DNA of 64,000 nucleotides from Nocardiopsis sinuspersici. GTDB lineage: Bacteria > Actinomycetota > Actinomycetes > Streptosporangiales > Streptosporangiaceae. The notes below the pieces were generated by a model. That model did not search any database. It worked only from the letters and a program-made list of their open reading frames with translations, and was not told where the DNA came from. This document shows, in pieces, positions 1-64,000 of this stretch. A program made the translations under genes and the position numbers. Location of the stretch: NCBI GenBank assembly GCA_008638415.1, contig VWVT01000008.1, forward strand, positions 279,930 through 343,929. Direction: 5' to 3'. How positions within the stretch are numbered: the first letter of the stretch is position 1; each line of letters opens with the position of its first letter.

Positions 1-474
1 GCCCGTCTCGCGGGCCTGGTCCAGCTGCTGCTCGAAGTTCTCGTTGTACCAGCCGTTGCGCAGGACCGTGTACGCCAGACCGGAGGCGGTGAGGACCTCC
101 TCGGTGGCCTTGTGCTCGGGGGCCAGGACCAGCGTGGTGTCGGCGGCCTTGGGGGCGCTGGTGTAGACGACGTGTCCGACACCGGCCGCACCGGCGGCCT
201 CGATCGCGTTGCGGTGCTGGTGCACCCGCTTGCCGACCTCGCTTCCGGAGACCAGGAGGAGGGTGTCGGCGCCCTCGAAGGCGTCCCTGAGCGAGGCGGG
301 GTCCCCGAAGTCGGCGCGGGCGGTGCGCACGCCCCGGCCGGCGAGGGCGGTCAGCCCGCCGGTGTCGCGCCCGGTGGCGGTGATCCGCTCGGCGGGGTGG
401 CCCTTGGCCAGGAGGTCCTCCACGACGAGGCGGCCCAGGTGGCCGGTGGCACCGGTGACGACGACGCTGTTCAT
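1..474 (-). CDS. NmrA/QorB-like NAD(P)-dependent oxidoreductase (C-terminus outside window)
   Basis: Reads from an ATG at 474 and runs off the left edge, giving 158 codons. The first residues form a Rossmann start (VVVTGATGHLGR), followed by a helix and an acidic strand end, as in atypical short-chain dehydrogenases of the NmrA/QorB group that use NAD(P)H on quinones or act as redox sensors. A later segment (VVYTSAPKAADTTLVLAPEH, then a TVLRNGWYNEN stretch) matches the substrate-side pattern of QorB-like enzymes. The HxlR regulator is divergent, 108 bp away, the arrangement seen for QorR-controlled quinone reductases. Family placement is firm; the substrate is inferred. Confidence 0.85.
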   Translation of the reverse strand, partial: MNSVVVTGATGHLGRLVVEDLLAKGHPAERITATGRDTGGLTALAGRGVRTARADFGDPASLRDAFEGADTLLLVSGSEVGKRVHQHRNAIEAAGAAGVGHVVYTSAPKAADTTLVLAPEHKATEEVLTASGLAYTVLRNGWYNENFEQQLDQARETG

Positions 475-556
475 GGGAATCCCTTCGTTCGGCCGGTTTC
501 TCCGGCCGTGCGTGGGTGCCAACCACGCTGTTCACCGGCACATTCCAGATGTCGGG

Positions 557-572
557 TACCCACCTTTTGGTA
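557..572. promoter_or_regulatory. Probable HxlR operator
   Basis: A TACC...GGTA dyad with an 8-bp gap lies between the divergent oxidoreductase and HxlR genes, 10 bp before the HxlR start codon. HxlR/QorR proteins commonly bind short dyads of this sort in shared promoters. The position is seen in the sequence; binding is inferred. Confidence 0.4.
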
Positions 573-582
573 AGTTCGTGCC

Positions 583-960
583 ATGGACTCTCCCAGATCC
601 CGCACCAGTGCTCCGGCCGGTGGCCAGGTGCTGTCCGCCGCCTGCCCCTCCCGCCGGCTGCTGGGCGACATCACCAGCAAGTGGGGCGTTCTCGTCCTCA
701 TCGCCCTGTCCAGGGGCCCCTCGCGCTGGAGCGAGCTGTCGCGGGCGATCGGCGGGATCAGCGAGAAGATGCTCGCCCAGACCCTGCGCACCCTCGACGG
801 GGACGGCCTGGTCCTGCGCGAGGCCAGGCCGGTCGTCCCGCCGCACGTGGTCTACAGCCTCACCGAGGAGGGACGGCAGGTCACCGGTCTGCTGGTACCG
901 CTGGTGGAGTGGGTGCAGGACCACGCCGGCGCCGCCGACGCGATGGAGCGGAGCGGATGA
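583..960 (+). CDS. HxlR-family transcriptional regulator
   Basis: 125 residues, the usual length for the family. A single conserved cysteine near residue 21 (SAACPSRRLL) starts the domain; this is the redox-sensing position in QorR/HypR-type members. The winged helix follows: SKWGVLVLIALSRGPSRWSELSRAIGGISEKMLAQTLRTL, then a wing ending in VYSLTEEGRQV. It is transcribed away from the NmrA/QorB-like gene and probably represses it in response to quinones or thiol oxidants. The start is the only ATG that gives the family length. Confidence 0.9.
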   Translation: MDSPRSRTSAPAGGQVLSAACPSRRLLGDITSKWGVLVLIALSRGPSRWSELSRAIGGISEKMLAQTLRTLDGDGLVLREARPVVPPHVVYSLTEEGRQVTGLLVPLVEWVQDHAGAADAMERSG

Positions 961-1300
961 CCCCCGGGCCGGCCGGTGGGGCCGGCGGCCCACTCGGCGG
1001 GACCGACCGAGGCGACCACCGCCCGTACCGGCTCGACCAGGGCGTCGAGCGTGTCCAGGGAGGGAGGGGCTGGAGCGGTGGGGCCTCCGGCCCGGTGCCC
1101 GGCACCCCGAGCACCAGCCGCACCTCGTCGGGGGCGCGGCGGCCGGTCTCGGCGACCGCCCGCATGGCCTGGCATCCGCTCTCACGGTCCTCGGTCGGTC
1201 CTCGGTCCGAGGCACCCGGCGTGGTGTCCAGGTCTGGTCTTCGGGCTCGAAGGCGCCTCAGGGCACGACCGGGTGCTCCGGTGTGCCTAACATCCTCCAT
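961..1300. other. Intergenic, no convincing gene
   Basis: About 340 bp between the HxlR and CPBP genes. The reverse strand carries two overlapping open stretches in different frames (around 1000-1180) that together look like a worn fragment of a helical protein, but no family could be named with confidence. No terminator or operator stands out. Confidence 0.4.
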
Positions 1301-2257
1301 ATGACGTCCCCGACGATCGGGGCGGAGCCCGAGGCCCCGCCCCCGGAACCCGAACCCCTGCCCTACCACCGCCTGGCGCGCGCCCGCTCCCGGCCCCGCT
1401 GGTGGCGGATGCCGCTGACCGCGGTGCTGACGGCCGTGTTCTGCCTCGTCGCCGTGGTGCTGTTCTTCGCCGGACTCGACCTCGCCGCCTTCCTCGGGGT
1501 GGGCGGCGGCGTGCTGGACGACCTCGACACCACGATGGCGGACACGGAGGACCCGCTCGGACTGGTCCTCGCACTGTGCGTTATCGCGCTCCTCCTTCCC
1601 TGCGTCCTGCTGGCCGCGCGGATCTGCGGCCCCCGTCCGGTGGGGCTGCTGAGCTCCGTCGAGGGAAGGCTGCGCTGGAGGTGGACGCTGCACGCGGCGG
1701 GGATCTCCGCGGCCGTGTACGCCCTGTCCGTGCCCGCGCTGCTCCTCGCCGGGAACCTCGCGGGCACCGCCGAGTCCGTGCCCGCGCCGTCCGGGTGGAC
1801 CCTGGTCGCCATGCTCGCCGCGGTGCTGCTCGTCGTTCCCCTCCAGGCCGCGGCCGAGGAGTACGTGTTCCGCGGTGTCGCGATGCAGACGATCGGCTCG
1901 TGGCTGCGGCATCCGGTCTTCGCCGTCGCCCTGCCGATCCCCCTCTTCGTCCTGGGCCACGACTACGGCTGGGTCGGCCTGACCGACGTGGCGGTCTTCG
2001 CGGTCATGGCGGGGTGGCTCACCTGGCGCACCGGCGGGCTGGAGGCCGCCATCGCCGTGCACGTCGTCAACAACCTGTGCGCCTTCGGGCTCTCGGCCTT
2101 CGGCTGGAAGGACGAGAGCCCGACCGCCCTGGTCATCACCCTGCTCGTCAGTGCGGCGCTGGTGTTCCTGCTCGACCGGGCCGGACGCCGCCGGGGTCTG
2201 GCACGGGTGCGGCCCTGCCCACGGCCCGCCGCCGCGCTGGAGCCGTGTGCGCGCTGA
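1301..2257 (+). CDS. CPBP-family intramembrane metalloprotease
   Basis: 318 residues from the ATG at 1301, chosen because the frame upstream lacks coding character. A proline-rich, basic N-tail of about 45 residues leads into a chain of hydrophobic segments. The three CPBP/CAAX-protease motifs are present: EEYVFRG (the EExxxR pair, about residue 187), a histidine in FVLGHDYG, and HVVNN near residue 249. These residues coordinate the metal within the membrane. Actinobacterial members act in CAAX-like processing or bacteriocin self-protection; the substrate cannot be told here. No linked operon. Confidence 0.87.
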   Translation: MTSPTIGAEPEAPPPEPEPLPYHRLARARSRPRWWRMPLTAVLTAVFCLVAVVLFFAGLDLAAFLGVGGGVLDDLDTTMADTEDPLGLVLALCVIALLLPCVLLAARICGPRPVGLLSSVEGRLRWRWTLHAAGISAAVYALSVPALLLAGNLAGTAESVPAPSGWTLVAMLAAVLLVVPLQAAAEEYVFRGVAMQTIGSWLRHPVFAVALPIPLFVLGHDYGWVGLTDVAVFAVMAGWLTWRTGGLEAAIAVHVVNNLCAFGLSAFGWKDESPTALVITLLVSAALVFLLDRAGRRRGLARVRPCPRPAAALEPCAR

Positions 2258-2382
2258 CTCCCCGAGGGCGGCCGCGAACCGCGCGGGTGCTTCGGGCGCC
2301 GCGCTCTCGGGCAGGGGCCTTCCACGGCAGCACCGCGGCGCGGCTTCCCGCGCCACCGACCGCAGGACAGGAAGGGAGTCCC

Positions 2383-3024
2383 GTGAGCGGACGTACTGAG
2401 GGCACACCGCCGGAGGCCGACTTCCCGCCTTCGCGTGCACGCGCCTCGTCGGGGAGGGTGCCCGGCCCCAGCAGGGCGGAACTGGAGGCGGCCCGGAGCA
2501 AGGTGGTCCCCGACCTCCTAGCGGAGGACCTCGACGTGCTCTTCTGCGGGATCAACCCCGGCCTGGTCTCGGGTGCCCTCGGACACCACTTCGCCAATCC
2601 GGGCACGCGCTTTTGGCCCGCCCTGCACCGGTCGGGCTTCACCCCGCGCCGGCTGCGGCTCGACGAGGAGGACGTGCTCCTGTCGCTGGGCCTGGGGATC
2701 ACCAACGTCGTCGCCCGGACCACGGCCCAGGCGGACGAGCTGAGCCGGGAGGAGATCGTGGAGGGCGGGCGGACGCTGCGGCGCAAGGTCCTGCTGTGGC
2801 GTCCCCGGTGGCTGGCCGTGCTGGGCGTCACCGCCTACCGGCAGGCCTTCGGCGACCGCGGCGCGAAGGTGGGGCACCAGGCCATGGAGATCGGCGGTAC
2901 CCGGGTGTGGCTGCTGCCCAATCCCAGCGGCCGCAACGCCCACTGGCAGCCGGGCCCCCTCGCCGAGGAGTTCGCCCGGCTGCGGGTGGCCGCCGGACTG
3001 CCGGACCACTCCCCCGCCACCTGA
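2383..3024 (+). CDS. mug: Mismatch-specific uracil/thymine DNA glycosylase (Mug type)
   Basis: 213 residues from a GTG preceded by a GAAGGGAG ribosome site at 2371-2378. Family-2 uracil-DNA glycosylase motifs are clear: GINPG in the first half (the water-coordinating Asn loop), followed by the HHFANPGTRFW segment of actinobacterial Mug, and NPSGRNAHW near residue 188, the loop that enters the DNA. The enzyme excises U or T from G:U and G:T mismatches and some alkylated bases. An N-terminal extension of about 35 residues before the core is low complexity and may be unstructured. It stands alone. Confidence 0.92.
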   Translation: MSGRTEGTPPEADFPPSRARASSGRVPGPSRAELEAARSKVVPDLLAEDLDVLFCGINPGLVSGALGHHFANPGTRFWPALHRSGFTPRRLRLDEEDVLLSLGLGITNVVARTTAQADELSREEIVEGGRTLRRKVLLWRPRWLAVLGVTAYRQAFGDRGAKVGHQAMEIGGTRVWLLPNPSGRNAHWQPGPLAEEFARLRVAAGLPDHSPAT

Positions 3025-3154
3025 GTCCACGGGTCTCCTCCGCCCGGTTCGGATGACGCCGTGGGCGGCCCGTGGGCACGGGGTGGGCCGGTGTCCGCCA
3101 CGGCCTCACCCGACCCTGTCGAGGCAGCCGTGGCCGGTGCCGGGGCGGGAGCGG

Positions 3155-3633
3155 CTACGGCGGGTCGGGCGGCCTCCCCGGCGGGGCGGTGTCGCACGCG
3201 GAGGCGGCCGTACGGCGCCGGTGCGGGAACAGGGTGAGGACCGTGGCCGACAGGACCACCATCCCGAAGGCGGCCCCCCGCGAACACCACGGCGGCGAAC
3301 GCGGCCGCGATCCCTCCGCCCGCGATGCCGAGGACCGCAAGCACGGGGACGGCGCAGCAGGCGGCGCAGGCCGTCGCAACCGGCCTCCAGGGCCGCCGGC
3401 AGGTTGGTCCCGATGGTCTGGAGGTCCCTGACACGGGACTCGGTCTCCACGAGCTTCGCGTCACCGCTCAGGTGGATACGGGCGGTCGTTCCGTGCTGTT
3501 CGACCCGGCGCGCGGACGAGGTGAACAGTCCGCCGAACTCGGCCAGGCGCGGAGGGCGTTCGACGGTCCAAAGCGCGCGGCTCCGCGGAACCCAGAATTC
3601 CTCTGTACGCCGGACCAGCGGATTCTTCCTCAT
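3155..3633 (-). pseudogene. Decayed mercury-operon-type membrane protein gene
   Basis: From an ATG at 3633 the reverse strand reads a short N-domain with the pattern ERPPRLAEFGGLF...RRVEQHGTTARIHLS. This is typical of small proteins encoded beside merR/merA in actinomycetes. The usual RDLTxxExxCCSFF continuation is missing, so a deletion is likely. The reading then jumps frame into CAACCAVPVLAVLGIAGGG, a membrane hairpin with paired cysteines, and jumps again into GAAFGMVVLSATVLTLFPHRRR. At least two frameshifts are needed to join the parts, so it is called a pseudogene. A cluster of sequencing errors is the alternative. Confidence 0.6.
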
Positions 3634-3646
3634 ACGCACCACGCTG

Positions 3647-3668
3647 AACCCGTACCCGCCTACGGGTT
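3647..3668. promoter_or_regulatory. 22-bp perfect dyad upstream of the decayed gene
   Basis: AACCCGTA-6-TACGGGTT, eight-base arms with no mismatch, 14 bp before the start of the decayed gene on the reverse strand. A dyad at a promoter is what MerR-family regulators use, and the broken gene belongs to mercury operons, but no regulator gene is nearby. It may be an orphan operator. Confidence 0.45.
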
Positions 3669-4469
3669 GCAAGTCCTGGACGCGAGGAAATCCCGACGAG
3701 AACACCGCAGGGGCATTCGGCGTCCGGGCCGCCGACGGAGATTCACCGCCTCCACTGCTCGCCTTTCCTCGGACTCGCGCCGTGTGCGCCCGGCCCGGTC
3801 GGCGGCCCGGCTGTCGCGCGACCGGCCTGTTCGAGCAGGTCGGCGGCGGTCCTGCGGCGACACCAGCCGCCCGGGCGTGCGATCCGGCGTTCCTCACCAG
3901 AGGCGCCGAGCGTGCCGGCGGGTCAGAGCCATCCCTTCGGTGAGGGGCGTAGCACCTGTGCACTTTCTGACCAGGCCAGTCCGGAATTTCCTTTCCGCGG
4001 TCGGGAAGGACGTGGAGGCGGCTCGCCGGGTTCCGGTGCCGACGCGCGGAAAGCCGTTCCGGCGCCGTTTCAATTCAGGTGGACGACGATCCCCGGGACC
4101 ACGGACCGAGCCCCTGAGGGGGTCCGCTCCACCGCGGCCCCGGCACGCACCCGGGGGCTTTGGCACACCGACGCTGGACCGTGCCGGGCCGCGGCCCGGC
4201 GGGGCGCGCTCCTCCTCGGTACCGGCCGAGGTACCGGCGAGCACACCGGCGTCCGGCCGCTTCGGCGAGGTCCCCGAAAGGCGCGGGTCCACGTTCGTCG
4301 GCGCGACCGCCGTGTACTCCCCCACCTCCGGGCCGACGGGCTGGTCGGCGACCATCTGGACGGCTGCCCGGCCAGACCGCCCCGGCCGCGCCGGGTGATC
4401 CCCGGCGCCCCTCCAAGGAGGGCCCTGGGCCGACGTTCCGTCGCCACAGGCCGGTGGAACCCATGCGAG

Positions 4470-4481
4470 TGAAACGTTCTT
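4470..4481. promoter_or_regulatory. LacI-type operator, distal copy
   Basis: TGAAACGTTCTT has the central CG and A/T-rich arms of LacI-family operators that control sugar genes. It lies 236 bp before the rhamnosidase start. A matching element lies 139 bp downstream. Confidence 0.4.
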
Positions 4482-4608
4482 ACTACATCGCGCCCCTCTC
4501 TGGTAGACCCGCACGCAACAAAATCCCTGTTCACAGGGATCCATCGAGTGAGGGACAAAGTTTTCCGCGCAACCATTGACCATCGGGAGCATCTGTTGGA
4601 AACTTCGC

Positions 4609-4620
4609 TGAAACGTTTTA
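4609..4620. promoter_or_regulatory. LacI-type operator, proximal copy
   Basis: TGAAACGTTTTA, nine matching bases with the distal copy (TGAAACGTT), 97 bp before the rhamnosidase ATG and just after a possible -35 element TTGACC at 4576. Two copies about 139 bp apart would allow looping by a tetrameric repressor. No LacI gene is present in the window. Confidence 0.45.
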
Positions 4621-4716
4621 AGGCCTGTTCTCAACCGGCTCCACGTGTGCGCGCACGACTTCCCCCGTCGTCCCCGGCGCCCTGCTCCAGCGAGCGGGCG
4701 CAGGAAGGAAACCCCC

Positions 4717-7700
4717 ATGCCCCACACACCGTCCCCCACGGAACGCCCGTGCTCCGGCTTCACCCCCACACGCCGCCTGTTCCTGGGGCTGGGCACCACC
4801 GCCGCCGCGGCCGCGGCCCTGCCGGCCGCCCTCGGCACACCCGCGGCCGCGGCGGCCCCGCAGGCCTTCACCGGAGGCTTCGAGGCTCCGGCGGCCACGG
4901 CCCGGGCGAAGTTCCGCTGGTGGTGGCCGCACGGCCTGGTCGACCCGCAGGAGGTGGCCCGCGAGATCGACCACGCCGCCGACGCCGGATTCGGCGGCAT
5001 GGAGGTGGCCGACGTCCACCACAGCTCCTCGGAGTCGCTCGACCCCGGGGGACACGGCTGGGGCACCGGTCCCTGGCGCCAGGCCGTGGAGGCGGCCCTG
5101 TCCCGGGCCGAGGAGCGCGGGATCGTCGTCGACATGACCATCGGCCCGTCCTGGCCCGCCGCGGTGCCCAGCCTGACCCCGCAGGACAGGGCCGCCGTGC
5201 GCGAGCTCGCCCACGGCGTGCGCTACCTCGCCTCCGGTGAGGAGACCTCGGGCGCCCTGCCCGAGCCCGTGGCGGAGCCGGGACACGGGGTCGAGTCGCG
5301 CGAGCTCTTCGCGGTGCAGGCGGTACGCCTGGCCGAGGGCGCCTCACCCGAGGACAGGCGCACCGCCCTGGAGGCCGACACCCTGCAGGACCTGACCGCG
5401 TCGGTACGGGACGAGGAGCTGTCCTGGACCGCCCCGGGCGAGGGGGACGGCTCCACCTGGGCCCTCATCGCCTACTGGGAGCGCGGTTCGGGCCAGCGCC
5501 CCGAGGGCGGACCGCACACCGAGCCGGTCTCCTACGTGGTCGACCACTTCAGCAGCGCCGGCGCCCAGGCGGTCATCGACTTCTGGGAGGAGAACGTCCT
5601 CACCTCCAGGATCCGCTCCCTCCTCCAGGGGCCCGCGGGTGGTGCGGTCTTCGAGGACTCCATCGAGATGGAGACCGACGCGACCCTGTGGACGCACGAC
5701 CTGCCCTCCGCCTTCGAGGGCCACCACGGCTACGACCCGGTGCCCTACCTGCCGGTCCTCGTACGCGTGGACGAGGACCAGGTCTTCTCCTTCGACCCCG
5801 ACACCGACCGCCGGGCGCTGAACGACTTCAACGACCTGCTCTCACAGCTCTACATCGACCACCACATCGCTCCCATCCAGGAGTGGGCGCACGGACTCGG
5901 GATGGACTACCGGATCCAGCCCTACGGCCTACAGACCGACGCCGTGGCCAAGGCCGCCGTCGTCGACACCGCTGAGGGCGAGTCCCTGGGCTTCAAGAAC
6001 CTCGACGACTTCCGCTCCCTGGCCGGCGGACGCGACCTGGGCGGCAAGAAGGTGCTCAGCAGCGAGGCGGGCGCGGTCTACGGCGGCTCCTACAGCACCA
6101 CGTGGCAGCAGACCGTGCGCACCATCGCGCGCGAGTACTCCGCGGGCGTGAACATGGCGGTCCTCCACGGCTTCTCCTACGCCGACGCGCCCGGAGCACA
6201 GTGGCCGGGGTTCGCCGCCTTCACCCCCTACGGCGGCGGTGTCGGCTACAGCGAGTCCTGGGGACCGCGCCACCCCACCTGGCAGCACGTGTCCGACGTC
6301 TCCGGCTTCTTCGCGCGGGCCCAGCACACCCTCCAGTCGGGCACCTCGACGATCGACGTGGCCTTCCTGCGCCAGAAGGGCTACGCCGGCTCGGGCTTCG
6401 GCGCCGCCTACTTCAGCAAGGAGGGGGTGCGCCATGGCTGGACGCACCAGTTCGTCAGCCCCCGCCTGCTCCGTATCACCGAACCCCGGGTGGAGGGGGG
6501 CCGCCTGGCCCCCGAGGGCCCCGCCTACGGCCTGCTGGTCTTCGAGGGGGACGCGTTCAGCGGACGGCTCCCCACCATGGAGCTGGACACCGCCCGGCGG
6601 ATGGTGGACTACGCCCGGTCGGGACTGAAGATCCTCATCGTCGGCGACTGGAGCGCCCCGCAGGAGCCGGGGACCGACCAGAGCTCGGCCGAGGAGCTGG
6701 TCCGGGCCATGGAGGAGCTGCTCGCGGAGCCCAGCGTGCACCGGGTCGACTCCCGCGAGGACATCCCCGACGGGCTCGCGGCGCTGGACGCGCGGCCCGC
6801 CGTCTCCTACTCCCAGGGATCCGCGCTGCTGCACGCGCGGCGCCGGGACGACGAGCTGGAGCTGTACTACTTCACCAACGGCTCCGACGACGAGACCGTC
6901 GACCACCGGGTCACCCTCCCCGCCGACATCGACCACGCCTACCCCTTCGCGCTGGACCTGTGGAGCGGACGGATCACCCCCCTGCCCGAGCACACGCGCG
7001 GCGACGGAACGGTCGACGTCGGCGTGCGCCTGGCGCCGGGGGCCTCGACGGTCATCGCCCTGGCCCCGCCCTCGTGGACGGCAAGCCATGGCGAGCCGGG
7101 ACGGAAGATGCCGCCGGGGCGGTTGAAGAAGCTGCGTGTGGACGGCACCGACGCCGACGAGGTGCGCGTGGAGGGCGGGAAGGCCGTGGTCCGGGCCTCC
7201 TCGGCGGGCACCTACACCACCGCCCTCTCCGACGGGAGCACCGCCTCCACCGCCATCGACTCCGTCGGCGAGCCCGTCGACCTGGCCTCCTGGGAACTGG
7301 AGGTGGAGGACTGGCGGCCGGGAGGGTCGGCCACCGACACCGAGGTGGTCCTGCACGAGCACTCGCTGTCCTCCCTCGTCCCCTGGCAGGAGATCGAGGG
7401 GCTGGCCGACACCTCCGGTATCGGCCGCTACACCACCACCGTCGACCTGGGCGAGGGGTGGACCGGAGGCCACGGCGCCCGCCTGGACCTGGGCGGGGTG
7501 AGCGACACCTTCCGCGTCACGGTCAACGGCACGGACCTGCCGCCCTGCGACCAGCAGGACACCGTGGTCGACATCGGCCCCTGGCTGCGCGGCGGCTCCA
7601 ACACGATCCAGGTCGAGGTGGCCACCACCCTGATCAACCGCATGCGGGCCTTCCGCCCCGACGTCTACGGAGACGTGTCCCGACAGGACTACGGACTGCT

Positions 7701-7743
7701 GGGACCGGTGCGGCTGCTTCCCTACGGCCAGGCCGAGCTGTGA
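4717..7743 (+). CDS. Secreted GH106-like alpha-L-rhamnosidase
   Basis: 1008 residues from the ATG at 4717, preceded by AGGAAGGAA. Residues 19-20 are the twin arginines of a Tat signal (TRRLFLGLG), followed by an alanine-rich hydrophobic core, so the folded enzyme is exported by Tat. The mature part begins with AKFRWWWPHGLVDP and GFGGMEVADV, the barrel start of GH106-type rhamnosidases and related unclassified glycosyl hydrolases. The last 200 residues form a galactose-binding-like beta domain (FRVTVNGTDLPP...IQVEVATTLINRM). It probably removes terminal rhamnose from plant glycans. The exact GH family is inferred from overall pattern, not from assigned catalytic glutamates. Confidence 0.82.
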   Translation: MPHTPSPTERPCSGFTPTRRLFLGLGTTAAAAAALPAALGTPAAAAAPQAFTGGFEAPAATARAKFRWWWPHGLVDPQEVAREIDHAADAGFGGMEVADVHHSSSESLDPGGHGWGTGPWRQAVEAALSRAEERGIVVDMTIGPSWPAAVPSLTPQDRAAVRELAHGVRYLASGEETSGALPEPVAEPGHGVESRELFAVQAVRLAEGASPEDRRTALEADTLQDLTASVRDEELSWTAPGEGDGSTWALIAYWERGSGQRPEGGPHTEPVSYVVDHFSSAGAQAVIDFWEENVLTSRIRSLLQGPAGGAVFEDSIEMETDATLWTHDLPSAFEGHHGYDPVPYLPVLVRVDEDQVFSFDPDTDRRALNDFNDLLSQLYIDHHIAPIQEWAHGLGMDYRIQPYGLQTDAVAKAAVVDTAEGESLGFKNLDDFRSLAGGRDLGGKKVLSSEAGAVYGGSYSTTWQQTVRTIAREYSAGVNMAVLHGFSYADAPGAQWPGFAAFTPYGGGVGYSESWGPRHPTWQHVSDVSGFFARAQHTLQSGTSTIDVAFLRQKGYAGSGFGAAYFSKEGVRHGWTHQFVSPRLLRITEPRVEGGRLAPEGPAYGLLVFEGDAFSGRLPTMELDTARRMVDYARSGLKILIVGDWSAPQEPGTDQSSAEELVRAMEELLAEPSVHRVDSREDIPDGLAALDARPAVSYSQGSALLHARRRDDELELYYFTNGSDDETVDHRVTLPADIDHAYPFALDLWSGRITPLPEHTRGDGTVDVGVRLAPGASTVIALAPPSWTASHGEPGRKMPPGRLKKLRVDGTDADEVRVEGGKAVVRASSAGTYTTALSDGSTASTAIDSVGEPVDLASWELEVEDWRPGGSATDTEVVLHEHSLSSLVPWQEIEGLADTSGIGRYTTTVDLGEGWTGGHGARLDLGGVSDTFRVTVNGTDLPPCDQQDTVVDIGPWLRGGSNTIQVEVATTLINRMRAFRPDVYGDVSRQDYGLLGPVRLLPYGQAEL

Positions 7744-7747
7744 CCGT

Positions 7748-7788
7748 CCACCGTCCGGGCGGTGCGCCGCGCACCGCCCGGACGGTGG
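7748..7788 (+). terminator. Strong hairpin after the rhamnosidase gene
   Basis: Two perfect 19-bp arms around a 3-base loop, starting 4 bp after the stop codon, with GTGGTGTGT following. Its stability and position make it a transcription terminator without a long U tract, common in high-GC genomes. Confidence 0.85.
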
Positions 7789-8020
7789 TGTGTCCCGCGC
7801 TCTTCGGAGCCGGGCTCCTGGCTTCCGGGGCCGCGTGGTTCCAAGGAGGACTCCCGATGGGGTGGTCGACCCGGAGCGGTGACCGGCCGTGGGGCCCTCA
7901 GGCCGCCGCGGCCGGCTCCACGGGGAGGCCGCCGCTTAGAGGCGGCCGTCGCGGAGCACCGCCCGGAGGACCGGGCGTCCGCCGGTGGTCGGGGACGCCC
8001 CGCGGGGAGCCGGAACAAGC

Positions 8021-8060
8021 GTTCCGCTCCCCGCTGAGGGGCCCCGGGGAAGAGCGGAAC
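8021..8060 (-). terminator. Hairpin after the importer operon
   Basis: A 13-base arm (8021-8033) pairs with 8045-8060 apart from a 3-base bulge. It lies 48 bp beyond the stop of the reverse-strand binding-protein gene, so it probably ends that operon. Confidence 0.5.
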
Positions 8061-8107
8061 GGGCGCTGAGAGCCGCTCCGGGACAGGCGGACATGTTGAA
8101 CGCCGGG

Positions 8108-9151
8108 CTAGAACGCGTCCGGGTAGAGCTCCTGGGCGATCGTCTCCACCGCGTCGATGTTCCCCAGGGCGCCGGGGTACAGGTCGCTCCCGGGAACGGC
8201 GATGAGGAGTTCGTTCTCCACCGCCGGGACTTCGGGGAAGGTGCTGCGGAGGTACTCGCGTGTCCGCTCCTCGTGCTCCGGTCCGCTCACGCCGAACACG
8301 ATGGCCTCGGGGGCGCGGCTGACGATCTCCTCGGGGTTGATCTGTGCGGCGAAGAAGTCGGCGAACTCGGGCCCGTCGGGGTCGAAGACGTTGTCGCCGC
8401 CGGCGGTCCTGATGATGTCCGCCTCGATGCCTGCGCCGATGGCCGACAGCGAGTTGCCCTCGACGTAGACCTGCGCGACGGCGGGTGGCGGAGAGTCGCT
8501 GATCGCGGCCTCCACAGCGGCCAGTCGTTCCTCGGTGTCCTGTATGAGCTCTTCGGCCGCGTCGGGGACGCGCAGGATGGCACCGAGGTCCTCGATGTCC
8601 CTCAGCACGTCGGTGACCTCCGCGGTGTTGCGCCGGTCGGCGCAACCACCGGTCGCGACGTAGGCCCGGGCGCCGTTCTCGTCCAACTGCTCGATGCTGG
8701 CGAAGCCCTGTTCGGCCGTGAACTCGTACTCCGTGGGGGAGGCCACCAGGTCGGGGGCGACAGCGAGCAGGTCCTCGCGGGGCGGCGGAGCGTCCGCGCT
8801 GAGTACCGGGATGCCGGCGGCCTGCTCGGCGATGTCGTCCGGTAGCGCCGAGACCTCGGTCTGGGCCTGGCCGACGATGGAGTCCCCCACGCCGAGGCGG
8901 ATGAGCAGCTCGGTCTGCGAGGGCATCAGCCCGACGACCCTGCTGGGAGCGGTGTCGAAGGACAGATCCCGTCCGCAGTTCGTGACCGTCACGGCTTCCC
9001 CGGAGGCATCGGAGGCCTCCGGGTCGCTGGTGACGCCGGTACCGCATGCGGTCAGCACCAGCGGCGCCACGGCGAGTGCGGCCCAGACGGTCGATAGGCC
9101 GCGGGTACGGGAGCGGCGCCGAGACGTGGCCCGGAAGGCGTTGCGTGTCAT
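8108..9151 (-). CDS. FecB/BtuF-type metallophore-binding lipoprotein
   Basis: 347 residues. A basic N-terminus (RRRSRTRG), hydrophobic core and lipobox LTAC near residue 35 mark it as a lipoprotein on the outer face of the membrane. The mature protein starts with GRDLSFDTAPSRVVGL and TELLIRLGVGDSIVG, the first lobe of PeripBP_2 (class III) proteins that bind siderophores, haem or cobalamin; a later GNSLSAIGAGIEADIIRTAGGDNVF belongs to the second lobe. Its start overlaps the ATPase stop by ATGA, so it is the last gene of a five-gene operon beginning at 14116. Its ligand is likely the modified peptide made by the divergent operon; this is inferred from context. Confidence 0.9.
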   Translation of the reverse strand: MTRNAFRATSRRRSRTRGLSTVWAALAVAPLVLTACGTGVTSDPEASDASGEAVTVTNCGRDLSFDTAPSRVVGLMPSQTELLIRLGVGDSIVGQAQTEVSALPDDIAEQAAGIPVLSADAPPPREDLLAVAPDLVASPTEYEFTAEQGFASIEQLDENGARAYVATGGCADRRNTAEVTDVLRDIEDLGAILRVPDAAEELIQDTEERLAAVEAAISDSPPPAVAQVYVEGNSLSAIGAGIEADIIRTAGGDNVFDPDGPEFADFFAAQINPEEIVSRAPEAIVFGVSGPEHEERTREYLRSTFPEVPAVENELLIAVPGSDLYPGALGNIDAVETIAQELYPDAF

Positions 9152-9984
9152 GGGGTGGTTACTTCTTCCTCGGTCGGGGTGGGTGGGTTCGTGGGGCCGT
9201 GGCCGTTCGGCTTCGGCGGGCTGCAGGCGTCGAAGAGGAGGTGTCGCCGTCCGGAACGCGGATGGGCGACGGCCGTCGACTCGACGCCGAAGACCGAGCG
9301 GACCAGGTCGGTGTGCAGTACCTCGTCCGGGGTGCCGAGGGAGAGCAGGCTCCCCTCGGCCAGGACGCCGATGGCGTCGCAGGAGCGCGCGGCCAGGTTC
9401 AGGTCGTGCAGGGCGACCACCACGGTGCGTCCGGTGGCCCTGACCAGATCGAGGAGTTCGAGCTGATGGGCGATGTCGAGGTGGTTCGTGGGCTCGTCGA
9501 GGACGAGCACGGGTGTGTCCTGGGTGAGCGTGCGGGCGAAGAGCACGCGTTGGCGCTCGCCGCCCGAGAGGGCCGAGAACGGGCGGTTCTCCAGGTGCGC
9601 GGCGCCGACGCGGGCGAGGGCCTGCTGGGCGAAGGAGATGTCGTGGTCGGAATCGCGCCCGTACCCGCGCCCGTGCGGGATGCGCCCGAGCAGGACCAGG
9701 TCGAGGACGGGGATCTCGAATTCCTCGCTGTGCTCCTGTGCCATCACCGCCACGCGCCGGGCCATCTCCTTGCGGCCCAGCGAGGTGATGTCGGTGCCGT
9801 CGAAGCGCACACGGCCGGCTGAGGGGGCCGCGAGCCCCGACACGGCGCGCAGCAGTGTGGACTTGCCGCTCCCGTTGGGCCCGAGCAGCCCGAGCACGGT
9901 GCCCGAGGGCACCGAGACGCTCACGTCGGTGATGACGGGCCGCCCCCCGCGGTGGGCTCGGAGGTTCTCGACGTCGACTCTCAT
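9148..9984 (-). CDS. FecE/BtuD-type ABC importer ATPase
   Basis: 278 residues from the ATG at 9984, giving a 4-bp overlap with the permease stop. Walker A is GPNGSGKST, signature LSGGERQR, Walker B VLVLDEPTNHLD and switch histidine in ALHDLNLA, all intact. This set is typical of iron-siderophore and cobalamin importers. A tail of about 40 residues rich in Pro and His (ending after SPPKPNGHG) is longer than usual. It powers the permease encoded just upstream in the operon. Confidence 0.93.
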   Translation of the reverse strand: MRVDVENLRAHRGGRPVITDVSVSVPSGTVLGLLGPNGSGKSTLLRAVSGLAAPSAGRVRFDGTDITSLGRKEMARRVAVMAQEHSEEFEIPVLDLVLLGRIPHGRGYGRDSDHDISFAQQALARVGAAHLENRPFSALSGGERQRVLFARTLTQDTPVLVLDEPTNHLDIAHQLELLDLVRATGRTVVVALHDLNLAARSCDAIGVLAEGSLLSLGTPDEVLHTDLVRSVFGVESTAVAHPRSGRRHLLFDACSPPKPNGHGPTNPPTPTEEEVTTP

Positions 9985-11156
9985 CGGCCCACCCCCACGC
10001 TGTCGGCGCGGTCGCGTCGCAGCAGCCACAGGAAGAACGGTGCTCCGACCATCGCGGTGAGCACACCCAGTGGGATCTCCGACGGATCGGCCAGGGTACG
10101 GGCCAGGAAGTCACAGGTGGTGAGGAACACCGCTCCGCCGAGCAGGGCGACCGGGAGCATCCTGCGGTGGTCGGAACCGACGGTGATGCGCGCGATGTGG
10201 GGGATGATCAGCCCGACGAAGCCGATGCCTCCGGAGACCGCGACGACCGATCCGGTCAGCAGGGCCGCGGCGACGAGGGCGCCGCTGCGCAGCCGGTTGA
10301 CGTTGACGCCCAGGGACGCGGCCGCGTCGTCCCCGACGAGGAGCGCGTTGAGTGCCCGAGCGTGGAACGCGGCGTAGAGCCCCACGATGAGCAGCGCCGC
10401 CGAGGGCAGGGCGAGGTGGCCCATCGTGGCGGCGGAGACCGAGCCCAGGAGGAAGAACATGATGCTGAAGACGTTCTGCGCGTGGGTGGTGATGGTCAGG
10501 TAGCTGGTCACGGCGCTGAACAGGGCGCCCAGCGCGACGCCCGCGAGGATGAGGCGCTGGGGTGCGATGCGCCCGTTCTTGTGGGCCAGGGTGTAGACGG
10601 CCGCGGTGGCCGTGAGTGCGCCGAGGAAGGCCGCGCCCCCCACGCCGAGGGAGCTGGTCCCGACGCCCAGGACGATGAACGAGACCGCGCCGACTCCGGC
10701 GCCGGCGGAGACTCCGAGGATGTAGGGCTCGGCCAGGGAGTTGTGGACCACGGCCTGCATCAGCGCGCCGGCCAGGGCGAGCGCGGCACCGGCGGTCGCT
10801 GCCAGGAGCACGCGGGGCAGCCGGAACTGCCAGACGGCGTTGTCCTGCACCGTCGTCAGCGACCCGTCCGACATCCACGGCATCCCGGGCACGAGGTGGC
10901 CGACGATGACGCGCAGGGCCTCCGCCGGGGACACGTCGATCGTGCCGACGCTGGTGGACAGCACCACCACCGCCAGCAGTGTGAGGGCCAGGACCGGAAC
11001 GAGGATCCGGGCGGCGAGCACACCGCGCCTCCTGGTGTTTCCCGCCGGAGCGGCCGGAGCCGGGGCGCCGCCAGGGGGTGCTCCTCCGGGGCGCGTGTTG
11101 GCCAGAAGGCGTTGGAGGGAGGCCGACACGCGTCTCCCGTTGGTTGCTTGTGCCAT
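9981..11156 (-). CDS. FecCD-family metallophore permease
   Basis: 391 residues. An N-tail of about 40 residues rich in Pro, Gly and Ala precedes about ten hydrophobic segments. Family signatures include RLPRVLLAATAGAALALAGA, LAEPYILGVSAGAGVGA, LLGSV, and GGIGFVGLIIPHIAR, the cytoplasmic coupling loop that docks the ATPase. One polypeptide carries the whole FecCD domain, so the transporter is probably a homodimer. The gene starts 17 bp after the peptidase gene and overlaps the ATPase gene by 4 bp. Confidence 0.93.
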   Translation of the reverse strand: MAQATNGRRVSASLQRLLANTRPGGAPPGGAPAPAAPAGNTRRRGVLAARILVPVLALTLLAVVVLSTSVGTIDVSPAEALRVIVGHLVPGMPWMSDGSLTTVQDNAVWQFRLPRVLLAATAGAALALAGALMQAVVHNSLAEPYILGVSAGAGVGAVSFIVLGVGTSSLGVGGAAFLGALTATAAVYTLAHKNGRIAPQRLILAGVALGALFSAVTSYLTITTHAQNVFSIMFFLLGSVSAATMGHLALPSAALLIVGLYAAFHARALNALLVGDDAAASLGVNVNRLRSGALVAAALLTGSVVAVSGGIGFVGLIIPHIARITVGSDHRRMLPVALLGGAVFLTTCDFLARTLADPSEIPLGVLTAMVGAPFFLWLLRRDRADSVGVGR

Positions 11157-11173
11157 CTGTTGCGAAGACTCTC

Positions 11174-12910
11174 TTACGTCGTGGATGGAGCGGTCCGCGC
11201 GGACCCGGTGATCGTGGCGGCGAAGCCGAGGACGGTCGTCCCGAGGCGGTGCAGGCTGTCGAGGTGGTTGCCGCCGTGGCCCGTTTCCGGTGCGCGCCAT
11301 ACGGCGGCGCTGCCTCCGACACGGCGCAGCGCGTCGACGACCGCCAGAGTGTCGTCGGCGACGACCCGGGAGTCCTCCGCCAGCACGATGCCGAGGAAGC
11401 GGGGAGGAGCGGTGCCGGGGGTGAGTTCCCGAGCACGGTGCAGCGGTGAGATCCGGCGCAGGTGCTCGATCCCCCCCGAGGCCCCGAACTCGTCGGCCCA
11501 GCGCCGCCCGAGCGGGTGGGCGCCGAGGTTGAGCAGGTCGAGCGGCGCCGCGGTGCTGACGACACCGGCGCACAGGTCCGGCGATCCGAGGGCGCAACTG
11601 GTGGCCAGGACTCCGCCGTGGGAGGCGCCGGCCAGGACGAGCAGGTCGGGCCGGGTGAGCCCGGCCCCGACCAGGCCGCGTGCGGCGACGGCCAGGTCCT
11701 CGATGCCGCGGCCCTTGGCGAGGCCGCGCCCGGCCTGCCTCCAGGCGGAGCCGTGCTCGCCTCCTCCCCGGACCTGTGCGATGGCGTACCGGCCACCGTG
11801 CTCGGCCCACGCCGGCACGGTCGGTTCGAACACCGGCAGACTCGGTACACCGAAGCCGCCGTAGCAGGTGAGGATCAGCGGTGCGGGGCCCTTGGCGCCG
11901 GTCGGCGAGGTGACCACGACGGGTACGCGCGATCCGTCCTCGGCGGTGAAGGCGTACCGTTCGGTGCGTGTGGGGGCTTCCGGGCGGGCCGCCGCCGGAC
12001 GGTCGGACAGCAGCTCCTCGGCGGGTACGACCCGTGGGGGCAGGGCCGGGCCCTCGATGAGGACGTGGAAGCGGTCGGCGTCGGCGCTCACTCCGGTCGC
12101 GACAGCCGGAGCTCCCCGGTGGGTGACCTCCCGTTCGGCCGCGACCGAGCCCCGGACGAGCCGCACGATGACACCGCGGCCGGCGCGTACGCCGACGGCG
12201 ACGATGTCCTGGCCGCGGGCGGCGAACGAGGTGACCCGCAGGTCCGGGTCGTCCCAGCGCCACCTCGGGGCACCGCTGCCCGGATCGAGGCCCTGAAGGC
12301 GGGCGCCGTCGTCGACGACGACGTCCTCACCCGCGGGCAGGACGCGGACGATGGCGGCGAACTCGGCGAGCTCGGCGCCGGTGGCCCGGTCGATGAGGCG
12401 GCCGGGGCTGCCGGGGCGGCTCTCGGCGAGCAGTCCGCGCCGGCCTCCGGGGAAGAGTCTGAGCCGGGTGCCCGGCGGTACGGCCGAAGCCGTCGACCGC
12501 CCGGTTCGCGCGTCGAGGCGGACGAGGCTGTGGGACCGGCCGGCGACCAGTTCGACACCGGACGAGTCGTCTTCCCAGAGCATGGGGTCGTAACGGCAGC
12601 GGATCCGCGGATAGAGCCGCAGAGATCCGGTGGCGGTGTCGACCAGCCCCAGCGCGGCGTCCTCGTCCGCGCGTTCAGCCAGTTGGACGCAGATGCTGCG
12701 CCCGTCCGGGGAGGGGGCCATGCGCAGGATGTGCCCCTCGGGCTCGATCACCGGTGAGCCGGTGTCCGCCCGGTAGATCCCCTGGCGTCGTCGTCCGGGC
12801 GGGCGGGCGAGCGCGAACCCGTTCTCCGGCAGGCCCGGGCGTCCGTGCCGTTCCCACTTCGTGAGCGCGGTGTCGATGGCGGGGACGAGGGGAGGAGGGA
12901 AGTCGTGCAT
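11174..12910 (-). CDS. Prolyl-oligopeptidase-family serine peptidase (S9)
   Basis: 578 residues with no signal peptide, so cytoplasmic. The first 330 residues have repeated beta-propeller character (GRSICVQLAERADEDAALGLVDTATG and similar blades). The last 250 are an alpha/beta hydrolase with catalytic Ser430 in GASHGG, Asp513 in AEDSRV and His545 in ETGHGG, in the order and spacing of S9 enzymes. These cleave short peptides that can enter the propeller. It lies between a propeller-like protein and the importer permease in one operon, divergent from a precursor peptide. It may trim the precursor or break down re-imported product to free its metal. Shorter than classical POP (about 700 residues). 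Confidence 0.88.
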   Translation of the reverse strand: MHDFPPPLVPAIDTALTKWERHGRPGLPENGFALARPPGRRRQGIYRADTGSPVIEPEGHILRMAPSPDGRSICVQLAERADEDAALGLVDTATGSLRLYPRIRCRYDPMLWEDDSSGVELVAGRSHSLVRLDARTGRSTASAVPPGTRLRLFPGGRRGLLAESRPGSPGRLIDRATGAELAEFAAIVRVLPAGEDVVVDDGARLQGLDPGSGAPRWRWDDPDLRVTSFAARGQDIVAVGVRAGRGVIVRLVRGSVAAEREVTHRGAPAVATGVSADADRFHVLIEGPALPPRVVPAEELLSDRPAAARPEAPTRTERYAFTAEDGSRVPVVVTSPTGAKGPAPLILTCYGGFGVPSLPVFEPTVPAWAEHGGRYAIAQVRGGGEHGSAWRQAGRGLAKGRGIEDLAVAARGLVGAGLTRPDLLVLAGASHGGVLATSCALGSPDLCAGVVSTAAPLDLLNLGAHPLGRRWADEFGASGGIEHLRRISPLHRARELTPGTAPPRFLGIVLAEDSRVVADDTLAVVDALRRVGGSAAVWRAPETGHGGNHLDSLHRLGTTVLGFAATITGSARTAPSTT

Positions 12911-12913
12911 CGC

Positions 12914-14116
12914 TCACCGGCCGATGGTGTCGGCGGCGCCGCCGTGCCAGTACAGGTGCCCGCCCTCGTCGAGCGGGCTGGGCACGGTGACGGTGTCGAG
13001 TCCGCCGCCATGGAACAGGTGCAGTTGACCGTCGCCTCCCCTGGTCACCGCGACCGTCGTCCCAGCGGGGTCGACGGCCACGGAGCGCCGCTGTGCGGGT
13101 GAGCCGCCGACCGGGTCCCAGGGCAGGCGTCCGGGGACGGGCGGGCGCGACATCGGGGGGAGCGGGATCCTGTGCGGGACGCGCATCCGCGGCTCGGCCC
13201 GCTCGATGACGGTGAGCTCGTCCCCGTCGGGATGGATCGTGGCGACGGCGGCCCTGGTGCCGCCGAGCGCGAAGCGGAAGGCCAGTCCCCGGGGCAGTCC
13301 CAGGCAGCGCGTCCGGCCGGTGGACAGGTCGACGTCGACCAGGTGGTTCGTCCACTCGGTCCACGCCGTCGGGGAGGCGGGCCCGCCTCGGACCACGCCC
13401 ACCGCACGGCCCGTGGCCGGGTCCAGGCGCAGGTAGTAGGCGCGTCCGGGCACGGGCCAGGCGACGGCGCCGAGCATGCGCGGGACACCGCCGTCGATGA
13501 CGAAGCGCTCCAGTCCCCTGCCGGTCGCGGTCGCCGCGATGCCGGTTCGCTGGTCGACAACGTCGCCGTGTCCGTCGTCGGCGATCTCGCGGACGACCTC
13601 ACCGGTGATCCGGGGCACGTGCGAGGCGGCGTCGAGGCACCGGGAGAGGGGAAACGACTCGAGGGCTCCGGGCTCCCTGTGGCGCAGCACGACCACCGGT
13701 TCGCCGTCGGCCTGGTCGGGGACGATCATCGCCCCGGGCTCCCCGACCCGGGAGCGGAACCGTACCGACTCGCTCCGATCGAGGTCGACAAGGGTGACGA
13801 CGTCGCTCCACGCCTTCTCGTTCGCGCCCAGCCCGGTCGTCACCACCACGTAGCGGCCCGAGGCGTCGCAGGCGAGGTGCTCGCCGGGGATGGCCGCGGG
13901 GAAGCGCCGTTCCCCGCGGGCCCCCGAGACCACGAGCGCTCCGGAGCGGTCGTCGACGAAGGCCCATTCGGCCTGCCCCTCCCCCCTGCGGGGCAGCGTC
14001 AGGAACCCGGCGTGCTCGGCGAGGACGGCGTTGCCGAGCGGCCTCACCGTGCCGTCCGCGACGGCGTACGTGCGACCCCCGCGGTAGTCGGCGACGAGGA
14101 GCTTCTGGAAGTTCAT
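12914..14116 (-). CDS. Propeller-like cytoplasmic protein of the peptide operon
   Basis: 400 residues with no signal peptide. The sequence repeats a strand-turn pattern (LLVADYRGGRTYAVADGTVRPL; YLRLDPATGRAVGVVRGG; VVDQRTGIAATATG; VAVDPAGTTVAVTRGG), which suggests a beta-propeller, but no named family was recognised. It is the first gene of the reverse operon, ends 3 bp before the peptidase gene and could be the missing substrate-gating partner of that short S9 enzyme. The predicted -10 element lies only 7 bp before the ATG and no ribosome site is visible, so the transcript is probably leaderless. Confidence 0.7.
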   Translation of the reverse strand: MNFQKLLVADYRGGRTYAVADGTVRPLGNAVLAEHAGFLTLPRRGEGQAEWAFVDDRSGALVVSGARGERRFPAAIPGEHLACDASGRYVVVTTGLGANEKAWSDVVTLVDLDRSESVRFRSRVGEPGAMIVPDQADGEPVVVLRHREPGALESFPLSRCLDAASHVPRITGEVVREIADDGHGDVVDQRTGIAATATGRGLERFVIDGGVPRMLGAVAWPVPGRAYYLRLDPATGRAVGVVRGGPASPTAWTEWTNHLVDVDLSTGRTRCLGLPRGLAFRFALGGTRAAVATIHPDGDELTVIERAEPRMRVPHRIPLPPMSRPPVPGRLPWDPVGGSPAQRRSVAVDPAGTTVAVTRGGDGQLHLFHGGGLDTVTVPSPLDEGGHLYWHGGAADTIGR

Positions 14117-14122
14117 GGGGCA

Positions 14123-14158
14123 AAGCTATTGGAAACGGTAATCATTTTCAAGTAAAGT
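14123..14158. promoter_or_regulatory. Overlapping divergent promoters with a Zur/Fur-like dyad
   Basis: Rightward: -35 TTGGAA (14129-14134), 18-bp gap, -10 TAAAGT (14153-14158), serving the precursor gene. Leftward: -35 TTGAAA (complement of 14146-14151), 17-bp gap, -10 TAGCTT (complement of 14123-14128), serving the propeller/peptidase/importer operon. A dyad TTGGAAA-9-TTTTCAA (14129-14151) covers both -35 elements, and its right part GTAATCATTTTCA resembles actinobacterial Zur boxes more than iron boxes. A repressor bound here would silence both operons at once. Metal identity is inferred. Confidence 0.55.
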
Positions 14159-14181
14159 GACCGTCGTTCGCCCCGACGAAC

Positions 14182-14208
14182 ACGTATCGGCACAGATGAC
14201 CGATACGT
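14182..14208 (+). other. Hairpin in the precursor 5' leader
   Basis: ACGTATCGG and CCGATACGT form nine perfect pairs around a 9-base loop, about 17 bases after the predicted transcription start and 8 bases before the ribosome site. It may stabilise the abundant precursor mRNA, regulate it, or be a second operator. Confidence 0.5.
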
Positions 14209-14232
14209 CATGGCTTGGAAAGGAAATCCCTC

Positions 14233-14415
14233 ATGGACAACCAGATCGTCGCCGAGATCGAGGAGCCCGAGCAGCTCGCGCACCTGTCGGCCTCGCACTC
14301 CAACGCGCTCGTCGAGAACCCCTTCGACGTCGTGGCCGAGATCGAGGAGCCCGAGCAGCTCGCCCACCTGTCGGCCTCGCACTCCAACGCGCTCGTCGAG
14401 AACCCCTTCGACTAG
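14233..14415 (+). CDS. Tandem-repeat RiPP precursor peptide
   Basis: 60 residues from the ATG at 14233, chosen for the GGAAAGGA ribosome site at 14217-14224; an in-frame TTG at 14215 would add six residues and lies on that site. After MDNQ the peptide is two copies of a 28-residue unit. Each has an acidic half (EIEEPEQL) then AHLSASHSNALVENPFD. There is no Cys or Thr, so the azoline-forming machinery downstream can act only on Ser19/21/23 and Ser47/49/51, each set flanked by histidines. It matches the plan of a leader-core precursor with two cores. Position before a YcaO operon is the main evidence; the family was not recognised by name. Confidence 0.85.
   Translation: MDNQIVAEIEEPEQLAHLSASHSNALVENPFDVVAEIEEPEQLAHLSASHSNALVENPFD
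14245..14412 (+). repeat. 84-bp tandem duplication inside the precursor gene
   Basis: Units 14245-14328 and 14329-14412 are the same at 81 of 84 positions. One difference changes Ile to Val and two are silent. The near identity at third positions points to recent duplication or ongoing homogenisation. Confidence 0.95.
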
Positions 14416-14448
14416 TTCTCCCCTCCGGGACGTAGTCAGTGAGAACCA

Positions 14449-14481
14449 CCCGGTCGGGCAGCCCCGCGCTGCCCGACCGGG
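14449..14481 (+). terminator. Attenuator-like hairpin between precursor and modification genes
   Basis: Thirteen-bp perfect arms around a 7-base loop, followed by GCCCTTTG. It lies 34 bp after the precursor stop and 18 bp before the next start. In RiPP operons such a partial terminator keeps precursor mRNA in excess over the enzymes. Confidence 0.75.
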
Positions 14482-14498
14482 CCCTTTGAGAGGTCGCC

Positions 14499-15389
14499 TT
14501 GCTCCCACAACCATCCATCGCCCGTGTGCCGGGGACCGGCGCGCACGTCATCGTCGACAGCGGAGGCACCGGTGTCGTACGCACCTCCTCAGGGCGCTTC
14601 CTCCGTCTCGTGTCCCCACCGCCCGGTCTCCTGGACGCCCTGGCCGGCGCTTCGGACGGTGACGGGGAGGCCTCCGCGTACGCCGAGGCGCTTCGGGCGA
14701 GGATGTCCGCGCTCGAGGAGGAGGACGCGCAGCGCCGTTGGCCGGGTCCTCGGCGCGAGGTCGCCCTGGTCGGCGGGGGCCCGCTCATCGACGCGGTGGC
14801 CGACGCCCTGGCCGGTTGGGGCGCGGCCGTCACCCGCCACACCGACGGCGGGGCCCTGCTCTCCACGATGGACGGAGCGGCCGACGGCGGTCGCCGGGGC
14901 GGCGGCACGGCCGTCCCCCGAGGAGGGGGCACCCGGCCATGGGGACTGGTGGTCGCGTACGCGGACTCCCCCGTGGAGCGCGTCGGCTGGGACCGGCTCG
15001 ACACGCTGCCGAGCCAGGGCGTGGCCTGGCTGCGCGCCTACCGCGAGGGCGAGAACTGCTTCGTCGATCCGATCTGCCTCGACGGGGACGACCCCGGAGC
15101 CGAGCAGGTGTACCGGCGACGCCTGGCGGCGAGCTTCACTCCCCGGGAACTCGACACCTGGCGGCGCGCGGCCGTGGCCGCCGCGCCCGCCTCGGCCGCC
15201 GCACACACGCTGGTGGTGAGCCGGCTCCTCACCCTGGCCCTCGCCTGGGCACAGGAGTCTGACGCGTTGGAGGGCTACCGCACCACGCTGTGGAAACTGG
15301 TCACCGCCACCGGCACGGTCAGCGAGCACCCGGTACTGGCCTACGACCCGCCGTCCTCCGTCGACCGAGGGGCGCGTCGGCGGGTATGA
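14499..15389 (+). CDS. TOMM cyclodehydratase partner protein (ThiF-like, degenerate)
   Basis: 296 residues from a TTG at 14499 supported by GAGAGGT just upstream. The middle begins with REVALVGGGPLIDAVADALAGWGAAVTRH, a Rossmann start like the E1/ThiF-like proteins that bind leader peptides for YcaO cyclodehydratases. The ATP-binding arginine motif and zinc CxxC pairs of true E1 enzymes are absent. The C-terminal part includes GEGENCFVDPICLDGDDPGAEQVYRRRL-like sequence with the pattern of bacteriocin cyclodehydratase domains. Expected role: hold the precursor leader and activate the YcaO protein. It overlaps the hydrolase gene by ATGA. Confidence 0.75.
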   Translation: MLPQPSIARVPGTGAHVIVDSGGTGVVRTSSGRFLRLVSPPPGLLDALAGASDGDGEASAYAEALRARMSALEEEDAQRRWPGPRREVALVGGGPLIDAVADALAGWGAAVTRHTDGGALLSTMDGAADGGRRGGGTAVPRGGGTRPWGLVVAYADSPVERVGWDRLDTLPSQGVAWLRAYREGENCFVDPICLDGDDPGAEQVYRRRLAASFTPRELDTWRRAAVAAAPASAAAHTLVVSRLLTLALAWAQESDALEGYRTTLWKLVTATGTVSEHPVLAYDPPSSVDRGARRRV

Positions 15390-16384
15390 CGGAGGAGCTC
15401 GGACGCGCACACCTGTGCCGGGGCCGCGACGGCACGGTCCTGCGCGGGCGGATGTGGGAATGCGGGAGCCCGGAAGGCATCGTGGTGATCCGCACCCCCT
15501 ACGACGCCGACCAGCACGTGGCGACGGCACGCTCGTGGAACGCCCGCGGCTACCACTGCCTCGTCCAGGACGTGCGCGGACGGTACAGGTCAGCGGGGGC
15601 CTGGTCCCCCTACACGCACGAGGAGGAGGACGGCGGCCAGGTGCTCGCCCACCTGCTCGACGAGTACGGAGGGCTGCCGCTGGTCCTCTTCGGCGCCTCG
15701 TACGCCGCTCACACCGCACTCGAGGCGGCCCGGGCCGTGACGCGCGACGGCGCGTGCCCGGTCGCGGCGATCATCGCCCTCGTCCCCGCCCTCGGGCTGG
15801 CCGAGACCGCGTGGGACCACGAGGGCTCCCCGCAGATCCTGCACCGGATCGGATGGTGGCACGAACACGGACGCCACCGGCGCTCCCAACGCCCGCTGTC
15901 CGCGGCCGAACTCGACCGACGCGTCGCGCAGGCGCGAAGGCAGGGCGTGGTCGAGGCCGCCGAGAACTGGGGCTGGTCGCCATCGGCGTCGACCGGCTGG
16001 CGGAGGCTGTGGAGCGCGGACCGCGTGGACCCGGCATCACGCTACGGCCACGTCGACGTGCCGCTACTGGTGGTCAGCGGCGATGACGACTTCTTCCACG
16101 ACGACGCCCGGCGGCTCGCACGCGAGTGGAGAGCCCCGAGCCACTTCGCCAGCGGCCCCTGGGGGCACCGGCTGGTCGGCGGCGTCGCCGACCAGGCCCT
16201 GCGGGCCCGCATCTCGGCCGCGGGCGGACTGACCCACATCATCGACCCGTGGCTGGCGGCCCGGGGACTGCCCGGCTCCCCGGCGGAGTGGACCGGGATC
16301 CTCACGGCCGCGTCCACGCCCCACACCCGGTCGACCCTCGATCCCGCGTCAGAGGCATGGCGCCACGAAAGGACCTCACCTTGA
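15386..16384 (+). CDS. CocE/X-Pro-peptidase-like alpha/beta hydrolase
   Basis: 332 residues, no signal peptide. It opens like S15/CocE hydrolases: RGRDGTVLRGRMWE, VVIRTPYDADQH, GYHCLVQDVRGRYRSAGAWSPYTHEEEDG. The nucleophile elbow is GASYAAH (serine in place), the acid lies in VVSGDDDFFHDD, and a histidine follows in GPWGHRLVGG. S15 members cleave after Xaa-Pro or hydrolyse esters. The precursor repeat ends in an NPFD motif, so an Xaa-Pro cut near the core end is possible but unproven. Start and stop are both in 4-bp overlaps with its neighbours, so it is a committed part of the operon. Confidence 0.8.
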   Translation: MTEELGRAHLCRGRDGTVLRGRMWECGSPEGIVVIRTPYDADQHVATARSWNARGYHCLVQDVRGRYRSAGAWSPYTHEEEDGGQVLAHLLDEYGGLPLVLFGASYAAHTALEAARAVTRDGACPVAAIIALVPALGLAETAWDHEGSPQILHRIGWWHEHGRHRRSQRPLSAAELDRRVAQARRQGVVEAAENWGWSPSASTGWRRLWSADRVDPASRYGHVDVPLLVVSGDDDFFHDDARRLAREWRAPSHFASGPWGHRLVGGVADQALRARISAAGGLTHIIDPWLAARGLPGSPAEWTGILTAASTPHTRSTLDPASEAWRHERTSP

Positions 16385-17811
16385 CCCCCACCACGACCGG
16401 GCGGCCCCGCCCGGGGACCGCCGGGACCGCTACGGCCCGGGCCGACCACCCCCTGCCCGTGGACTCGCTGGTCGACCCCGAATGCGGAGTCATCCGCTCC
16501 GTGCGGGCCGTGACGCACCCCGCCGGCGCTCCCACCTCCTACATGGGGCTGACCGCGGCCGTCGCCGATGCCCGGCAGCTCGGCGAGTGGCCGGCCGACC
16601 GCGTCTCGTTGGGCACGTCCTTCGACGACGCCGGGCAGGCCAGGATCGCCGCGATCGCCGAGGGGGTCGAGCGCTACTGCGGGAACTGGCTGCCCGCCGA
16701 CCTTCCTCCCGACGAACTGCGCACCGGGTCCCGCGCGGAACTGCTGGCCGCGGGCCGCCGCCCGGTCGGCCTGGAGGACCTGCCCCGGTTCGCTCCGTGG
16801 CAGTACGCCCGGGCCGGGTTCCCCTACCAGCCCCTCACCGAGGACACCCCCGCCCTCTGGGCGCGCTGCGAGGAGCGCGACGGCGCCGAGGTCTGGATGC
16901 CGGCCTCGCTGGTCTACCTCAACTGGCGGCAGTCGCGCTTTCGCCACCTGCCGCGCGTGCACCACCTGAACTACGCCGGAATCGCCACCGGGCAGGGGGC
17001 CGACGACGCGAGGGACCGAGGAGTCCTGGAGATCATCGAACGCGACGCCCTCGAACTGTGGTGGCACCTGGACGGACCCACCTTCGGGATCGACCCCGCC
17101 AGCGTTCCCGGACTGGCCGACGACCTGGGCGGCAGCTCCCTGGACGTGTTCCTGACGGCCATGCCCTCGGAGTTCGCCCCCGCCGTGGCCGCACTCGTGC
17201 ACGACAGGGAACGCGGCCTGTACGCCGCGGGGTTCTCCGCGGCGCTCGATCCCGTGAGGGCCGCCCGCAAGGCCGTCCTCGAAGCCGTCCACACATGGGT
17301 CTACACCCAGGGCTGCACCGACGCCGACGGGTGGGTCTTCCGTGCCGTCGAACAGGGGTTGATGGCCCGCGGCCTCCACCTCGACTTCCGCGCCGACGCC
17401 GCCTACCTCGACGCCGCCGGCGCCCAGTGCGAGCACGTCATCGACCTGGGCGCGCACGTCCAGATCTGGCTCGACCCCCGGGTCCACGGCCAGGCCCGGC
17501 GCTTCACGGCACCGGCTCTGGGGCTCCGGCCGGTCACCGAGGTGCCGGCCGTGTCGATGGACGAGGTCCACCGGCGGCTGGCCGACCGCGGACACCGCGT
17601 CCTCACCCGCGACCTGACGACGAGCGATGTCCGTCGCACCTCGCTGCGGGTGGTGCGGAGCTTCGTCACGGGGCTCGTCCCGAACGCCCCCGCGGCTTTC
17701 GCCTATCTCGGTATGCCCCGCTTCGAGCACGCGGCCCTCGAACGAGGGTGGCGCACCTCCTGGGACGGGAGCCCCGCGGGCCTCACCCTCGTCCCGCCCC
17801 CGCACATGTGA
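16381..17811 (+). CDS. YcaO-domain cyclodehydratase
   Basis: 476 residues from a TTG at 16381, supported by GAAAGGA 8 bases upstream and by overlap with the hydrolase stop; an ATG at 16357 would add eight residues. ATP-site signatures of YcaO are present: SLGTSFDDAGQARIAAIAEGVERYC near residues 75-100, NYAGIATGQGADDARDRGVLEIIERDALELWW near 195-225, and AARKAVLEAVHTW. Azoline-forming YcaO proteins end in a proline-rich tail; here the end is LVPPPHM, a reduced form. It should activate backbone amides with ATP to cyclise Ser side chains of the precursor to oxazolines. Confidence 0.92.
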   Translation: MTPTTTGRPRPGTAGTATARADHPLPVDSLVDPECGVIRSVRAVTHPAGAPTSYMGLTAAVADARQLGEWPADRVSLGTSFDDAGQARIAAIAEGVERYCGNWLPADLPPDELRTGSRAELLAAGRRPVGLEDLPRFAPWQYARAGFPYQPLTEDTPALWARCEERDGAEVWMPASLVYLNWRQSRFRHLPRVHHLNYAGIATGQGADDARDRGVLEIIERDALELWWHLDGPTFGIDPASVPGLADDLGGSSLDVFLTAMPSEFAPAVAALVHDRERGLYAAGFSAALDPVRAARKAVLEAVHTWVYTQGCTDADGWVFRAVEQGLMARGLHLDFRADAAYLDAAGAQCEHVIDLGAHVQIWLDPRVHGQARRFTAPALGLRPVTEVPAVSMDEVHRRLADRGHRVLTRDLTTSDVRRTSLRVVRSFVTGLVPNAPAAFAYLGMPRFEHAALERGWRTSWDGSPAGLTLVPPPHM

Positions 17812-17821
17812 GGCCGCACCC

Positions 17822-18916
17822 ATGCCCCTTCCCCTCCCATCGACCCCATCTCCTTACGGTGCGAGGCGCGGTGCGGCGGAGCCCTCGCGCCTGCCGCCCG
17901 CACTCGCACGCGCCTTCTCGGCCGAGGCACCGGGACCGCCCCTTCCGCCCGGACCGCGCGCCAGTCCCTGGCACCGTGCCGGAGCCGACCCGGTGGCGGT
18001 ACCGGCCCGCGAACGCGCCCTGCTCGACGGCCTGTGGCGCGGCGCGGGGCACCACCGCCTGGCCGACGGGACGGTGACCCGTGTCCGCAGGCGTCCGGTG
18101 CCCTCCGCGGGCGCGGCCTACCCCGTGCGCACCCACCTGGTCGTCGGTGCGGACGGCCCCCTGGACGCGGGGCGGTACGCCTTCGACCTGGAGGACGGCA
18201 CCCTCCACCGACGCGACGAGGCCCGCGAACGGGAGGCGGGCTGGCACGTCCCGGGTACGGGCACCGACGTGACGGGGACCCACCTGGTCCTGAGCGTGCA
18301 ACCCGGTCGCAGCTTCGGCCGGTACCGTCACCGGGCCTGGCCGCTGTGGATCGCGGACACCGCCTACGCCCTGGCCGCGGTGGAGTTCCTGTGCGCTCCG
18401 GCCCCCTCCGCGGTACGGCTGGGCCCCGGACCGTGGCTGCGCGACCTGCTCGGCGTCCCGCGCGCGGCCGAGCACGGCCGGTGGCTCGCGCGCGGGCTCG
18501 CGCCGGAGATCCCGCTGGCCACCGTCGAACTGCCCGGCTCCTGGTCGGTCGTACCCGGGCGCGGGGACGCCCTGGCCGCGAGGCGCTCCCCGGCGACCGG
18601 CGAGTTCGAGGCCGCGGCGCGCGCCCACGACCCGCGGGCCGTTGACGTCGCGAGGGCCTCCGGGCAGGCCTGGGTCCTCGGGGCCCACCGGTTGGAGACG
18701 TGGTCCGTCGCGGTGGACACGCCCGCCGCCGAGTTCGCCCAGGCCCTGTGGCGGGCCCATCGGGCCGCGGCCGGCCTGTGCTACGCGGGCGCGCTGTCCG
18801 GGCGATGGCGCTGCCGTCCGATATCGGGATTCACCGCTTCGCGCGACCGCTGGACCGTCCACGCCCTGGCGATGCTCCCCGGCGGACACGCCCTCGACAA
18901 GGAGTCAGCCGCATGA
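17822..18916 (+). CDS. SagB-type FMN oxidase (azoline dehydrogenase)
   Basis: 364 residues. The signature RRPVPSAGAAYPVRTHLVV is the FMN-binding start of SagB/ThcOx nitroreductase-like enzymes, followed by RYAFDLEDGTLH. RHRAWPLWIADTAYALAAVEFLC is the dimer/flavin helix. In TOMM pathways this enzyme oxidises azolines to azoles. It begins 10 bp after the YcaO gene and overlaps the first exporter gene by ATGA. With a Cys-free precursor the product would be oxazole. Confidence 0.87.
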   Translation: MPLPLPSTPSPYGARRGAAEPSRLPPALARAFSAEAPGPPLPPGPRASPWHRAGADPVAVPARERALLDGLWRGAGHHRLADGTVTRVRRRPVPSAGAAYPVRTHLVVGADGPLDAGRYAFDLEDGTLHRRDEAREREAGWHVPGTGTDVTGTHLVLSVQPGRSFGRYRHRAWPLWIADTAYALAAVEFLCAPAPSAVRLGPGPWLRDLLGVPRAAEHGRWLARGLAPEIPLATVELPGSWSVVPGRGDALAARRSPATGEFEAAARAHDPRAVDVARASGQAWVLGAHRLETWSVAVDTPAAEFAQALWRAHRAAAGLCYAGALSGRWRCRPISGFTASRDRWTVHALAMLPGGHALDKESAA

Positions 18917-20589
18917 TGATCGTTCCCCTGCTGTGGCGGGAGGCGGCCCGGTTTCCCGCGGCTCTGGCACGGAGCGCCGCCCTGCTGGTCCTCGTCTTCC
19001 TCACCCACGTCGGGCAGGCCGTGGCGGTCGCCTGGTCGATGTCGGCGGTGCTGCGCGGCCAGGCCCAGGACGTACTCCTCGCGCTGTCGCTGATCCTCGG
19101 GATCGCGCTGCTGCGCCTGGCGCTCTCCCTGGCCCAGGCGTCGGCCGCCGCGCATCTGGGCGGCCGGGTCAGGCAGGCGGTCCGCCGCCGCGCGATGGAG
19201 GCCGCGCTCGTGCCCGAGCGGCTGCACGACACGGCGGCCCGAGACGGTTCGATGCGTGCCAGCCTCGGTGACGGTGTCGACGGCATCGACGCCTACGTCT
19301 CCAAGTACGTTCCCGCGATCGTGCAACTACTCCTCACCTGCCCGATCGTCGTGACCGCCCTGTTCTCGCTCTCACCGTGGGCGGGCCTGTGCGTCGCCGC
19401 CGGGGTCGTGTTCGCGCTGTTGGGGCCCATGGCGTGGAAGCGGACGACGGCCCGGCGCGGACTCGACCACTGGGACAGCTACGAGGCGCTCAGCGCCGAC
19501 CTGCTCGAATCCCTGCGCGGCATGGCCACCCTGCGCACACTCGGCGACGTGTCCGGCACCCGCAGGCGGCTGGACCACCGCTCGGAGGCGCTGCGCAGGG
19601 CCACCGAGCGCGTGATGCGCGTCTCCCTGGGCGAGACGTCCGTCACCGACGCGGCCGTCCAGGGGGGAGCGGTCGCCGCCGCCGCCGTCGCCGTCGTCCA
19701 CGCGGTCACCGGGCAGGCCCCCGCCCTCGAGGTCTACCTGATCCTCCTGCTCTCCTCCGAGGCGTTCCGTCCCATCCGGGACCTCTCGCGGCACTGGCAC
19801 GCCGGATTCCTCGGCCTCACCGCGGTCCCCGGCCTCCAGCGGCTCGGGGCCTTCACCGAGCGGCGCGCCACCGCCCCGGACCACGACGCCCCAGAACACA
19901 CCGCGTCCGGCCACGGGGACGGCCGGACGGCCCGGGGCAGGACGGCGGACGCGCTGCGGGTGACCGGTCTGAGTTTCCGCTACCCCGGCGCGCACGTGGA
20001 CGTCATCCACGACCTCGACCTGACGGCCCGACGGGGCTCCCTCACCGCGATCGTCGGGGCCTCCGGGGCCGGAAAGTCCACCCTCTTCGACCTACTCCTC
20101 GGCTTCCTCACCCCGCGCACCGGAAGCATCGACCTCGACGGGCGGCCGCTCCGCGCCTTCGACATCGCCGTGGTCTCCCAGCGGCCGGTGCTCTTCGCCG
20201 GGACCGTCCGCGACAACCTCGCGGTCACCGGGACCACCACGGAGGCGGACCTCGTCGAGGCCTGCCGCGACGCGGGAGTCCTCAACGAGATCCAGCGCTT
20301 CCCGCGCGGCTTCGACACCGAGGTCACCGAAGCCGGCACCAGCCTGTCGGGCGGACAGCGCCAACGCCTCGCCCTGGCCCGCGCACTGCTGGCACGGCGC
20401 CCCGTCCTGCTGGTGGACGAGCCGACGAGCGCGTTGGACGCCGACCGCTCCGCGGACGTCGTCCGAACTCTGCACCGTGTCGCCCGCGACCGCGTCGTCC
20501 TCATGATCAGTCACCGCTCCGAGACCCTCACCGGGGTTCCCGACGTGTTCAGCCTCGATTCCGGACACCTGTACAGGAGCACCTCGTGA
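18913..20589 (+). CDS. ABC exporter half, CydD-like
   Basis: 558 residues. Six hydrophobic segments in the first 300 residues form an exporter membrane domain, then an ATPase domain: Walker A VGASGAGKST, signature LSGGQRQRLALARAL, Walker B PVLLVDEPTSALD, switch histidine in MISHRS. A linker of about 35 residues (TAPDHDAPEHTASGHGDGR) is rich in His and Asp. With the next gene it should form a heterodimer, most likely exporting the mature peptide. The CydDC-like look comes from domain style; no cytochrome bd genes are near. Confidence 0.88.
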   Translation: MMIVPLLWREAARFPAALARSAALLVLVFLTHVGQAVAVAWSMSAVLRGQAQDVLLALSLILGIALLRLALSLAQASAAAHLGGRVRQAVRRRAMEAALVPERLHDTAARDGSMRASLGDGVDGIDAYVSKYVPAIVQLLLTCPIVVTALFSLSPWAGLCVAAGVVFALLGPMAWKRTTARRGLDHWDSYEALSADLLESLRGMATLRTLGDVSGTRRRLDHRSEALRRATERVMRVSLGETSVTDAAVQGGAVAAAAVAVVHAVTGQAPALEVYLILLLSSEAFRPIRDLSRHWHAGFLGLTAVPGLQRLGAFTERRATAPDHDAPEHTASGHGDGRTARGRTADALRVTGLSFRYPGAHVDVIHDLDLTARRGSLTAIVGASGAGKSTLFDLLLGFLTPRTGSIDLDGRPLRAFDIAVVSQRPVLFAGTVRDNLAVTGTTTEADLVEACRDAGVLNEIQRFPRGFDTEVTEAGTSLSGGQRQRLALARALLARRPVLLVDEPTSALDADRSADVVRTLHRVARDRVVLMISHRSETLTGVPDVFSLDSGHLYRSTS

Positions 20590-22274
20590 ACACCCTCTCC
20601 GCGTTCCGGGCCTTTCGCGCACTGCTGCCCGTCCTGCGCCCCGAATGGCGGGGGATGGCCTGGATCTACCTGCTCGGCACCATGAGCGCGCTCGGCCTGG
20701 CCGGCCTGACCGTCCTCACGGCATGGGCGGTCGGCCACGCCGTCGTGGAGCGCACGCCGCCCGGGCCCCTCTGGTGGGCCCTGGTCCTCGGACTCGTGCT
20801 GCTGCGCGTGCTCCTGACCTGGCGGGAGATGGACGTCTCCCATGCCCTGGCCTACCGCGTGCTGGCGCGGCTGCGGATGGCGCTGTTCGACGCCTACGCG
20901 CGCAGCGTTCCCGGTCGGCGCCGCGAGCACTCCGGACGCGCGGCGGCGGTCGCGATGGACGACATCGAAAAGCTCGAGTTCTTCTACGCCCACACGGTCG
21001 CCCAGCTCGGCGCCTCGCTCACCCTGTTCACCGCCTCACTCGTGACCGCGTCCCTGCTGCTGCCCGAGGCCGCGCTCGTCATGCTCCTGGGCGCCGCCGT
21101 CGTGGCGAGCAGCGCACTGTACTGGGCGCGGGCCGCCCGGCGGCTGGGCGAGCGGGAACAGCAGGAGCGGTCGGACCTGTCCGAGCACATCGTGGACGCG
21201 CTGGGTGCCCTGCGCGAGGTACTCGCCTACGGACTCGCCCCTCGCATCATCGCCGAGACCAGCGCCGCCACCGCACGCGCCGCCACGGTCGCGCAACGGC
21301 GCGAACTGCTGTCGCACCTGGTCACCGCCCTGCGGGAACTCGTCCTCACCGCCGTGGTCATCGGCGTCATCGCCACCAGCGCCACCGCCGCGGGCGTGCT
21401 GTCGGCGGACGTCCCGGTACGGCTGGCCCCCGCGGAACTGCCCGCGCTGGTCGCCCTGGCCCTGGTCGGCATCGCCGCGATCGTGGACGCCACCGACACC
21501 CTCACCCGGCTGCATCCGCTCGTCTCCGGAGCCGAACGCGTCGCCGCCGGAATCAACCGCCCCCCGGTCGTCGCCGTCCCCCGAGCTCCGCGGCCGCTGC
21601 CCGCCGGACCCCTCGGCCTCCGCTTCCGGGACGTGTCCTTCTCCTACGAAGGCCGACGGCCAACGCTCACGTCCTGGTCCGCCGGACTCGCCCCCGGCGA
21701 GCACGTCGGGCTGGTCGGCCCCTCCGGTTCGGGCAAGAGCACCGTGATCGCCCTCGCGGCCCGCCTCTGGGACCCTTCGGCGGGCACCGTCGAGCTCGTC
21801 ACCGCGGACGGCGGGGGCGTCCCCGTCGCCGATCTGGACGAGGCGGCACTGCGGGAGGCCGTCGCCCTGGTCGACCAGGACGCGACACTCTTCCACGGCA
21901 CCGTGCGCGACAACCTGCTGCGCGGCTGCGGACCACGGTCCGACGGCGACCTGAACGCCCTGCTCGAACGCGTCGAAGCCGCCGCCTGGATCGGTCTTGA
22001 CGACGAACTCGGAGAGGGCGGTGTGCGGCTGTCCGGCGGGCAGAGAGCACGCCTCTGCCTGGCCCGCGCCCTCGCACGCCGGCCGCGTGTCCTCCTCGTG
22101 GACGAGGTCACCGCCAGCCTCGACCCGGCCACCGAACGACTGGTGTCCGACGTCATCGCCCAGTTCCACGGCACCGTTCTCATCGCGTCCCACCGGGCCG
22201 AGACCCTCGCACGCCTCGAACGCGTCGTCGACGTGGCCGCGGCCCCGCACGCCGTACGGAGACCAGGTGGCTGA
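20586..22274 (+). CDS. ABC exporter half, CydC-like
   Basis: 562 residues from a GTG overlapping the previous stop by GTGA. Six hydrophobic segments, then Walker A VGPSGSGKST, signature LSGGQRARLCLARAL, Walker B RVLLVDEVTASLD and switch histidine in IASHRA. All catalytic residues are present in both halves, in contrast to the transporter at 57347-60945. It is the last gene of the peptide operon, whose seven genes follow with overlaps or gaps no larger than 83 bp. Confidence 0.88.
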   Translation: MNTLSAFRAFRALLPVLRPEWRGMAWIYLLGTMSALGLAGLTVLTAWAVGHAVVERTPPGPLWWALVLGLVLLRVLLTWREMDVSHALAYRVLARLRMALFDAYARSVPGRRREHSGRAAAVAMDDIEKLEFFYAHTVAQLGASLTLFTASLVTASLLLPEAALVMLLGAAVVASSALYWARAARRLGEREQQERSDLSEHIVDALGALREVLAYGLAPRIIAETSAATARAATVAQRRELLSHLVTALRELVLTAVVIGVIATSATAAGVLSADVPVRLAPAELPALVALALVGIAAIVDATDTLTRLHPLVSGAERVAAGINRPPVVAVPRAPRPLPAGPLGLRFRDVSFSYEGRRPTLTSWSAGLAPGEHVGLVGPSGSGKSTVIALAARLWDPSAGTVELVTADGGGVPVADLDEAALREAVALVDQDATLFHGTVRDNLLRGCGPRSDGDLNALLERVEAAAWIGLDDELGEGGVRLSGGQRARLCLARALARRPRVLLVDEVTASLDPATERLVSDVIAQFHGTVLIASHRAETLARLERVVDVAAAPHAVRRPGG

Positions 22275-22685
22275 CTCCGCGAAGCGGCCGTCCCCACCTC
22301 GGGCCCCGTCGCCGTTGGAGTCCGGGACGGCGGTACCCGCACGGGCCCGGCGGGTCGGCCCTCGGCCGCCGCTTGCGCAGCCGCCCGCACATGCCGAAGT
22401 GCCGTGGTCCGGGCCGCCGTCCCGAGCCGGGCCGGGCAGGGACGGCTTTCGCCGCCCGGTGCGGCCCCTCCCCTGCCGGGGCGGGATCCGGTGCCGCCGC
22501 CTCGGAAGCACGAACTCGGGAGCATCCGCACGACTGCCCTCCAGGTGAGCCGGGTATCGGAGGGGGGAAGCACAGGCAAGGGCGCCGTCCGCCGCGCCGC
22601 CGGAGCACGTCCGGCCCCGGGGCACGGGGCCTCCCGGCCTCCGCGTATCCGCGGAACGCGCCCTTGCCGGACGAGAGGCGAGGAC
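22275..22685. other. Intergenic, nothing recognised
   Basis: About 410 bp between the peptide exporter and the stress-protein gene. Several short GC-rich inverted repeats occur, none convincing as a terminator, and no coding frame is supported. The promoter of the stress-protein gene must lie here. Confidence 0.4.
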
Positions 22686-23615
22686 ATGGCTGAGGAACGA
22701 ACGCCCTCCCCCAAGGTCGCGGTGGGCGTCGACGGGTCGGATTCGGCGCGCGGCGCCCTGGAGTGGGCGGCCGCCGAGGCCGGGCACAGGGGCCTGCCGC
22801 TGTACGTCGTGCACGCCCTGTCCATGCCGCTGGTGATGTCGGTCTACACCACCCCCACCCGCTTCCATCCCTCACAGGAGATCGCCGAACAGGGCCGCCG
22901 GGTCCTGGACGAGTCCGCCGAGCACGCGCGGGAACTGCGGCCCGGACTGAGGGTGGAGACGGAGCTGGCCCTGGAGGATCCCTCGCAGGCGCTGCTGCTC
23001 CGCACCGGGCGGAGGGACATGGTGGTCGTGGGCTCGCGCGGTCTGGGCTCGGTGCGCACCGCGCTGGCGGGCTCCTGCGGGATACGGCTGTCCTCCAGGG
23101 CGGAGTGCCCGGTGGTGGTCGTCCCCCGCCGCGGGGAGCGCCCCGTCCAGCACCCGGGGCCGGAGAGGATCGTGGTCGGCGTGGACGGCTCGGTGGACTC
23201 CCGGCGCGCCCTGGACTTCGCGATGCACCGGGCCGCGGCGCACGAGGGCTCCTCGGTCGTGGTGGTGCACAGCTGGAACGTTCCGCTGCCCTTCGACACC
23301 GAGTCCCTGACCGCGTCGGGCTGGGCCCCGCCCGACGACCTGCTGGAGCGCCACTCCGAGGAACTGGTGTCCGGGGTCCTGGCCGAGGTCGTGGACGACG
23401 CCACCGAGGGCGTGGACGTCAGCGCCGTGCGCACCCGGCACAACCCGGTGGAGGCGCTGGTGGAGGCGGGCGCCGACGCGGACCTGATCGCCATCGGCTC
23501 GCGGGGCATGGGCGGTCTCCGCGGCCTGGTGCTGGGCTCGGTCAGCCAGGGCGTCCTGCACGGCGCCACGGTGCCCGTCGCGGTGCTGCCCAGGCATGCG
23601 GCGGAGAACGAGTGA
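22686..23615 (+). CDS. Two-domain universal stress protein
   Basis: 309 residues from the ATG at 22686 with GAGAGGCGAGG upstream. Two UspA domains in tandem: the first starts VAVGVDGSDSARGALEW and ends with GSRGLGSVRTALAGSCG; the second starts IVVGVDGSVDSRRALDF and ends GSRGMGGLRGLVLGSVSQG. Both keep the G-2X-G-9X-G(S) ATP-binding pattern. Actinobacterial tandem Usp proteins respond to hypoxia, starvation and redox stress. No operon partner. Confidence 0.93.
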   Translation: MAEERTPSPKVAVGVDGSDSARGALEWAAAEAGHRGLPLYVVHALSMPLVMSVYTTPTRFHPSQEIAEQGRRVLDESAEHARELRPGLRVETELALEDPSQALLLRTGRRDMVVVGSRGLGSVRTALAGSCGIRLSSRAECPVVVVPRRGERPVQHPGPERIVVGVDGSVDSRRALDFAMHRAAAHEGSSVVVVHSWNVPLPFDTESLTASGWAPPDDLLERHSEELVSGVLAEVVDDATEGVDVSAVRTRHNPVEALVEAGADADLIAIGSRGMGGLRGLVLGSVSQGVLHGATVPVAVLPRHAAENE

Positions 23616-23639
23616 CTCCGGGCACGGGGCCGGCCGGTG

Positions 23640-24071
23640 TCAGCGCGGGGAGGCGCTCCCCTCGGCGGGGGCGATCTCGGCGACGAGCCCCTCGACGCGC
23701 TCCCTGATCTCGTCGCGGATGGGCCGCACGGCCTCCACCCCCCGTCCGGCGGGGTCGGTCAGGGTCCAGTCGAGGTAGCGTTTGCCGGGGAAGACGGGAC
23801 AGGTGTCGCCGCAGCCCATGGTCACGCACACGTCGGAGGCCTCGACGGCCTCGGTGGTGAGGATCTTGGGGTGCTGGTCGGTGATGTCGACGCCGACCTC
23901 GGCCATGGCCTCGACCACGGCGGGGTTGAGCGCGTCGGCGGGCGCGGACCCGGCGGAGCGGACCTCGACGCGGTCCCCGGCCAGGTGGGCGAGCCAGGCG
24001 GCGGCCATCTGGGAGCGTCCCGCGTTGTGGACGCACACGAACAGGACGGACGGCTTGTCGGTGCTGGTCAT
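23640..24071 (-). CDS. arsC: Arsenate reductase, low-molecular-weight phosphatase type
   Basis: 143 residues from the ATG at 24071. The P-loop CVHNAGRSQ (CX5R) near residue 13 holds arsenate on Cys13. Later MGCGDTCPVFPGKRYLDW supplies further cysteines and the LDWTLTDPAG segment, typical of ArsC proteins in actinomycetes that work with mycothiol or thioredoxin. The product arsenite is expelled by the Acr3 protein encoded opposite. It shares its upstream region with the divergent arsR gene. Confidence 0.92.
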   Translation of the reverse strand: MTSTDKPSVLFVCVHNAGRSQMAAAWLAHLAGDRVEVRSAGSAPADALNPAVVEAMAEVGVDITDQHPKILTTEAVEASDVCVTMGCGDTCPVFPGKRYLDWTLTDPAGRGVEAVRPIRDEIRERVEGLVAEIAPAEGSASPR

Positions 24072-24227
24072 GGTGCCTCTTCCTCCTCGGATGCGGTGGC
24101 GGTGGCGGTGGCGATCGGGACGGCCACCGGGGTCGGGGCTTCCCCACTTGCGCGCCGACCTCGTCGCGGACCCCGCGCGAGCCGTCGGCCGGGACACCGT
24201 GGGCTCGGGGCGGACCGCTCACTTCGC

Positions 24228-24267
24228 ATCAGCCAATGGTGATGCGATAATATCACCGCATGCTGAT
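24228..24267. promoter_or_regulatory. Nested dyad at the arsR promoter
   Basis: Inner arms GGTGAT (24238) and ATCACC (24252) sit inside outer arms ATCAGC (24228) and GCTGAT (24262). The right outer arm lies within the first codons of arsR. This location is typical for an autoregulatory ArsR operator. Confidence 0.6.
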
Positions 24268-24571
24268 GTCAGTCGATGCTGATGTGATCAAGGCGGTGGC
24301 CGATCCGCTCAGGCTGCGGATCGTGGCCCTGCTCGCCCGCGAGACCCTGTGTACGACGCACCTGATGGACGAGACCGGTGCGCGCCAGACCAACCTGTCC
24401 AACCACCTGCGGGTCCTGCGCGAGGCCGGGGTGGTGGAGACCGAGCCCTGCGGGCGCTACACCTACTACCGGCTGCGCCCGGAGTCCCTGGAGTCGCTGT
24501 CCGGGGCACTCGCCGAACTGGCCCGGACCGCCCGCTCCGCCGACGCCCACGAGAACAGGAGGCCCTGCTGA
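24260..24571 (+). CDS. arsR: ArsR-family arsenite-responsive repressor
   Basis: 103 residues with the winged-helix core AVADPLRLRIVALLARETLCTTHL and recognition helix ARQTNLSNHLRVLREAGVV, then the wing GRYTYYRL. Cysteines occur at ETLC, EPCGR and the extreme C-terminus RRPC; a set scattered like this differs from the E. coli CVC pattern and is common in actinobacterial ArsR proteins. It overlaps acr3 by one base (TGATG), so the two are co-transcribed. Release of the operator by As(III) is inferred. Confidence 0.92.
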   Translation: MLMSVDADVIKAVADPLRLRIVALLARETLCTTHLMDETGARQTNLSNHLRVLREAGVVETEPCGRYTYYRLRPESLESLSGALAELARTARSADAHENRRPC

Positions 24572-25653
24572 TGGCCGCCCCCCACGAGACGACCGGAGCC
24601 GGGGCCCCTTCCGTCGTGGCAAAGCTGTCCACGCTGGACCGGTTCCTGGCGGTGTGGATCCTGCTCGCCATGGCCGTCGGCCTGGGCCTGGGACGCCTGG
24701 TCCCCGGCCTGAACGAGGCCCTGGCCGCGATGGAGGTCGGCGGAATCTCCCTGCCCATCGCCCTGGGCCTGCTGGTGATGATGTACCCGGTGCTGGCCAA
24801 GGTCCGCTACGACCGCCTGGACACCGTCACCAGCGACCGGCGGCTGCTGGTCTCCTCCCTGGTGGTCAACTGGCTCGTGGGCCCGGCGGTGATGTTCGCG
24901 CTGGCCTGGATCTTCCTTGCCGACCTGCCCGAGTACCGCACCGGACTCATCATCGTCGGCCTGGCCCGGTGCATCGCGATGGTGATCATCTGGAACGACC
25001 TGGCCTGCGGCGACCGCGAGGCCGCGGCCGTGCTCGTCGCGCTGAACTCGGTCTTCCAGGTACTGGTCTTCGGACTGCTGGGCTGGTTCTACCTGGACCT
25101 GCTGCCCGGATGGCTGGGCCTGGACACCGGCGGCCTGGACGCCTCGCCCTGGCTGATCGCCCTCAACGTGGTGATCTTCCTCGGCATCCCGCTGGCGGCC
25201 GGATTCGCCACCCGCACGCTCGGTGAGCGCCGGATGGGCCGCGAGCGCTACGAGTCGGCGTTCCTGCCCCGGATCGGTCCGTGGGCGCTGTACGGGCTGC
25301 TGTTCACCATCGTCCTGCTGTTCGCGCTGCAGGGCGGCACGATCACCAGTCAGCCCCTGGACGTGGCACGGATCGCCGTCCCGCTGCTGGCCTACTTCGT
25401 GATCATGTGGTTCGGTACGTTCGCGCTCGGCAAGGCGATCGGACTGGGCTACGACCGCACCGCCACGCTGGCCTTCACCGCGGCGGGCAACAACTTCGAG
25501 CTGGCCATCGCGGTGGCCATCGCCACCTTCGGGGTCACCTCGGGCCAGGCGCTGGCCGGTGTGGTGGGGCCGCTGATCGAGGTGCCGGTGCTGGTGGGAC
25601 TGGTGTACGTGTCCCTGGCCTGGCGCAGGAGGTTCGCGCCCGCACCGCGTTAG
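24571..25653 (+). CDS. acr3: Acr3-type arsenite efflux permease
   Basis: 360 residues, about ten membrane segments. Family marks are the motif GLARCIAMVIIWNDLACGD, with the conserved Cys and Asp of the arsenite path, and AAGNNFELAIAVAIATFG in the second inverted repeat. It exports trivalent arsenite, and in some members antimonite. It is directly coupled to arsR and opposite arsC. Confidence 0.95.
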   Translation: MAAPHETTGAGAPSVVAKLSTLDRFLAVWILLAMAVGLGLGRLVPGLNEALAAMEVGGISLPIALGLLVMMYPVLAKVRYDRLDTVTSDRRLLVSSLVVNWLVGPAVMFALAWIFLADLPEYRTGLIIVGLARCIAMVIIWNDLACGDREAAAVLVALNSVFQVLVFGLLGWFYLDLLPGWLGLDTGGLDASPWLIALNVVIFLGIPLAAGFATRTLGERRMGRERYESAFLPRIGPWALYGLLFTIVLLFALQGGTITSQPLDVARIAVPLLAYFVIMWFGTFALGKAIGLGYDRTATLAFTAAGNNFELAIAVAIATFGVTSGQALAGVVGPLIEVPVLVGLVYVSLAWRRRFAPAPR

Positions 25654-25671
25654 CGGCGGTGGCCGGGGCGG

Positions 25672-25709
25672 CCGGGGCCCGCACACGGTTCGGTGTGCGC
25701 GGGCCCCGG
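25672..25709 (+). terminator. Hairpin after acr3
   Basis: A 15-base arm (25672-25686) and its partner (25693-25709, with a 2-base bulge) surround a 6-base loop, starting 19 bp after the acr3 stop. It probably separates acr3 from the following oxidoreductase gene. Confidence 0.7.
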
Positions 25710-25756
25710 GGAGCCGGGACGAGGGTGCTCGCACGCACGCGACGAGGGGGAGAGCG

Positions 25757-26833
25757 GTGGAGACGAACGGCGCGGAACACGTACACGACGTGGCGGTGGT
25801 CGGCGGCGGACAGGCCGGGCTGGCCGCCGGGTACTTCCTGCGGCGGGCGGGCCTGGACTTCGTCGTCCTGGACGAGCGCACCGGCCCCGGCGGCTCCTGG
25901 AACGGGTACTGGGACTCGCTGCGGCTGTTCTCCCCCGCCGGGCACAGCATGCTGCCGGGCTGGTGGATGCCCGCCGAGGAGGGGCACGAGTACCCGAGCG
26001 CACGACACGTGGCCTGGTACCTGACCGAGTACGAGCGCCGCTACGGCCTGCCCGTGCACCGCCCCGTCCACGTGGGACGGGTCGAGCGGGCGGACGGTGC
26101 GCTACGGGTGATCGCGCGCGAGGGGACGTGGCGGGCACGGTACGTCGTCAGCGCCACCGGGACCTGGCGCGCGCCCCACGTCCCGCGGGTCCCCGGCCGG
26201 GAGGAGTTCGAGGGCCAACAGCAGCACACCGTCGACTACCGGGGTCCGGAGGAGTTCGCCGGGCGGCGGGTGGTGGTCGTGGGCGGCGGCAACTCCGCGG
26301 CCCAGATCCTGGCCGAACTCTCCCAGGTAGCCGAGACCACCTGGGCCACCCTTCGCCCTCCCCGGTTCCTGCCCGACGACGTGGACGGCCGCGCCCTGTT
26401 CGACATCGCCACCCGGAGCCAGCGGGCCGCGGGGGCCGGCCGGCCGGTGGAGGGCTTCGGCGACCTGGGCGACATCGTGGTGGTGCCCGGCGTGCGGGAA
26501 GCGCGCGAACGCGGCGCGCTCAAGGCCGAGCCGATGTTCGAGCGGCTCACCCGCACCGGGGTGGCCTGGGCGGACGGCACCTCCCTGGAGTGCGACGCGG
26601 TCCTGTGGTGCACGGGCTTCCGGCCGGTCCTGGACCACCTCGCCCCGCTGGGCCTGGCGGACGGCCGCGGCCGGATCGCCCTGGAGGGCACCCGCGCGGT
26701 GGACGAGCCCCGTCTGTTTCTGCTGGGCTACGGCGACTGGACCGGGCCCGCCTCGGCCACCCTCATCGGTGCCGGGCGCACCGCCAAGGCCACCGTCGCC
26801 GAGATCACCGGCGCCCTCGCCCGGGAGGGATAG
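25757..26833 (+). CDS. arsO: ArsO-like flavin monooxygenase
   Basis: 358 residues from a GTG at 25757 with GAGGGGGAGAG upstream. FAD-binding GGGQAGLAAGYFLRRAG near residue 16, GPGGSWNGYWDSLRLFSPAG after it, and NADPH-binding VVGGGNSAAQILAEL near residue 177 match class B flavin monooxygenases called ArsO in ars operons. The late LWCTGFRP and FLLGYGDWTGPASATLIGAGR segments close the FAD domain. Its reaction on arsenicals is not settled in general. It ends inside the 3' end of the convergent MFS gene (29 bp overlap). Confidence 0.85.
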   Translation: METNGAEHVHDVAVVGGGQAGLAAGYFLRRAGLDFVVLDERTGPGGSWNGYWDSLRLFSPAGHSMLPGWWMPAEEGHEYPSARHVAWYLTEYERRYGLPVHRPVHVGRVERADGALRVIAREGTWRARYVVSATGTWRAPHVPRVPGREEFEGQQQHTVDYRGPEEFAGRRVVVVGGGNSAAQILAELSQVAETTWATLRPPRFLPDDVDGRALFDIATRSQRAAGAGRPVEGFGDLGDIVVVPGVREARERGALKAEPMFERLTRTGVAWADGTSLECDAVLWCTGFRPVLDHLAPLGLADGRGRIALEGTRAVDEPRLFLLGYGDWTGPASATLIGAGRTAKATVAEITGALAREG

Positions 26834-28064
26834 GAGGCGGACGCGGGCGGGGACCGCTGGCCAGCGCGGTCGCCGCGCCCACGGCCGCCAGGGCTCCCAG
26901 CACGGCGAACGCCGCCGGATAACCGCCCAGGACCCCGGCCAGGGCCGCGCCGATCCAGGGGGCCAGGGCGACGGCCAGCATCAGCGGCAGGTGCATCAGG
27001 CCGCTGATCGCGGCGTAGCCGCCGGTCCCCCAGCGGTCGGCCACGGCGGTGGCCTTCAGCAGGGTGAGGACGCCGCGCGCCATGCCCGCCAGCACCGCGA
27101 CGGCCATGAGCACCGCCCAGGGGCCGGGAACCAGGGCCAGGAGCAGGGTCGTGGCCGCGCAGGCGCCCAGCACGGCCACCGCCCGGGGAACGGGGGCCGA
27201 CCTCCGCTCCAGGGGCGCGTAGACCAGGCGGCCCAGCACCTGTCCCACACCTCCCAGGCCCAGCGCCCAGGCCGCCGTCGCGGCGTCCAGCCCCCGGGCC
27301 GCCAGGAGGGGGACCAGGTTGACCACGACCGCGTACACGGTCAGCGATCCCAGTGCCAGGGACGCGGTCAGCGCCCAGAAGGCCCTGCCGCGGACCACGG
27401 CCCGCACCGCCGCCCCCGGCGCACCGGAACCCCCGTGCGCGACCGGCGCGCTCCAGGCCGGGGGCAGGGCGAAGGCGTGCAGCGGGACCACCACCAGGGC
27501 CAGCACGGCCGCGAGCACCAGATAGGCGCCGCGCCATCCCCACGCCTGCTCCAAGGCGGCGGTGAGCGGGGCGAAGACGGTGCTGGCCAGCCCGGCGACC
27601 AGGGTCAGCGCGGTCAGCGCCCGCACCCGCCCCTGCTCGTACCAGTGGGTCAGGGCTGCGAAGGCGGGCGGGTAGAACAGTCCGGACATCGCCGCCCCGG
27701 CCGCCAGCCAGGCCGCGCCGAAGAGCCACAGGTCGCCCGCCGACGCCAGTACCGCCAGCGACGGGACCGCCACCAGGGCGGCGGCCGTCATGACCGGGCG
27801 GGGACCGCGGCGGTGCAGCCACCGCCCCACCGCGACCGAGCCCAGGCCGGCCACGACCTGGGAGGCCGAGAACAGCGCGGTGACCGTGGTCAGGGTCCAG
27901 CCGGTGTCGGCGGCGATGGCCGGGGACAGGACCGGAAAGGCGTAGAACAGCACTCCGTAACTGGTGGTGACGGTGACGCACAGGGTCACCAGCCCCCGGT
28001 GCGCCCGCGCGGCGGTCAGGACCCGCGCGGGCACACCGAGGGCGTCGGAGATCACGCGTGTCAC
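26805..28064 (-). CDS. MFS exporter of the arsenic island
   Basis: 419 residues from a GTG at 28064 in a GTGA overlap with the flavoprotein stop. About twelve hydrophobic segments; a GRWLHRRGPRPVM loop between the second and third is the MFS motif A. Actinomycete ars islands often carry such an MFS protein for organic or trivalent arsenicals. Its operon mate is a Cys-tailed flavoprotein, so it may export that enzyme's product. It runs convergent into arsO and overlaps it. Confidence 0.85.
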   Translation of the reverse strand: MTRVISDALGVPARVLTAARAHRGLVTLCVTVTTSYGVLFYAFPVLSPAIAADTGWTLTTVTALFSASQVVAGLGSVAVGRWLHRRGPRPVMTAAALVAVPSLAVLASAGDLWLFGAAWLAAGAAMSGLFYPPAFAALTHWYEQGRVRALTALTLVAGLASTVFAPLTAALEQAWGWRGAYLVLAAVLALVVVPLHAFALPPAWSAPVAHGGSGAPGAAVRAVVRGRAFWALTASLALGSLTVYAVVVNLVPLLAARGLDAATAAWALGLGGVGQVLGRLVYAPLERRSAPVPRAVAVLGACAATTLLLALVPGPWAVLMAVAVLAGMARGVLTLLKATAVADRWGTGGYAAISGLMHLPLMLAVALAPWIGAALAGVLGGYPAAFAVLGALAAVGAATALASGPRPRPPPIPPGRGRR

Positions 28065-29401
28065 GCCACCGGGGCCGACCGGCCCAGGTCGACCGTCTGC
28101 GGGACGGGGCCGCAGCAGCCGCCCTGCGCCTCCTCGGGGGTGTCGGCCTCGTCGAACAGGCCCGCGCCGCCGCACACCCCCGTGTCGGGCAGGGTCAGCT
28201 CCACCCGGGCCGCGCTCTCACGGTCACCGGCCAGGTGGGCGGCGATACTGCGCACCTGCTCGTACCCGGTCAGAGTGAGGAAGGTGGGAGCGCGCCCGTA
28301 GGACTTCATCCCCGCCAGGAAGAACCCCTCCTCCGGGTGCGCCAGCTCCTCGGCCCCGTGGGGGTAGACGGTGCCGCAGGAGTGCACGTTGGGGTCGATG
28401 AGCGGGGCCAGGCCCACCGGGGCCTGCAACGTGGTGTCCAGCCCCAGCCGGATCTCCGACAGCGGGGACAGGTCGGGACGGAACCCGGTCAGCACCACGG
28501 CCTCCTCCACCGGTTCCAGCGCGCGTCCGCCCTCGTCCACCAGCACCAGGCGCCCGTCCCGCTCCGACCGGACCTCGGCGGTGCGAAACCCCGTGACCAC
28601 CCGGATGTGTCCGGCGTCCACGGCCTCCTTCGCGCGCTGTCCCAGGGCGCCGCGCGCGGCGAGCTGGTCGGCCGCGCCCCCGCCGAAGGCGTCGCCGACC
28701 TCCCCGCGCCGCAGCACCCACACAGCACGGGTCCCGGGCTCCTGCTCGGCCAGCGCGGACAGGGAGACCAGGGCGGTCAGCGCCGAGTGGCCCCGGCCCA
28801 CGACCGCCGTGGTGCGGCCCGCGTGGCGGGCACGCGCCCCGGGGTCGGCCAGGTCGGGAACGCGGTAGGAGAGGCGTCCGGCCACCGCCGCCTCGCCCAG
28901 CGCGGGCAGGCCGTCGCCGCCCACCGGGTTGGGCGAGCCCCAGGTTCCGGAGGCGTCCACGACCGCGCGGGCCAGGATCCGCTCCTCGCCGTGGTCGGTG
29001 CGCACCCGCACGGTGAAGGGCTGCTCCTCCCGCCCGGCGTCGACCACCCGGTCCCGCCCCAGGCGGCTGACGCCGGTGACCTCGGCGCCGAAGCGCACCC
29101 TCTCCCCCAGGACGTCGGCGAGCGGGGCCAGGTAGGCATCGGCCCACTCCCGGCCGGTCGGATAGCCCTCGTCGGCGGGGCGCCGCCAGCCGGTGGCGGT
29201 GAGCAGCTTCTCCGCCGCGGGATCGACCAGGTCGCGCCACATGGAGAACAGGCGTACGTGCCCCCACTCGCGCACCGCCGCTCCGGCGCCGTCCCCCTTC
29301 TCCAGGACCAGCGCGGGCAACCCGCGCTCGGCCAGCTCCGCCGCCGCCGCGAGCCCCACGGGACCGGCACCGATCACCACGACCGGACGTTCGTCGACCA
29401 T
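28061..29401 (-). CDS. Cys-tailed FAD-dependent oxidoreductase of the arsenic island
   Basis: 446 residues from the ATG at 29401, chosen over 29416 because AAAGGG sits 7 bases upstream. FAD site VVIGAGPVGLAAAAELAERG near residue 7, GHVRLFSMWRDLVDP, a second dinucleotide site AVVGRGHSALTALVSL near 190, and FFLAGMKSYGRAPTFLTLTGYEQ at the end. A tail of about 30 residues holds VCGGAG and GGCCGP, three cysteines in a loop-like setting suited to binding As(III). It is divergent from an ArsR-GNAT gene that carries a similar Cys-rich tail, so the two were probably recruited together. The reaction is unknown. Confidence 0.8.
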   Translation of the reverse strand: MVDERPVVVIGAGPVGLAAAAELAERGLPALVLEKGDGAGAAVREWGHVRLFSMWRDLVDPAAEKLLTATGWRRPADEGYPTGREWADAYLAPLADVLGERVRFGAEVTGVSRLGRDRVVDAGREEQPFTVRVRTDHGEERILARAVVDASGTWGSPNPVGGDGLPALGEAAVAGRLSYRVPDLADPGARARHAGRTTAVVGRGHSALTALVSLSALAEQEPGTRAVWVLRRGEVGDAFGGGAADQLAARGALGQRAKEAVDAGHIRVVTGFRTAEVRSERDGRLVLVDEGGRALEPVEEAVVLTGFRPDLSPLSEIRLGLDTTLQAPVGLAPLIDPNVHSCGTVYPHGAEELAHPEEGFFLAGMKSYGRAPTFLTLTGYEQVRSIAAHLAGDRESAARVELTLPDTGVCGGAGLFDEADTPEEAQGGCCGPVPQTVDLGRSAPVA

Positions 29402-29421
29402 GACACACCCTTTCATCGACT

Positions 29422-29483
29422 GGTGTCTATGAAGAGAACCATATAGACACCGATCGATGAACGCAACATCGACTTTCGTCGAT
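29422..29483. promoter_or_regulatory. Two dyads between flavoprotein and ArsR-GNAT genes
   Basis: GGTGTCTAT (29422-29430) pairs with ATAGACACC (29443-29451), nine perfect bases 12 bp apart. A second dyad ATCGAC-4-GTCGAT occupies 29468-29483. Both lie in the 107 bp between the divergent starts, where the ArsR-GNAT protein would control both directions. Confidence 0.6.
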
Positions 29484-29508
29484 ATAGATCATCACTGATA
29501 ATGGGGGC

Positions 29509-30423
29509 ATGACCGTGACGAGCTCCGCCCCAGTACCCGCACCCGAGACGCTCCCGGCACAGGACGCCGAGACCTACGCCGCGTGGTTCGCCTGCCTGGC
29601 CGAGCCGATGCGCGTGCGCCTGCTGCACACCGTCGCCGCCCACCCGGGGTCGATCAGCGTGGGCGAACTCGCCCGCGCGGTGGGCATCCGCCAGCCGACC
29701 GTCTCCCACCACCTGCGCAAACTCGCCGAGGTCGGCTTCGTGACCATGACCCGGGCGGGCACCTCCACGCGCGTGGCCATCAACCCGACCTGCTGCACGG
29801 GCCTGCCGCACGCCGCCGACGCCGTCATGGGCATGCTCAACTCCCGCCCCTGCTGCCCCACCGACCTGCCCGTCGACGTCACCACCCGGGCCATGGCCGA
29901 CACCGACCTGGAACGGGTGCGCGACATCTACGCCCAGGGCGTCGCCACCGGGAACGCCACCTTCGAGACCGAGGTCCCCGGCGTGGACGCCCTCAGGGAC
30001 AGGTGGAGCGACGGGCACCGCTGGGTCGCCGAGCGCGACGGCCGGGTGGTGGGCTGGGCCGCCGCCGCGCCCGTCTCCGCCCGCGAGGCCTACTCCGGGG
30101 TCGCCGAGACCTCCGTCTACGTCGCCGAGGACGCGCGCGGCCGGGGCGTGGGCAGGGCGCTGCTGTACCGGCAGGTCACCGAGGCCGACGACGCCGGGCT
30201 GTGGACCCTGCAGACCTCGGTCTTCCCCGAGAACCGCGCCGGCCTGTCCCTGCACCACCAGGCCGGTTTCCGCACCGTCGGCGTGCGCGAGCGCATCGCC
30301 CGGCACCACGGTGTCTGGCGGGACACGGTCCTGCTGGAGCGGCGGCGCCCGGCAGGGGAGGAGTGCTCCACCGGTCCCACCGCCGCCTGCGGCTGCGCTC
30401 CCCAGGAGGCCCCGCGGTCCTGA
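29509..30423 (+). CDS. ArsR-GNAT fusion (ArsN-type acetyltransferase)
   Basis: 304 residues. Residues 1-115 form an ArsR winged helix (ACLAEPMRVRLLHTV, IRQPTVSHHLRKLAEVGFV) with metal-site candidates CC in NPTCCTGLPH and CC in RPCCPTD. Residues 120-285 are a GNAT domain with TTRAMADTDLERVRDIYAQGV, VGWAAAAPVSAREAYSGVAETSVYV and acetyl-CoA loop ARGRGVGRALL. This is the phosphinothricin/arsinothricin N-acetyltransferase pattern (ArsN). The tail has CSTG and ACGCAP cysteines. It probably senses arsenicals and detoxifies arsinothricin-like compounds within one chain. Confidence 0.9.
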   Translation: MTVTSSAPVPAPETLPAQDAETYAAWFACLAEPMRVRLLHTVAAHPGSISVGELARAVGIRQPTVSHHLRKLAEVGFVTMTRAGTSTRVAINPTCCTGLPHAADAVMGMLNSRPCCPTDLPVDVTTRAMADTDLERVRDIYAQGVATGNATFETEVPGVDALRDRWSDGHRWVAERDGRVVGWAAAAPVSAREAYSGVAETSVYVAEDARGRGVGRALLYRQVTEADDAGLWTLQTSVFPENRAGLSLHHQAGFRTVGVRERIARHHGVWRDTVLLERRRPAGEECSTGPTAACGCAPQEAPRS

Positions 30424-30490
30424 CCGGCACCGGGGGCGGCGCGTTCGACGGGGCGGGCCGGGCGGCGGACCCGGTGGTCCCGTCGGCCCC

Positions 30491-31930
30491 TCAGCCGACG
30501 ATCGGCCTCTCCTGGGGCAGTTCGTAGACGCGGACGCGGCGACGCAGCGCCAGGGCGGAGGCCAGCGTGATCGGCCCGATCCTGCCCACGAACATCAGGA
30601 AGACGATGACCAGCTCGCCCACGAGCGGCAGGTCGCCGGTGATGCCCGTGGACAGCCCGACCGTGCCGAAGGCCGACGTCGTCTCGAACAGGACCTGGTC
30701 CAGCGTGAACGGAGTGACGGTCATCAGTGTCAGCGTCGCCGCAAGGACCAGGCCCAGCGCCAGCAGCACCACCGTGGTCGCCTGGGAGGCGGTGCCCTCG
30801 GACAGCCGGCGTCCCGCCATGTGCACCGTCGGCTCCCCGCGCACGTTGGCGTAGACCACGAAGGCCAGCACAGCGAAGGTGGTCACCTTGATGCCCCCGG
30901 CCGTGCCCGCGCTGCCGCCGCCGACGAACATCAGGATGTCGGTGACCAGCAGCGTCTGGGTGTTCATCGCCCCGAAGTCGAGGCTGTTGAAACCCGCCGT
31001 GCGCGGCATCACCGCCTGGAAGAAGGCGGTGAGGAGCTTGCCGCGCAGCCCCAGGCCGCCCATGGTCGCCGGGTTGGCCCACTCCAGGGCGAGGAAGGCG
31101 ACGAAGGCGACCACCAGCAGGACCCCGGTCATCGCCAGGGTGATCTTGGCGTGCACCGACCAGTGGCGGTGCTCCCCGCGGTGCCGGGTGAAGCGCCACA
31201 GCTCCACCCACATGGGGAACCCGAGCCCTCCCGCGACCACGGCCAGGGCGATGGGCACCGTGATCCACGGGTCGGTGGCGAAGCCCGTCATACTGTCGGA
31301 GTACAGGGAGAACCCGGCGTTGTTGAAGGCCGAGATCGCGTGGAAGGTCCCGGTGTGGACGGCCTCGCCGAACGACAGCCCGTAGCCGAGCCACCAGCGC
31401 AGCGTCAGCACGACCGCCAGGACCGTCTCGAAGACCACCGTCACCGCGAGGATTCCCGTGACGACCTGGCGCACCTCGCCCAGCGTGACGACCTTGGTCT
31501 CCGAACCGGTGCGCAGCGCCATCCGCAGCCCCATCTGCCGCCCCACGACCAGCGTCAGCACCGTCGCCAGCGCCATGATGCCGAACCCGCCGACCTGGAT
31601 CAGGGCCAGGACCACCACCTCGCCGAAGGCCGACCAGTAGGCGGCGGTGTCCACCACCACCAGCCCGGTCACGCTGGCCGCCGAGGCGGCGGTGAACAGG
31701 GCGGTGGGAAAGGACGCCCGCTCCCCGCCGTCCACGGCCGAAGGCAGCGACAGCAGCACCGCTCCGACCAGGACCAGGGCGCCGAAGGCCGCCACCGTGA
31801 GCTGGGGCGGCTGGGCCCACCGGGTCAGGCCGCGCAGCCTCCGGTCCGCGACGGCGCTGAACCGGACCAGGACGCGTGAGGTGCATGAGGTGCGTGGATT
31901 CGCCGGGGGTCTGTCCGTGTCGGCGCTCAC
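30491..31930 (-). CDS. trkH: TrkH/KtrB-type potassium transporter
   Basis: 479 residues from a GTG at 31930 in a GTGA overlap with kdpE. Four selectivity-filter repeats are recognisable: ASAASVTGLVVVDTA, AISAFNNAGFSL, VMPRTAGFNSLDF and TTSAFGTVGLSTG, each within a membrane-pore-membrane unit. This is the channel-like subunit that needs a cytoplasmic TrkA/KtrA ring; no such gene is in the window. Placement behind kdpE suggests potassium- or turgor-linked expression. Confidence 0.93.
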   Translation of the reverse strand: MSADTDRPPANPRTSCTSRVLVRFSAVADRRLRGLTRWAQPPQLTVAAFGALVLVGAVLLSLPSAVDGGERASFPTALFTAASAASVTGLVVVDTAAYWSAFGEVVVLALIQVGGFGIMALATVLTLVVGRQMGLRMALRTGSETKVVTLGEVRQVVTGILAVTVVFETVLAVVLTLRWWLGYGLSFGEAVHTGTFHAISAFNNAGFSLYSDSMTGFATDPWITVPIALAVVAGGLGFPMWVELWRFTRHRGEHRHWSVHAKITLAMTGVLLVVAFVAFLALEWANPATMGGLGLRGKLLTAFFQAVMPRTAGFNSLDFGAMNTQTLLVTDILMFVGGGSAGTAGGIKVTTFAVLAFVVYANVRGEPTVHMAGRRLSEGTASQATTVVLLALGLVLAATLTLMTVTPFTLDQVLFETTSAFGTVGLSTGITGDLPLVGELVIVFLMFVGRIGPITLASALALRRRVRVYELPQERPIVG

Positions 31931-32655
31931 ACCCCGCCGGTCCCCTCCGGCCGGAACCGGTAGCCCAGTCCGGGCTCGGTGAGGAAGTAGCGCGGACGCG
32001 GCGGGTCCGGCTCCAGGCGCTGGCGGATCTTGGTCATGAACACCCGCAGGTAGTTGGTCTCGCGCCCGTAGGAGGGCCCCCACACCTCGTTGAGCAGGTA
32101 CTTGTGGGTGACCAGGCGGTCGGGGTTGCGCGCCAGGACCTCCACGATGTGCCACTGCCGCGGCGTCAGCCGCACCGGGTCACCGTCCTTGACGACCTGT
32201 TTGGCGGCCAGGTCGATCGTGAAGTCCGCGGTGACCACCGGCTCCTCGTACTCGGGCACCGTGGAGCGGCGCATGGCCGCGCGCACACGGGCGAACAGCT
32301 CGTCCATGCCGAAGGGCTTGATCACGTAGTCGTCCGCGCCCATGTCCAGCGCCTCGACCTTCATCGCCTCGGTGTCGCGCCCCGAGAGCACGACCACCGG
32401 CACGTCCGTCCAGCCGCGCAGTCCCCGCAGGACCTCCAGGCCGTCCATCCCGGGCAGCCCCAGGTCGAGCAGGAGCAGGTCGGGACGGTAGCGGGCGACG
32501 AGCTTGAGCGCGCGCTCGCCCGTGTCGGCCAGGTAGGCGGTGTAGCCGCGGGCGCGCAGGTTCACCTCCAGCGTCCTGAGGATGAGGGGGTCGTCGTCGA
32601 CGACCAGGACCGCGGGCGCCCCTCCGCCCGTGTCCGTACTGGTCTCCGTGTCCAT
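31927..32655 (-). CDS. kdpE: KdpE-type response regulator
   Basis: 242 residues from the ATG at 32655. Receiver domain with acidic DDD at residues 20-22, phospho-acceptor Asp in LLLLDLGLPGMDG, Thr/Ser switch in VVVLSGRD and Lys in YVIKPFGMDEL. The OmpR-type winged helix follows, with RLTPRQWHIVEVLARNPDRLVTH and GRETNYLRVFMTKIRQRLE, typical of KdpE. It is divergent from kdpD instead of downstream of it, and is coupled to the trkH-like gene. Confidence 0.92.
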   Translation of the reverse strand: MDTETSTDTGGGAPAVLVVDDDPLILRTLEVNLRARGYTAYLADTGERALKLVARYRPDLLLLDLGLPGMDGLEVLRGLRGWTDVPVVVLSGRDTEAMKVEALDMGADDYVIKPFGMDELFARVRAAMRRSTVPEYEEPVVTADFTIDLAAKQVVKDGDPVRLTPRQWHIVEVLARNPDRLVTHKYLLNEVWGPSYGRETNYLRVFMTKIRQRLEPDPPRPRYFLTEPGLGYRFRPEGTGGV

Positions 32656-32806
32656 GGTGGTCCGTTCTCGCCCGTCCGGGTTCCCCGGCCCCGGATGGGG
32701 GCCTGTTCCCGATGGTAGGAGCGCCGCGGCCGGGCCCTCCCGTGGCGCGGCGCCGCATCGACTCTGCGCGGGCGCGGCACGTGCGGGCAAGCGCGATAAC
32801 GACCCC

Positions 32807-32843
32807 TTAGCACCGACGGGACGGGAATTAGCGTCCTGTTAGC
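32807..32843. promoter_or_regulatory. TTAGC direct repeats between kdpE and kdpD
   Basis: TTAGC occurs at 32807, 32828 and 32839, offsets of 21 and 11 bp, close to two and one helical turns. OmpR-family regulators bind such direct repeats, so this may be the KdpE site controlling both directions. Confidence 0.35.
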
Positions 32844-32903
32844 AGCCGAATGTCCGAAACCGTCCCCGCGGCCGGGGAGGATGGGGCGGGAAGGAGGTAC
32901 ACG

Positions 32904-35441
32904 ATGACACGCGGCCATCTGCGCGTCTACCTGGGTGCGGCACCCGGTGTGGGCAAGACCTACCGGATGCTGGACGAGGCACACAGGCGCCGCGACCGCG
33001 GCGCCGACGTGGTGATCGGTTTCGTGGAGAGCCATGGCAGGACGCTGACGCAGGCCATGGTCGACGACCTGGAGGTCGTTTCGCGCGCGGTGCTCACCCA
33101 CCGGGGGGAGCGGTTCGAGGAGATGGACCTGGACGCGGTGCTCGCCCGCCGCCCGCAGGTCGTGCTCGTGGACGAGCCCGCGCACGACAACGCCCCGGGA
33201 GCACGCAACGCCAAGCGCTGGCAGGACATCGAGGCCCTGCTGGAGGCGGGCATCACGGTGCTGTCGACGCTCAACGTCCAGCACCTGGAGTCGCTCAACG
33301 ACGTCATCGAACAGATCACCGGCGTCCGCCAGCACGAGACCGTGCCCGACGCCTGGGTCCGCGAGGCCGACCAGATCGAACTCGTGGACATGACACCCGA
33401 GGCGCTGCGGCGCCGGCTGGCGCACGGAAACGTCTACAGCCTGGACCGGATCGACGCGGCGCTGGGGCGGCACTTCCGGATCGGCACGCTGACCGCCCTG
33501 CGCGAGCTGGCGCTGCTGTGGCTGGCCGGGCGCGTGGACGACGAGCTGGAGCGGTACCGGGCCGAGCACGCCGCGGCCTCGGAGTGGCACCCCCGCGAAC
33601 GCGTGGTCGTGGCCCTGACCGGCGGCCCCGGCGGGGAGGCGCTCATCCGCAGGGCCGCCCGCCTCGCCGGCCGCAGCCGGGGCGCCGACCTGCTGGCCGT
33701 GCACGTGTCCCTGGGCAGCAGCCCGGTGGGCGCGGACCCCGCCCTGCTCGCCCGGCAGAGGATGCTGGTGGAGGACCTGGGCGGCACCTACCACCAGGTC
33801 CTGGGCGAGGACGTTCCCAGCGCGCTGATCGCCTTCGCCCGGGGTGTCAACGCCACCCAGCTGGTGGTGGGCGCCAGCAGGCGCGGCAGACTCGCCAACC
33901 TGCTGCGGCCGGGGGTCGGGGTGACCACCACGACCCTGTCCGGGCCGATCGACGTCCACCTGGTCACCCACGAGGAGGCGAACAGGCCACAGCGCCGCCC
34001 CAGGGCGGGGTCGGTCTCACGGCGCCGCAGGATCGCGGGGTACGCGCTGGTGGTCGCCGCGCTGGCACTGCTGGCGCTGGGAACCGGCCTGCCCCGGGGC
34101 GAGGACTACCTCAGCAACGGGATCCTGCTGGTCTTCGCGACGGTGACGGTGGCGGCGCTGGTCGGAGGGCTGTGGCCCGCGCTGGTGGCGGCCTTCAGCG
34201 GGTTCGTGCTGCTGAACCTCTTCTTCACCGAGCCCTACCAGACCCTGTTCGTGAGCCACCCGCGCAACGTGCTCGCCCTGGTGGTGTTCGTGGTCGTGGC
34301 CGTGGCGGTGAGCGTCGTGGTCGACCAGGCGGCGCGGCGCACGCGGGAGGCGGCGCAGGCCAGCGCCGAGGCCCAGACGCTGGCCACCATGGCCGGGAGC
34401 GTGCTGCGCGGTTCACGGCCCCTGAAGGCGCTGCTGGAGCGGTTGCGCGAGACCTTCTCCCTGGAGTCGGTGGCCCTGCTGGAGCGCAGGCCCGGCACCT
34501 CCGCGCGCCCCGACAGCCGTCAGGACCCCGACACCTGGGAGACGGTCGCCTCCGTCGGGGACCGGCCGTGCGAAGCCCCGGGCGAGAGCGACGTGGACGT
34601 TCCCGTGGACGAGTCGCTGACCCTGGTGCTGCACGGGCACCGGCCCCGCGCGGGCGACCGGCGCATCATCGAGGCGTTCGCCGCCCAGGCCGCCGTCGCC
34701 CTGCGCCAGGAGAGGCTGGCCAGGGAGGCGGCCACGGCCGGGCCGCTGGCGGAGGCGGACCGGATGCGCACCGCGCTGCTCGCCGCGGTCAGCCACGACC
34801 TGCGGGCACCCCTGGCCTCGGCCAAGGCGTCGGTGACCAGCCTGCGCAGCCGGGAGGTGCGCTTCAGCGAGGAGGTCCAGGCCGAGCTGCTGGCCACGGC
34901 GGACGAGTCCCTGGACCGGTTGTCCCGACTGGTGACGGACCTGTTGGACATGAGCCGCCTGCAGGCGGGTGTGCTGGGTGTGACGGTCACGGACCTGTCG
35001 CTGAGGGAGTCGGTGTTCTCGGCCCTGGACGAACTCGGCGAGCAGGGGCACGAGGTGCGGGTCCGGGCCCCCGAGGAACTGCCCCCGGTCGTGGCCGATC
35101 CGGGCCTGCTGGACCGGGTCCTGGCGAACGTGCTGGGCAACGCACTGCGCTTCAGCCCGTCCGGCCGGCCGCCGACGGTCACCGCCTCCTGGACGGGCGA
35201 CCAGGTGGAACTCGTGGTCGCCGACCACGGCCCCGGGGTTCCCGAACAGGAGCGCGAGCGCATGTTCGTCCCCTTCCAGCGGCTCGGGGACACCGACAAC
35301 GAGAGCGGCCTGGGGCTGGGGCTGGCGCTCTCGCGCGGGCTGATGGAGGCCATGGGCGGCTCGCTGGAACCGGAGACGACCCCGGGAGGCGGGCTGACCC
35401 TGCGCCTGACCCTGCCCACGGCGCAGGCCCCCTCCCGGTGA
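32904..35441 (+). CDS. kdpD: KdpD-type sensor histidine kinase
   Basis: 845 residues from the ATG at 32904 behind AAGGAGG. N-terminal KdpD domain with Walker A GAAPGVGKT (residues 11-19) and the NVQHLESLNDVIEQITGV segment, then a Usp-like domain (VVVALTGGPGGEALIRRAARLAGRS), four closely packed membrane segments near 390-500, a GAF-like region, and the kinase core with phospho-acceptor in SHDLRAPLASAKASV and ATP lid VADHGPGVPEQERERMF. Senses potassium limitation or osmotic change and phosphorylates KdpE. The usual kdpFABC pump genes are not in view. Confidence 0.95.
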   Translation: MTRGHLRVYLGAAPGVGKTYRMLDEAHRRRDRGADVVIGFVESHGRTLTQAMVDDLEVVSRAVLTHRGERFEEMDLDAVLARRPQVVLVDEPAHDNAPGARNAKRWQDIEALLEAGITVLSTLNVQHLESLNDVIEQITGVRQHETVPDAWVREADQIELVDMTPEALRRRLAHGNVYSLDRIDAALGRHFRIGTLTALRELALLWLAGRVDDELERYRAEHAAASEWHPRERVVVALTGGPGGEALIRRAARLAGRSRGADLLAVHVSLGSSPVGADPALLARQRMLVEDLGGTYHQVLGEDVPSALIAFARGVNATQLVVGASRRGRLANLLRPGVGVTTTTLSGPIDVHLVTHEEANRPQRRPRAGSVSRRRRIAGYALVVAALALLALGTGLPRGEDYLSNGILLVFATVTVAALVGGLWPALVAAFSGFVLLNLFFTEPYQTLFVSHPRNVLALVVFVVVAVAVSVVVDQAARRTREAAQASAEAQTLATMAGSVLRGSRPLKALLERLRETFSLESVALLERRPGTSARPDSRQDPDTWETVASVGDRPCEAPGESDVDVPVDESLTLVLHGHRPRAGDRRIIEAFAAQAAVALRQERLAREAATAGPLAEADRMRTALLAAVSHDLRAPLASAKASVTSLRSREVRFSEEVQAELLATADESLDRLSRLVTDLLDMSRLQAGVLGVTVTDLSLRESVFSALDELGEQGHEVRVRAPEELPPVVADPGLLDRVLANVLGNALRFSPSGRPPTVTASWTGDQVELVVADHGPGVPEQERERMFVPFQRLGDTDNESGLGLGLALSRGLMEAMGGSLEPETTPGGGLTLRLTLPTAQAPSR

Positions 35442-35513
35442 CGGCGCGCTCCCACCGCCGGGGAGCGGCACGGGCCGACCGGCGCCGCCCCGCCGACCGG
35501 GCGGCTCCCGCGC

Positions 35514-37154
35514 TCACACGGGCAGGTCGCGGCGGCGCAGCGCCCACACCCCCGCGGCCGTGAGCGCGGCGGCCAGGGCCACGAGCAGCGCGTGGGCGGC
35601 CGGGACCGACTGGTAGTAGGGATTGACGTGGGCGAAGGGCGAGACCAGCAGGAACAGCGCCTCCGGCACCAGCCCGGCCTTGACCGCGACCTCGGTCAGG
35701 ATCCCCACGGCGAGCACCGACCAGCCCACCGCCGCGCACAGGCGCGGAACCGCCCCGTGGGCCAGGACCGTGACGGCGACGACCACCCACACGGCCGGGG
35801 CCAGGGACAGGGTCAGCGCGGTGAACCGCGCGACGCCGGCCCACACCTCTCCCCCGCCCGCACCCGAGCCCGCGCCCACGGCGGCGCCGAGGACGAGGAG
35901 CAGGACCACGGGCGCGGTGAAGGCGGCGGCGGCGGCGTGCGCCAGCGCCCAGCCGGTCCGGCCCGTGGGCCCCGCCAGCAGCAGTTCGCCCGTTCCGGCG
36001 CGCTCCTCCTCCCGCACCCGCAGGGCCGTGAGCACGGCCTGGGCCGCGATCGGGAAGACGAACGCGAAGACGACGTAGACGAAGAAGGTGTCGGCGGGCG
36101 CCACGTGCAGCTCGGCGGCCATCGCACGCACCCAGGGCATGTCGGCGTACTCGGCCATCGCCCCGGCCCCGGCGTAGCCCACCGCCAGTCCCGTGACCGC
36201 GACGGCCGACGCCCACACCAGCAGGGAGGCCCGGTCGAGCCGCCACACCAGGGCGGGCACCGATCCCAGCCACCGCTTGGCCCGCACGGGGCCGCCCCGC
36301 CGGGGAAGCAGGCCCGAGCCCAGGTCGCGCCGGTCGGCCAGGGCGAGGGCCGCCGCCGCGGCCAGCGCGACCCAGACCGGGACCGGGGCCAGCGCCCACC
36401 ACCGCTCGTCGGCGAAGGGGCGGACGTTCTCCAGCCACCCGTTGGGCACCAGCCAGGTCAGCCACAGCGCCCGTCCGCCCGCCAGCGCGCCCAGCCCGCG
36501 CACCATGTGCATCGCGTAGAACACGCCCAGGGCCAGGGCCGCGGCGGCCCCCGGGCCGGTGGCGAACTGGACCGCCACGGCTGCCAGCCCCGCACCCACC
36601 CAGGCCGCCGATGCGGTGACCAGGGCCAGCGCGACCGCTCCGGCCGCGGGCAGTCCGGCGGCGAGCAGACCGCCCGCCACGACCGTCGCGAGCACCGCCC
36701 CCGAGGCGAGGGCCACGGCCAGGGCCGCCGCCAGGTCCGCGTGCCGGCCCAGGGGCGCTCCCGCCAGCAGTTCGCGCCTTCCCGAGGACTCCTCGGCACG
36801 GGTGCCGCGCACCACCAGCAGGACCGCGCCCAGGGCGGCGCACATCGTGGCGGCGGCGAACGCCTGCTGGGCGGCCAGGGCCTCGGCGCCGGCCGAGAAG
36901 GCCCGGCTCTGGAACAGGACGAACACGGGCACGGTGCGAAGCTGCTCCCAGCGCTCCTGCCGCGCCTCGGGTGTGGGATAGGTGGCTTCGGCCGCCGCCA
37001 CGCCGCCGAGGACGATCCCGGCCGTGGCGGTCAGCCAGACGGCGATCAGGACCCGGTCCCGTCGCAGGGCCAGCCGCACCAGGTGGCCCGTGCCCGCGGG
37101 GAGCACGCCCCGCCCGGCCGGGCGGGGCCGGTCCGTGGCCGCCCGCGCGCTCAT
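35514..37154 (-). CDS. ABC exporter permease, tandem membrane domain
   Basis: 546 residues from the ATG at 37154 overlapping the ATPase stop by ATGA. About twelve hydrophobic segments in two homologous halves, each with an ABC2-type pattern ([19 protein letters not shown] in half one, [19 protein letters not shown] in half two). This duplicated permease type, with one cognate ATPase, occurs in actinomycete antibiotic efflux systems such as those for tetronasin-like polyethers. Substrate unknown. The operon is capped by a TetR repressor. Confidence 0.85.
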
Positions 37155-38074
37155 CGGTCCTCCCCCGTGCCCGTGCCGACGCCCTCCCGGGGCTCCGCGG
37201 CGTAGTGGCGCAGGAAGAGCTCGTCCAGGGTGGGCGGTCGCGCGGTGAGGTCGCGCACGCCCAGCTCGGCCAGGCGCGCGCACAGGGCTCCCAGCGCCTC
37301 CGGGTCGGCGTGCAGGCGCACACTCGGACCCTCCACGGCCAGGTCGTGCACCCCGGGCAGGCCGCTGAGCCCGTCGGGGGGACCCGTGAGCCGCGCGGTG
37401 ACGGTGACGCGGGACAGGTGGCGCAGTTCGGCCAGCGTCGCGCTCCGTACCGTGCGCCCGGCGCGGATGATGCTGACGCGGTCGCAGAGCGCCTCGACCT
37501 CGGACAGGATGTGGCTGGAGAGCAGGACAGTGCGTCCCCTGGCCCTCTCCTCGGCCACGGTCCGGCGGAAGACCTCCTCCATGAGCGGGTCCAGGCCCGA
37601 GGTGGGCTCGTCCAGGACGAGCAGTTCGGTGTCGGCGGCCAGTGCGGCCACCAGCGCCACCTTCTGCCGGTTGCCCTTGGAGTAGGCGCGCCCGCGGGTG
37701 CGCGTGTCGAGCTCGAAGCGGTCCACGAGTTCGGCGCGGCGCCGCGGGTCGGTCCCGCCGCGCACACGGCCGAGCAGGTCGAGGATCTCCCCTCCGGAGA
37801 GCCCGGGCCACAGGGCGACGTCGCCGGGGACGTAGGCCAGCCGGTGGTGCAGGGTCGCGGCGTCGCGCCAGGGGTCGCCGCCCAGCAGCCGTGCGGTGCC
37901 GGAGTCGGCGCGGGTCAGTCCGAGCAGGACGCGGAGGGCGGTGGTCTTGCCCGCGCCGTTGGGTCCGAGGAAGCCGTGGACCTCCCCGGTGCGCACGCTC
38001 AGGTCCAGGCCGTCCAGGGCCGTGGTGGAGCCGAAGCGCTTGACCAGGCCGAGGACGTGGATCGCCTCACTCAT
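37151..38074 (-). CDS. ABC exporter ATPase
   Basis: 307 residues. Walker [10 protein letters not shown] near residue 39, a Q-loop segment [19 protein letters not shown], the signature region reading [17 protein letters not shown] (SKGN in place of SGGQ, common in this drug-exporter class), Walker [14 protein letters not shown] and switch histidine in LLSSHIL. A C-terminal domain of about 90 residues follows. It begins inside the end of the TetR gene (8-bp overlap) and overlaps the permease by 4 bp. Confidence 0.9.
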
Positions 38075-38753
38075 CGCTGTTCTCCCGTGGGGGTGGTGGG
38101 GTGGGGGCGGTGCCGTCGGCGGGCAGGGACTCGGCGAGCCGCCCACCCTGCTCTCCGGTGAGGAAGTCGGCCATGGAGGTGTAGATCCCGACCATGGCCG
38201 TGCCGATGCGCGGGACGTGCTCGGGGGCGAGCGGATCGGCCCCCATGCGCCGGGACATGTGGGTGTGCAGGACGAGGGTGCCCAGGTGCATGGCGCTCAT
38301 GACGGCGGCGGCGTCGCGGGTGGAGCGGGCGCCCGCGGGATAGCGGTCGGGCCAGCGCTCGGCGAGGAAGCGCTCGGTCAGGTCGGCCCCGGCGTCGAAG
38401 AGGTCGGAGGCGGAGCGCGAGCCCTCCACCAGCGCGCGGGCGAGGTAGCGGACGCTGGCCCCGCCGGCCTGGTACATCGAGGCCGCGAAGCCCGGTGCGG
38501 CGGCGTCCTCCTCCATACCTCGCCGGGCCTGTTCGAGCAGGGCGCCGATGGCGTACGCGTCACAGGCCTCGCGCAGGCCCTCCTTGGAGCCGAAGTGGTG
38601 GCGGATCAGGCCGGTGGACACGCCGGCCGCGGCGGCGATGGCCTGGACGGTCGCGCCCCTGACGCCGCGTTGGGCGAAGACCTCCAGCGCGGCGTCGCGG
38701 ATGCGCGCCCGCCCGGTGAGGTCCTCGTGCGGATTGGGTGGTGTGGAGCTCAT
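38067..38753 (-). CDS. TetR-family repressor of the ABC exporter
   Basis: 228 residues. The N-terminal helix-turn-helix is [43 protein letters not shown], closely TetR-like. The ligand domain is long and ends in a proline-rich tail. First gene of the exporter operon, with two matching operators 9 and 29 bp before its start. It probably releases them on binding the exporter's substrate. Confidence 0.92.
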
Positions 38754-38762
38754 ACCCTCAGA

Positions 38763-38798
38763 CTACACGCTCGTGTAGCAAACTACACGTATGTGTAG
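38763..38798. promoter_or_regulatory. Twin TetR operators
   Basis: CTACACGCTCGTGTAG (38763-38778) and CTACACGTATGTGTAG (38783-38798) share CTACACG...GTGTAG and have centres 20 bp apart, about two helical turns, as for paired TetR dimers. They lie directly before the TetR start codon. Confidence 0.8.
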
Positions 38799-38829
38799 CA
38801 CGCATTCCGGACAAGGCCCGCCCTACTCT

Positions 38830-38856
38830 TGAAAACAAATATCTAAAGTGTTTTCA
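38830..38856. promoter_or_regulatory. Dyad before the membrane-protein/TetR/glycosyltransferase cassette
   Basis: TGAAAACA and TGTTTTCA form eight perfect pairs around 11 bp, 37 bp before the first gene of the cassette. It is the likely site for the cassette's own TetR protein. Confidence 0.55.
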
Positions 38857-38892
38857 TGGTTCCAAGCCACCAAGCAGAACGGAACACCTCCC

Positions 38893-39444
38893 ATGGACCT
38901 GTTCACCGACTTCCTCGCCTGGGCCTGGCCGCGCCACCTCAACCCGCTGAGCTGGTACGTCCGGCCGCTGTTCTTCCTGCCCATCGCCTACTTCTGCTGG
39001 ACGCACAGGCCCGTCCTGCTGTCCCTGACCATCGCGGCGATGCTGTCCAGCTTCTTCTGGTTCCCGGCGCCCGAGAGCATCGACCCGGCGATGGCCGGGG
39101 TCCTGGAGATGGAGAGGAAGCTGTTCGCCGACCCCACCTGGGTCACCTGGGCGACCCTGCCGCTGGTACCCGCGCTGCTGGGCTCGCTGTGCGCGGCCTT
39201 CTGGCACCGCTCCCTGGGATGGGGACTGATCGTGATCAACGGCGGCCTGGCACTCAAGATCGCCTGGACCGTCGCCAACTCCGGACAGGACGGCCTGGCC
39301 ACCCTGCTCCCCCTGGGCCTGGGCATGGTCGTGATGACCGCGGCCGTGGTCGCCGTGGCACGGTGGCGCTCGCTCCCCCTGTCCCTGACCGGCGGGCACC
39401 GGAACGGGGGGCGGGAGGAGCACGCACCGGCCACCGCACGGTGA
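38893..39444 (+). CDS. Small multi-pass membrane protein
   Basis: 183 residues. It has about five hydrophobic segments: YVRPLFFLPIAYFCW, LLSLTIAAMLSSFFWF, WATLPLVPALLGSLCAAFW, LGWGLIVINGGLALKIAW and a last one around LLPLGLGMVVMTAAVVAVA. No family was recognised. The ATG at 38893 is preferred over a GTG at 38848 because the latter overlaps the dyad. It is followed 31 bp later by a TetR gene and then a glycosyltransferase, and may be the regulated target or part of a lipid-modifying system. Confidence 0.65.
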   Translation: MDLFTDFLAWAWPRHLNPLSWYVRPLFFLPIAYFCWTHRPVLLSLTIAAMLSSFFWFPAPESIDPAMAGVLEMERKLFADPTWVTWATLPLVPALLGSLCAAFWHRSLGWGLIVINGGLALKIAWTVANSGQDGLATLLPLGLGMVVMTAAVVAVARWRSLPLSLTGGHRNGGREEHAPATAR

Positions 39445-39475
39445 CCGGGAACCACCGGCCGAGGAGGAGACCACC

Positions 39476-40090
39476 ATGCCACCCGCGTTCTCCGAGCAGG
39501 AGAAGGAACGCATCACCGCCCTGCTGCTGGAGTCCGGCCGCGCCCTGTTCACCACACGGGGCCTGCGCAAGACCTCCCTGGAGGAACTCGTCGCGCCCGC
39601 CGGCATCGCCAAGAGCAGCTTCTACGTCTTCTTCGACTCCAAGGAGGCCCTCTACCTGGAACTGATGCTGCGCCAGATGGCCGAGGTCAGGGAGCGCGTC
39701 ATCGACGGGGCCCTCACCAGCACCGACGACGTACGGGAGGGGCTGCGGCGCTTCCTGCGCGCCAGCCTGGACGAACTGGGGTCCAACCCCCTCTACGGAC
39801 GGCTCATGACCCACCCCGAGGAGATGGACGCGGTCGTCCGCAAGGTCGACCCCGCCCGGGTCAACGCCTCCCCCGACAACCCCGCGAACGCCCTCGCGGA
39901 GTTCGTCGCGGCCGGGCTCGGGAGCGGGGACCTGGTGAAGGCCCACCCCGCCGCGATCACCGGCGTCATCCAGGCGGTCCTGCTCCTGCCCATGAACGCC
40001 GACCGCCTGGCCTCGCCCGAGCACTACCCCCAGACCCTCGACCTGCTGGTCGACATCGTCGCGCGGGGCCTGACCCCCCGAAAGGAATGA
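39476..40090 (+). CDS. TetR-family regulator
   Basis: 204 residues starting behind GAGGAGACC. Helix-turn-helix: ITALLLESGRALFTTRGLRKTSLEELVAPAGIAKSSFYVFFDSKEALY. The ligand domain is shorter than in the TetR at 38067. It overlaps the glycosyltransferase start by ATGA and follows the membrane protein, so it sits inside the operon it probably controls. Confidence 0.92.
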   Translation: MPPAFSEQEKERITALLLESGRALFTTRGLRKTSLEELVAPAGIAKSSFYVFFDSKEALYLELMLRQMAEVRERVIDGALTSTDDVREGLRRFLRASLDELGSNPLYGRLMTHPEEMDAVVRKVDPARVNASPDNPANALAEFVAAGLGSGDLVKAHPAAITGVIQAVLLLPMNADRLASPEHYPQTLDLLVDIVARGLTPRKE

Positions 40091-41394
40091 ACGGCGTGCA
40101 CGTCCTCCTCCTCACCCACGGCACCCGCGGAGACGTCCAGCCCTTCCTGGCCCTGGCCCGGGCACTTGAGGCCGCCGGGCACACCGGCGTGGTCGCGGGC
40201 CCCGCGGCCTCCGCCCCGCTCGCCGCCGAACACGGCGTCGCCTACCGCCCCGTGGACGACGGCCCCACCGCGCTCATCGGCGACCCCGAACTGAGCGGTG
40301 TGATGGACACCGGCCTGCGCGGGCTGCGCGGCGCCGCCCACACGGTCGCGCTCCTGCGCAGGATCACCCCGCTCATGCGGCGGGTCCACGACGACATGGT
40401 CCACGTCGTCGACGGGGGCGCCGACCTCGTCGCGCACCTCCCCGGCATGCCGGGAGGGCACGTCGCCGAACGCCTGGGCGTGCCCTCGGTCCCGGTGGCC
40501 CTACAGCCCTCGTGGGTGTCCACCCGCGCCTTCCCCGCCCCCGGCGTGCCCTGGCCGTCCTGGCTGCCGGACGCGCTCAATCCGGTGACGTACCGGCTCA
40601 CCGCCCTGGCCCTGCGCGGCCAGCGCTCGGTGGCCGAGGAGTTCCGCGTGCGCGGGATGGGGCTGCCCCCGCGACCGGGGCGGCACGACCCGCTGCGCCA
40701 GCCCGACGGGACCCCCTCCACCGTCCTGCACGCCTTCAGCCGCCACCTGCTGCCCCCGCGGACGCACTACCCGCCGCAGGTGCACACCACCGGCTTCTGG
40801 TTCCCGCCGCCGGACCGGGAGTGGGAGCCCTCCGCCGAACTGGAGGAGTTCCTCGGCGCCGGGAGTCCGCCGGTGTTCGTCGGCTTCAGCAGCCTGCCCA
40901 CCGCCGACCCGGCCGCCACCGGGCGCATGGTGGCCGCGGCCGCCCGCCGGGCGGGGGTGCGCGCCGTCCTCGCCTCCGGATCGGGCGGCATCGCCACCGA
41001 AACGGACTCCGCGGCGGACGGGGACCACGTCCTGACCATCGACAAGGCCCCGCACGAGCGGCTCTTCCCCCTCTGCTCGGCGATCGTGCACCACGGCGGG
41101 GCCGGAACCACCGGAGCCGCGCTCGCCTCGGGCCGGCCCCAGGTGGTGTGCCCCTTCTGGGGCGACCAGCCCTTCTGGGCCCGGCGGGCCCACGCCGCCG
41201 GTGCCGCCGTCGCCCCGCTGCGCGGCCAGCGGCTGACCGAGGACGCGCTGGCCCGGGCCCTGTCCCGCGCGGTCGGGGACGCGCGAACCGTGGAGCGGGC
41301 ACGCGTCCTGGGCGAGCGGGTACGCGCCGAAGGCGGTGCCCACGCGGCCGTGCGCCTGCTGGAGCAGGTCGCCGGCCGGCGGGACACCGCCTGA
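40087..41394 (+). CDS. UGT/MGT-type glycosyltransferase (GT-B)
   Basis: 435 residues. N-domain starts HVLLLTHGTRGDVQPFLALARALEAAGH, the acceptor-side pattern of sterol and macrolide glycosyltransferases. The C-domain holds the nucleotide-sugar motif: APHERLFPLCSAIVHHGGAGTTGAAL, then QVVCPFWGDQPFWARR. Such enzymes transfer sugar to lipids, rhamnolipid heads or macrolides, the last as a self-resistance step. Linked membrane protein and TetR genes suggest an inducible modification of a lipid or drug. Acceptor unknown. Confidence 0.88.
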   Translation: MNGVHVLLLTHGTRGDVQPFLALARALEAAGHTGVVAGPAASAPLAAEHGVAYRPVDDGPTALIGDPELSGVMDTGLRGLRGAAHTVALLRRITPLMRRVHDDMVHVVDGGADLVAHLPGMPGGHVAERLGVPSVPVALQPSWVSTRAFPAPGVPWPSWLPDALNPVTYRLTALALRGQRSVAEEFRVRGMGLPPRPGRHDPLRQPDGTPSTVLHAFSRHLLPPRTHYPPQVHTTGFWFPPPDREWEPSAELEEFLGAGSPPVFVGFSSLPTADPAATGRMVAAAARRAGVRAVLASGSGGIATETDSAADGDHVLTIDKAPHERLFPLCSAIVHHGGAGTTGAALASGRPQVVCPFWGDQPFWARRAHAAGAAVAPLRGQRLTEDALARALSRAVGDARTVERARVLGERVRAEGGAHAAVRLLEQVAGRRDTA

Positions 41395-41437
41395 GCCACA
41401 GCACCCGTACGGCGCACGCCGGGTACGCCCCGAAGGA

Positions 41438-44400
41438 TCAGCCCCGACGGGACTCGATGGCCTCGATGACCCGTGGACGCAGTTCCGCGGCGCGGATGAC
41501 CGCGTCCACGGAGCCGACCTCGACCGCGCGCCGGATGTCGTGCACACGGTCGAAGTCCGCGGCCACCTCGCCGAGCTTCTCCACCCGGACCGACGAGCGC
41601 AGCTCGTCCAGTTCCGCGGTCAGCGCGGCGCGGTCCGCACCGGAGGCTGCGGCGACACGGGCCTCCAGTTCCCGCACGCGCGGGTCGGCCGCGGTACGGG
41701 CGTTGACGTCGCCGGAGAAGACCACCGCGGCGGCGGGGGCTCCGCCGAGCACCGAGGCGAACGAGCCCTCCAGCGCGAGCACGGTCATGTTCGGGTTCAG
41801 CGCCTTCGAGAACACCACGAACGCGCCGCCGTGGTAGCGCGAGATCACGCAGAACACGATGGGCCCCTGGAAGTTCACGATCGCGCGGCCGATCTCGGCA
41901 CCGTACTCCAGTTGCAGCCTGCGCATCGACTCCGGTGAGCCGTCGAAGCCCGACAGGTTCGCCAGCACCACCAGAGGCCGGTTGCCGCTGGCCGCGTTGA
42001 TCGCCCGCGCGGCCTTCTTCGACGACCGCGGGAACAGCGTGCCCGCGGTGTAGGTGTCCGGGCCGTCGGTGGGCGGGAAACCGCGCCGCTGCACCGACCG
42101 CGACTCGATGCCGAGCAGGCACACCGGCGCACCGCCGAGGTGCACGTCCTGCACCACCGCGGTCTCCGCGTCGGCCATGCCCGCCCAGCGCTCCAGCACC
42201 GGGTGGTCCTGGTCGGCGAGCGCCCGCATCACGGTCCGGATGTCGAAGGGCTTCTTGCGGTCCGGGTTGGCCTCGGCGGAGAAGATCTCGCCGACGGTGG
42301 AGAAGTCGCTGCCCTCCATGACGTGCGGGAAGTCGGAGACGTCGCGGTCGACGGAGTCGGTGGTCGTCGTCCGCCGCGGCGCCTCCTCGCCCGGTGCGAC
42401 GTAGGTGTGGGCGTAGTGCGACATCAGCACGTCCCGTGCGGCGGCCAGGTTCGGCGCCCAGTACTGCGCCTGCCCGTTCGGGCCCATCACCCGGTCGTAG
42501 CCGCCGATGCCGAAGTTGTCCTCGGCCGACACGCCGCCGGAGAAGTCGAGCGACTGCTTGCCCGTGAGCACCATCGCCGAGTCCGGCGTCATCACCAGGA
42601 TGCCCTTGGTGTGCATGAGCATCGTGGCCTCGGCGTTCCAGTACGGCTGCGCGCCGACGTTGATGCCCGCGACCACGATGTTGATCTCGCCGCCGTCCTG
42701 GGTGAACTCCACGATCCGCTTGAGCGCCGCGGCCACCCAGTCCATGTTCTCGGTGCCCGACTCCATCGAGATGCGGGCTCCGGCGGAGAGCGCGTACCAC
42801 TCCAGCGGCACCCGCATCCGCTCGGCCAGGTCCAGCGCCGCGATCACGCGGCGGCACTCCGGCTCCGACAGCGCGCCGAGCGACTTCGTCGGGTCGCCGA
42901 GCAGCACCACCCTGGTGACGCCCTGGGGGTGCCGCGGGGTCGGCGTGGTGACCACGCCCGCGACGATCGCCGCGGTGTTGCGCCCCTTGGGCCGGTCGAC
43001 CGGCACCAGCACGTGGTCCTCGTCGAGGTCGTGCTCGACGAAGTCGCCGAGCAGGCCGGTCAGCTCGTAGGGGTACACCGTGTTGCGGCTGCTCGCGCGC
43101 AGCACCTTCTGCCGGTAGTCGTCGACGGGCTCGATCGGCTCGTCCGACGGCTCGCTGACGGTCAGCTCGGTGCCGCCGGCGGCGTCGAAGGAGATGCGCA
43201 CGGCGACCTTGGACAGCTCACCGGTCCCACGGTCGCGCTGTCGCGCGATGAACAGGATCTCCTCCAGCCCGGCGCCCGCGGTCGTCGGCAGCACGCGCCC
43301 GCCGAGCATCTCCAGCTCCGCGCGGGTGATGTCGATCGGCGGCCAGACGTAGACCACGATCCTGTTGGTGTTGAAGCGCCTCCTCGACGGCCGCTGCGCC
43401 TGCGCGCGGCGGATCGAGTCGAGGCAGGCGGCGATGGTGTTCTCGGCCGTCGGCAGCGCGACCAGCCTGCCGTCGTGCTCGCGCAGCTCGGTCAGGTCGC
43501 GTACCTGGGCGAACGCGACGAGGCGGTCGTCCGAGGGGTTCTCCCGCGCCACGCACTGGAAGAGGTAGACCTCCTCGTCCGCGGACGGCAGCCGGGTCAG
43601 GTCGAACTTGCTCAACCGCTCCAGCTGCATGCGCCGGGCGATGTGGGGGTGCAGGCCGCGGATCAGCCGGTCCTCGGCCATCCCGGTGTCCGACGGGCGG
43701 AACGTGAAGTGGTGGTGCATCACCGCGCCGCCCCTGCCCGCGACGGTGGTGGTGATCCGGCGGACCCGGTTCGGCAGCGGGTACACGCTGAGGGCCTCGT
43801 GCAGGGCGGCCGCCATCGCGTCGGAGTCCTCCGGCTGCTTCTCCCAGGCGAGGTAGATGTCGGCGTCGACGTCCTCCTCGCCGTTGGCCAGCTCCGCGAG
43901 CCCGCGCAGCGCGCCGCCCAGCGCGTCGAAGCTCACCGCGGAGGAGGCCACGCGCGAGCCCGCGCGTTCGGCGACCACGAACGTGCAGTCCGCGACCTCG
44001 CTGGTGCGGACACTGGTGAGGCCCTTGTTGCCGTAGTAGCGCCGGGTCAGCACCTCCAGCATGACCGAGTTGTCCAGGTCGGCGCGGACGAGCCGCTGGC
44101 CGAGCAGCCGGACCAGCGGCTCGGTGCTGCGCACCATCTCGGCGATGCGCTCGGCGCGGTCCGGCGCGTCCGGGTGCGCGTCCAGGTGGCGCAGGTGCCT
44201 GCGGACGCCGGCGTAGACGCGGGCGCGGTTGCGGCGCAGCAGCGGCTGGCCGAACCAGGCGAAGACCACGCCGCGCGCGAGGTCGGCGACCACGGGGAAG
44301 CGGACCTGCGTCGCGGCCACCAGCCGCTCCAGCGCCAGACCGGCGGGCTCGCGCAGCGCCTCGTCCGGCGGCGGCTCCCGCAGCCACGTGCGCAGCAGCG

Positions 44401-46903
44401 TCGTGACGACCGTGACGTCGGCGGACACGCGCTGTTGGGCGAGGAAGATCCGGAACACCGCGGCCTCGAGCTCGGGGGAGCGCTCCAGCTCGGTGACCCC
44501 GTAGTGCCCCAGCACCCTGGCGAGCTTGGTCTGGAAGGACGCGGGCAGCCCGGCCCGCTCCACGTCGAGGCTCTGCAGGTAGGTGTGGAAGTACTCGCGG
44601 GGACTGTGCACGTGGTTGTCGCCGTCGCCGCCGTCCTCACCCGCGGGCCGGTTGCGGCTCAGCTCGGCGAGGTCGGTGAGCACGCCGACGAGCTCCAGCT
44701 CCTCGGCCAGCGGCCGGTGGCCGCCCTCGGCGACCGCCCGGCGCGCGGCGAGGTAGTCGTCGATCACCCGGCGCTCGTCGTGCGGGTCGACGTCGAAGCC
44801 CAGCAGCAGGCTGCGCAGGTCCTGACGGCCGCGCGTGAGCCGCTCCCGCGCCGGAACCTCCCCGGCCGCGGCCGGCAGGTCCAGCTCGACGGACTTGGAG
44901 GCCGAGGCGTTCTCGGCCTCGGCGTCGTCGGCCAGCGGCTCCAGCCGCAGCAGCGGGGCACCGGTCTCCACCTGGCTGCCCACGGACACGACGCATTCCC
45001 TCAGCCGCGCCCTGAACGGCGCCCGCAGCACCGTCTCCATCTTCATGCTCTCCAGCACCAGCACCGGTGCGTCCGCCTCGACCTCGGCGCCGACCTCCAG
45101 CGGCGTGGCGACGACGAGTGCGGGCGCGGGCGAGCGGAGGACGCCGCCCTCGTCCCGGCTGACCCGGTGCGTCACGCCGTCCACCTCGACCAGGTGGATC
45201 GGCCCGTGCGTGTCGGTGAGCAGGCGGTACCGGGTGCCGTTGACGACGATCCGCCCGGTGTACCGGTCGAAGCGGTTGAGCTCGACGTCGGCGGTGCGCA
45301 CGTCCCCGCCCGCCTCGACGCCGACACGGAACCGGTGCGCGCCGACCCGCGCGACGCGCACCCGGTAGCCGGCTCCACGCAGCTTGAGGTCCAGCGGACG
45401 GCCGCTCTCGTGCTGTACCTGGGGACGTCCGCCGAACGCCGTCGACAGCAGCCGCTGCTGCTCGACGCGCTCCTCCTCCTCGTAGGCCTCGATGGCGGCG
45501 GCCGCCAGCGCGACGGCGGAGTGCCGGTGCGAGACGAGTCCGCCCTCACCGCGGACGCGGTCGATCCAGCCGGTGTCCGCGCTGGCGTCGATCACCGCGG
45601 GCTGGTCGAGCAGGTCCAGTACGAAGCTCTTGTTGGTCGCGCCGCCCTCGATGACCACGGTGGTCCGCGCCATCGCCCGGCGCAGCCTGCCGAGCGCCTC
45701 CTCGCGGTCGCGGCCGTAGGCGATGATCTTCGCGATCATCGAGTCGAAGTCGGCGGGGATGGTGTCGCCCTCGCTGACACCGGTGTCCACGCGGATGCCC
45801 GGTCCGGCGGGCAGGTCCAGCCGCACGATACGGCCCGGGGAGGGCGCGAAGTCGCGGTCGGGGTCCTCGGCGTTCAGCCGGGCCTCGATGGCGTGCCCGC
45901 GCTCCGCCGGGCGCTCGCCCTCCAGCCTGCCGCCGGACGCCACGTGCAGCTGCGCCTTGACCAGGTCGAGCCCGGTGGTGGACTCGGTGATCGGGTGCTC
46001 GACCTGTAGACGGGTGTTGACCTCCAGGAAGGCGAACAGCTCGTCACCGGGGTGGTAGAGGAACTCGACGGTCGCCGCGCCGCAGTAACCGACCGCGACG
46101 GCCAGCCTCTCGGCCGACGCCTTGAGCTCCTCCGCCTGCGCGGCGCTGAGCACCGGCGACGCCGACTCCTCGATGACCTTCTGGTTGCGCCGCTGCACCG
46201 AGCAGTCGCGCACGCCCAGCGCCCAAGCGGTGCCCCCGCCGTCGGCGATCACCTGCACCTCGACGTGCCGTGCCCCGGTGACCAGGCGCTCCAGGAACAC
46301 GACGCCGCTGCCGAACGCCCGCGCGGCCTCCTGGCTGGTGCGCTCGTAGGCGTCGGCGAGCTCGGTCTCGTCCGTGACCACACGGATGCCGCGCCCACCG
46401 CCGCCCGCGGTCGCCTTCAGCATCAGCGGGTAGCCGATCTCGGTCGCCGCCGCCAGGGCGTCGTCCAGGGTCCGGACCGCGCCGCGGCTCCACGGCGCGA
46501 CCGGAACGCCGACCTCCTCGGCGATCAGCTTCGCGCCGATCTTGTCGCCGAGTCTGCGCATGGCCTCGGCGCTCGGTCCGACGAAGGTGACGCCGATCCT
46601 CTCGCACAGCTCCGCGAACGCCGGGTCCTCCGCGACGAAGCCCCAGCCGACCCACGCGGCGTCGGCGCCGGTCTCCACCAGCGCGCGCTCCAGCGCCTTC
46701 AGGTCGAGGTACGGCCGCGCGGACGCCGGACCCAGGTCGTGGGACAGGTCCGCCTCACGGACGAAGGCGGCCGTGCGGTCGACGTCGGTGTGCAGGGCGA
46801 CGGTCTCGATCCGCTCCCCGGTCTCCGCGGCGAGGTCCCGTACGGCGTGGATGAGCCGCATGGCGGCCTCACCACGGTTGACGATGGCGATACGACTGAA
46901 CAA
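41438..46903 (-). CDS. Single-chain acetyl/acyl-CoA carboxylase (BC-BCCP-central-CT)
   Basis: 1821 residues from a TTG at 46903 with AGGAGG 10 bases upstream; the domain begins immediately (FSRIAIVNRGEAAMRLIHA). Residues 1-450 are biotin carboxylase, with ATP-grasp glycine loop KATAGGGGRGI and EVNTRLQVEHPITE. Lys621 in LESMKMET is the biotin site. Residues about 720-1240 resemble the helical central region of eukaryotic ACC. From about 1275 to the end is carboxyltransferase (YPYELTGLL, FGIGGYDRVMGPNGQAQYWAPN, ISRYHGGAFVVF). Most bacteria split these over several genes. It would make malonyl-CoA or a longer homologue. No adjacent partner gene. Confidence 0.92.
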   Translation of the reverse strand: MFSRIAIVNRGEAAMRLIHAVRDLAAETGERIETVALHTDVDRTAAFVREADLSHDLGPASARPYLDLKALERALVETGADAAWVGWGFVAEDPAFAELCERIGVTFVGPSAEAMRRLGDKIGAKLIAEEVGVPVAPWSRGAVRTLDDALAAATEIGYPLMLKATAGGGGRGIRVVTDETELADAYERTSQEAARAFGSGVVFLERLVTGARHVEVQVIADGGGTAWALGVRDCSVQRRNQKVIEESASPVLSAAQAEELKASAERLAVAVGYCGAATVEFLYHPGDELFAFLEVNTRLQVEHPITESTTGLDLVKAQLHVASGGRLEGERPAERGHAIEARLNAEDPDRDFAPSPGRIVRLDLPAGPGIRVDTGVSEGDTIPADFDSMIAKIIAYGRDREEALGRLRRAMARTTVVIEGGATNKSFVLDLLDQPAVIDASADTGWIDRVRGEGGLVSHRHSAVALAAAAIEAYEEEERVEQQRLLSTAFGGRPQVQHESGRPLDLKLRGAGYRVRVARVGAHRFRVGVEAGGDVRTADVELNRFDRYTGRIVVNGTRYRLLTDTHGPIHLVEVDGVTHRVSRDEGGVLRSPAPALVVATPLEVGAEVEADAPVLVLESMKMETVLRAPFRARLRECVVSVGSQVETGAPLLRLEPLADDAEAENASASKSVELDLPAAAGEVPARERLTRGRQDLRSLLLGFDVDPHDERRVIDDYLAARRAVAEGGHRPLAEELELVGVLTDLAELSRNRPAGEDGGDGDNHVHSPREYFHTYLQSLDVERAGLPASFQTKLARVLGHYGVTELERSPELEAAVFRIFLAQQRVSADVTVVTTLLRTWLREPPPDEALREPAGLALERLVAATQVRFPVVADLARGVVFAWFGQPLLRRNRARVYAGVRRHLRHLDAHPDAPDRAERIAEMVRSTEPLVRLLGQRLVRADLDNSVMLEVLTRRYYGNKGLTSVRTSEVADCTFVVAERAGSRVASSAVSFDALGGALRGLAELANGEEDVDADIYLAWEKQPEDSDAMAAALHEALSVYPLPNRVRRITTTVAGRGGAVMHHHFTFRPSDTGMAEDRLIRGLHPHIARRMQLERLSKFDLTRLPSADEEVYLFQCVARENPSDDRLVAFAQVRDLTELREHDGRLVALPTAENTIAACLDSIRRAQAQRPSRRRFNTNRIVVYVWPPIDITRAELEMLGGRVLPTTAGAGLEEILFIARQRDRGTGELSKVAVRISFDAAGGTELTVSEPSDEPIEPVDDYRQKVLRASSRNTVYPYELTGLLGDFVEHDLDEDHVLVPVDRPKGRNTAAIVAGVVTTPTPRHPQGVTRVVLLGDPTKSLGALSEPECRRVIAALDLAERMRVPLEWYALSAGARISMESGTENMDWVAAALKRIVEFTQDGGEINIVVAGINVGAQPYWNAEATMLMHTKGILVMTPDSAMVLTGKQSLDFSGGVSAEDNFGIGGYDRVMGPNGQAQYWAPNLAAARDVLMSHYAHTYVAPGEEAPRRTTTTDSVDRDVSDFPHVMEGSDFSTVGEIFSAEANPDRKKPFDIRTVMRALADQDHPVLERWAGMADAETAVVQDVHLGGAPVCLLGIESRSVQRRGFPPTDGPDTYTAGTLFPRSSKKAARAINAASGNRPLVVLANLSGFDGSPESMRRLQLEYGAEIGRAIVNFQGPIVFCVISRYHGGAFVVFSKALNPNMTVLALEGSFASVLGGAPAAAVVFSGDVNARTAADPRVRELEARVAAASGADRAALTAELDELRSSVRVEKLGEVAADFDRVHDIRRAVEVGSVDAVIRAAELRPRVIEAIESRRG

Positions 46904-47203
46904 CCCGACCGAGCCTCCTGTAGACCAACGATGTGCGACACCGCGACACGACGGTCCCGGCACTGTTCCACCCTCTCGTCTTCTGGTCCGCGGCGCCATG
47001 TCGAAGACAACGCACTCTGGGCGGTCCCAGTTGTGGAGAACGACCAAAAGCCGTCTGGCGTCCACCCTGACCGGACCGGGAAGGAGGGCGGCGTCACGTT
47101 TTCGCCCCTGCCGCGGCGCGGGCCCGACGCGGCCGGTACGTACCGGCCGGTGACGCGGCGCCGCGACGCGTGCGGTCCGAAGGACGGAGGGAGGGAACCG
47201 GCC
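46904..47203. other. Intergenic, nothing recognised
   Basis: 300 bp between the carboxylase start and the end of the next reverse-strand gene. It must hold the carboxylase promoter. No hairpin or known box was identified with confidence. Confidence 0.4.
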
Positions 47204-48772
47204 CTACAACGCGTGCAGGGAGCGCCAGGTCCGCCTCAAAAGTACCGCCGACGCCGCGGCGGTCACGACCGCTCCCCCGGCCAGGCACCACCACGGACCC
47301 AGGGGACCGGATGCGTACCCCGGAAGGGCCAGTACCGGCCACGCCGGAGGAAGGACGAGCAGGGCCGACGCCCACGGCTGTGGCAGGGCCCACAGCGCCA
47401 CCGGGACCAGCACCATCACGGCGCCGAGGCCCTTGACCACCACGAGGGCCTCGACCTTGTTGGCCGCCAGCGCGGTCATCCCCGCCAGCAGCAGGGCCGA
47501 CTGCGCGGCCGCCAGGATCAGGGCCACGACCGTCCCCGCGGACCACCCCGCCGCCATCAGCCCGCTCAGCGGCAGGGCCACGGCGAGGCCGACCAGGGAG
47601 GCGGCGGTGACGGCCGCCAGGCGGTAGGCGAGATAGGCCCGCAGCGAGAGCGGGGACACGCGCAGGACGAGCAGGACGCCCTCGTCCCTGTCCTCGACCG
47701 CGCGCAGACCGCCCACAACCCCGAACATCATGGGCACGTGCAACAGCACCAGCGCGGCCAGGACCGCGGGCGTGTGGGCCACCAGGTCGAAACCGTGGGA
47801 GTCGGCGAGGAAGTCCGCGACCGGCGGGAACGCCAGCCGGATGAGCAGGGCCAACAGCACGGGCGCCACCAGCATCACCAGCATCAGCGGCCCCCGGCCG
47901 GTGCCGAGGAGGTCGACGCGGACGAACCCCGCCACCGCCGGGAGGGCGCCCCTCCCGGCGGCCCGAGCCCTTCCGACGGCCCGAGCCCTCCCGACAGCGG
48001 GGCCCCGCCCGGACGGCCCGCGCGTGCCCGTGGTCCTCCGCCAGGGCACGCAGGACCCCTCCTCACCGCGCTCGACGCCCCGGCGGGCGACCTCGGCCGC
48101 GGCCACCGCCCACACCAGGGCGTAGAGCACACCGGCGGCCACGACGAGCGGCTCCTGCCCCGGCGAGCGCGGGTCGATCCCCCAGCGGATCAGGTCCGCC
48201 CCCACGGTGGTCGGCACCAGATAGGCCAGCGGATGCGCCACGGCCCCCGAGACGTGCAGCAGCGGGACCAGGATCAGCGGCGCCACGGCCGGGGGCAGCG
48301 CCACGAGGAAACCCGACAGGTCCCGTGCCCGCGCACCGGCCGCCAGGCACACGGTGAGCAGCACCAGGGAGGTCAGCGCCACTCCGGACAGGGACACCCC
48401 CAACGCCCATGCCGTGTCGGCGGGCCGCCCCCGCACCGACACCGCCACCATCGGCACGGCGATGAGCAGGGACAGCGCGGTGAGCACCGTGAGCTTGGCC
48501 GCGACCGCCTCGGCGGCGCGCAGCGGGGTGGCGGCCAGTGCCCGGCGCGCCCCCTCGGTCCGCTCGAACAGCAGCAGGGCCACCACGAACAGCGCCCCGA
48601 AGCCCGCCGTGTCGACGAAGAGAAGATAGGGCGCCACCACACGGGCCGCGCCCTCCGGAACCGCGAACAGGACCAGGGTCCACACCACGCCCAGGCCCAC
48701 GGCCACGGGCACGACCCCGTAGCGCCGCTCCACCCGCCACTCCAGCGCGGTGGCCGCCGACAGGCGCCTCAC
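47204..48772 (-). CDS. ABC exporter permease, fluoroquinolone/ABC-2 style
   Basis: 522 residues from a GTG at 48772 overlapping the ATPase stop (GTGA). Two clusters of about six hydrophobic segments are joined by a basic linker of about 50 residues (RTTGTRGPSGRGPAVGRARAVGRARAAGRG). The linker contains a small DNA repeat and may vary between strains. Each half has the ABC-2 pattern near its second segment (LLFERTEGARRALAATPLRAAE; LRAVEDRDEGVLLVLRVSPLS). Substrate unknown. Confidence 0.82.
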   Translation of the reverse strand: MRRLSAATALEWRVERRYGVVPVAVGLGVVWTLVLFAVPEGAARVVAPYLLFVDTAGFGALFVVALLLFERTEGARRALAATPLRAAEAVAAKLTVLTALSLLIAVPMVAVSVRGRPADTAWALGVSLSGVALTSLVLLTVCLAAGARARDLSGFLVALPPAVAPLILVPLLHVSGAVAHPLAYLVPTTVGADLIRWGIDPRSPGQEPLVVAAGVLYALVWAVAAAEVARRGVERGEEGSCVPWRRTTGTRGPSGRGPAVGRARAVGRARAAGRGALPAVAGFVRVDLLGTGRGPLMLVMLVAPVLLALLIRLAFPPVADFLADSHGFDLVAHTPAVLAALVLLHVPMMFGVVGGLRAVEDRDEGVLLVLRVSPLSLRAYLAYRLAAVTAASLVGLAVALPLSGLMAAGWSAGTVVALILAAAQSALLLAGMTALAANKVEALVVVKGLGAVMVLVPVALWALPQPWASALLVLPPAWPVLALPGYASGPLGPWWCLAGGAVVTAAASAVLLRRTWRSLHAL

Positions 48773-49623
48773 AGCTTCTCCCTGGTCACGGCGGCGAAGA
48801 CCTCGTCCAGCGACGCCTCCCGCGTGTGCAGGGTCTCGACCGCGCCCCGCGCCAGCAGCCGCTGGAGTTCGGTGTCGCCGGTCAGGGCGCCCATGGGGAA
48901 CTCCCGCGTTCCCTGCCCCCGCACCTCGGCCACGAGCCCGGGCCGCCCGTGGTCGAGCCTGAACCCGCGCGGGGTGTCCACCGCCGCGATCCGCCCCCGC
49001 ACGACGAAGGCCACCCGGTCGCACAGCAGGTCGGCGGTGGCCATGTCGTGCGTGGTGAGGAAGACCGTGGCACCCGCGTCGGCGGCCGCGCGCACGACCC
49101 CGCGCAGCAGGGCGGCGCGCACCGGGTCCTGGCCCGACGTGGGCTCGTCCAGGAACAGCAGGTCGGGCCGGTTGACCAGGGCCCGGGCCAGGTTCAAACG
49201 CATGCGCATGCCCTTGGACAGGTCGTCGGCCCGCCGGTCGGCGGCCTCCGACAGGTCCACCCTGGCCAGGAGCTCGTCCGGGTCCTCGACCGGCCCCCGG
49301 TAGAGCGAGGCGAAGGCCGCCAGGTTCTCCCGTGCGGTGAGCCTGCCGAACCCCGCGGGCAGCTCGAACCCGACCCCCACGCGCTCGAAGTAGTCCTGCC
49401 CCCACCGGCGCAGCGGGCGCCCCAGGACCCGCACCTCGCCCTCGTAGCGGCGCAGGAGGCGGGTCAGCACCTTCTGGGTCGTGGACTTCCCGGCCCCGCT
49501 CGGGCCGAGGAAGCCGAAGACCTCGCCCCGGGACACCGAGAAGCTCATCCGCTCGACGGCGGGCGCCTCGCTTCCGGGGTAGCGGACACCCAGGTCCTCG
49601 ACGGTGACGACCTGCTCGGCCAT
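48769..49623 (-). CDS. ABC exporter ATPase
   Basis: 284 residues from the ATG at 49623 with GAGGAAGAAG upstream. Walker A GPSGAGKST, signature region LSKGMRMRLNLARAL, Walker B LLFLDEPTSGQDP and switch histidine in LTTHDMATADLL. All catalytic residues present. The FERVGVGFELPAGFGRLTARENL Q-loop segment is typical of ABC-2 exporters. Pairs with the permease gene it overlaps. Confidence 0.9.
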   Translation of the reverse strand: MAEQVVTVEDLGVRYPGSEAPAVERMSFSVSRGEVFGFLGPSGAGKSTTQKVLTRLLRRYEGEVRVLGRPLRRWGQDYFERVGVGFELPAGFGRLTARENLAAFASLYRGPVEDPDELLARVDLSEAADRRADDLSKGMRMRLNLARALVNRPDLLFLDEPTSGQDPVRAALLRGVVRAAADAGATVFLTTHDMATADLLCDRVAFVVRGRIAAVDTPRGFRLDHGRPGLVAEVRGQGTREFPMGALTGDTELQRLLARGAVETLHTREASLDEVFAAVTREKL

Positions 49624-49795
49624 GGGCACTTCTTCCTCACGGGGGAACGGCCTCGGCGAGGCCGTCTGGCGTCCCATTGTCCACCGCCGGGGCCGGGCCG
49701 CCCGGGCGAGCCCGGACGAAGTCCGGGAGCGGGACGGGCGGCGGCCCGGAGGACGCCTCCCTGCGCCGCCCCGTGGGCCGCGGCCATCCCGGGGA

Positions 49796-50437
49796 CTACG
49801 GCTTGGGCACCCGCCGGGCGACATGGTCGGGCACCTCCACACCCGGTGCCAGGTCCGGGGCCGGCTCCGGCTCACCGAACACCTGCCGCACCGGCAGCAC
49901 ACCCGCCCACACAGGCAGGCCGTGGTCCTCCTCATCGCCCGACGGAGGCCCGGTGCGCACCTTCACCGACGCCTCCTCCAACGACAGCGCCAGCACGCGC
50001 GTGGCCGCCATCTCCTTGGCGCTCGGCCGACGGACCACGTCCCACTGCCCGGGAGCCAACTGCTCGGTCAGCGCGCGCAACCCCTCCCACCGCTCCCGCT
50101 CGTCCGTGACCACGCGCGGCACACCGTAGACCACGGCGGAGCGGTGGTTGACCGAGTGGTGGAAGGCCGACCTGGCCATCACGACACCGTCCAGCAGGGT
50201 CACGGTGACGCACACCTCTCCGCCCGCGCGCAGCGACCGCGCCCCGGTGGAACCGTGCAGGTAGAGGGTGTCGCCGACGCGCCCGTACCCGGTGGGCACC
50301 ACCATGGGCGCGCCGTCGACGACCACCCCCAGGTGGCAGACCATCCCCGCGTCCAGCAGGGAGTACAGGTCCGCGCGGTCGGTCCGGGCCTTGTGCTTGC
50401 CGCGGCGGAGTCTGGTGCGTTCTGTGGTGGAGAGCAT
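49796..50437 (-). CDS. Pyridoxamine-phosphate-oxidase-like flavin-binding protein
   Basis: 213 residues. The split-barrel FMN fold is suggested by LLDAGMVCHLGVVVDGAPMVVPTGYGRVGDTLYLHGSTGARSL and by SAFHHSVNHRSAVVYGVPRVVTD. This is the actinobacterial Pyridox_ox_2 group, which may bind FMN, haem or F420. It is divergent from a MocR regulator 34 bp away, which probably controls it. Role in vitamin B6 metabolism is an inference. Confidence 0.85.
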   Translation of the reverse strand: MLSTTERTRLRRGKHKARTDRADLYSLLDAGMVCHLGVVVDGAPMVVPTGYGRVGDTLYLHGSTGARSLRAGGEVCVTVTLLDGVVMARSAFHHSVNHRSAVVYGVPRVVTDERERWEGLRALTEQLAPGQWDVVRRPSAKEMAATRVLALSLEEASVKVRTGPPSGDEEDHGLPVWAGVLPVRQVFGEPEPAPDLAPGVEVPDHVARRVPKP

Positions 50438-50454
50438 GGCGCTAGCCTAGGAAG

Positions 50455-50507
50455 CAAGTGGACACCCGACCATGGCCACTTCTTCCCGAAAGCGAAAGAC
50501 CACTTTG
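50455..50507. promoter_or_regulatory. Repeated CCACTT sites of the MocR regulator
   Basis: CAAGTGG (50455), CCACTTC (50476) and CCACTTTG (50500) place one inverted and two direct copies across the divergent promoter and the first codons of the MocR gene. MocR/PdxR proteins bind such repeats. Confidence 0.45.
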
Positions 50508-51959
50508 CCCCGACGCCTCACCGAACCGGCCTTCCGCCTGGACCGCTCCGCCCCGCGCCCCCTCACCGTCCAACTGTCCGACGCGCTGCGCGAGGCCATG
50601 TCCGGGGGGACGCTCGCACCCGGCGAGCGCCTGCCCTCCAGCCGTGCCCTCGCCACGCAGACGGGCGTCAGCAGGACCGTGGTGACCGAGGCCTACCAGC
50701 AGCTCTACGCCGAGGGATGGCTCGAGGGACGGCACGGCTCGGGCACCTTCGTCGCCGAGCACGACGTCCTCCCCGTCGCCGCGCCGGCCCCGGCCGAGGT
50801 CCTCACGCCCCGCTGGTCCCGGGAACAGGCCCGGCGGCACGGCATGATCGACCTGCGCCCGGGCGCGCCGTGGGTGCGCGACCACGACCGTGCCGCCTGG
50901 CGCAGGGCCTGGCGGCACGCGGCCGAACAGGCCCCGGACGACGATCCCGACCCCCGGGGCCTGCCCCGCCTGCGCGAGCTCCTCGCCGGGCACCTGCGCC
51001 GGACCCGGGGCGTGCGCATCGGGCCGGAGAACGTCATGGTCACCCGCGGCACCGGCAACGGCCTGGACCTGGTCGGGGCCGCCCTGCTCGGCGCGGGCAC
51101 CCGGGCGGGGGTCGAGGAGCCCGGGTACCAGAAGGCCCGCACCATCCTGGCCGCGCGCGGGGCACAGGTGCTCTCCTGCCCGGTCGACCACGACGGCATC
51201 CTCACCGGGGAACTGCCCGACGGCCTGTCCCTCGTCCACACCACCCCCGCCCACCAGTACCCGCTCGGCGGGCGGCTGCCGATCCCGCGCCGCGAGCGCC
51301 TCCTGGCCTGGGCCCGCGAGAGCGGAGCCATGGTCGTGGAGGACGACTACGACGCCGAGTTCCGCTACGACGTGGCTCCCCTGCCCGCCCTGTACGGCCT
51401 GGACCCCGGACGGGTCATCCTGCTCGGCACGCTCTCCAAGAGCCTGTCCCCCGACGTGGGCGTCGGCTGGATCGTCGCCGAGTCCCCGCTGCTGGAGCGC
51501 CTGGCCCGGACCCGGCACGACCTGTCCGACCGCACCAGCGTGCCGGTCCAGGCCGCGACCGCCCTGCTTCTGGAGCGCGGCGACCTCGACCGGCACCTGC
51601 GCCGGATGCGCCTGGAGTACGCCCGCCGCCGCGAGCTCCTGATCGAACTCCTCCACACGCGCACGACCGGGGACACCGCGGGTCTGCACCTACTGCTCCC
51701 GCTGCCCGCCCGCGCCGTGGCCCCGGTGGTCGCCGAGGCCGCCGAGCGGGGCGTGCTGGTGGACGACACCTCCCGCAGCAGCCACGGCGCCCCGACCGTG
51801 CACGGACTGGTCCTGGGCTACGGCACGGCGGATCCCGCCGAGCTGCGCCGCGCCTGCGCGGTCCTCAACGAGGCCGTCGCCCACCACACCGGGAACGGCC
51901 CGGACCGCCAGCACGGTGGGGAGCAACCCCTCCGGGAGCCGGTTCGGGGGAGACGCTGA
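50472..51959 (+). CDS. MocR/PdxR-type regulator (GntR plus aminotransferase fold)
   Basis: 495 residues. The GntR winged helix lies at residues 30-100 (VQLSDALREAMSGGTLAPGERLPSSRALATQTGVSRTVVTEAYQQL). An aminotransferase-like domain follows, with GNGLDLVGAALLGAG, Asp in VVEDDYDAEFRYD and the PLP-binding lysine in LGTLSKSLSPDVGVGW. MocR proteins use PLP to switch binding. Divergent from the flavin-binding protein gene. A tail of about 20 residues after the fold looks unstructured. Confidence 0.93.
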   Translation: MATSSRKRKTTLPRRLTEPAFRLDRSAPRPLTVQLSDALREAMSGGTLAPGERLPSSRALATQTGVSRTVVTEAYQQLYAEGWLEGRHGSGTFVAEHDVLPVAAPAPAEVLTPRWSREQARRHGMIDLRPGAPWVRDHDRAAWRRAWRHAAEQAPDDDPDPRGLPRLRELLAGHLRRTRGVRIGPENVMVTRGTGNGLDLVGAALLGAGTRAGVEEPGYQKARTILAARGAQVLSCPVDHDGILTGELPDGLSLVHTTPAHQYPLGGRLPIPRRERLLAWARESGAMVVEDDYDAEFRYDVAPLPALYGLDPGRVILLGTLSKSLSPDVGVGWIVAESPLLERLARTRHDLSDRTSVPVQAATALLLERGDLDRHLRRMRLEYARRRELLIELLHTRTTGDTAGLHLLLPLPARAVAPVVAEAAERGVLVDDTSRSSHGAPTVHGLVLGYGTADPAELRRACAVLNEAVAHHTGNGPDRQHGGEQPLREPVRGRR

Positions 51960-52067
51960 GCCCACTGCACCAGGACGGCGCGGGCCCGGACGAGTTCCGC
52001 GTACGGCTCGCCGGTACCGGTGGCCGCCCCGGCCTCGCGCAGCCCTCGAAGGCCGGGTCGGCCCAGG

Positions 52068-52628
52068 TCATCCCGGCTCCTGCTGCGCCGGTCCGGGTCT
52101 GGACCGGCGCTGCGGCCCCGGCGTATTCTGCGCCGGTGCCGACACCATGGGGCGGGTCGTGCGGATCCGGTGCCGGGAGAAGCGGACCCCGGCCGACAGG
52201 TGCCCCAGGGCCTGGGCGCAGTAGTCGACCGTGTCCGGTGGGGGCTCGCGGACGGGCCACCACCGGATCTCGGTGTGCTTGTGCGGTTCGTTGTTGACCG
52301 GGGTGCCCGACCAGAGGCGGCAGACGAAGAAGAAGTGGACCCAGTCCCGGTGCGGGGACTCCTGGCTGTGGATCACGTGGGCGAACCCAAGGTCCACCGG
52401 GTCCAGGCCGACTCCGAGCTCCTCGTGGGCCTCACGCACGGCGGCGCCCACGACGTCCTCACCCGTGTCGACCTTCCCCGCGACTCCGGCGTGCCACAGG
52501 CCGGGGGCGTAGGACGCATCAGGGCCGCGACGGGTCAGGAGTACGCACCCCTCACGAAGAAGGAGCACGTGCGCGCTCAGCGCCGGGTGCGCCCCGGCCT
52601 GGACGGATGCATCCTCGTGTTCGCTCAT
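52068..52628 (-). CDS. Nudix hydrolase
   Basis: 186 residues from the ATG at 52628. The Nudix box is complete: G at the start of GKVDTGEDVVGAAV, then REAHEELGV, matching GX5EX7REUXEEXGU. YAPGLWHAGVAGK before it and DWVHFFFVCRLWSG after it resemble general nucleotide or isoprenoid diphosphate hydrolases. The last 35 residues are basic and proline-rich and may not fold. Substrate unknown; separate transcription unit. Confidence 0.9.
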   Translation of the reverse strand: MSEHEDASVQAGAHPALSAHVLLLREGCVLLTRRGPDASYAPGLWHAGVAGKVDTGEDVVGAAVREAHEELGVGLDPVDLGFAHVIHSQESPHRDWVHFFFVCRLWSGTPVNNEPHKHTEIRWWPVREPPPDTVDYCAQALGHLSAGVRFSRHRIRTTRPMVSAPAQNTPGPQRRSRPGPAQQEPG

Positions 52629-52726
52629 GGGATCAGCGTGGCCCAGGAGCCGCTGGTGGTGAAGTGGTTCCGGTGAGTCTCTCCTCGTCCTGCGCGCTGT
52701 CTCGACGGGCTCTCTCGCAACAGGCC

Positions 52727-53098
52727 CTACCTCTCGGCCCAGACGCCCAGTTCGTTGCCGCTGGGATCGGTGAAGTGGAAGCGGCGCCCGCCCGGAAAGG
52801 CGTAGGGGCCCTTCACCACGTGCCCGCCCGCGGCCTCCACGGCCTCGGCGGACCGGTCCAGGTCGGTGGAGTACAGCAGCACGAAGGGGCCGCCCGGTCG
52901 CACCCGCTCGCCCAGGGCGAGTCCGCCCACCTCGGGTGCGTCCGCGCCCCGCGGGTTCTGGATTCCCGCGTACTGCGGCCCGTAGTCGTTGAACCGCCAT
53001 CCGAACGCCTCGGAGTAAAAGCTTCGCGCCCGGTCCAGGTCGGTGACCGTGAGCTCCAGGTAGTCGATGGCGTGGTGCCGGTGTGAAGGCTGTGTCAT
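52727..53098 (-). CDS. VOC-superfamily (glyoxalase-like) protein
   Basis: 123 residues from the ATG at 53098. One glyoxalase fold of paired beta-alpha-beta3 units: IDYLELTVTDLDRARSFYSEAFGWRF in the first and FVLLYSTDLDRSAEAVEAAGGHVVKGPYAFPGGRRFHFTDPSGNELGVW in the second, ending in the usual metal-ligand Glu (GNELGVW). Likely a dimeric metal-dependent enzyme or antibiotic-binding protein; function not set by context. Confidence 0.88.
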   Translation of the reverse strand: MTQPSHRHHAIDYLELTVTDLDRARSFYSEAFGWRFNDYGPQYAGIQNPRGADAPEVGGLALGERVRPGGPFVLLYSTDLDRSAEAVEAAGGHVVKGPYAFPGGRRFHFTDPSGNELGVWAER

Positions 53099-53272
53099 AC
53101 GTCGATTCTCCGTGACGACTGCGACAGTCCGCGGGTACACGCGTCGCTCCCTGCGTGCCACTGGCGGAGTCCTCGGTCCATTTGTCGGCTGGTGGATGCC
53201 CGTGTTCCGTGGTGGTGGATGTGCTCACGATTTCTGGAGAAAAGTCATCGGCCACATTTACGATGTAGATCT

Positions 53273-53548
53273 TCATCTGCGGCAGAGGAAACCATGGGCT
53301 GGCCTCCACGGATCGCACGGCCCGGTTCCCACGGTGACGCCGTCCTCCGGCCCGATCACCCCGACCATGGGTTCGAGCACGACCTCCTCGGCCGCCTCCG
53401 GATTCTCGGCCTCACAGGAGCAGCGAACGGTGAAGTCGGTGGGCGGCTCCAAGCGGTCACTCGGAAGCGCGTGTCGGAGTGCGCTTTCCGTCAACGGGCA
53501 CAGGGCGCGGCCCCTCCGAGGAACAGGACCCGAAGCTCCACACGCCAC
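53273..53548 (-). CDS. Small Cys-containing hypothetical protein
   Basis: 91 residues from a GTG at 53548, or about 73 from an in-frame TTG. Codon third positions are mostly G/C from about residue 17 onward, and the middle reads TDFTVRCSCEAENPEAAEEVVLEP, with a CxC. No family recognised and no clear ribosome site, so it may be a real small protein or the 3' remnant of a gene. It fills part of the 535-bp gap between 53099 and 53633, where otherwise only the iron box was found. Confidence 0.35.
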   Translation of the reverse strand: MACGASGPVPRRGRALCPLTESALRHALPSDRLEPPTDFTVRCSCEAENPEAAEEVVLEPMVGVIGPEDGVTVGTGPCDPWRPAHGFLCRR

Positions 53549-53570
53549 CGCGTCACGGGAAGGACGCTGG

Positions 53571-53589
53571 TGAGGTTAGCCTTGCCTGA
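53571..53589. promoter_or_regulatory. DtxR/IdeR-type iron box before the first siderophore-interacting protein gene
   Basis: TGAGGTTAGCCTTGCCTGA agrees with 14 of 19 bases of the actinobacterial iron-box consensus and lies 45 bp before the GTG start. It predicts repression in high iron. Confidence 0.75.
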
Positions 53590-53633
53590 GGTCGTTTTCG
53601 CCCGTATATCCCGGTGAGGAAGAAAGAGGTCCC

Positions 53634-54431
53634 GTGCGCATCGAACAGCCCGGCCGCCGCGCGATGATCCGTACCCGCGTGGTGCGGACCGAGCGCCTGA
53701 GCGAGCACTTCGTCACCGTGACCCTGGGCGGACCGGAGCTGGCCGGCTTCGACTTCCTCGGCCGGGACCAGTTCGTGCGCCTCTTCCTTCCCCGCGAGGG
53801 ACAGGACCGGCTGTCCATGCCCGCGGACGCCGACAAGCGCTGGGTGGAGCAGCTCTACGCGATGCCCCCGAGCCGCCGGCCGCACGTGCGCAGCTACTCG
53901 GTCCGGCGGTTAGACGCCGACGCGCTGGAGATGGACATCGAGTTCGTCGACCACGGCGACGCCGGTCCGGCCTCGGCCTGGGCGTCCCGGGCCGTCCCCG
54001 GCGACGAGGCGGGGATGCTCGCCGACGGCGTGTACCACCTCCCCTCCGAGGACGCCGACTGGCAACTGCTCGTGGGCGACGAGAGCGCCGTGCCCGCGCT
54101 GGTGTCGATCCTGGAACAGGCCCCCGAGGACATGCGGGCATTGGTGTACCTGGAGGTGCCCTCCGCCGGCGACGTGCGCCCGCTCCCCGACCGGCCGGGG
54201 GTGGAGGTGCACTGGCTGCCCCGCACCGACCCGCACGCGGTGCCCGGACGGCTCGCCCTGGACACGGTCCGCGCCGCCGAGCTGCCCGGGGGACGCCCCT
54301 ACTGCTTCGTGGCCGGGGAGAACGCCCTGCCCACCGAGCTGCGCCGCACCCTGGTACGCGAGCACGGCGTGCCCAAGGAGGACGTCTCCTTCATCGGCTA
54401 CTGGCGCCACGGCCGTTCCGCCATGGACTAG
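53634..54431 (+). CDS. Siderophore-interacting protein (ferric-siderophore reductase), copy 1
   Basis: 265 residues from a GTG at 53634 with AGGAAGAAAGAGG upstream. The FAD-binding barrel includes RRPHVRSYSVRRLD and the NAD(P)H side includes DWQLLVGDESAVPALVSIL. The C-terminal PYCFVAGENALPTELRRTLVREHGVPKEDVSFIGYWRHG is the ViuB/SIP family signature. It reduces Fe(III)-siderophore in the cytoplasm to release iron. A close paralogue lies at 61269. Monocistronic, under the iron box. Confidence 0.93.
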   Translation: MRIEQPGRRAMIRTRVVRTERLSEHFVTVTLGGPELAGFDFLGRDQFVRLFLPREGQDRLSMPADADKRWVEQLYAMPPSRRPHVRSYSVRRLDADALEMDIEFVDHGDAGPASAWASRAVPGDEAGMLADGVYHLPSEDADWQLLVGDESAVPALVSILEQAPEDMRALVYLEVPSAGDVRPLPDRPGVEVHWLPRTDPHAVPGRLALDTVRAAELPGGRPYCFVAGENALPTELRRTLVREHGVPKEDVSFIGYWRHGRSAMD

Positions 54432-54580
54432 CACCGCGACGGCGGTGACCGGGAACCGGCGGAGCCGATGGCCGACGCGGTGCCGCGACCGGTCCGGCAC
54501 GAGGCCCTCCGGTGACGCCTCAGGCCGCCGGGGCCGGCTTCCCGAGGTGTCGTCGCAGCACCGGTCGCGGGCGGGGGCGG

Positions 54581-54988
54581 TCAGAGTCCGAGGGAGGCCA
54601 GCAGCACGAGGATGAGGGTGGCCACGGCGAACACCCCGTGACCGCCCACCACGGCGACCGGGAAGTGCCGTTCGGGCGGGTCCTGGGCCGCGGTGGCACG
54701 GGCGCGGTAGGTGGGGATCCAGCGGAACAGCATCACGAATCCGAGGACCGCCACCGGCAGCAGCAGGACGAACCCCGTCCAGGCGATGGCGTGGTCGTCG
54801 GTGAACAAGTAGACGATCCACACCACCAGACCGACGACCGCCAGGGCGAAGTGGGCGAACACCACGCTCGGAGGGAGGCGGGTGTTCGACTCCTGCTTCC
54901 TCGGGCCGCCCTTGGCGATCCAGGTGCCCAGCATGACGAACCCGCCGACGGCGGTGACCAACCAGGTGATCAGTGCTGCGACAGCCAT
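54581..54988 (-). CDS. Four-segment membrane protein
   Basis: 135 residues with four hydrophobic segments (starting ALITWLVTAVGGFVMLGTWI, VVFAHFALAVVGLVVWIVYLF, WTGFVLLLPVAVLGFVML and VVGGHGVFAVATLILVLLAS). Histidines FAHFA and GGHGVF sit inside segments two and four, which could bind haem or metal. No family name assigned with confidence. It follows the DUF2231 gene by 48 bp and is probably co-transcribed. Confidence 0.75.
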   Translation of the reverse strand: MAVAALITWLVTAVGGFVMLGTWIAKGGPRKQESNTRLPPSVVFAHFALAVVGLVVWIVYLFTDDHAIAWTGFVLLLPVAVLGFVMLFRWIPTYRARATAAQDPPERHFPVAVVGGHGVFAVATLILVLLASLGL

Positions 54989-55036
54989 GTCGTTCTCCTA
55001 CGAAGTGGTCGAAAGGACGCGGGTTTCCAGCCGTGC

Positions 55037-55576
55037 CTAAATCGGACGGTCCGGTTCGTGGCCGCGGGGCAGGTAGCCCTGGGCCTGGGTGGCCTCGTCG
55101 GCGACCCGCACGCCGTAGTGGTAGGCGAGCTTTCCGCCGAGGAAGCCGGACACCGCCAGCACGGCCACGCTCAGGGCTGACAACGCGAGCATGCCGCCCT
55201 CCACCGGTGCCGCCCGGCCGTACTCGGTCGAACGCCAGACGAGGTTGGCGGCGTAGGCGCCGGTGACCGCCAGGTTCAGGCTCATGTGCAGCAGGCCGAC
55301 GCGGAAGGCCGGCGTGCCGGTGGGAATGGCGAACAGGTCCAGGAAGCCGATCAGTGCCGCGGCCACCGCGCCGAGCACGCCGATACCGATCAACCACACC
55401 GACCCCTGGGTGAGGAAGGCCGGTTCGGCCACCAGGTGTGAGGCCACGTCGAAGACCAGGCTCGCGACCCACGCACCGATCGGGACGGTGACCAGGATGG
55501 GGTGGAACGGGTGACCGTACGGACCCGCCAATGCCGCGCTCACCGGCTGTTTCGCCTGTGCCTGTCGATCGACCAT
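55037..55576 (-). CDS. DUF2231-family membrane protein
   Basis: 179 residues from the ATG at 55576, favoured by GAGGGGG 7 bases upstream over an ATG at 55591. The start GHPFHPILVTVPIGAWVASLVFD is the DUF2231 signature, followed by three more membrane segments. In other bacteria these small proteins occur with redox or haem-related membrane proteins. It forms a pair with the following membrane gene and is divergent from a Cys-rich regulator. Confidence 0.85.
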   Translation of the reverse strand: MVDRQAQAKQPVSAALAGPYGHPFHPILVTVPIGAWVASLVFDVASHLVAEPAFLTQGSVWLIGIGVLGAVAAALIGFLDLFAIPTGTPAFRVGLLHMSLNLAVTGAYAANLVWRSTEYGRAAPVEGGMLALSALSVAVLAVSGFLGGKLAYHYGVRVADEATQAQGYLPRGHEPDRPI

Positions 55577-55603
55577 CACGGGCCCCCTCATTGTTATTTC
55601 GCT

Positions 55604-55617
55604 AACTAAGATTAGTT
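55604..55617. promoter_or_regulatory. AACTAA/TTAGTT dyad between DUF2231 and regulator genes
   Basis: Six perfect pairs around two bases in a markedly A/T-rich stretch, 28 bp before the DUF2231 start codon. It probably is the operator for the divergent regulator. Confidence 0.55.
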
Positions 55618-55709
55618 TTATTTTTCAGAGGGCGCAAGACCCCGATGTCAGGCGGATATGCGTTATTTTCGACCTATGAGTGCTGGTTTATCTGAGTTAG
55701 GATGACTGG

Positions 55710-56426
55710 ATGACCACCAGTGAGACTGACTCGATCGCGACCGTGGCGGTGCTGGACGACGAGCTACGCCGGGGGATGTACGGGTTCATCCGGCGCGCCC
55801 GTCGGCCCGTGGGCCGCGACGAGGCCGCCGCCGCGGTCGGGATCTCCCGCAAACTCGCAGCGTTCCACCTGGACAAGCTCGTCGCCGCGGGCCTGTTGCA
55901 AGCCCGCTTCGAACGGGTCGACGGGAGCCGCAGGGCCGGACGCATCCCGAAGGTCTACGAGCCCACCGACGGCGACGTGCGCGTCAGCATCCCCCAGCGT
56001 CAGCACGACCTGCTCGCCGCCATCCTGGTCGAGGCCGTGAGCACCGAAGGCGAGGGGGGCGAGTCCGAGACCGCCCGGGAGGCCGCCATGCGCGCCGCCC
56101 ACGACCGCGGCCGGGCGCTGGGCACCACCGAACGGGCCCGGACCCGTCCCGGCAGGCTCGGCGCCCAGCGCGCGCTGACCCGCGCCGAAGGCGTGCTCGC
56201 CGACCACGGCTTCGAGCCCGCACGCGAGTCACCCGTCTGCCTGCGCCTGCTGAACTGCCCCTTCCACCCCCTGGCCGCCACGTCGCCGGAGCTGGTGTGC
56301 GGCATCAACCACGCCTTCCTGACCGGCTTCCTCGCCGGCCTCCGGGCACCGACGGTGGAGGCCGTCCTCGCCCCCCGCGCCGGGGAGTGCTGCGTGCACC
56401 TGCGCCAGAGCACCGGCGGTTCCTGA
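55710..56426 (+). CDS. SufR-like winged-helix regulator with C-terminal cysteine cluster
   Basis: 238 residues. N-terminal winged helix: LRRGMYGFIRRARRPVGRDEAAAAVGISRKLAAFHLDKLVAAGLL, wing with GRIPKVYEPT. The C-terminal domain has Cys177, Cys183, Cys197, Cys227 and Cys228 in VCLRLLNCPFHPLA, ELVCGINHAF and GECCVHL. The overall plan matches the SufR/HTH-4Fe4S-type family, so an iron-sulfur cluster or metal probably sets its DNA binding. Divergent from two small membrane proteins, which it likely controls. Confidence 0.82.
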   Translation: MTTSETDSIATVAVLDDELRRGMYGFIRRARRPVGRDEAAAAVGISRKLAAFHLDKLVAAGLLQARFERVDGSRRAGRIPKVYEPTDGDVRVSIPQRQHDLLAAILVEAVSTEGEGGESETAREAAMRAAHDRGRALGTTERARTRPGRLGAQRALTRAEGVLADHGFEPARESPVCLRLLNCPFHPLAATSPELVCGINHAFLTGFLAGLRAPTVEAVLAPRAGECCVHLRQSTGGS

Positions 56427-56476
56427 CCTGGCCGCGCGTTCGGCGGGTTCGGGCGGACGGCGACCCGGCACACGCC

Positions 56477-56995
56477 TCAGCAGGAGCCCCGCGGGTTCCA
56501 CGGGCTGAACAGCCCGTCCGGGTTCTCCTGCCAGAGCCACACGTGCAGCGAGTAGTTGACCGGCAGGCCCGGGGCCTGCGGCTCGGAGGGGCCGTCGAAG
56601 GGCTGCCCGAAGAGGCGGGGCCGGTCGTCGTCGGTGGAGACGTCCTGGTCCTCGTCGGCGTAGAAGTACTCCACCGCGACGAGCTCGCGGCCGCCGTAGC
56701 CGTCGGGCTGGTAGACCAGCGCCTCGGGTGCGCGCGCGTCCAGCTCCCGGTCGATCCGGTCCCATCTGACGTAGTGGTGGCCCATCACGCCCTCGGCGCT
56801 CTCCACGCACTCCCCGTCCGGCAGGTAGCCGTCGGCGAGCGCCCTCTCCTCGTCCACGTACACGTCCAGGGCCTTCTTCGTCGAGGCCAGTTCCCGGTCC
56901 ACGGTCCCGTCCGCGTGCGCGCCCACCGGCGCGAGCACCGCCAGCACGGTTCCTGTCAGCGCGGTGGCGGCAAGGCGGGTGAGGGCTGGCGGCAT
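56477..56995 (-). CDS. Secreted protein of unknown function
   Basis: 172 residues. Residues 1-29 are a Sec signal (RLAATALTGTVLAVLAPVGAHA) ending near AHA-DG. The mature part is acidic: ASTKKALDVYVDEERALADGYLP, GHHYVRWDRIDRELDARAPEALVYQPDG, VEYFYADEDQDVSTDDDRPRLFG, and ends LHVWLWQENPDGLFSPWNPRGSC. Similar sequences are widespread but uncharacterised in actinomycetes. Two cysteines could pair. It is separated from the iron genes by a hairpin. Confidence 0.8.
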   Translation of the reverse strand: MPPALTRLAATALTGTVLAVLAPVGAHADGTVDRELASTKKALDVYVDEERALADGYLPDGECVESAEGVMGHHYVRWDRIDRELDARAPEALVYQPDGYGGRELVAVEYFYADEDQDVSTDDDRPRLFGQPFDGPSEPQAPGLPVNYSLHVWLWQENPDGLFSPWNPRGSC

Positions 56996-57251
56996 CGTTT
57001 CCTCCTGGCTGCGTGCACCCTGCGCAGGCGCGTCCCCCGGAGGCGGACCGGGGCGGGCCGCCGCGTACGGAGGCGGCGCCCGTCCTACGGGTCCCCGGAC
57101 GGGGACCGCGGGTGTGCGTACGACGGACAGGCTCTCGGCGCGCACCCCGGCGGAGCCGCCCGACACAGTGGCCCTTGAGGAAAAACCGACGCGGAATTAA
57201 CCGGGCATGGGCGCCGTCCCGGAGGCGGGCGCCGCCCCGAAGGGTGTGCCG

Positions 57252-57279
57252 GGCCGCGCGGCCCGGGAACCGCGCGGCC
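57252..57279. terminator. Hairpin between ABC transporter and secreted-protein genes
   Basis: Ten perfect pairs around an 8-base loop, 68 bp beyond the reverse-strand transporter stop. It may end the transporter transcript. The rest of the 351-bp gap (56996-57346) shows no gene or box. Confidence 0.5.
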
Positions 57280-57346
57280 GGGAACGGGCGGCCCGTCCCC
57301 GTCCTCAGCACACGGAGGGGACCCCGGCCGCCGCGACCCGCGTCCG

Positions 57347-59164
57347 TCAGGCCGATGCGCCCTGCCAGCTGCGCCACAGGTCGGCGTAGCGCCCCCCGGC
57401 GGCGACCAGGTCCGCGTGCGCGCCCTGCTCGACGATCCGCCCCCCGTCCATGACCACGACCCTGTCGGCCGTCTCGGCCTGGGTCAGCCGGTGCGCCACC
57501 ACCAGGGTCGTGCGCCCGGCCGTGGCCGCCGCGGCCGCCCGCTCCAGGCGCCGGGCACCCGAACTGCCCGCCTCGGCCGTGGCCTCGTCCAGGACGGCCA
57601 CGTCCGGGTCGGCCAGGACCAGGCGGGCCAGGGCCAGGTGCTGGGCCTGCTCGGCGGTCAGGGCGTGCCCGCCCTCGCCGACCACCGTCTCCAGGCCCTC
57701 GGGCAGGGCGCGCGTCCACTCCAGGGCGCCGACCGCCTCCAGGGCGGCCTCCGCCTCGGCCCCGGTGGCCCCGGCGCGGGCCAGGCGCAGGTCCTCCAGC
57801 AGGGTGCCGGCGAACACGTGGGTCTCCTGGCTGACGAGGAAGACGTGTTCGCGCACGCGCCGCTCCCCCAGCTCCTCCAGGGGGATCCCGCCCAGGTACA
57901 CGCTTCCGGCCGTGGGCGTGCGCAGCCCGCCGACCAGGGCGGCCAGGGTGGTCTTGCCCGCGCCGCTGGCCCCGACCAGGGCCACGCGCTCGCCCGGGGC
58001 GACCTCCAGCGACACCTCCTCCAGGGCGGGCGGGCCGCCGGTGCCGTAGGAGTGGGTGACCGCGTCGACGCGCACCGAGGCGCCCGCGGGACCCTCCTCG
58101 GCCTCCGGGTCCGCCTCCGCCGGAAGGTCGGCCACACCGGCCAGGCGGGCCAGGCTCGCCCCGGCCGACTGCACCTCGTTGAAGTTCATGACCAGGAAGA
58201 TCATCGGTCCGAACAGGCGGTGGAAGTACAGGGCGGCGGCGGTGACCATGCCGACGGTGGCCAGGTCGCCGCGCACCAGCCAGAACCCGACCACCAGCAC
58301 GGAGGTCAGCCCGACGCACTCGGCGCCGTTGAGCCGCGACCCGAACCGGGTGAAGAGCCGGAACACCTCGACCGTGATGTCCATGGCGGCGCGGGAGCGG
58401 CCGCGGACGCGGTCCTCGTGCTCGGCCTCCAGACGGTAGGCGCGCACGCTGCCCCGCCCGCGCAGGGCGCCCATCATCGCGTGCGAGCGCTCGCCCATGG
58501 CGATGCGCTCGCGGGCGTAGTAGGGGCCCGAGAGCGGCAGGTACCAGCGCACCGCCAGCACGTACACCGGCAGGGAGAGCATTCCGGCCAGGCCCAGGCG
58601 CCAGTCCAGGGCGGTCATGCCCGCGGCGGTCAGCAGCACGGTGGCCAGGGCCACGACGACGTCGGGGCCGGTGCGGGCGATGCTCGCGGTGACCACGGCG
58701 ACGTCGTCGCCCACGCGGGAGAGCAGGTCGCCGATGCGGACCCGTTCCAGGCGGGCGGCGGGCATGCGCAGCACGCGGTCCATGACGCGTTCGCGCAGAC
58801 GTGCCAGGACGGTCTCGCCGACCCGGCTGACCAGCCAGGCGCCCACGCCCACCAGCAGTCCGCCGAGCACGCCCGACACGGCGATCAGGGCGGCCGAGGA
58901 CAGCACGGTGTCCAGGCTCCTGCCCTCGGAGATGTCGTCGACCATCCGGCCCAGCACCCACGGGGCGACCAGTCCGCCGGCGCTGCCGGCGAGCACGGTG
59001 GCCAGGGCCAGGGGGGTGCTCCAGCCGGTGCGGCGCACCCCGTCGCCGAGCACCGCCCAGGTGCGGCGGGTCGAGGCGGTGGGCAGCAGTTCGCCGTGTC
59101 CGTCCGCCGGCGCCCCGGATGCCTCCGGGGCCTCCTCGTCCGGGGTCCTCGCCGTCGTGCTCAT
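57347..59164 (-). CDS. ABC transporter half A of the iron region (degenerate signature)
   Basis: 605 residues from the ATG at 59164, overlapping the half-B stop by ATGA. Six hydrophobic segments, then an ATPase domain with intact Walker A (GASGAGKTT), Q-loop (VSQETHVF), Walker B (VAVLDEAT) and switch histidine (VVAHRLT). The signature is LTAEQ instead of LSGGQ and the D-loop is AEAG. It can bind and hydrolyse ATP only if the partner supplies the signature. Such transporters act in siderophore export or uptake in actinomycetes. It shares its promoter with half B. Confidence 0.9.
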   Translation of the reverse strand: MSTTARTPDEEAPEASGAPADGHGELLPTASTRRTWAVLGDGVRRTGWSTPLALATVLAGSAGGLVAPWVLGRMVDDISEGRSLDTVLSSAALIAVSGVLGGLLVGVGAWLVSRVGETVLARLRERVMDRVLRMPAARLERVRIGDLLSRVGDDVAVVTASIARTGPDVVVALATVLLTAAGMTALDWRLGLAGMLSLPVYVLAVRWYLPLSGPYYARERIAMGERSHAMMGALRGRGSVRAYRLEAEHEDRVRGRSRAAMDITVEVFRLFTRFGSRLNGAECVGLTSVLVVGFWLVRGDLATVGMVTAAALYFHRLFGPMIFLVMNFNEVQSAGASLARLAGVADLPAEADPEAEEGPAGASVRVDAVTHSYGTGGPPALEEVSLEVAPGERVALVGASGAGKTTLAALVGGLRTPTAGSVYLGGIPLEELGERRVREHVFLVSQETHVFAGTLLEDLRLARAGATGAEAEAALEAVGALEWTRALPEGLETVVGEGGHALTAEQAQHLALARLVLADPDVAVLDEATAEAGSSGARRLERAAAAATAGRTTLVVAHRLTQAETADRVVVMDGGRIVEQGAHADLVAAGGRYADLWRSWQGASA

Positions 59165-60945
59165 CGCAGCACCGCCTCTCCGTAGTACCGGTCCTCCTCG
59201 ACCAGGCGCGCGTGTGTCCCCGTGCGGTGGACCCGTCCCCCGACGAGCACCACGACGCGGTCGGCGCGGGCCAGCAGTGCCGGGCTGTTGGCCACGACCA
59301 GGGTCGCCCCGGCCGGGGTCCGTTCCTCCCTGGCGGCGGCCACGCCCCGGGCGATGGCCTCCTCGGTGACCGCGTCCACGGCGGTGGTGGGGTCGTGCAG
59401 TACCAGCACGGGAGGATCGGCGACCAGGGCGCGGGCCAGGGCCACGCGCTGGCGCTGGCCGCCGGAGAGGTTGGCGGCGCGGTCGGCGACCGGCCGGTCC
59501 AGGCCCTCGGGATGGCCGCTGACCAGGTCCTGGGCCGCGGCGGCGCGCAGTGCGGCCAGGAGCCGGTCCTCGTCGGTCCCCGCACGGACCGTCAGGTTGG
59601 AGCGCAGGGTGCCCTCGAACAGGGCGGCGCCGTGCTCCTCCACCAGGACCGTGCCGCGCAGGGCGTCCAGGCCGAGCTCGTGGACGGGGACGCCGCCCAC
59701 CGTGAGTGCGCCGTGCACCCGCTCGGGGTCGGCCCGGCCCGAGAGCAGTTCCAGCAGGGCCTCGGCGTCGCGGGGATCGGCGGTGAGCACGCCCACCAGC
59801 TCTCCGGGGGCGAGTTCGAGGTCCACGTCGCGCAGGGTGCGGTAGCCGACGCCGGACAGGGCGACGACCGGTCCGCCCCCGCAGTCGCGGTCGCCCGGGG
59901 TGACGGCGGCGGGCGCGTTGAGCAGGCGTACGAGCCGCCGCGCGGAGGCGCGTGCGGTGGCGAACATCTGGCCGACCATGCCCAGCCCCTGGACGGGTTC
60001 GGCGAGGAACTGGGCCAGGCCGATGACGATGACGAGTTCGCCGACGCTGAGACGGCCGTCGAGCGCCATCCATCCGGACACGCCCGCCACGCAGGCGAGG
60101 AAGAGGGCGCTGGAGGCGGTGACCAGTCCCCGGTAGAGGCCGTTGCTGGCGGCGGCGCCGACCGAGGCCTCCAGGGCGCGGGTGCTGGCGGCGCGGTAGC
60201 GGGCGGCGGCGTTGTGCCGTGCGCCGATGCCCATCAGGACGCGCAGGCCGCCGACCAGGTCGGTGGCCAGGGCCGTGGCCCCGGCCGCGGTGGCCTGTTT
60301 GGCCTCGCTGCGCCGGGTGATGCGGGCGGCGGGGAAGCGCAGCAGAAGCATGAGCAGGGGAACCCCGACGAGCACTCCGAGGCCGAGGGGGACGTCGACG
60401 GCCAGCAGGGCGACGGTGGCGACGACGACGGCGACCACGAGGGCGATCGACGCCGACCAGGCGCGCACGTACTGGGCGGCCTGTTCGGCGTCGGAGGTGG
60501 CCACCGACAGCACCTCGCCCGCGCGCAGGCCGCTGCGCTCGCCGCGGGGGTCGAGGGCGCGGCGGGCGGCCTCCACCCGCAGCAGGTGGGCCTCGTTCTC
60601 TGTGGCGCGCAGGGAGAAGCGGGCGCCGGTGCGGTAGGCCAGGGCCAGGACGGTGAAGAGCACCGCCATGCCCGTGACGCAGACCGCCAGGGCGCGGACG
60701 TCGCCGGGGACGACGGCCCAGTCGATGGTCAGGCCGATGGCGACGGGGACGAGGGCCTCGGCGACCTGGTGCAGGGAGAGCATGACCACGCCGAGGACGA
60801 CGTGGCGGCGGTTGCGCCGCAGGGTGCGCCCGCGCAGGGCGCGCACACTGGTGGGGACGGCCGTGGTGTCCGGAGTGCCCGCGGCGTCCGGGGAGTCCGG
60901 GGCCGGCCGTTCCCGTCCGGCGTCGGCGGGAGCGACGGCGCTCAC
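59161..60945 (-). CDS. ABC transporter half B of the iron region (Walker A lost)
   Basis: 594 residues from a GTG at 60945 with GAGGGGA 8 bases upstream; the open frame extends further but lacks a better start. Six hydrophobic segments, then an ATPase domain in which Walker A is replaced by GVLTADPRDAEAL, Walker B reads VLVLHDPT (Asp to His, Glu to Asp) and the switch histidine is Asn (VVANSP). The signature LSGGQRQRVALARAL is perfect. It therefore complements half A. It is divergent from the second siderophore-interacting protein and shares that iron box. Confidence 0.9.
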   Translation of the reverse strand: MSAVAPADAGRERPAPDSPDAAGTPDTTAVPTSVRALRGRTLRRNRRHVVLGVVMLSLHQVAEALVPVAIGLTIDWAVVPGDVRALAVCVTGMAVLFTVLALAYRTGARFSLRATENEAHLLRVEAARRALDPRGERSGLRAGEVLSVATSDAEQAAQYVRAWSASIALVVAVVVATVALLAVDVPLGLGVLVGVPLLMLLLRFPAARITRRSEAKQATAAGATALATDLVGGLRVLMGIGARHNAAARYRAASTRALEASVGAAASNGLYRGLVTASSALFLACVAGVSGWMALDGRLSVGELVIVIGLAQFLAEPVQGLGMVGQMFATARASARRLVRLLNAPAAVTPGDRDCGGGPVVALSGVGYRTLRDVDLELAPGELVGVLTADPRDAEALLELLSGRADPERVHGALTVGGVPVHELGLDALRGTVLVEEHGAALFEGTLRSNLTVRAGTDEDRLLAALRAAAAQDLVSGHPEGLDRPVADRAANLSGGQRQRVALARALVADPPVLVLHDPTTAVDAVTEEAIARGVAAAREERTPAGATLVVANSPALLARADRVVVLVGGRVHRTGTHARLVEEDRYYGEAVLR

Positions 60946-61159
60946 GCGGCGCGTCCCCTCGGTGCGGGGCGCGCGCCCCCGTGCGGGCGTGTACTCATCC
61001 GGTGTTCCCTCTCCTGCCGTGTCGTGCCCCGGTCCGGGCTGGTGCGCCGATCGGAGGCCGTCGGGTGGGACGGGCCCGCTCTCGGCCGGGTGCGGCCCGC
61101 CGCGTCCGGCCGCGGTGCCCGCCGTTCCCGGGAAGCGGACCCTGAACCGCCGCATCAGC

Positions 61160-61178
61160 CCTGGTTAGGCTAGCCTTT
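61160..61178. promoter_or_regulatory. Iron box between ABC transporter and second siderophore-interacting protein genes
   Basis: The core GGTTAGGCTAGCC is one base from the consensus centre; 13 of 19 bases agree overall. It sits 91 bp from the forward start and 215 bp from the reverse start and could control both. Confidence 0.75.
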
Positions 61179-61268
61179 CCCAGAACGACAACGGTCACCG
61201 CGGACGGAAACCGGCAAACCGGATTCTCCACGACCCTCCGCCGCGGAACAACCAGAGGGGCCCCCGCC

Positions 61269-62069
61269 TTGCGCATCAGGCATCCGAGCCGTCGCACCAT
61301 GATCCGGACCAGGGTGGCGCGCACCGAGCGCACCACCGACCACTTCCTCACCGTGACGCTCACCGGTGAGGAACTGGCCGAGTTCGAGTTCCTGGGTCTG
61401 GACCAGTGCACGAGGATCCTCTTCCCCAGGCCGGGCCAGGACCGGCTGTACCTGCCGGAGGCCGCCGAGGACGACGGGTGGGTGGCCGAGTTCCGCGCCA
61501 TGCCCGACGACCGGCGCCCGCACGTGCGCAACTACACCGTCCGCCGCTTCGACCCCGACGCGCTGGAGATGGACATCGAGTTCGTCGCGCACGGGGACGG
61601 GGGCCCGGCCTCGGCCTGGGCGCTGGCGGCCCGCGAGGGCGACGAGCTGGGACTGTACCCGGAGGGGGTCTACTACCTGCCCTCCGAGGACACCGACTGG
61701 CAACTGCTGGTGGGCGACGAGAGCGCCGTGCCCGCGCTGCTCTCCATCCTCGAGCAGGCGCCCGAGGAGATGCGGGGGCAGGCGTTCCTGGAGGTGCCCT
61801 CCGACGCCGACGTCCGCCCGGTACGGGCCCCGGCCGGGGTGGAGGTGCGCTGGCTGCCCCGCACCGACCCGCACGCGGTGCCCGGACGGCTCGCCCTGGA
61901 GACCGTGCGCGGGATCGAACCGCCCGGGGGCCGCCCCTACTGCTTCGTGGCCGGGGAGAACGCCCTGCCCACCGAGCTGCGCCGCACCCTGGTACGCGAA
62001 CGCGGCGTGCCCAAGGAGGACGTCTCCTTCATCGGCTACTGGCGCCACGGCGTGGAGGCCTATCCCTGA
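61269..62069 (+). CDS. Siderophore-interacting protein (ferric-siderophore reductase), copy 2
   Basis: 266 residues from a TTG at 61269 with AGAGGGG about 8 bases upstream. Same plan as the copy at 53634: flavin segment RRPHVRNYTVRRFD, DWQLLVGDESAVPALLSIL, and the C-terminal block PYCFVAGENALPTELRR...GYWRHG. The C-terminal third is almost the same in DNA as copy 1, while the N-terminal half differs more, including Cys in LDQCTRILF. It probably serves a different siderophore. Shares its iron box with the divergent ABC operon. Confidence 0.93.
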   Translation: MRIRHPSRRTMIRTRVARTERTTDHFLTVTLTGEELAEFEFLGLDQCTRILFPRPGQDRLYLPEAAEDDGWVAEFRAMPDDRRPHVRNYTVRRFDPDALEMDIEFVAHGDGGPASAWALAAREGDELGLYPEGVYYLPSEDTDWQLLVGDESAVPALLSILEQAPEEMRGQAFLEVPSDADVRPVRAPAGVEVRWLPRTDPHAVPGRLALETVRGIEPPGGRPYCFVAGENALPTELRRTLVRERGVPKEDVSFIGYWRHGVEAYP

Positions 62070-62313
62070 TCGGAGCGGCGGCGCGGGGGCGCCTACGGGG
62101 GACCGTCCCTCCCCCGGCCGGGAGCACCGCCCGGGAACCGTGTGACCCTCACCACGTGGGGCTTCCCCCGCAGGTCACCGCGTACCGGCCGGAAACCGCC
62201 GTACGCCCCCGCCACCGGGTCTTCCGGACACGCCGAGGGCGTCCGCGCCTCCTCCGCCCGGACTCGCGCACGGGCTTGCGCAACGACGCCGACTCCCCCA
62301 ACATGGCTTCTGC

Positions 62314-62332
62314 TTAGGCAAGGCTAAGCTCA
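62314..62332. promoter_or_regulatory. Iron box before the siderophore-binding lipoprotein gene
   Basis: TTAGGCAAGGCTAAGCTCA matches 15 of 19 consensus bases, 23 bp before the start codon, so a bound repressor would block the promoter. Confidence 0.8.
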
Positions 62333-62355
62333 ATTCCCCGACCGAATGAGGCTCC

Positions 62356-63360
62356 ATGAACCGCGGTCCGCTGATCCGCGGCGGCTCGATCGCCGCCGGC
62401 GCGCTCTCCCTCCTGCTGCTCGCCGCCTGCGGCGGCCAGACCACCGGCTCCGCGTCGGAGGGGTCGGACGGCGCGGCCGCCGAGGGCTACCCGGTCACCG
62501 TCGAGACCCTGTACGGCGACGTGACGGTCGGGGACGAACCGGCCAACGTCGTCGCCACGGGCTGGTCCGACGCCGAGACCGCCCTCGCCCTGGGCGTGCA
62601 GCCGGTCGGCGTGGCCGACTGGCAGGGCTACGGCGGCACGGGCGTGGGCCCCTGGGCGGCCGACCTGCTCGACGAGGAGCCGGTCGAGGTCGGCACCATG
62701 GAGCCCAACCTGGAGGCGATCGCCTCCCTGGAGCCCGACGTCATCCTCGACACCCGCTCCGACAACAGCCAGGAGCGCTACGACCTGCTCTCCCCGGTGG
62801 CCCCGGTGGTGGGTCCGCCGCCCGGGGTCGAGGTCACCTACGGCACCACCTGGCAGCAGCAGACCCGCCAGGTCGCCCAGGTGCTCGGCGAGAAGGAGAA
62901 GGCCGAGGAGGTCATCAAGGACCTGGAGGACCGCTTCGCCCGGATCAGCGAGGACAACCCCGAGTTCGCGGACACGACCATCGCGGTCGGCGCGTACTAC
63001 GACGGCCAGTACGGCGCCTACGTCCCCGGCGACTCACGGGTGGACCTGCTCCAGGACCTCGGGTTCCAGTACAAGTCCGAGATCACCGAGATGGCCGACG
63101 GCGCGTTCTACGTGGACCTGAGTTCGGAGATGGTGGAGGTCCTGGACGCGGACCTGACCGTCATCTTCCCCATCGGCGGCACCGCGGAGTTCCTGCACGA
63201 GGACCCGGTCCTGCAGAGCATCCCCTCCGCCGAGGACGGCCGCCTGATCATCCTGGACGACACGGAGCTGGCCAACGCCTTCTCCAGCGGCTCGTCCCTG
63301 GGCACCTCCTACGCGCTGGACGGGATCGTCCCGCTGATCCAGGAGGCCCTGAAGGGCTGA
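62356..63360 (+). CDS. Iron-siderophore ABC-type binding lipoprotein
   Basis: 334 residues. Lipobox LAAC near residue 25 after a hydrophobic core, then a Ser/Gly/Ala linker. PeripBP_2 domain: PVTVETLYGDVTVGDEPANVVATGWSDAETALALGVQPVGVADW, MEPNLEAIASLEPDVILD, and a second lobe with FYVDLSSEMVEVLDADLTVIFPIGG. This is the FepB/CdtB class that binds ferric siderophores outside the cell. No permease or ATPase gene follows; it must use a transporter encoded elsewhere. Ends in a strong terminator. Confidence 0.93.
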   Translation: MNRGPLIRGGSIAAGALSLLLLAACGGQTTGSASEGSDGAAAEGYPVTVETLYGDVTVGDEPANVVATGWSDAETALALGVQPVGVADWQGYGGTGVGPWAADLLDEEPVEVGTMEPNLEAIASLEPDVILDTRSDNSQERYDLLSPVAPVVGPPPGVEVTYGTTWQQQTRQVAQVLGEKEKAEEVIKDLEDRFARISEDNPEFADTTIAVGAYYDGQYGAYVPGDSRVDLLQDLGFQYKSEITEMADGAFYVDLSSEMVEVLDADLTVIFPIGGTAEFLHEDPVLQSIPSAEDGRLIILDDTELANAFSSGSSLGTSYALDGIVPLIQEALKG

Positions 63361-63377
63361 CGCCCCCCGACGGGAAC

Positions 63378-63409
63378 GGGCCCCGCCGAGCACGCGCTCG
63401 GCGGGGCCC
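63378..63409 (+). terminator. Hairpin after the siderophore-binding protein gene
   Basis: Fourteen perfect pairs around a 4-base loop, 17 bp after the stop codon, followed by GCGCTGTTTCC. Confidence 0.9.
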
Positions 63410-63525
63410 GCGCTGTTTCCCGGACGGTTCCGGACGCCGTCGGCGGGCCTCACCCTCCGTGAGGGCGAACACGAAACCGACATACAGCAGAAAACTCACA
63501 TACCCCTCAAGTCACATGCTCCCCA

Positions 63526-63539
63526 CGGGAGTGTTCCCG
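63526..63539. promoter_or_regulatory. CebR/CelR-like operator
   Basis: CGGGAGTGTTCCCG has perfect 5-bp arms and agrees at 10 of 14 bases with the TGGGAGCGCTCCCA box of cellulose-type LacI regulators. It lies about 19 bp before the predicted -35 of the glucanase gene. Confidence 0.35.
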
Positions 63540-63557
63540 AATTCTCGCCAACACCCC

Positions 63558-63586
63558 TTGCCTGCACGCGTCCGCGTACGTACAGT
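63558..63586 (+). promoter_or_regulatory. Predicted promoter of the glucanase gene
   Basis: -35 TTGCCT, 17-bp gap, -10 TACAGT, about 129 bp before the ATG. Otherwise the 354-bp gap (63361-63714) holds only the terminator and operator already listed. Confidence 0.45.
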
Positions 63587-63714
63587 CACTTAACACCCAT
63601 TCAGTGGGCACTCGCCCACGCAGGGTCATCCCTGCGCAGACCCGTACGGAACCCGCTAATCCGCGCGTGTCCGAGCGCTGGGCGGCCCTGTCTCCGCTCC
63701 TCCCGAAGGACACC

Positions 63715-64000
63715 ATGAGCAGAAGGAAGAACGCCCGCCGCGCCACCGTCGCCTCCACGGCGGTGGCCGCATCCGTCGCCCTCGCGGCGGCGGTCCTCAC
63801 CGCACCGCACTGGACCGGGGGCACCACGGCCGGGACCGACGCCGACCTGAGCGCCGCCCCCGGCGACCTCGTCTGGTCCGATGAGTTCGACGGTGCCGCC
63901 GGCAGCGCACCCAACCCCGCCCACTGGAACCACGAAACCGGCGACCACGGCTGGGGCAACAACGAACTCCAGAACTACACCGACAACCGCGCCAACTCCG
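63715..64000 (+). CDS. Secreted GH16 glucanase (N-terminal part)
   Basis: 95 codons before the window ends. MSRRKNARRATVASTAVAASVALAAAVL is a secretion signal. The mature start LVWSDEFDGAAGSAPNPAHWNHETG and GWGNNELQNYT is the first strand pair of GH16 endo-1,3-beta-glucanases (laminarinases). It digests beta-glucan outside the cell. The catalytic EIDIxE motif lies beyond the edge. GAAGGA precedes the ATG. Confidence 0.9.
   Translation, partial: MSRRKNARRATVASTAVAASVALAAAVLTAPHWTGGTTAGTDADLSAAPGDLVWSDEFDGAAGSAPNPAHWNHETGDHGWGNNELQNYTDNRANS

Follow-up and report, generated by a model that had tools for sequence, protein, structure and literature searches.

The window analysed here, a 64,000-nt stretch of Nocardiopsis sinuspersici DNA, contains two compact divergent operons, as the first-pass annotation had proposed, extending over 8108–14116 on the minus strand and 14233–22274 on the plus strand. 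Six gene junctions are 4-bp overlaps and the remaining intra-operon gaps measure 3–17 bp, the exception being 83 bp 3′ of the precursor gene. Start codons in the gene calls are our own choice, and the home-made gene caller, which is crude, was applied solely to pick reading frames. The genes and features are as follows:

8108–9151, minus strand: substrate-binding lipoprotein (Peripla_BP_2; Pfam PF01497, 2.3e-21)
9148–9984, minus strand: importer ATPase (Pfam PF00005, 3e-32)
9981–11156, minus strand: FecCD-type permease (Pfam PF01032, 3.6e-95)
11174–12910, minus strand: S9-family peptidase (Pfam PF00326, 2.1e-26)
12914–14116, minus strand: propeller-like protein, a label taken from the first-pass annotation, without a convincing family match
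14127–14153, divergent promoter: overlapping Zur-type boxes, two 21-mers at 14127 and 14133
14233–14415, plus strand: amiA, precursor of 60 aa (NCBIfam NF040714 streptamidine, 7.1e-36)
14449–14481, plus strand: 14-bp RNA hairpin just 3′ of amiA, from RNA folding
14499–15389, plus strand: amiB, ThiF/E1-like precursor-binding YcaO partner with a TTG start (homologues match TIGR03882)
15386–16384, plus strand: amiC, CocE/S15 alpha/beta hydrolase (Pfam PF02129, 5.3e-17; TIGR00976 over cut-off)
16381–17811, plus strand: amiD, YcaO cyclodehydratase (Pfam PF02624, 1.3e-38)
17822–18916, plus strand: amiE, SagB-like dehydrogenase (TIGR03605, 7e-5, below cut-off)
18913–20589, plus strand: amiT1, exporter-fold ABC half-transporter (CydD model, below cut-off)
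20586–22274, plus strand: amiT2, exporter-fold ABC half-transporter (CydC model, below cut-off)

The precursor scores 121.8 bits against NF040714 (cut-off 40) in an NCBIfam profile search, with two stretches matched (motif A repeat), and consists of two 28-aa repeats, each with the core HLSASH and the follower SNALVENPFD. The cluster resembles the streptamidine (ami) cluster of Streptomyces albidoflavus J1074 (Russell et al. 2021; PMC8442711) in precursor family, in the gene order amiA-B-C-D-E-T1-T2 of the plus-strand operon and in an adjoining Fec-type importer, and on sequence grounds it is the form that this known cluster takes in Nocardiopsis. A new RiPP class was considered and ruled out by the NF040714 match, and the earlier claim that such a system was undescribed does not stand, the streptamidine family having been published in 2021 already with Fec-type importers (PMC8442711). 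The Ser-derived oxazole proposed as the product, and an azole as the default, were likewise abandoned, since the characterized family product is an amidine (PMC8442711). The J1074 core is HLSATH, and by likeness to it HLSASH would be expected to yield a product with an N-terminal six-membered amidine, for which we calculate a mass near 633.31. In contrast with the J1074 cluster, the Nocardiopsis importer has one permease gene and both operons share a single divergent promoter; its importer operon also includes an S9 peptidase gene, whereas the word ‘peptidase’ is absent from the main text of PMC8442711.

Pfam upheld the families previously assigned to the lipoprotein, ATPase, permease, S9, CocE and YcaO proteins. 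AmiB by itself has no match in Pfam or NCBIfam and its profile matches the PDB weakly (best E 0.003; TruD at E 0.72 only); the ThiF-like label draws on its homologues, of which 15 of 29 aligned sequences match TIGR03882 at E ≤ 0.1 (best 8.6e-6). The SagB label of AmiE is retained with reserve, the TIGR03605 match being weak (7e-5) and below cut-off, and AmiC is presumed to be the leader-removing peptidase. The importer described as a complete FecBCD system does have lipoprotein, permease and ATPase, with a single permease gene rather than two; its closest NCBIfam models, those of importers for F420-0, cobalamin, haem and iron siderophores, all score it below cut-off. Searches of the propeller-like protein against Pfam, NCBIfam and the PDB gave no convincing match (best PDB profile E 0.12).

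Relatives were confirmed in 208 cases, and the best 80 of these were examined as named loci; four of the 80 (L131, L191, L203 and L204) show no amiA, their contigs ending before it. In all 76 precursors so obtained the core reads H-x-S-[AS]-[ST]-H, both histidines being fixed, and across 16 genera it hardly varies except at position 2, which may be L, D, A, H, E or N. Among the same best 80 of 208 relatives, a FecCD gene lies within ~10 kb in every one of the 72 loci that are 18 kb or longer, compared with seven strong FecCD loci per 6.1 Mb in the home genome, and the propeller gene is found in 69 of those 72; in Streptomyces it lies away from amiA, beyond the importer. Homologous YcaO operons without the importer, which would have made the two halves look independent, were not found in this branch. 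In the distant locus L062 the first 19.9 kb are without FecCD and the next 20 kb hold two FecCD genes, the importer lying 8–14 kb downstream with a 29.3-bit Zur box of its own, while L048, a 10.3-kb contig without a FecCD gene, is too short to judge. Where parts have been relocated, the propeller start has its own Zur box in 38 of 38 cases and importers moved to the far end have one in 7 of 7. That the two divergent operons belong together, as first suggested, is strongly supported by this co-conservation and by the shared Zur-type promoter site.

The Zur matrix was trained only on sites upstream of rpmG encoding the zinc-free L33 without CxxC (L33 and L31 confirmed with Pfam); 23 of 25 rpmG loci have a box and two do not. 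With this matrix the boxes of the ami divergent promoter score 25.0 and 18.6 bits and constitute the best site in the window. They begin 10 bp from the minus-operon start codon and take up the spacer of a putative amiA promoter, TTGGAA (14129–14134)-18-TAAAGT (14153–14158), whose hexamers were read directly; a sigma-70 consensus scan found no promoter. A strong site precedes amiA in every one of the 29 loci from the order and, at 14.9–32.9 bits, in all 76 named loci reaching amiA (among the best 80 of 208 relatives; 16 genera by title), two counts that overlap in their genomes and are not summed. For comparison, scores of at least 14 bits occur at three positions across 1.6 Mb of reversed sequence and in 22 of 7600 mononucleotide-shuffled upstream regions. 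One of the three amiA copies of genome G483 (L233) is without a box (maximum 1.7 bits).

Across the 6.1-Mb home genome, three sites fit a tight pattern (at most one mismatch): one precedes rpmG-rpmE2, one precedes znuA and one lies near aroE. Between the two ami operons a pair of 2-mismatch sites overlaps, an arrangement that recurs only once, near a ZnuA gene. None of the six other strong FecCD loci has a site of at most two mismatches nearby, and the two other YcaO genes have no Zur box within 1.5 kb (maxima 2.9 and 7.6 bits). The genome encodes two FUR-family proteins; the gene at C2:356781 adjoins an ABC-3 permease gene (ZnuB family), with a 2-mismatch box ~1 kb before it, and is called Zur by this context. 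Iron control by IdeR was considered and rejected: the closest IdeR-type boxes, found in 2 of 109 sources and in both cases away from the ami promoter, had four mismatches, and the remaining sources gave at least six. Zur control of the ami cluster, as judged from predicted sites, is strongly supported and in our view very probable. The first-pass annotation had tied its reading to a metal-responsive shared promoter, and that promoter does bear a predicted metal-regulator site of the Zur type. The word ‘Zur’ is absent from the main text of PMC8442711, and a partial literature search gave no link between the streptamidine family and Zur in titles or abstract openings among the matches listed; the predicted Zur site at streptamidine-type clusters is new here.

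Five Nocardiopsis genomes without the biosynthesis genes, representing at least three separate losses, still carry the importer and T1/T2 along with the Zur box, a pattern that reads as ‘cheating’. Such retention of transporters, strongly supported by these genomes, is what would be expected if the product were a metallophore shared outside the cell. Kept by non-producers, T1/T2 fit a dedicated exporter poorly, so that the pair cannot be upheld as a plain exporter and the peptide has no certain one. AmiT1 scores 329.5 bits against the CydD model (cut-off 435); its top PDB scores fall on ABCB-type proteins of eukaryotes, and chain B of 6p6i, which we take to be YbtQ, is matched over 18–553. AmiT2 scores 244.3 bits against CydC (cut-off 329), with CydC structures matched over 11–548. 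The pair shares a fold class with YbtPQ/IrtAB and CydDC, its CydD/CydC family scores lying below cut-off; YbtPQ and IrtAB are importers with an exporter fold. The S9 peptidase, initially cast as the opener of the re-imported peptide, was not found in the stretches fetched for any of the 39 Streptomyces loci (among the best 80 of 208 relatives) and is lost with biosynthesis where the importer stays; on these grounds neither role, opener of the peptide or metal-release step, is upheld.

Our preferred reading, held with slightly better than even confidence for the whole chain including zinc carriage, is that this streptamidine-family RiPP cluster serves to acquire zinc and is repressed by Zur. 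With ample zinc, Zn-Zur would sit on the inter-operon box and block both promoters. Once zinc runs short, AmiB/AmiD together with AmiE would modify every H-L-S-A-S-H core of AmiA, and AmiC would release the N-terminus of the modified core. We infer that the short His-flanked peptide would then exit the cell, bind zinc and re-enter through the lipoprotein-FecCD-ATPase importer, with T1/T2 helping in peptide handling or recycling. Of the zinc-binding product first proposed, zinc stands as the metal to suspect, given the Zur-type site, whereas binding was sought in streptamidine itself and not seen: LC-MS of the purified compound showed no binding to Fe, Co, Cu, Mg, Mn, Ni or Zn, the CAS assay was negative, and under metal starvation the amiD mutant resembled the wild type (PMC8442711). 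Znu importers may mask an ami defect; three ZnuA genes are present in the home genome. Zinc carriage by the ami peptide is likely, although these published assays speak against it, and a hexapeptide with two histidines and an amidine would, in our judgement, be a weak zinc ligand, which counts against a zincophore. A broader version, which we put forward tentatively and rate somewhat short of even, is that actinobacteria of many genera make and take up a YcaO-modified ribosomal zincophore under repression by zinc, that non-producing ‘cheaters’ have evolved repeatedly, and that the isolated streptamidine is a shunt or breakdown product of a larger or oxidised ligand, perhaps obtained from cultures without zinc limitation. 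Such a ligand would account for AmiE being needed. A species of m/z 414.69 in PMC8442711 may belong with such larger or oxidised products.

The same published results favour a Zur-controlled peptide with another job in zinc starvation (antagonist, signal or envelope factor), whose importer would serve self-uptake or sensing rather than zinc delivery; S9 and CocE hydrolases, moreover, would suit the turnover of a peptide no less than the release of a metal. We consider this unlikely, though deserving of weight, since streptamidine showed no antibacterial or antifungal activity in the published assays (PMC8442711), the near-invariant core is unlike most toxins, and the importer and T1/T2 outlast biosynthesis, though uptake immunity could leave a like trace. 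The closest importer models, all below cut-off, would suit a metallophore for another metal (cobalt, nickel or copper) or for a cobalamin-like ligand, which zinc shortage would turn on since the cell then replaces zinc, but the ami box is the box of zinc-free ribosomal proteins and znuA, which makes this improbable.

The 7-1-7 boxes of the Fur family look alike and the home genome encodes two members of that family, so the box might be read by Fur, Nur or Mur and the cluster answer a different signal. This is very unlikely, given a matrix drawn only from Zur-type rpmG genes, the zinc-permease context of C2:356781, and IdeR-type boxes with no fewer than four mismatches in 109 sources, the best of them elsewhere than at the ami promoter. 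Finally, two mere neighbours with a promoter region in common by chance might be suggested by the separated propeller gene of Streptomyces and by the initial 19.9 kb of L062, but this is scarcely credible against FecCD genes in every sufficiently long locus, relocated parts that keep their own Zur boxes (L062 included), and the requirement for amiF1–F4 for production in S. albidoflavus (PMC8442711).

Streptamidine is widespread in actinobacteria, and its discoverers suspected metals and found nothing (PMC8442711); the conserved Zur site points to a condition (zinc starvation), a likely metal and a regulator, and suggests that bacteria make the streptamidine-type peptide to collect zinc. Zur-controlled metallophore clusters are known for coelibactin, EDDS and pseudopaline (PMC6103462). 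The ami cluster is like these in placing metallophore-type biosynthesis under the zinc repressor, here by predicted site, and if the preferred zinc-acquisition reading is true it would stand beside coelibactin and pseudopaline as their ribosomal equivalent, while the Nocardiopsis non-producers would preserve natural traces of cheating on metallophores among actinobacteria. To our knowledge, coelibactin, EDDS and pseudopaline are not ribosomal peptides. Methanobactin is a ribosomal peptide that collects a metal and is then taken back up, and differs from the ami system in its metal (copper), enzymes and uptake route.

Searched against 396 genomes of the phylum, NF040714 gave three matches, the home genome included, whereas NF040715 gave none, controls too, and is hence uninformative on motif-B relatives. 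Between precursor and enzyme genes, the amiA–amiB region 14413–14500 folds at −42.4 kcal/mol (z −3.17); no T-run terminator was found near the hairpin, which is possibly an attenuator or stabiliser. AmiD ends in a C-terminal PPP motif in all ten aligned sequences.

Gene calls and family matches confirmed the two-operon locus that the first-pass annotation had described, with the divergent operons separated by a 116-bp gap and the genes of each joined by 4-bp overlaps or short gaps:

8108-14116, minus strand: propeller-like protein, S9 peptidase, FecCD permease, ATPase and binding lipoprotein
14233-22274, plus strand: 60-aa precursor of two 28-aa repeats (amiA), ThiF-like partner (amiB), CocE hydrolase (amiC), YcaO (amiD), SagB-like enzyme (amiE) and two ABC halves (T1, T2)

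A stable hairpin (z -3.17) lies between the precursor gene and amiB. Because the precursor matches the NCBIfam model 'streptamidine family RiPP' (7.1e-36), a family described by Russell et al. 2021 (PMC8442711), the window cluster is, by sequence similarity, a member of this known family. The earlier reading of an undescribed peptide system handling a metal, probably zinc, thus loses its novelty, whereas its zinc guess gains strong regulatory support from a Zur box. Such support for a zinc role in the family is apparently new, none having been found in print among the titles and abstract openings surveyed. AmiD has its closest named relatives in Nocardiopsis (93% to N. quinghaiensis) among the best 80 of 208 relatives.

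As described in the main text of that paper, the family spans >230 species, its major layout is amiF1-F4, amiA, B, C, D, E, T1, T2, and streptamidine is the N-terminal amidine of HLSATH (PMC8442711). Making the product requires AmiB, C, D, E and F1-F4, with amiF1-F4 deletion abolishing production, whereas T1/T2 deletion only lowered the amount (PMC8442711). Its authors guessed a role in metal import, but assays of metal binding and metal phenotypes revealed none; the words Zur, peptidase and siderophore are absent from the main text (PMC8442711). Unlike the published layout, the window locus carries an additional S9 peptidase gene and has one permease gene in its importer. Of 72 loci spanning 18 kb or more, all 33 outside Streptomyces yielded an S9 gene within the stretch examined, and none of the 39 Streptomyces loci did.

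The divergent gap contains TATTGGAAACGGTAATCATTTTCAAGTAAAG, a Fur-family box. Allowing at most one mismatch, the pattern TGAWAAYNRTTWTCA occurs at three sites in the 6.15-Mb home genome, compared with none in the reversed control. One lies directly upstream of an operon encoding L33 (no CxxC) and L31, identities backed by Pfam; this rpmG-L31 operon (L065, G000:C26:30956-31167), preceded by a perfect box, is the canonical Zur target of the home genome. Another precedes znuA, and the third, near a gene reading as aroE, is perhaps a chance occurrence. With two mismatches, 26 matches were obtained versus 5 in the control. Two overlapping sites of this kind lie in the ami gap, an arrangement found at only one other place, C12:57938, ~2 kb from a ZnuA gene. 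No site with two or fewer mismatches was found near the six other strong FecCD loci, nor any Zur site within 1.5 kb of two further YcaO genes (C8:184415, C8:4523). The genome encodes three ZnuA-type zinc importer genes (C5:157250, C6:81556, C12:54788); of these, the C5 gene has a Zur-type box, as does the C12 region (at 57938), and none was present at C6:81556 within the stretch examined.

An independent test used L33 promoters from 25 loci of ami-bearing genomes. The box was found in 23, those of L090 and L091 lacking it among the 25 scanned, and a 21-bp matrix was built solely from the boxed promoters. Scanned across 28 ami loci plus the window, it placed the ami gap as the top-scoring site in 25 of 29 and third or better in the other 4, at 16.9-39.3 bits against a background in which 99.99% of 591,209 positions score <7.3 bits. 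A second scan covered 80 named loci, the closest 80 of 208 AmiD relatives, 76 of which reach amiA; each of these 76 has a site scoring 14 bits or more, located 57-93 bp upstream of amiA. This score was reached at 169 of 1.6 million positions, 84 of them outside amiA promoters, many at propeller or importer starts. The reversed sequence gave 3 such positions, and 22/7600 mononucleotide-shuffled upstream regions reached 14 bits. By record title, the 76 loci represent 16 genera (Nocardiopsis, Marinactinospora, Streptomonospora, Prauserella, Saccharomonospora, Jiangella, Brachybacterium, Microbacterium, Leucobacter, Rhodococcoides, Galactobacter, Austwickia, Paenarthrobacter, Cryobacterium, Nocardioides and Streptomyces); L130, titled Glycomyces fuscus, is additional to these, seemingly belonging to the window's genus under a misassigned name. 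Three Streptomyces loci with an HLSATH core (L174, L189, L197) have sites of 30.9-32.3 bits. Because the loci are the closest 80 of 208 relatives, the Zur-box claim holds for the AmiD branch near the window, motif-B clusters and S. albidoflavus J1074 lying outside the sample. A counter-example to universality is the 3.5-Mb genome G483, which has three amiA-like genes (C1:9259, C5:7758, C5:68941), two with sites (15.1 and 17.7 bits) and a third without.

All 72 loci of at least 18 kb have a FecCD gene no more than ~10 kb from amiD, whereas strong FecCD loci number 7 in the 6.1 Mb of the home genome; on this conservation, the importer is assigned to the ami system. In Streptomyces-type loci, where the propeller gene is set apart, 38/38 propeller starts have their own site, one of which (L159, Galactobacter) uses the amiA promoter in common. 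An importer at the far end (six loci plus L191) has its own site in 7/7. L056 and L057 (about 2500-5700) replace the usual importer with a more distant FecCD importer bearing its own strong Zur site. A similar importer with strong boxes occurs without ami genes in L227 and L228. Among distant subtypes, an MFS exporter gene diverges from amiA in L037, where a Peripla_BP_2/FecCD/ATPase set with a 23-bit site lies downstream (8113-9381 and 14878-18862, respectively); T1/T2 are apparently absent there. L062 lacks FecCD in its first 19.9 kb, but the following 20 kb contain two FecCD genes preceded by a 29.3-bit site; L048 ends early and was left out of the importer judgement.

In 40 genomes of the window's genus, the lipoprotein occurs at ≥73% identity in 12, five of which lack a working biosynthesis set: G089, G112 and G099 have no precursor match, and G124 and G116 retain remnants scoring under the cut-off. 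None of the five has a stop in the aligned importer genes, and each retains the Zur box (23.1-32.9 bits); in four, T1 and T2 both align in full, T1 of G116 being in two pieces, and propeller and S9 are missing or fragmented, with differing break points. In a tree of five transporter proteins from 20 loci, the non-producers fall in at least three places, two beside complete loci (support 1.00 for L224 + L041, 0.53 for L064 + L044 and 1.00 for those two + L225); L226 and L063 group together (1.00). We read this as at least three separate losses of biosynthesis, assuming an ancestor with the complete cluster and no later regain. By a rough method, dN/dS of the retained genes is similar to that of complete loci. 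Biosynthesis without the importer was not seen among loci of this layout, L043 being cut by a contig end. One-way loss is the pattern expected of a shared extracellular good. Because non-producers keep T1/T2 and not S9 or propeller, the loss pattern sorts the latter two with peptide making and T1/T2 with peptide use.

Beyond what the genomes themselves establish (family, box, co-conservation and retention in non-producers), we infer that Zn-Zur represses both operons from the amiA promoter spacer. The HLSASH product would be secreted, would bind zinc through its two His residues, possibly aided by the amidine or a group made by AmiE, and would be taken back up by the importer. T1/T2 have CydD and CydC as their nearest named models, and their structural matches include YbtQ; they may act in recycling the apo-peptide or in assisting import. 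This zinc mechanism is weakest at the published assays, which saw no metal binding. Possible explanations are that zinc was not limiting in those cultures, that znu hides a metal phenotype, and that the isolated streptamidine is a shunt product.

Elsewhere in the window, the matrix gives a weak match at 38839 (14.7 bits), and an IdeR/DtxR-like box with 4 mismatches lies at 53571, where a gene may be under iron control.
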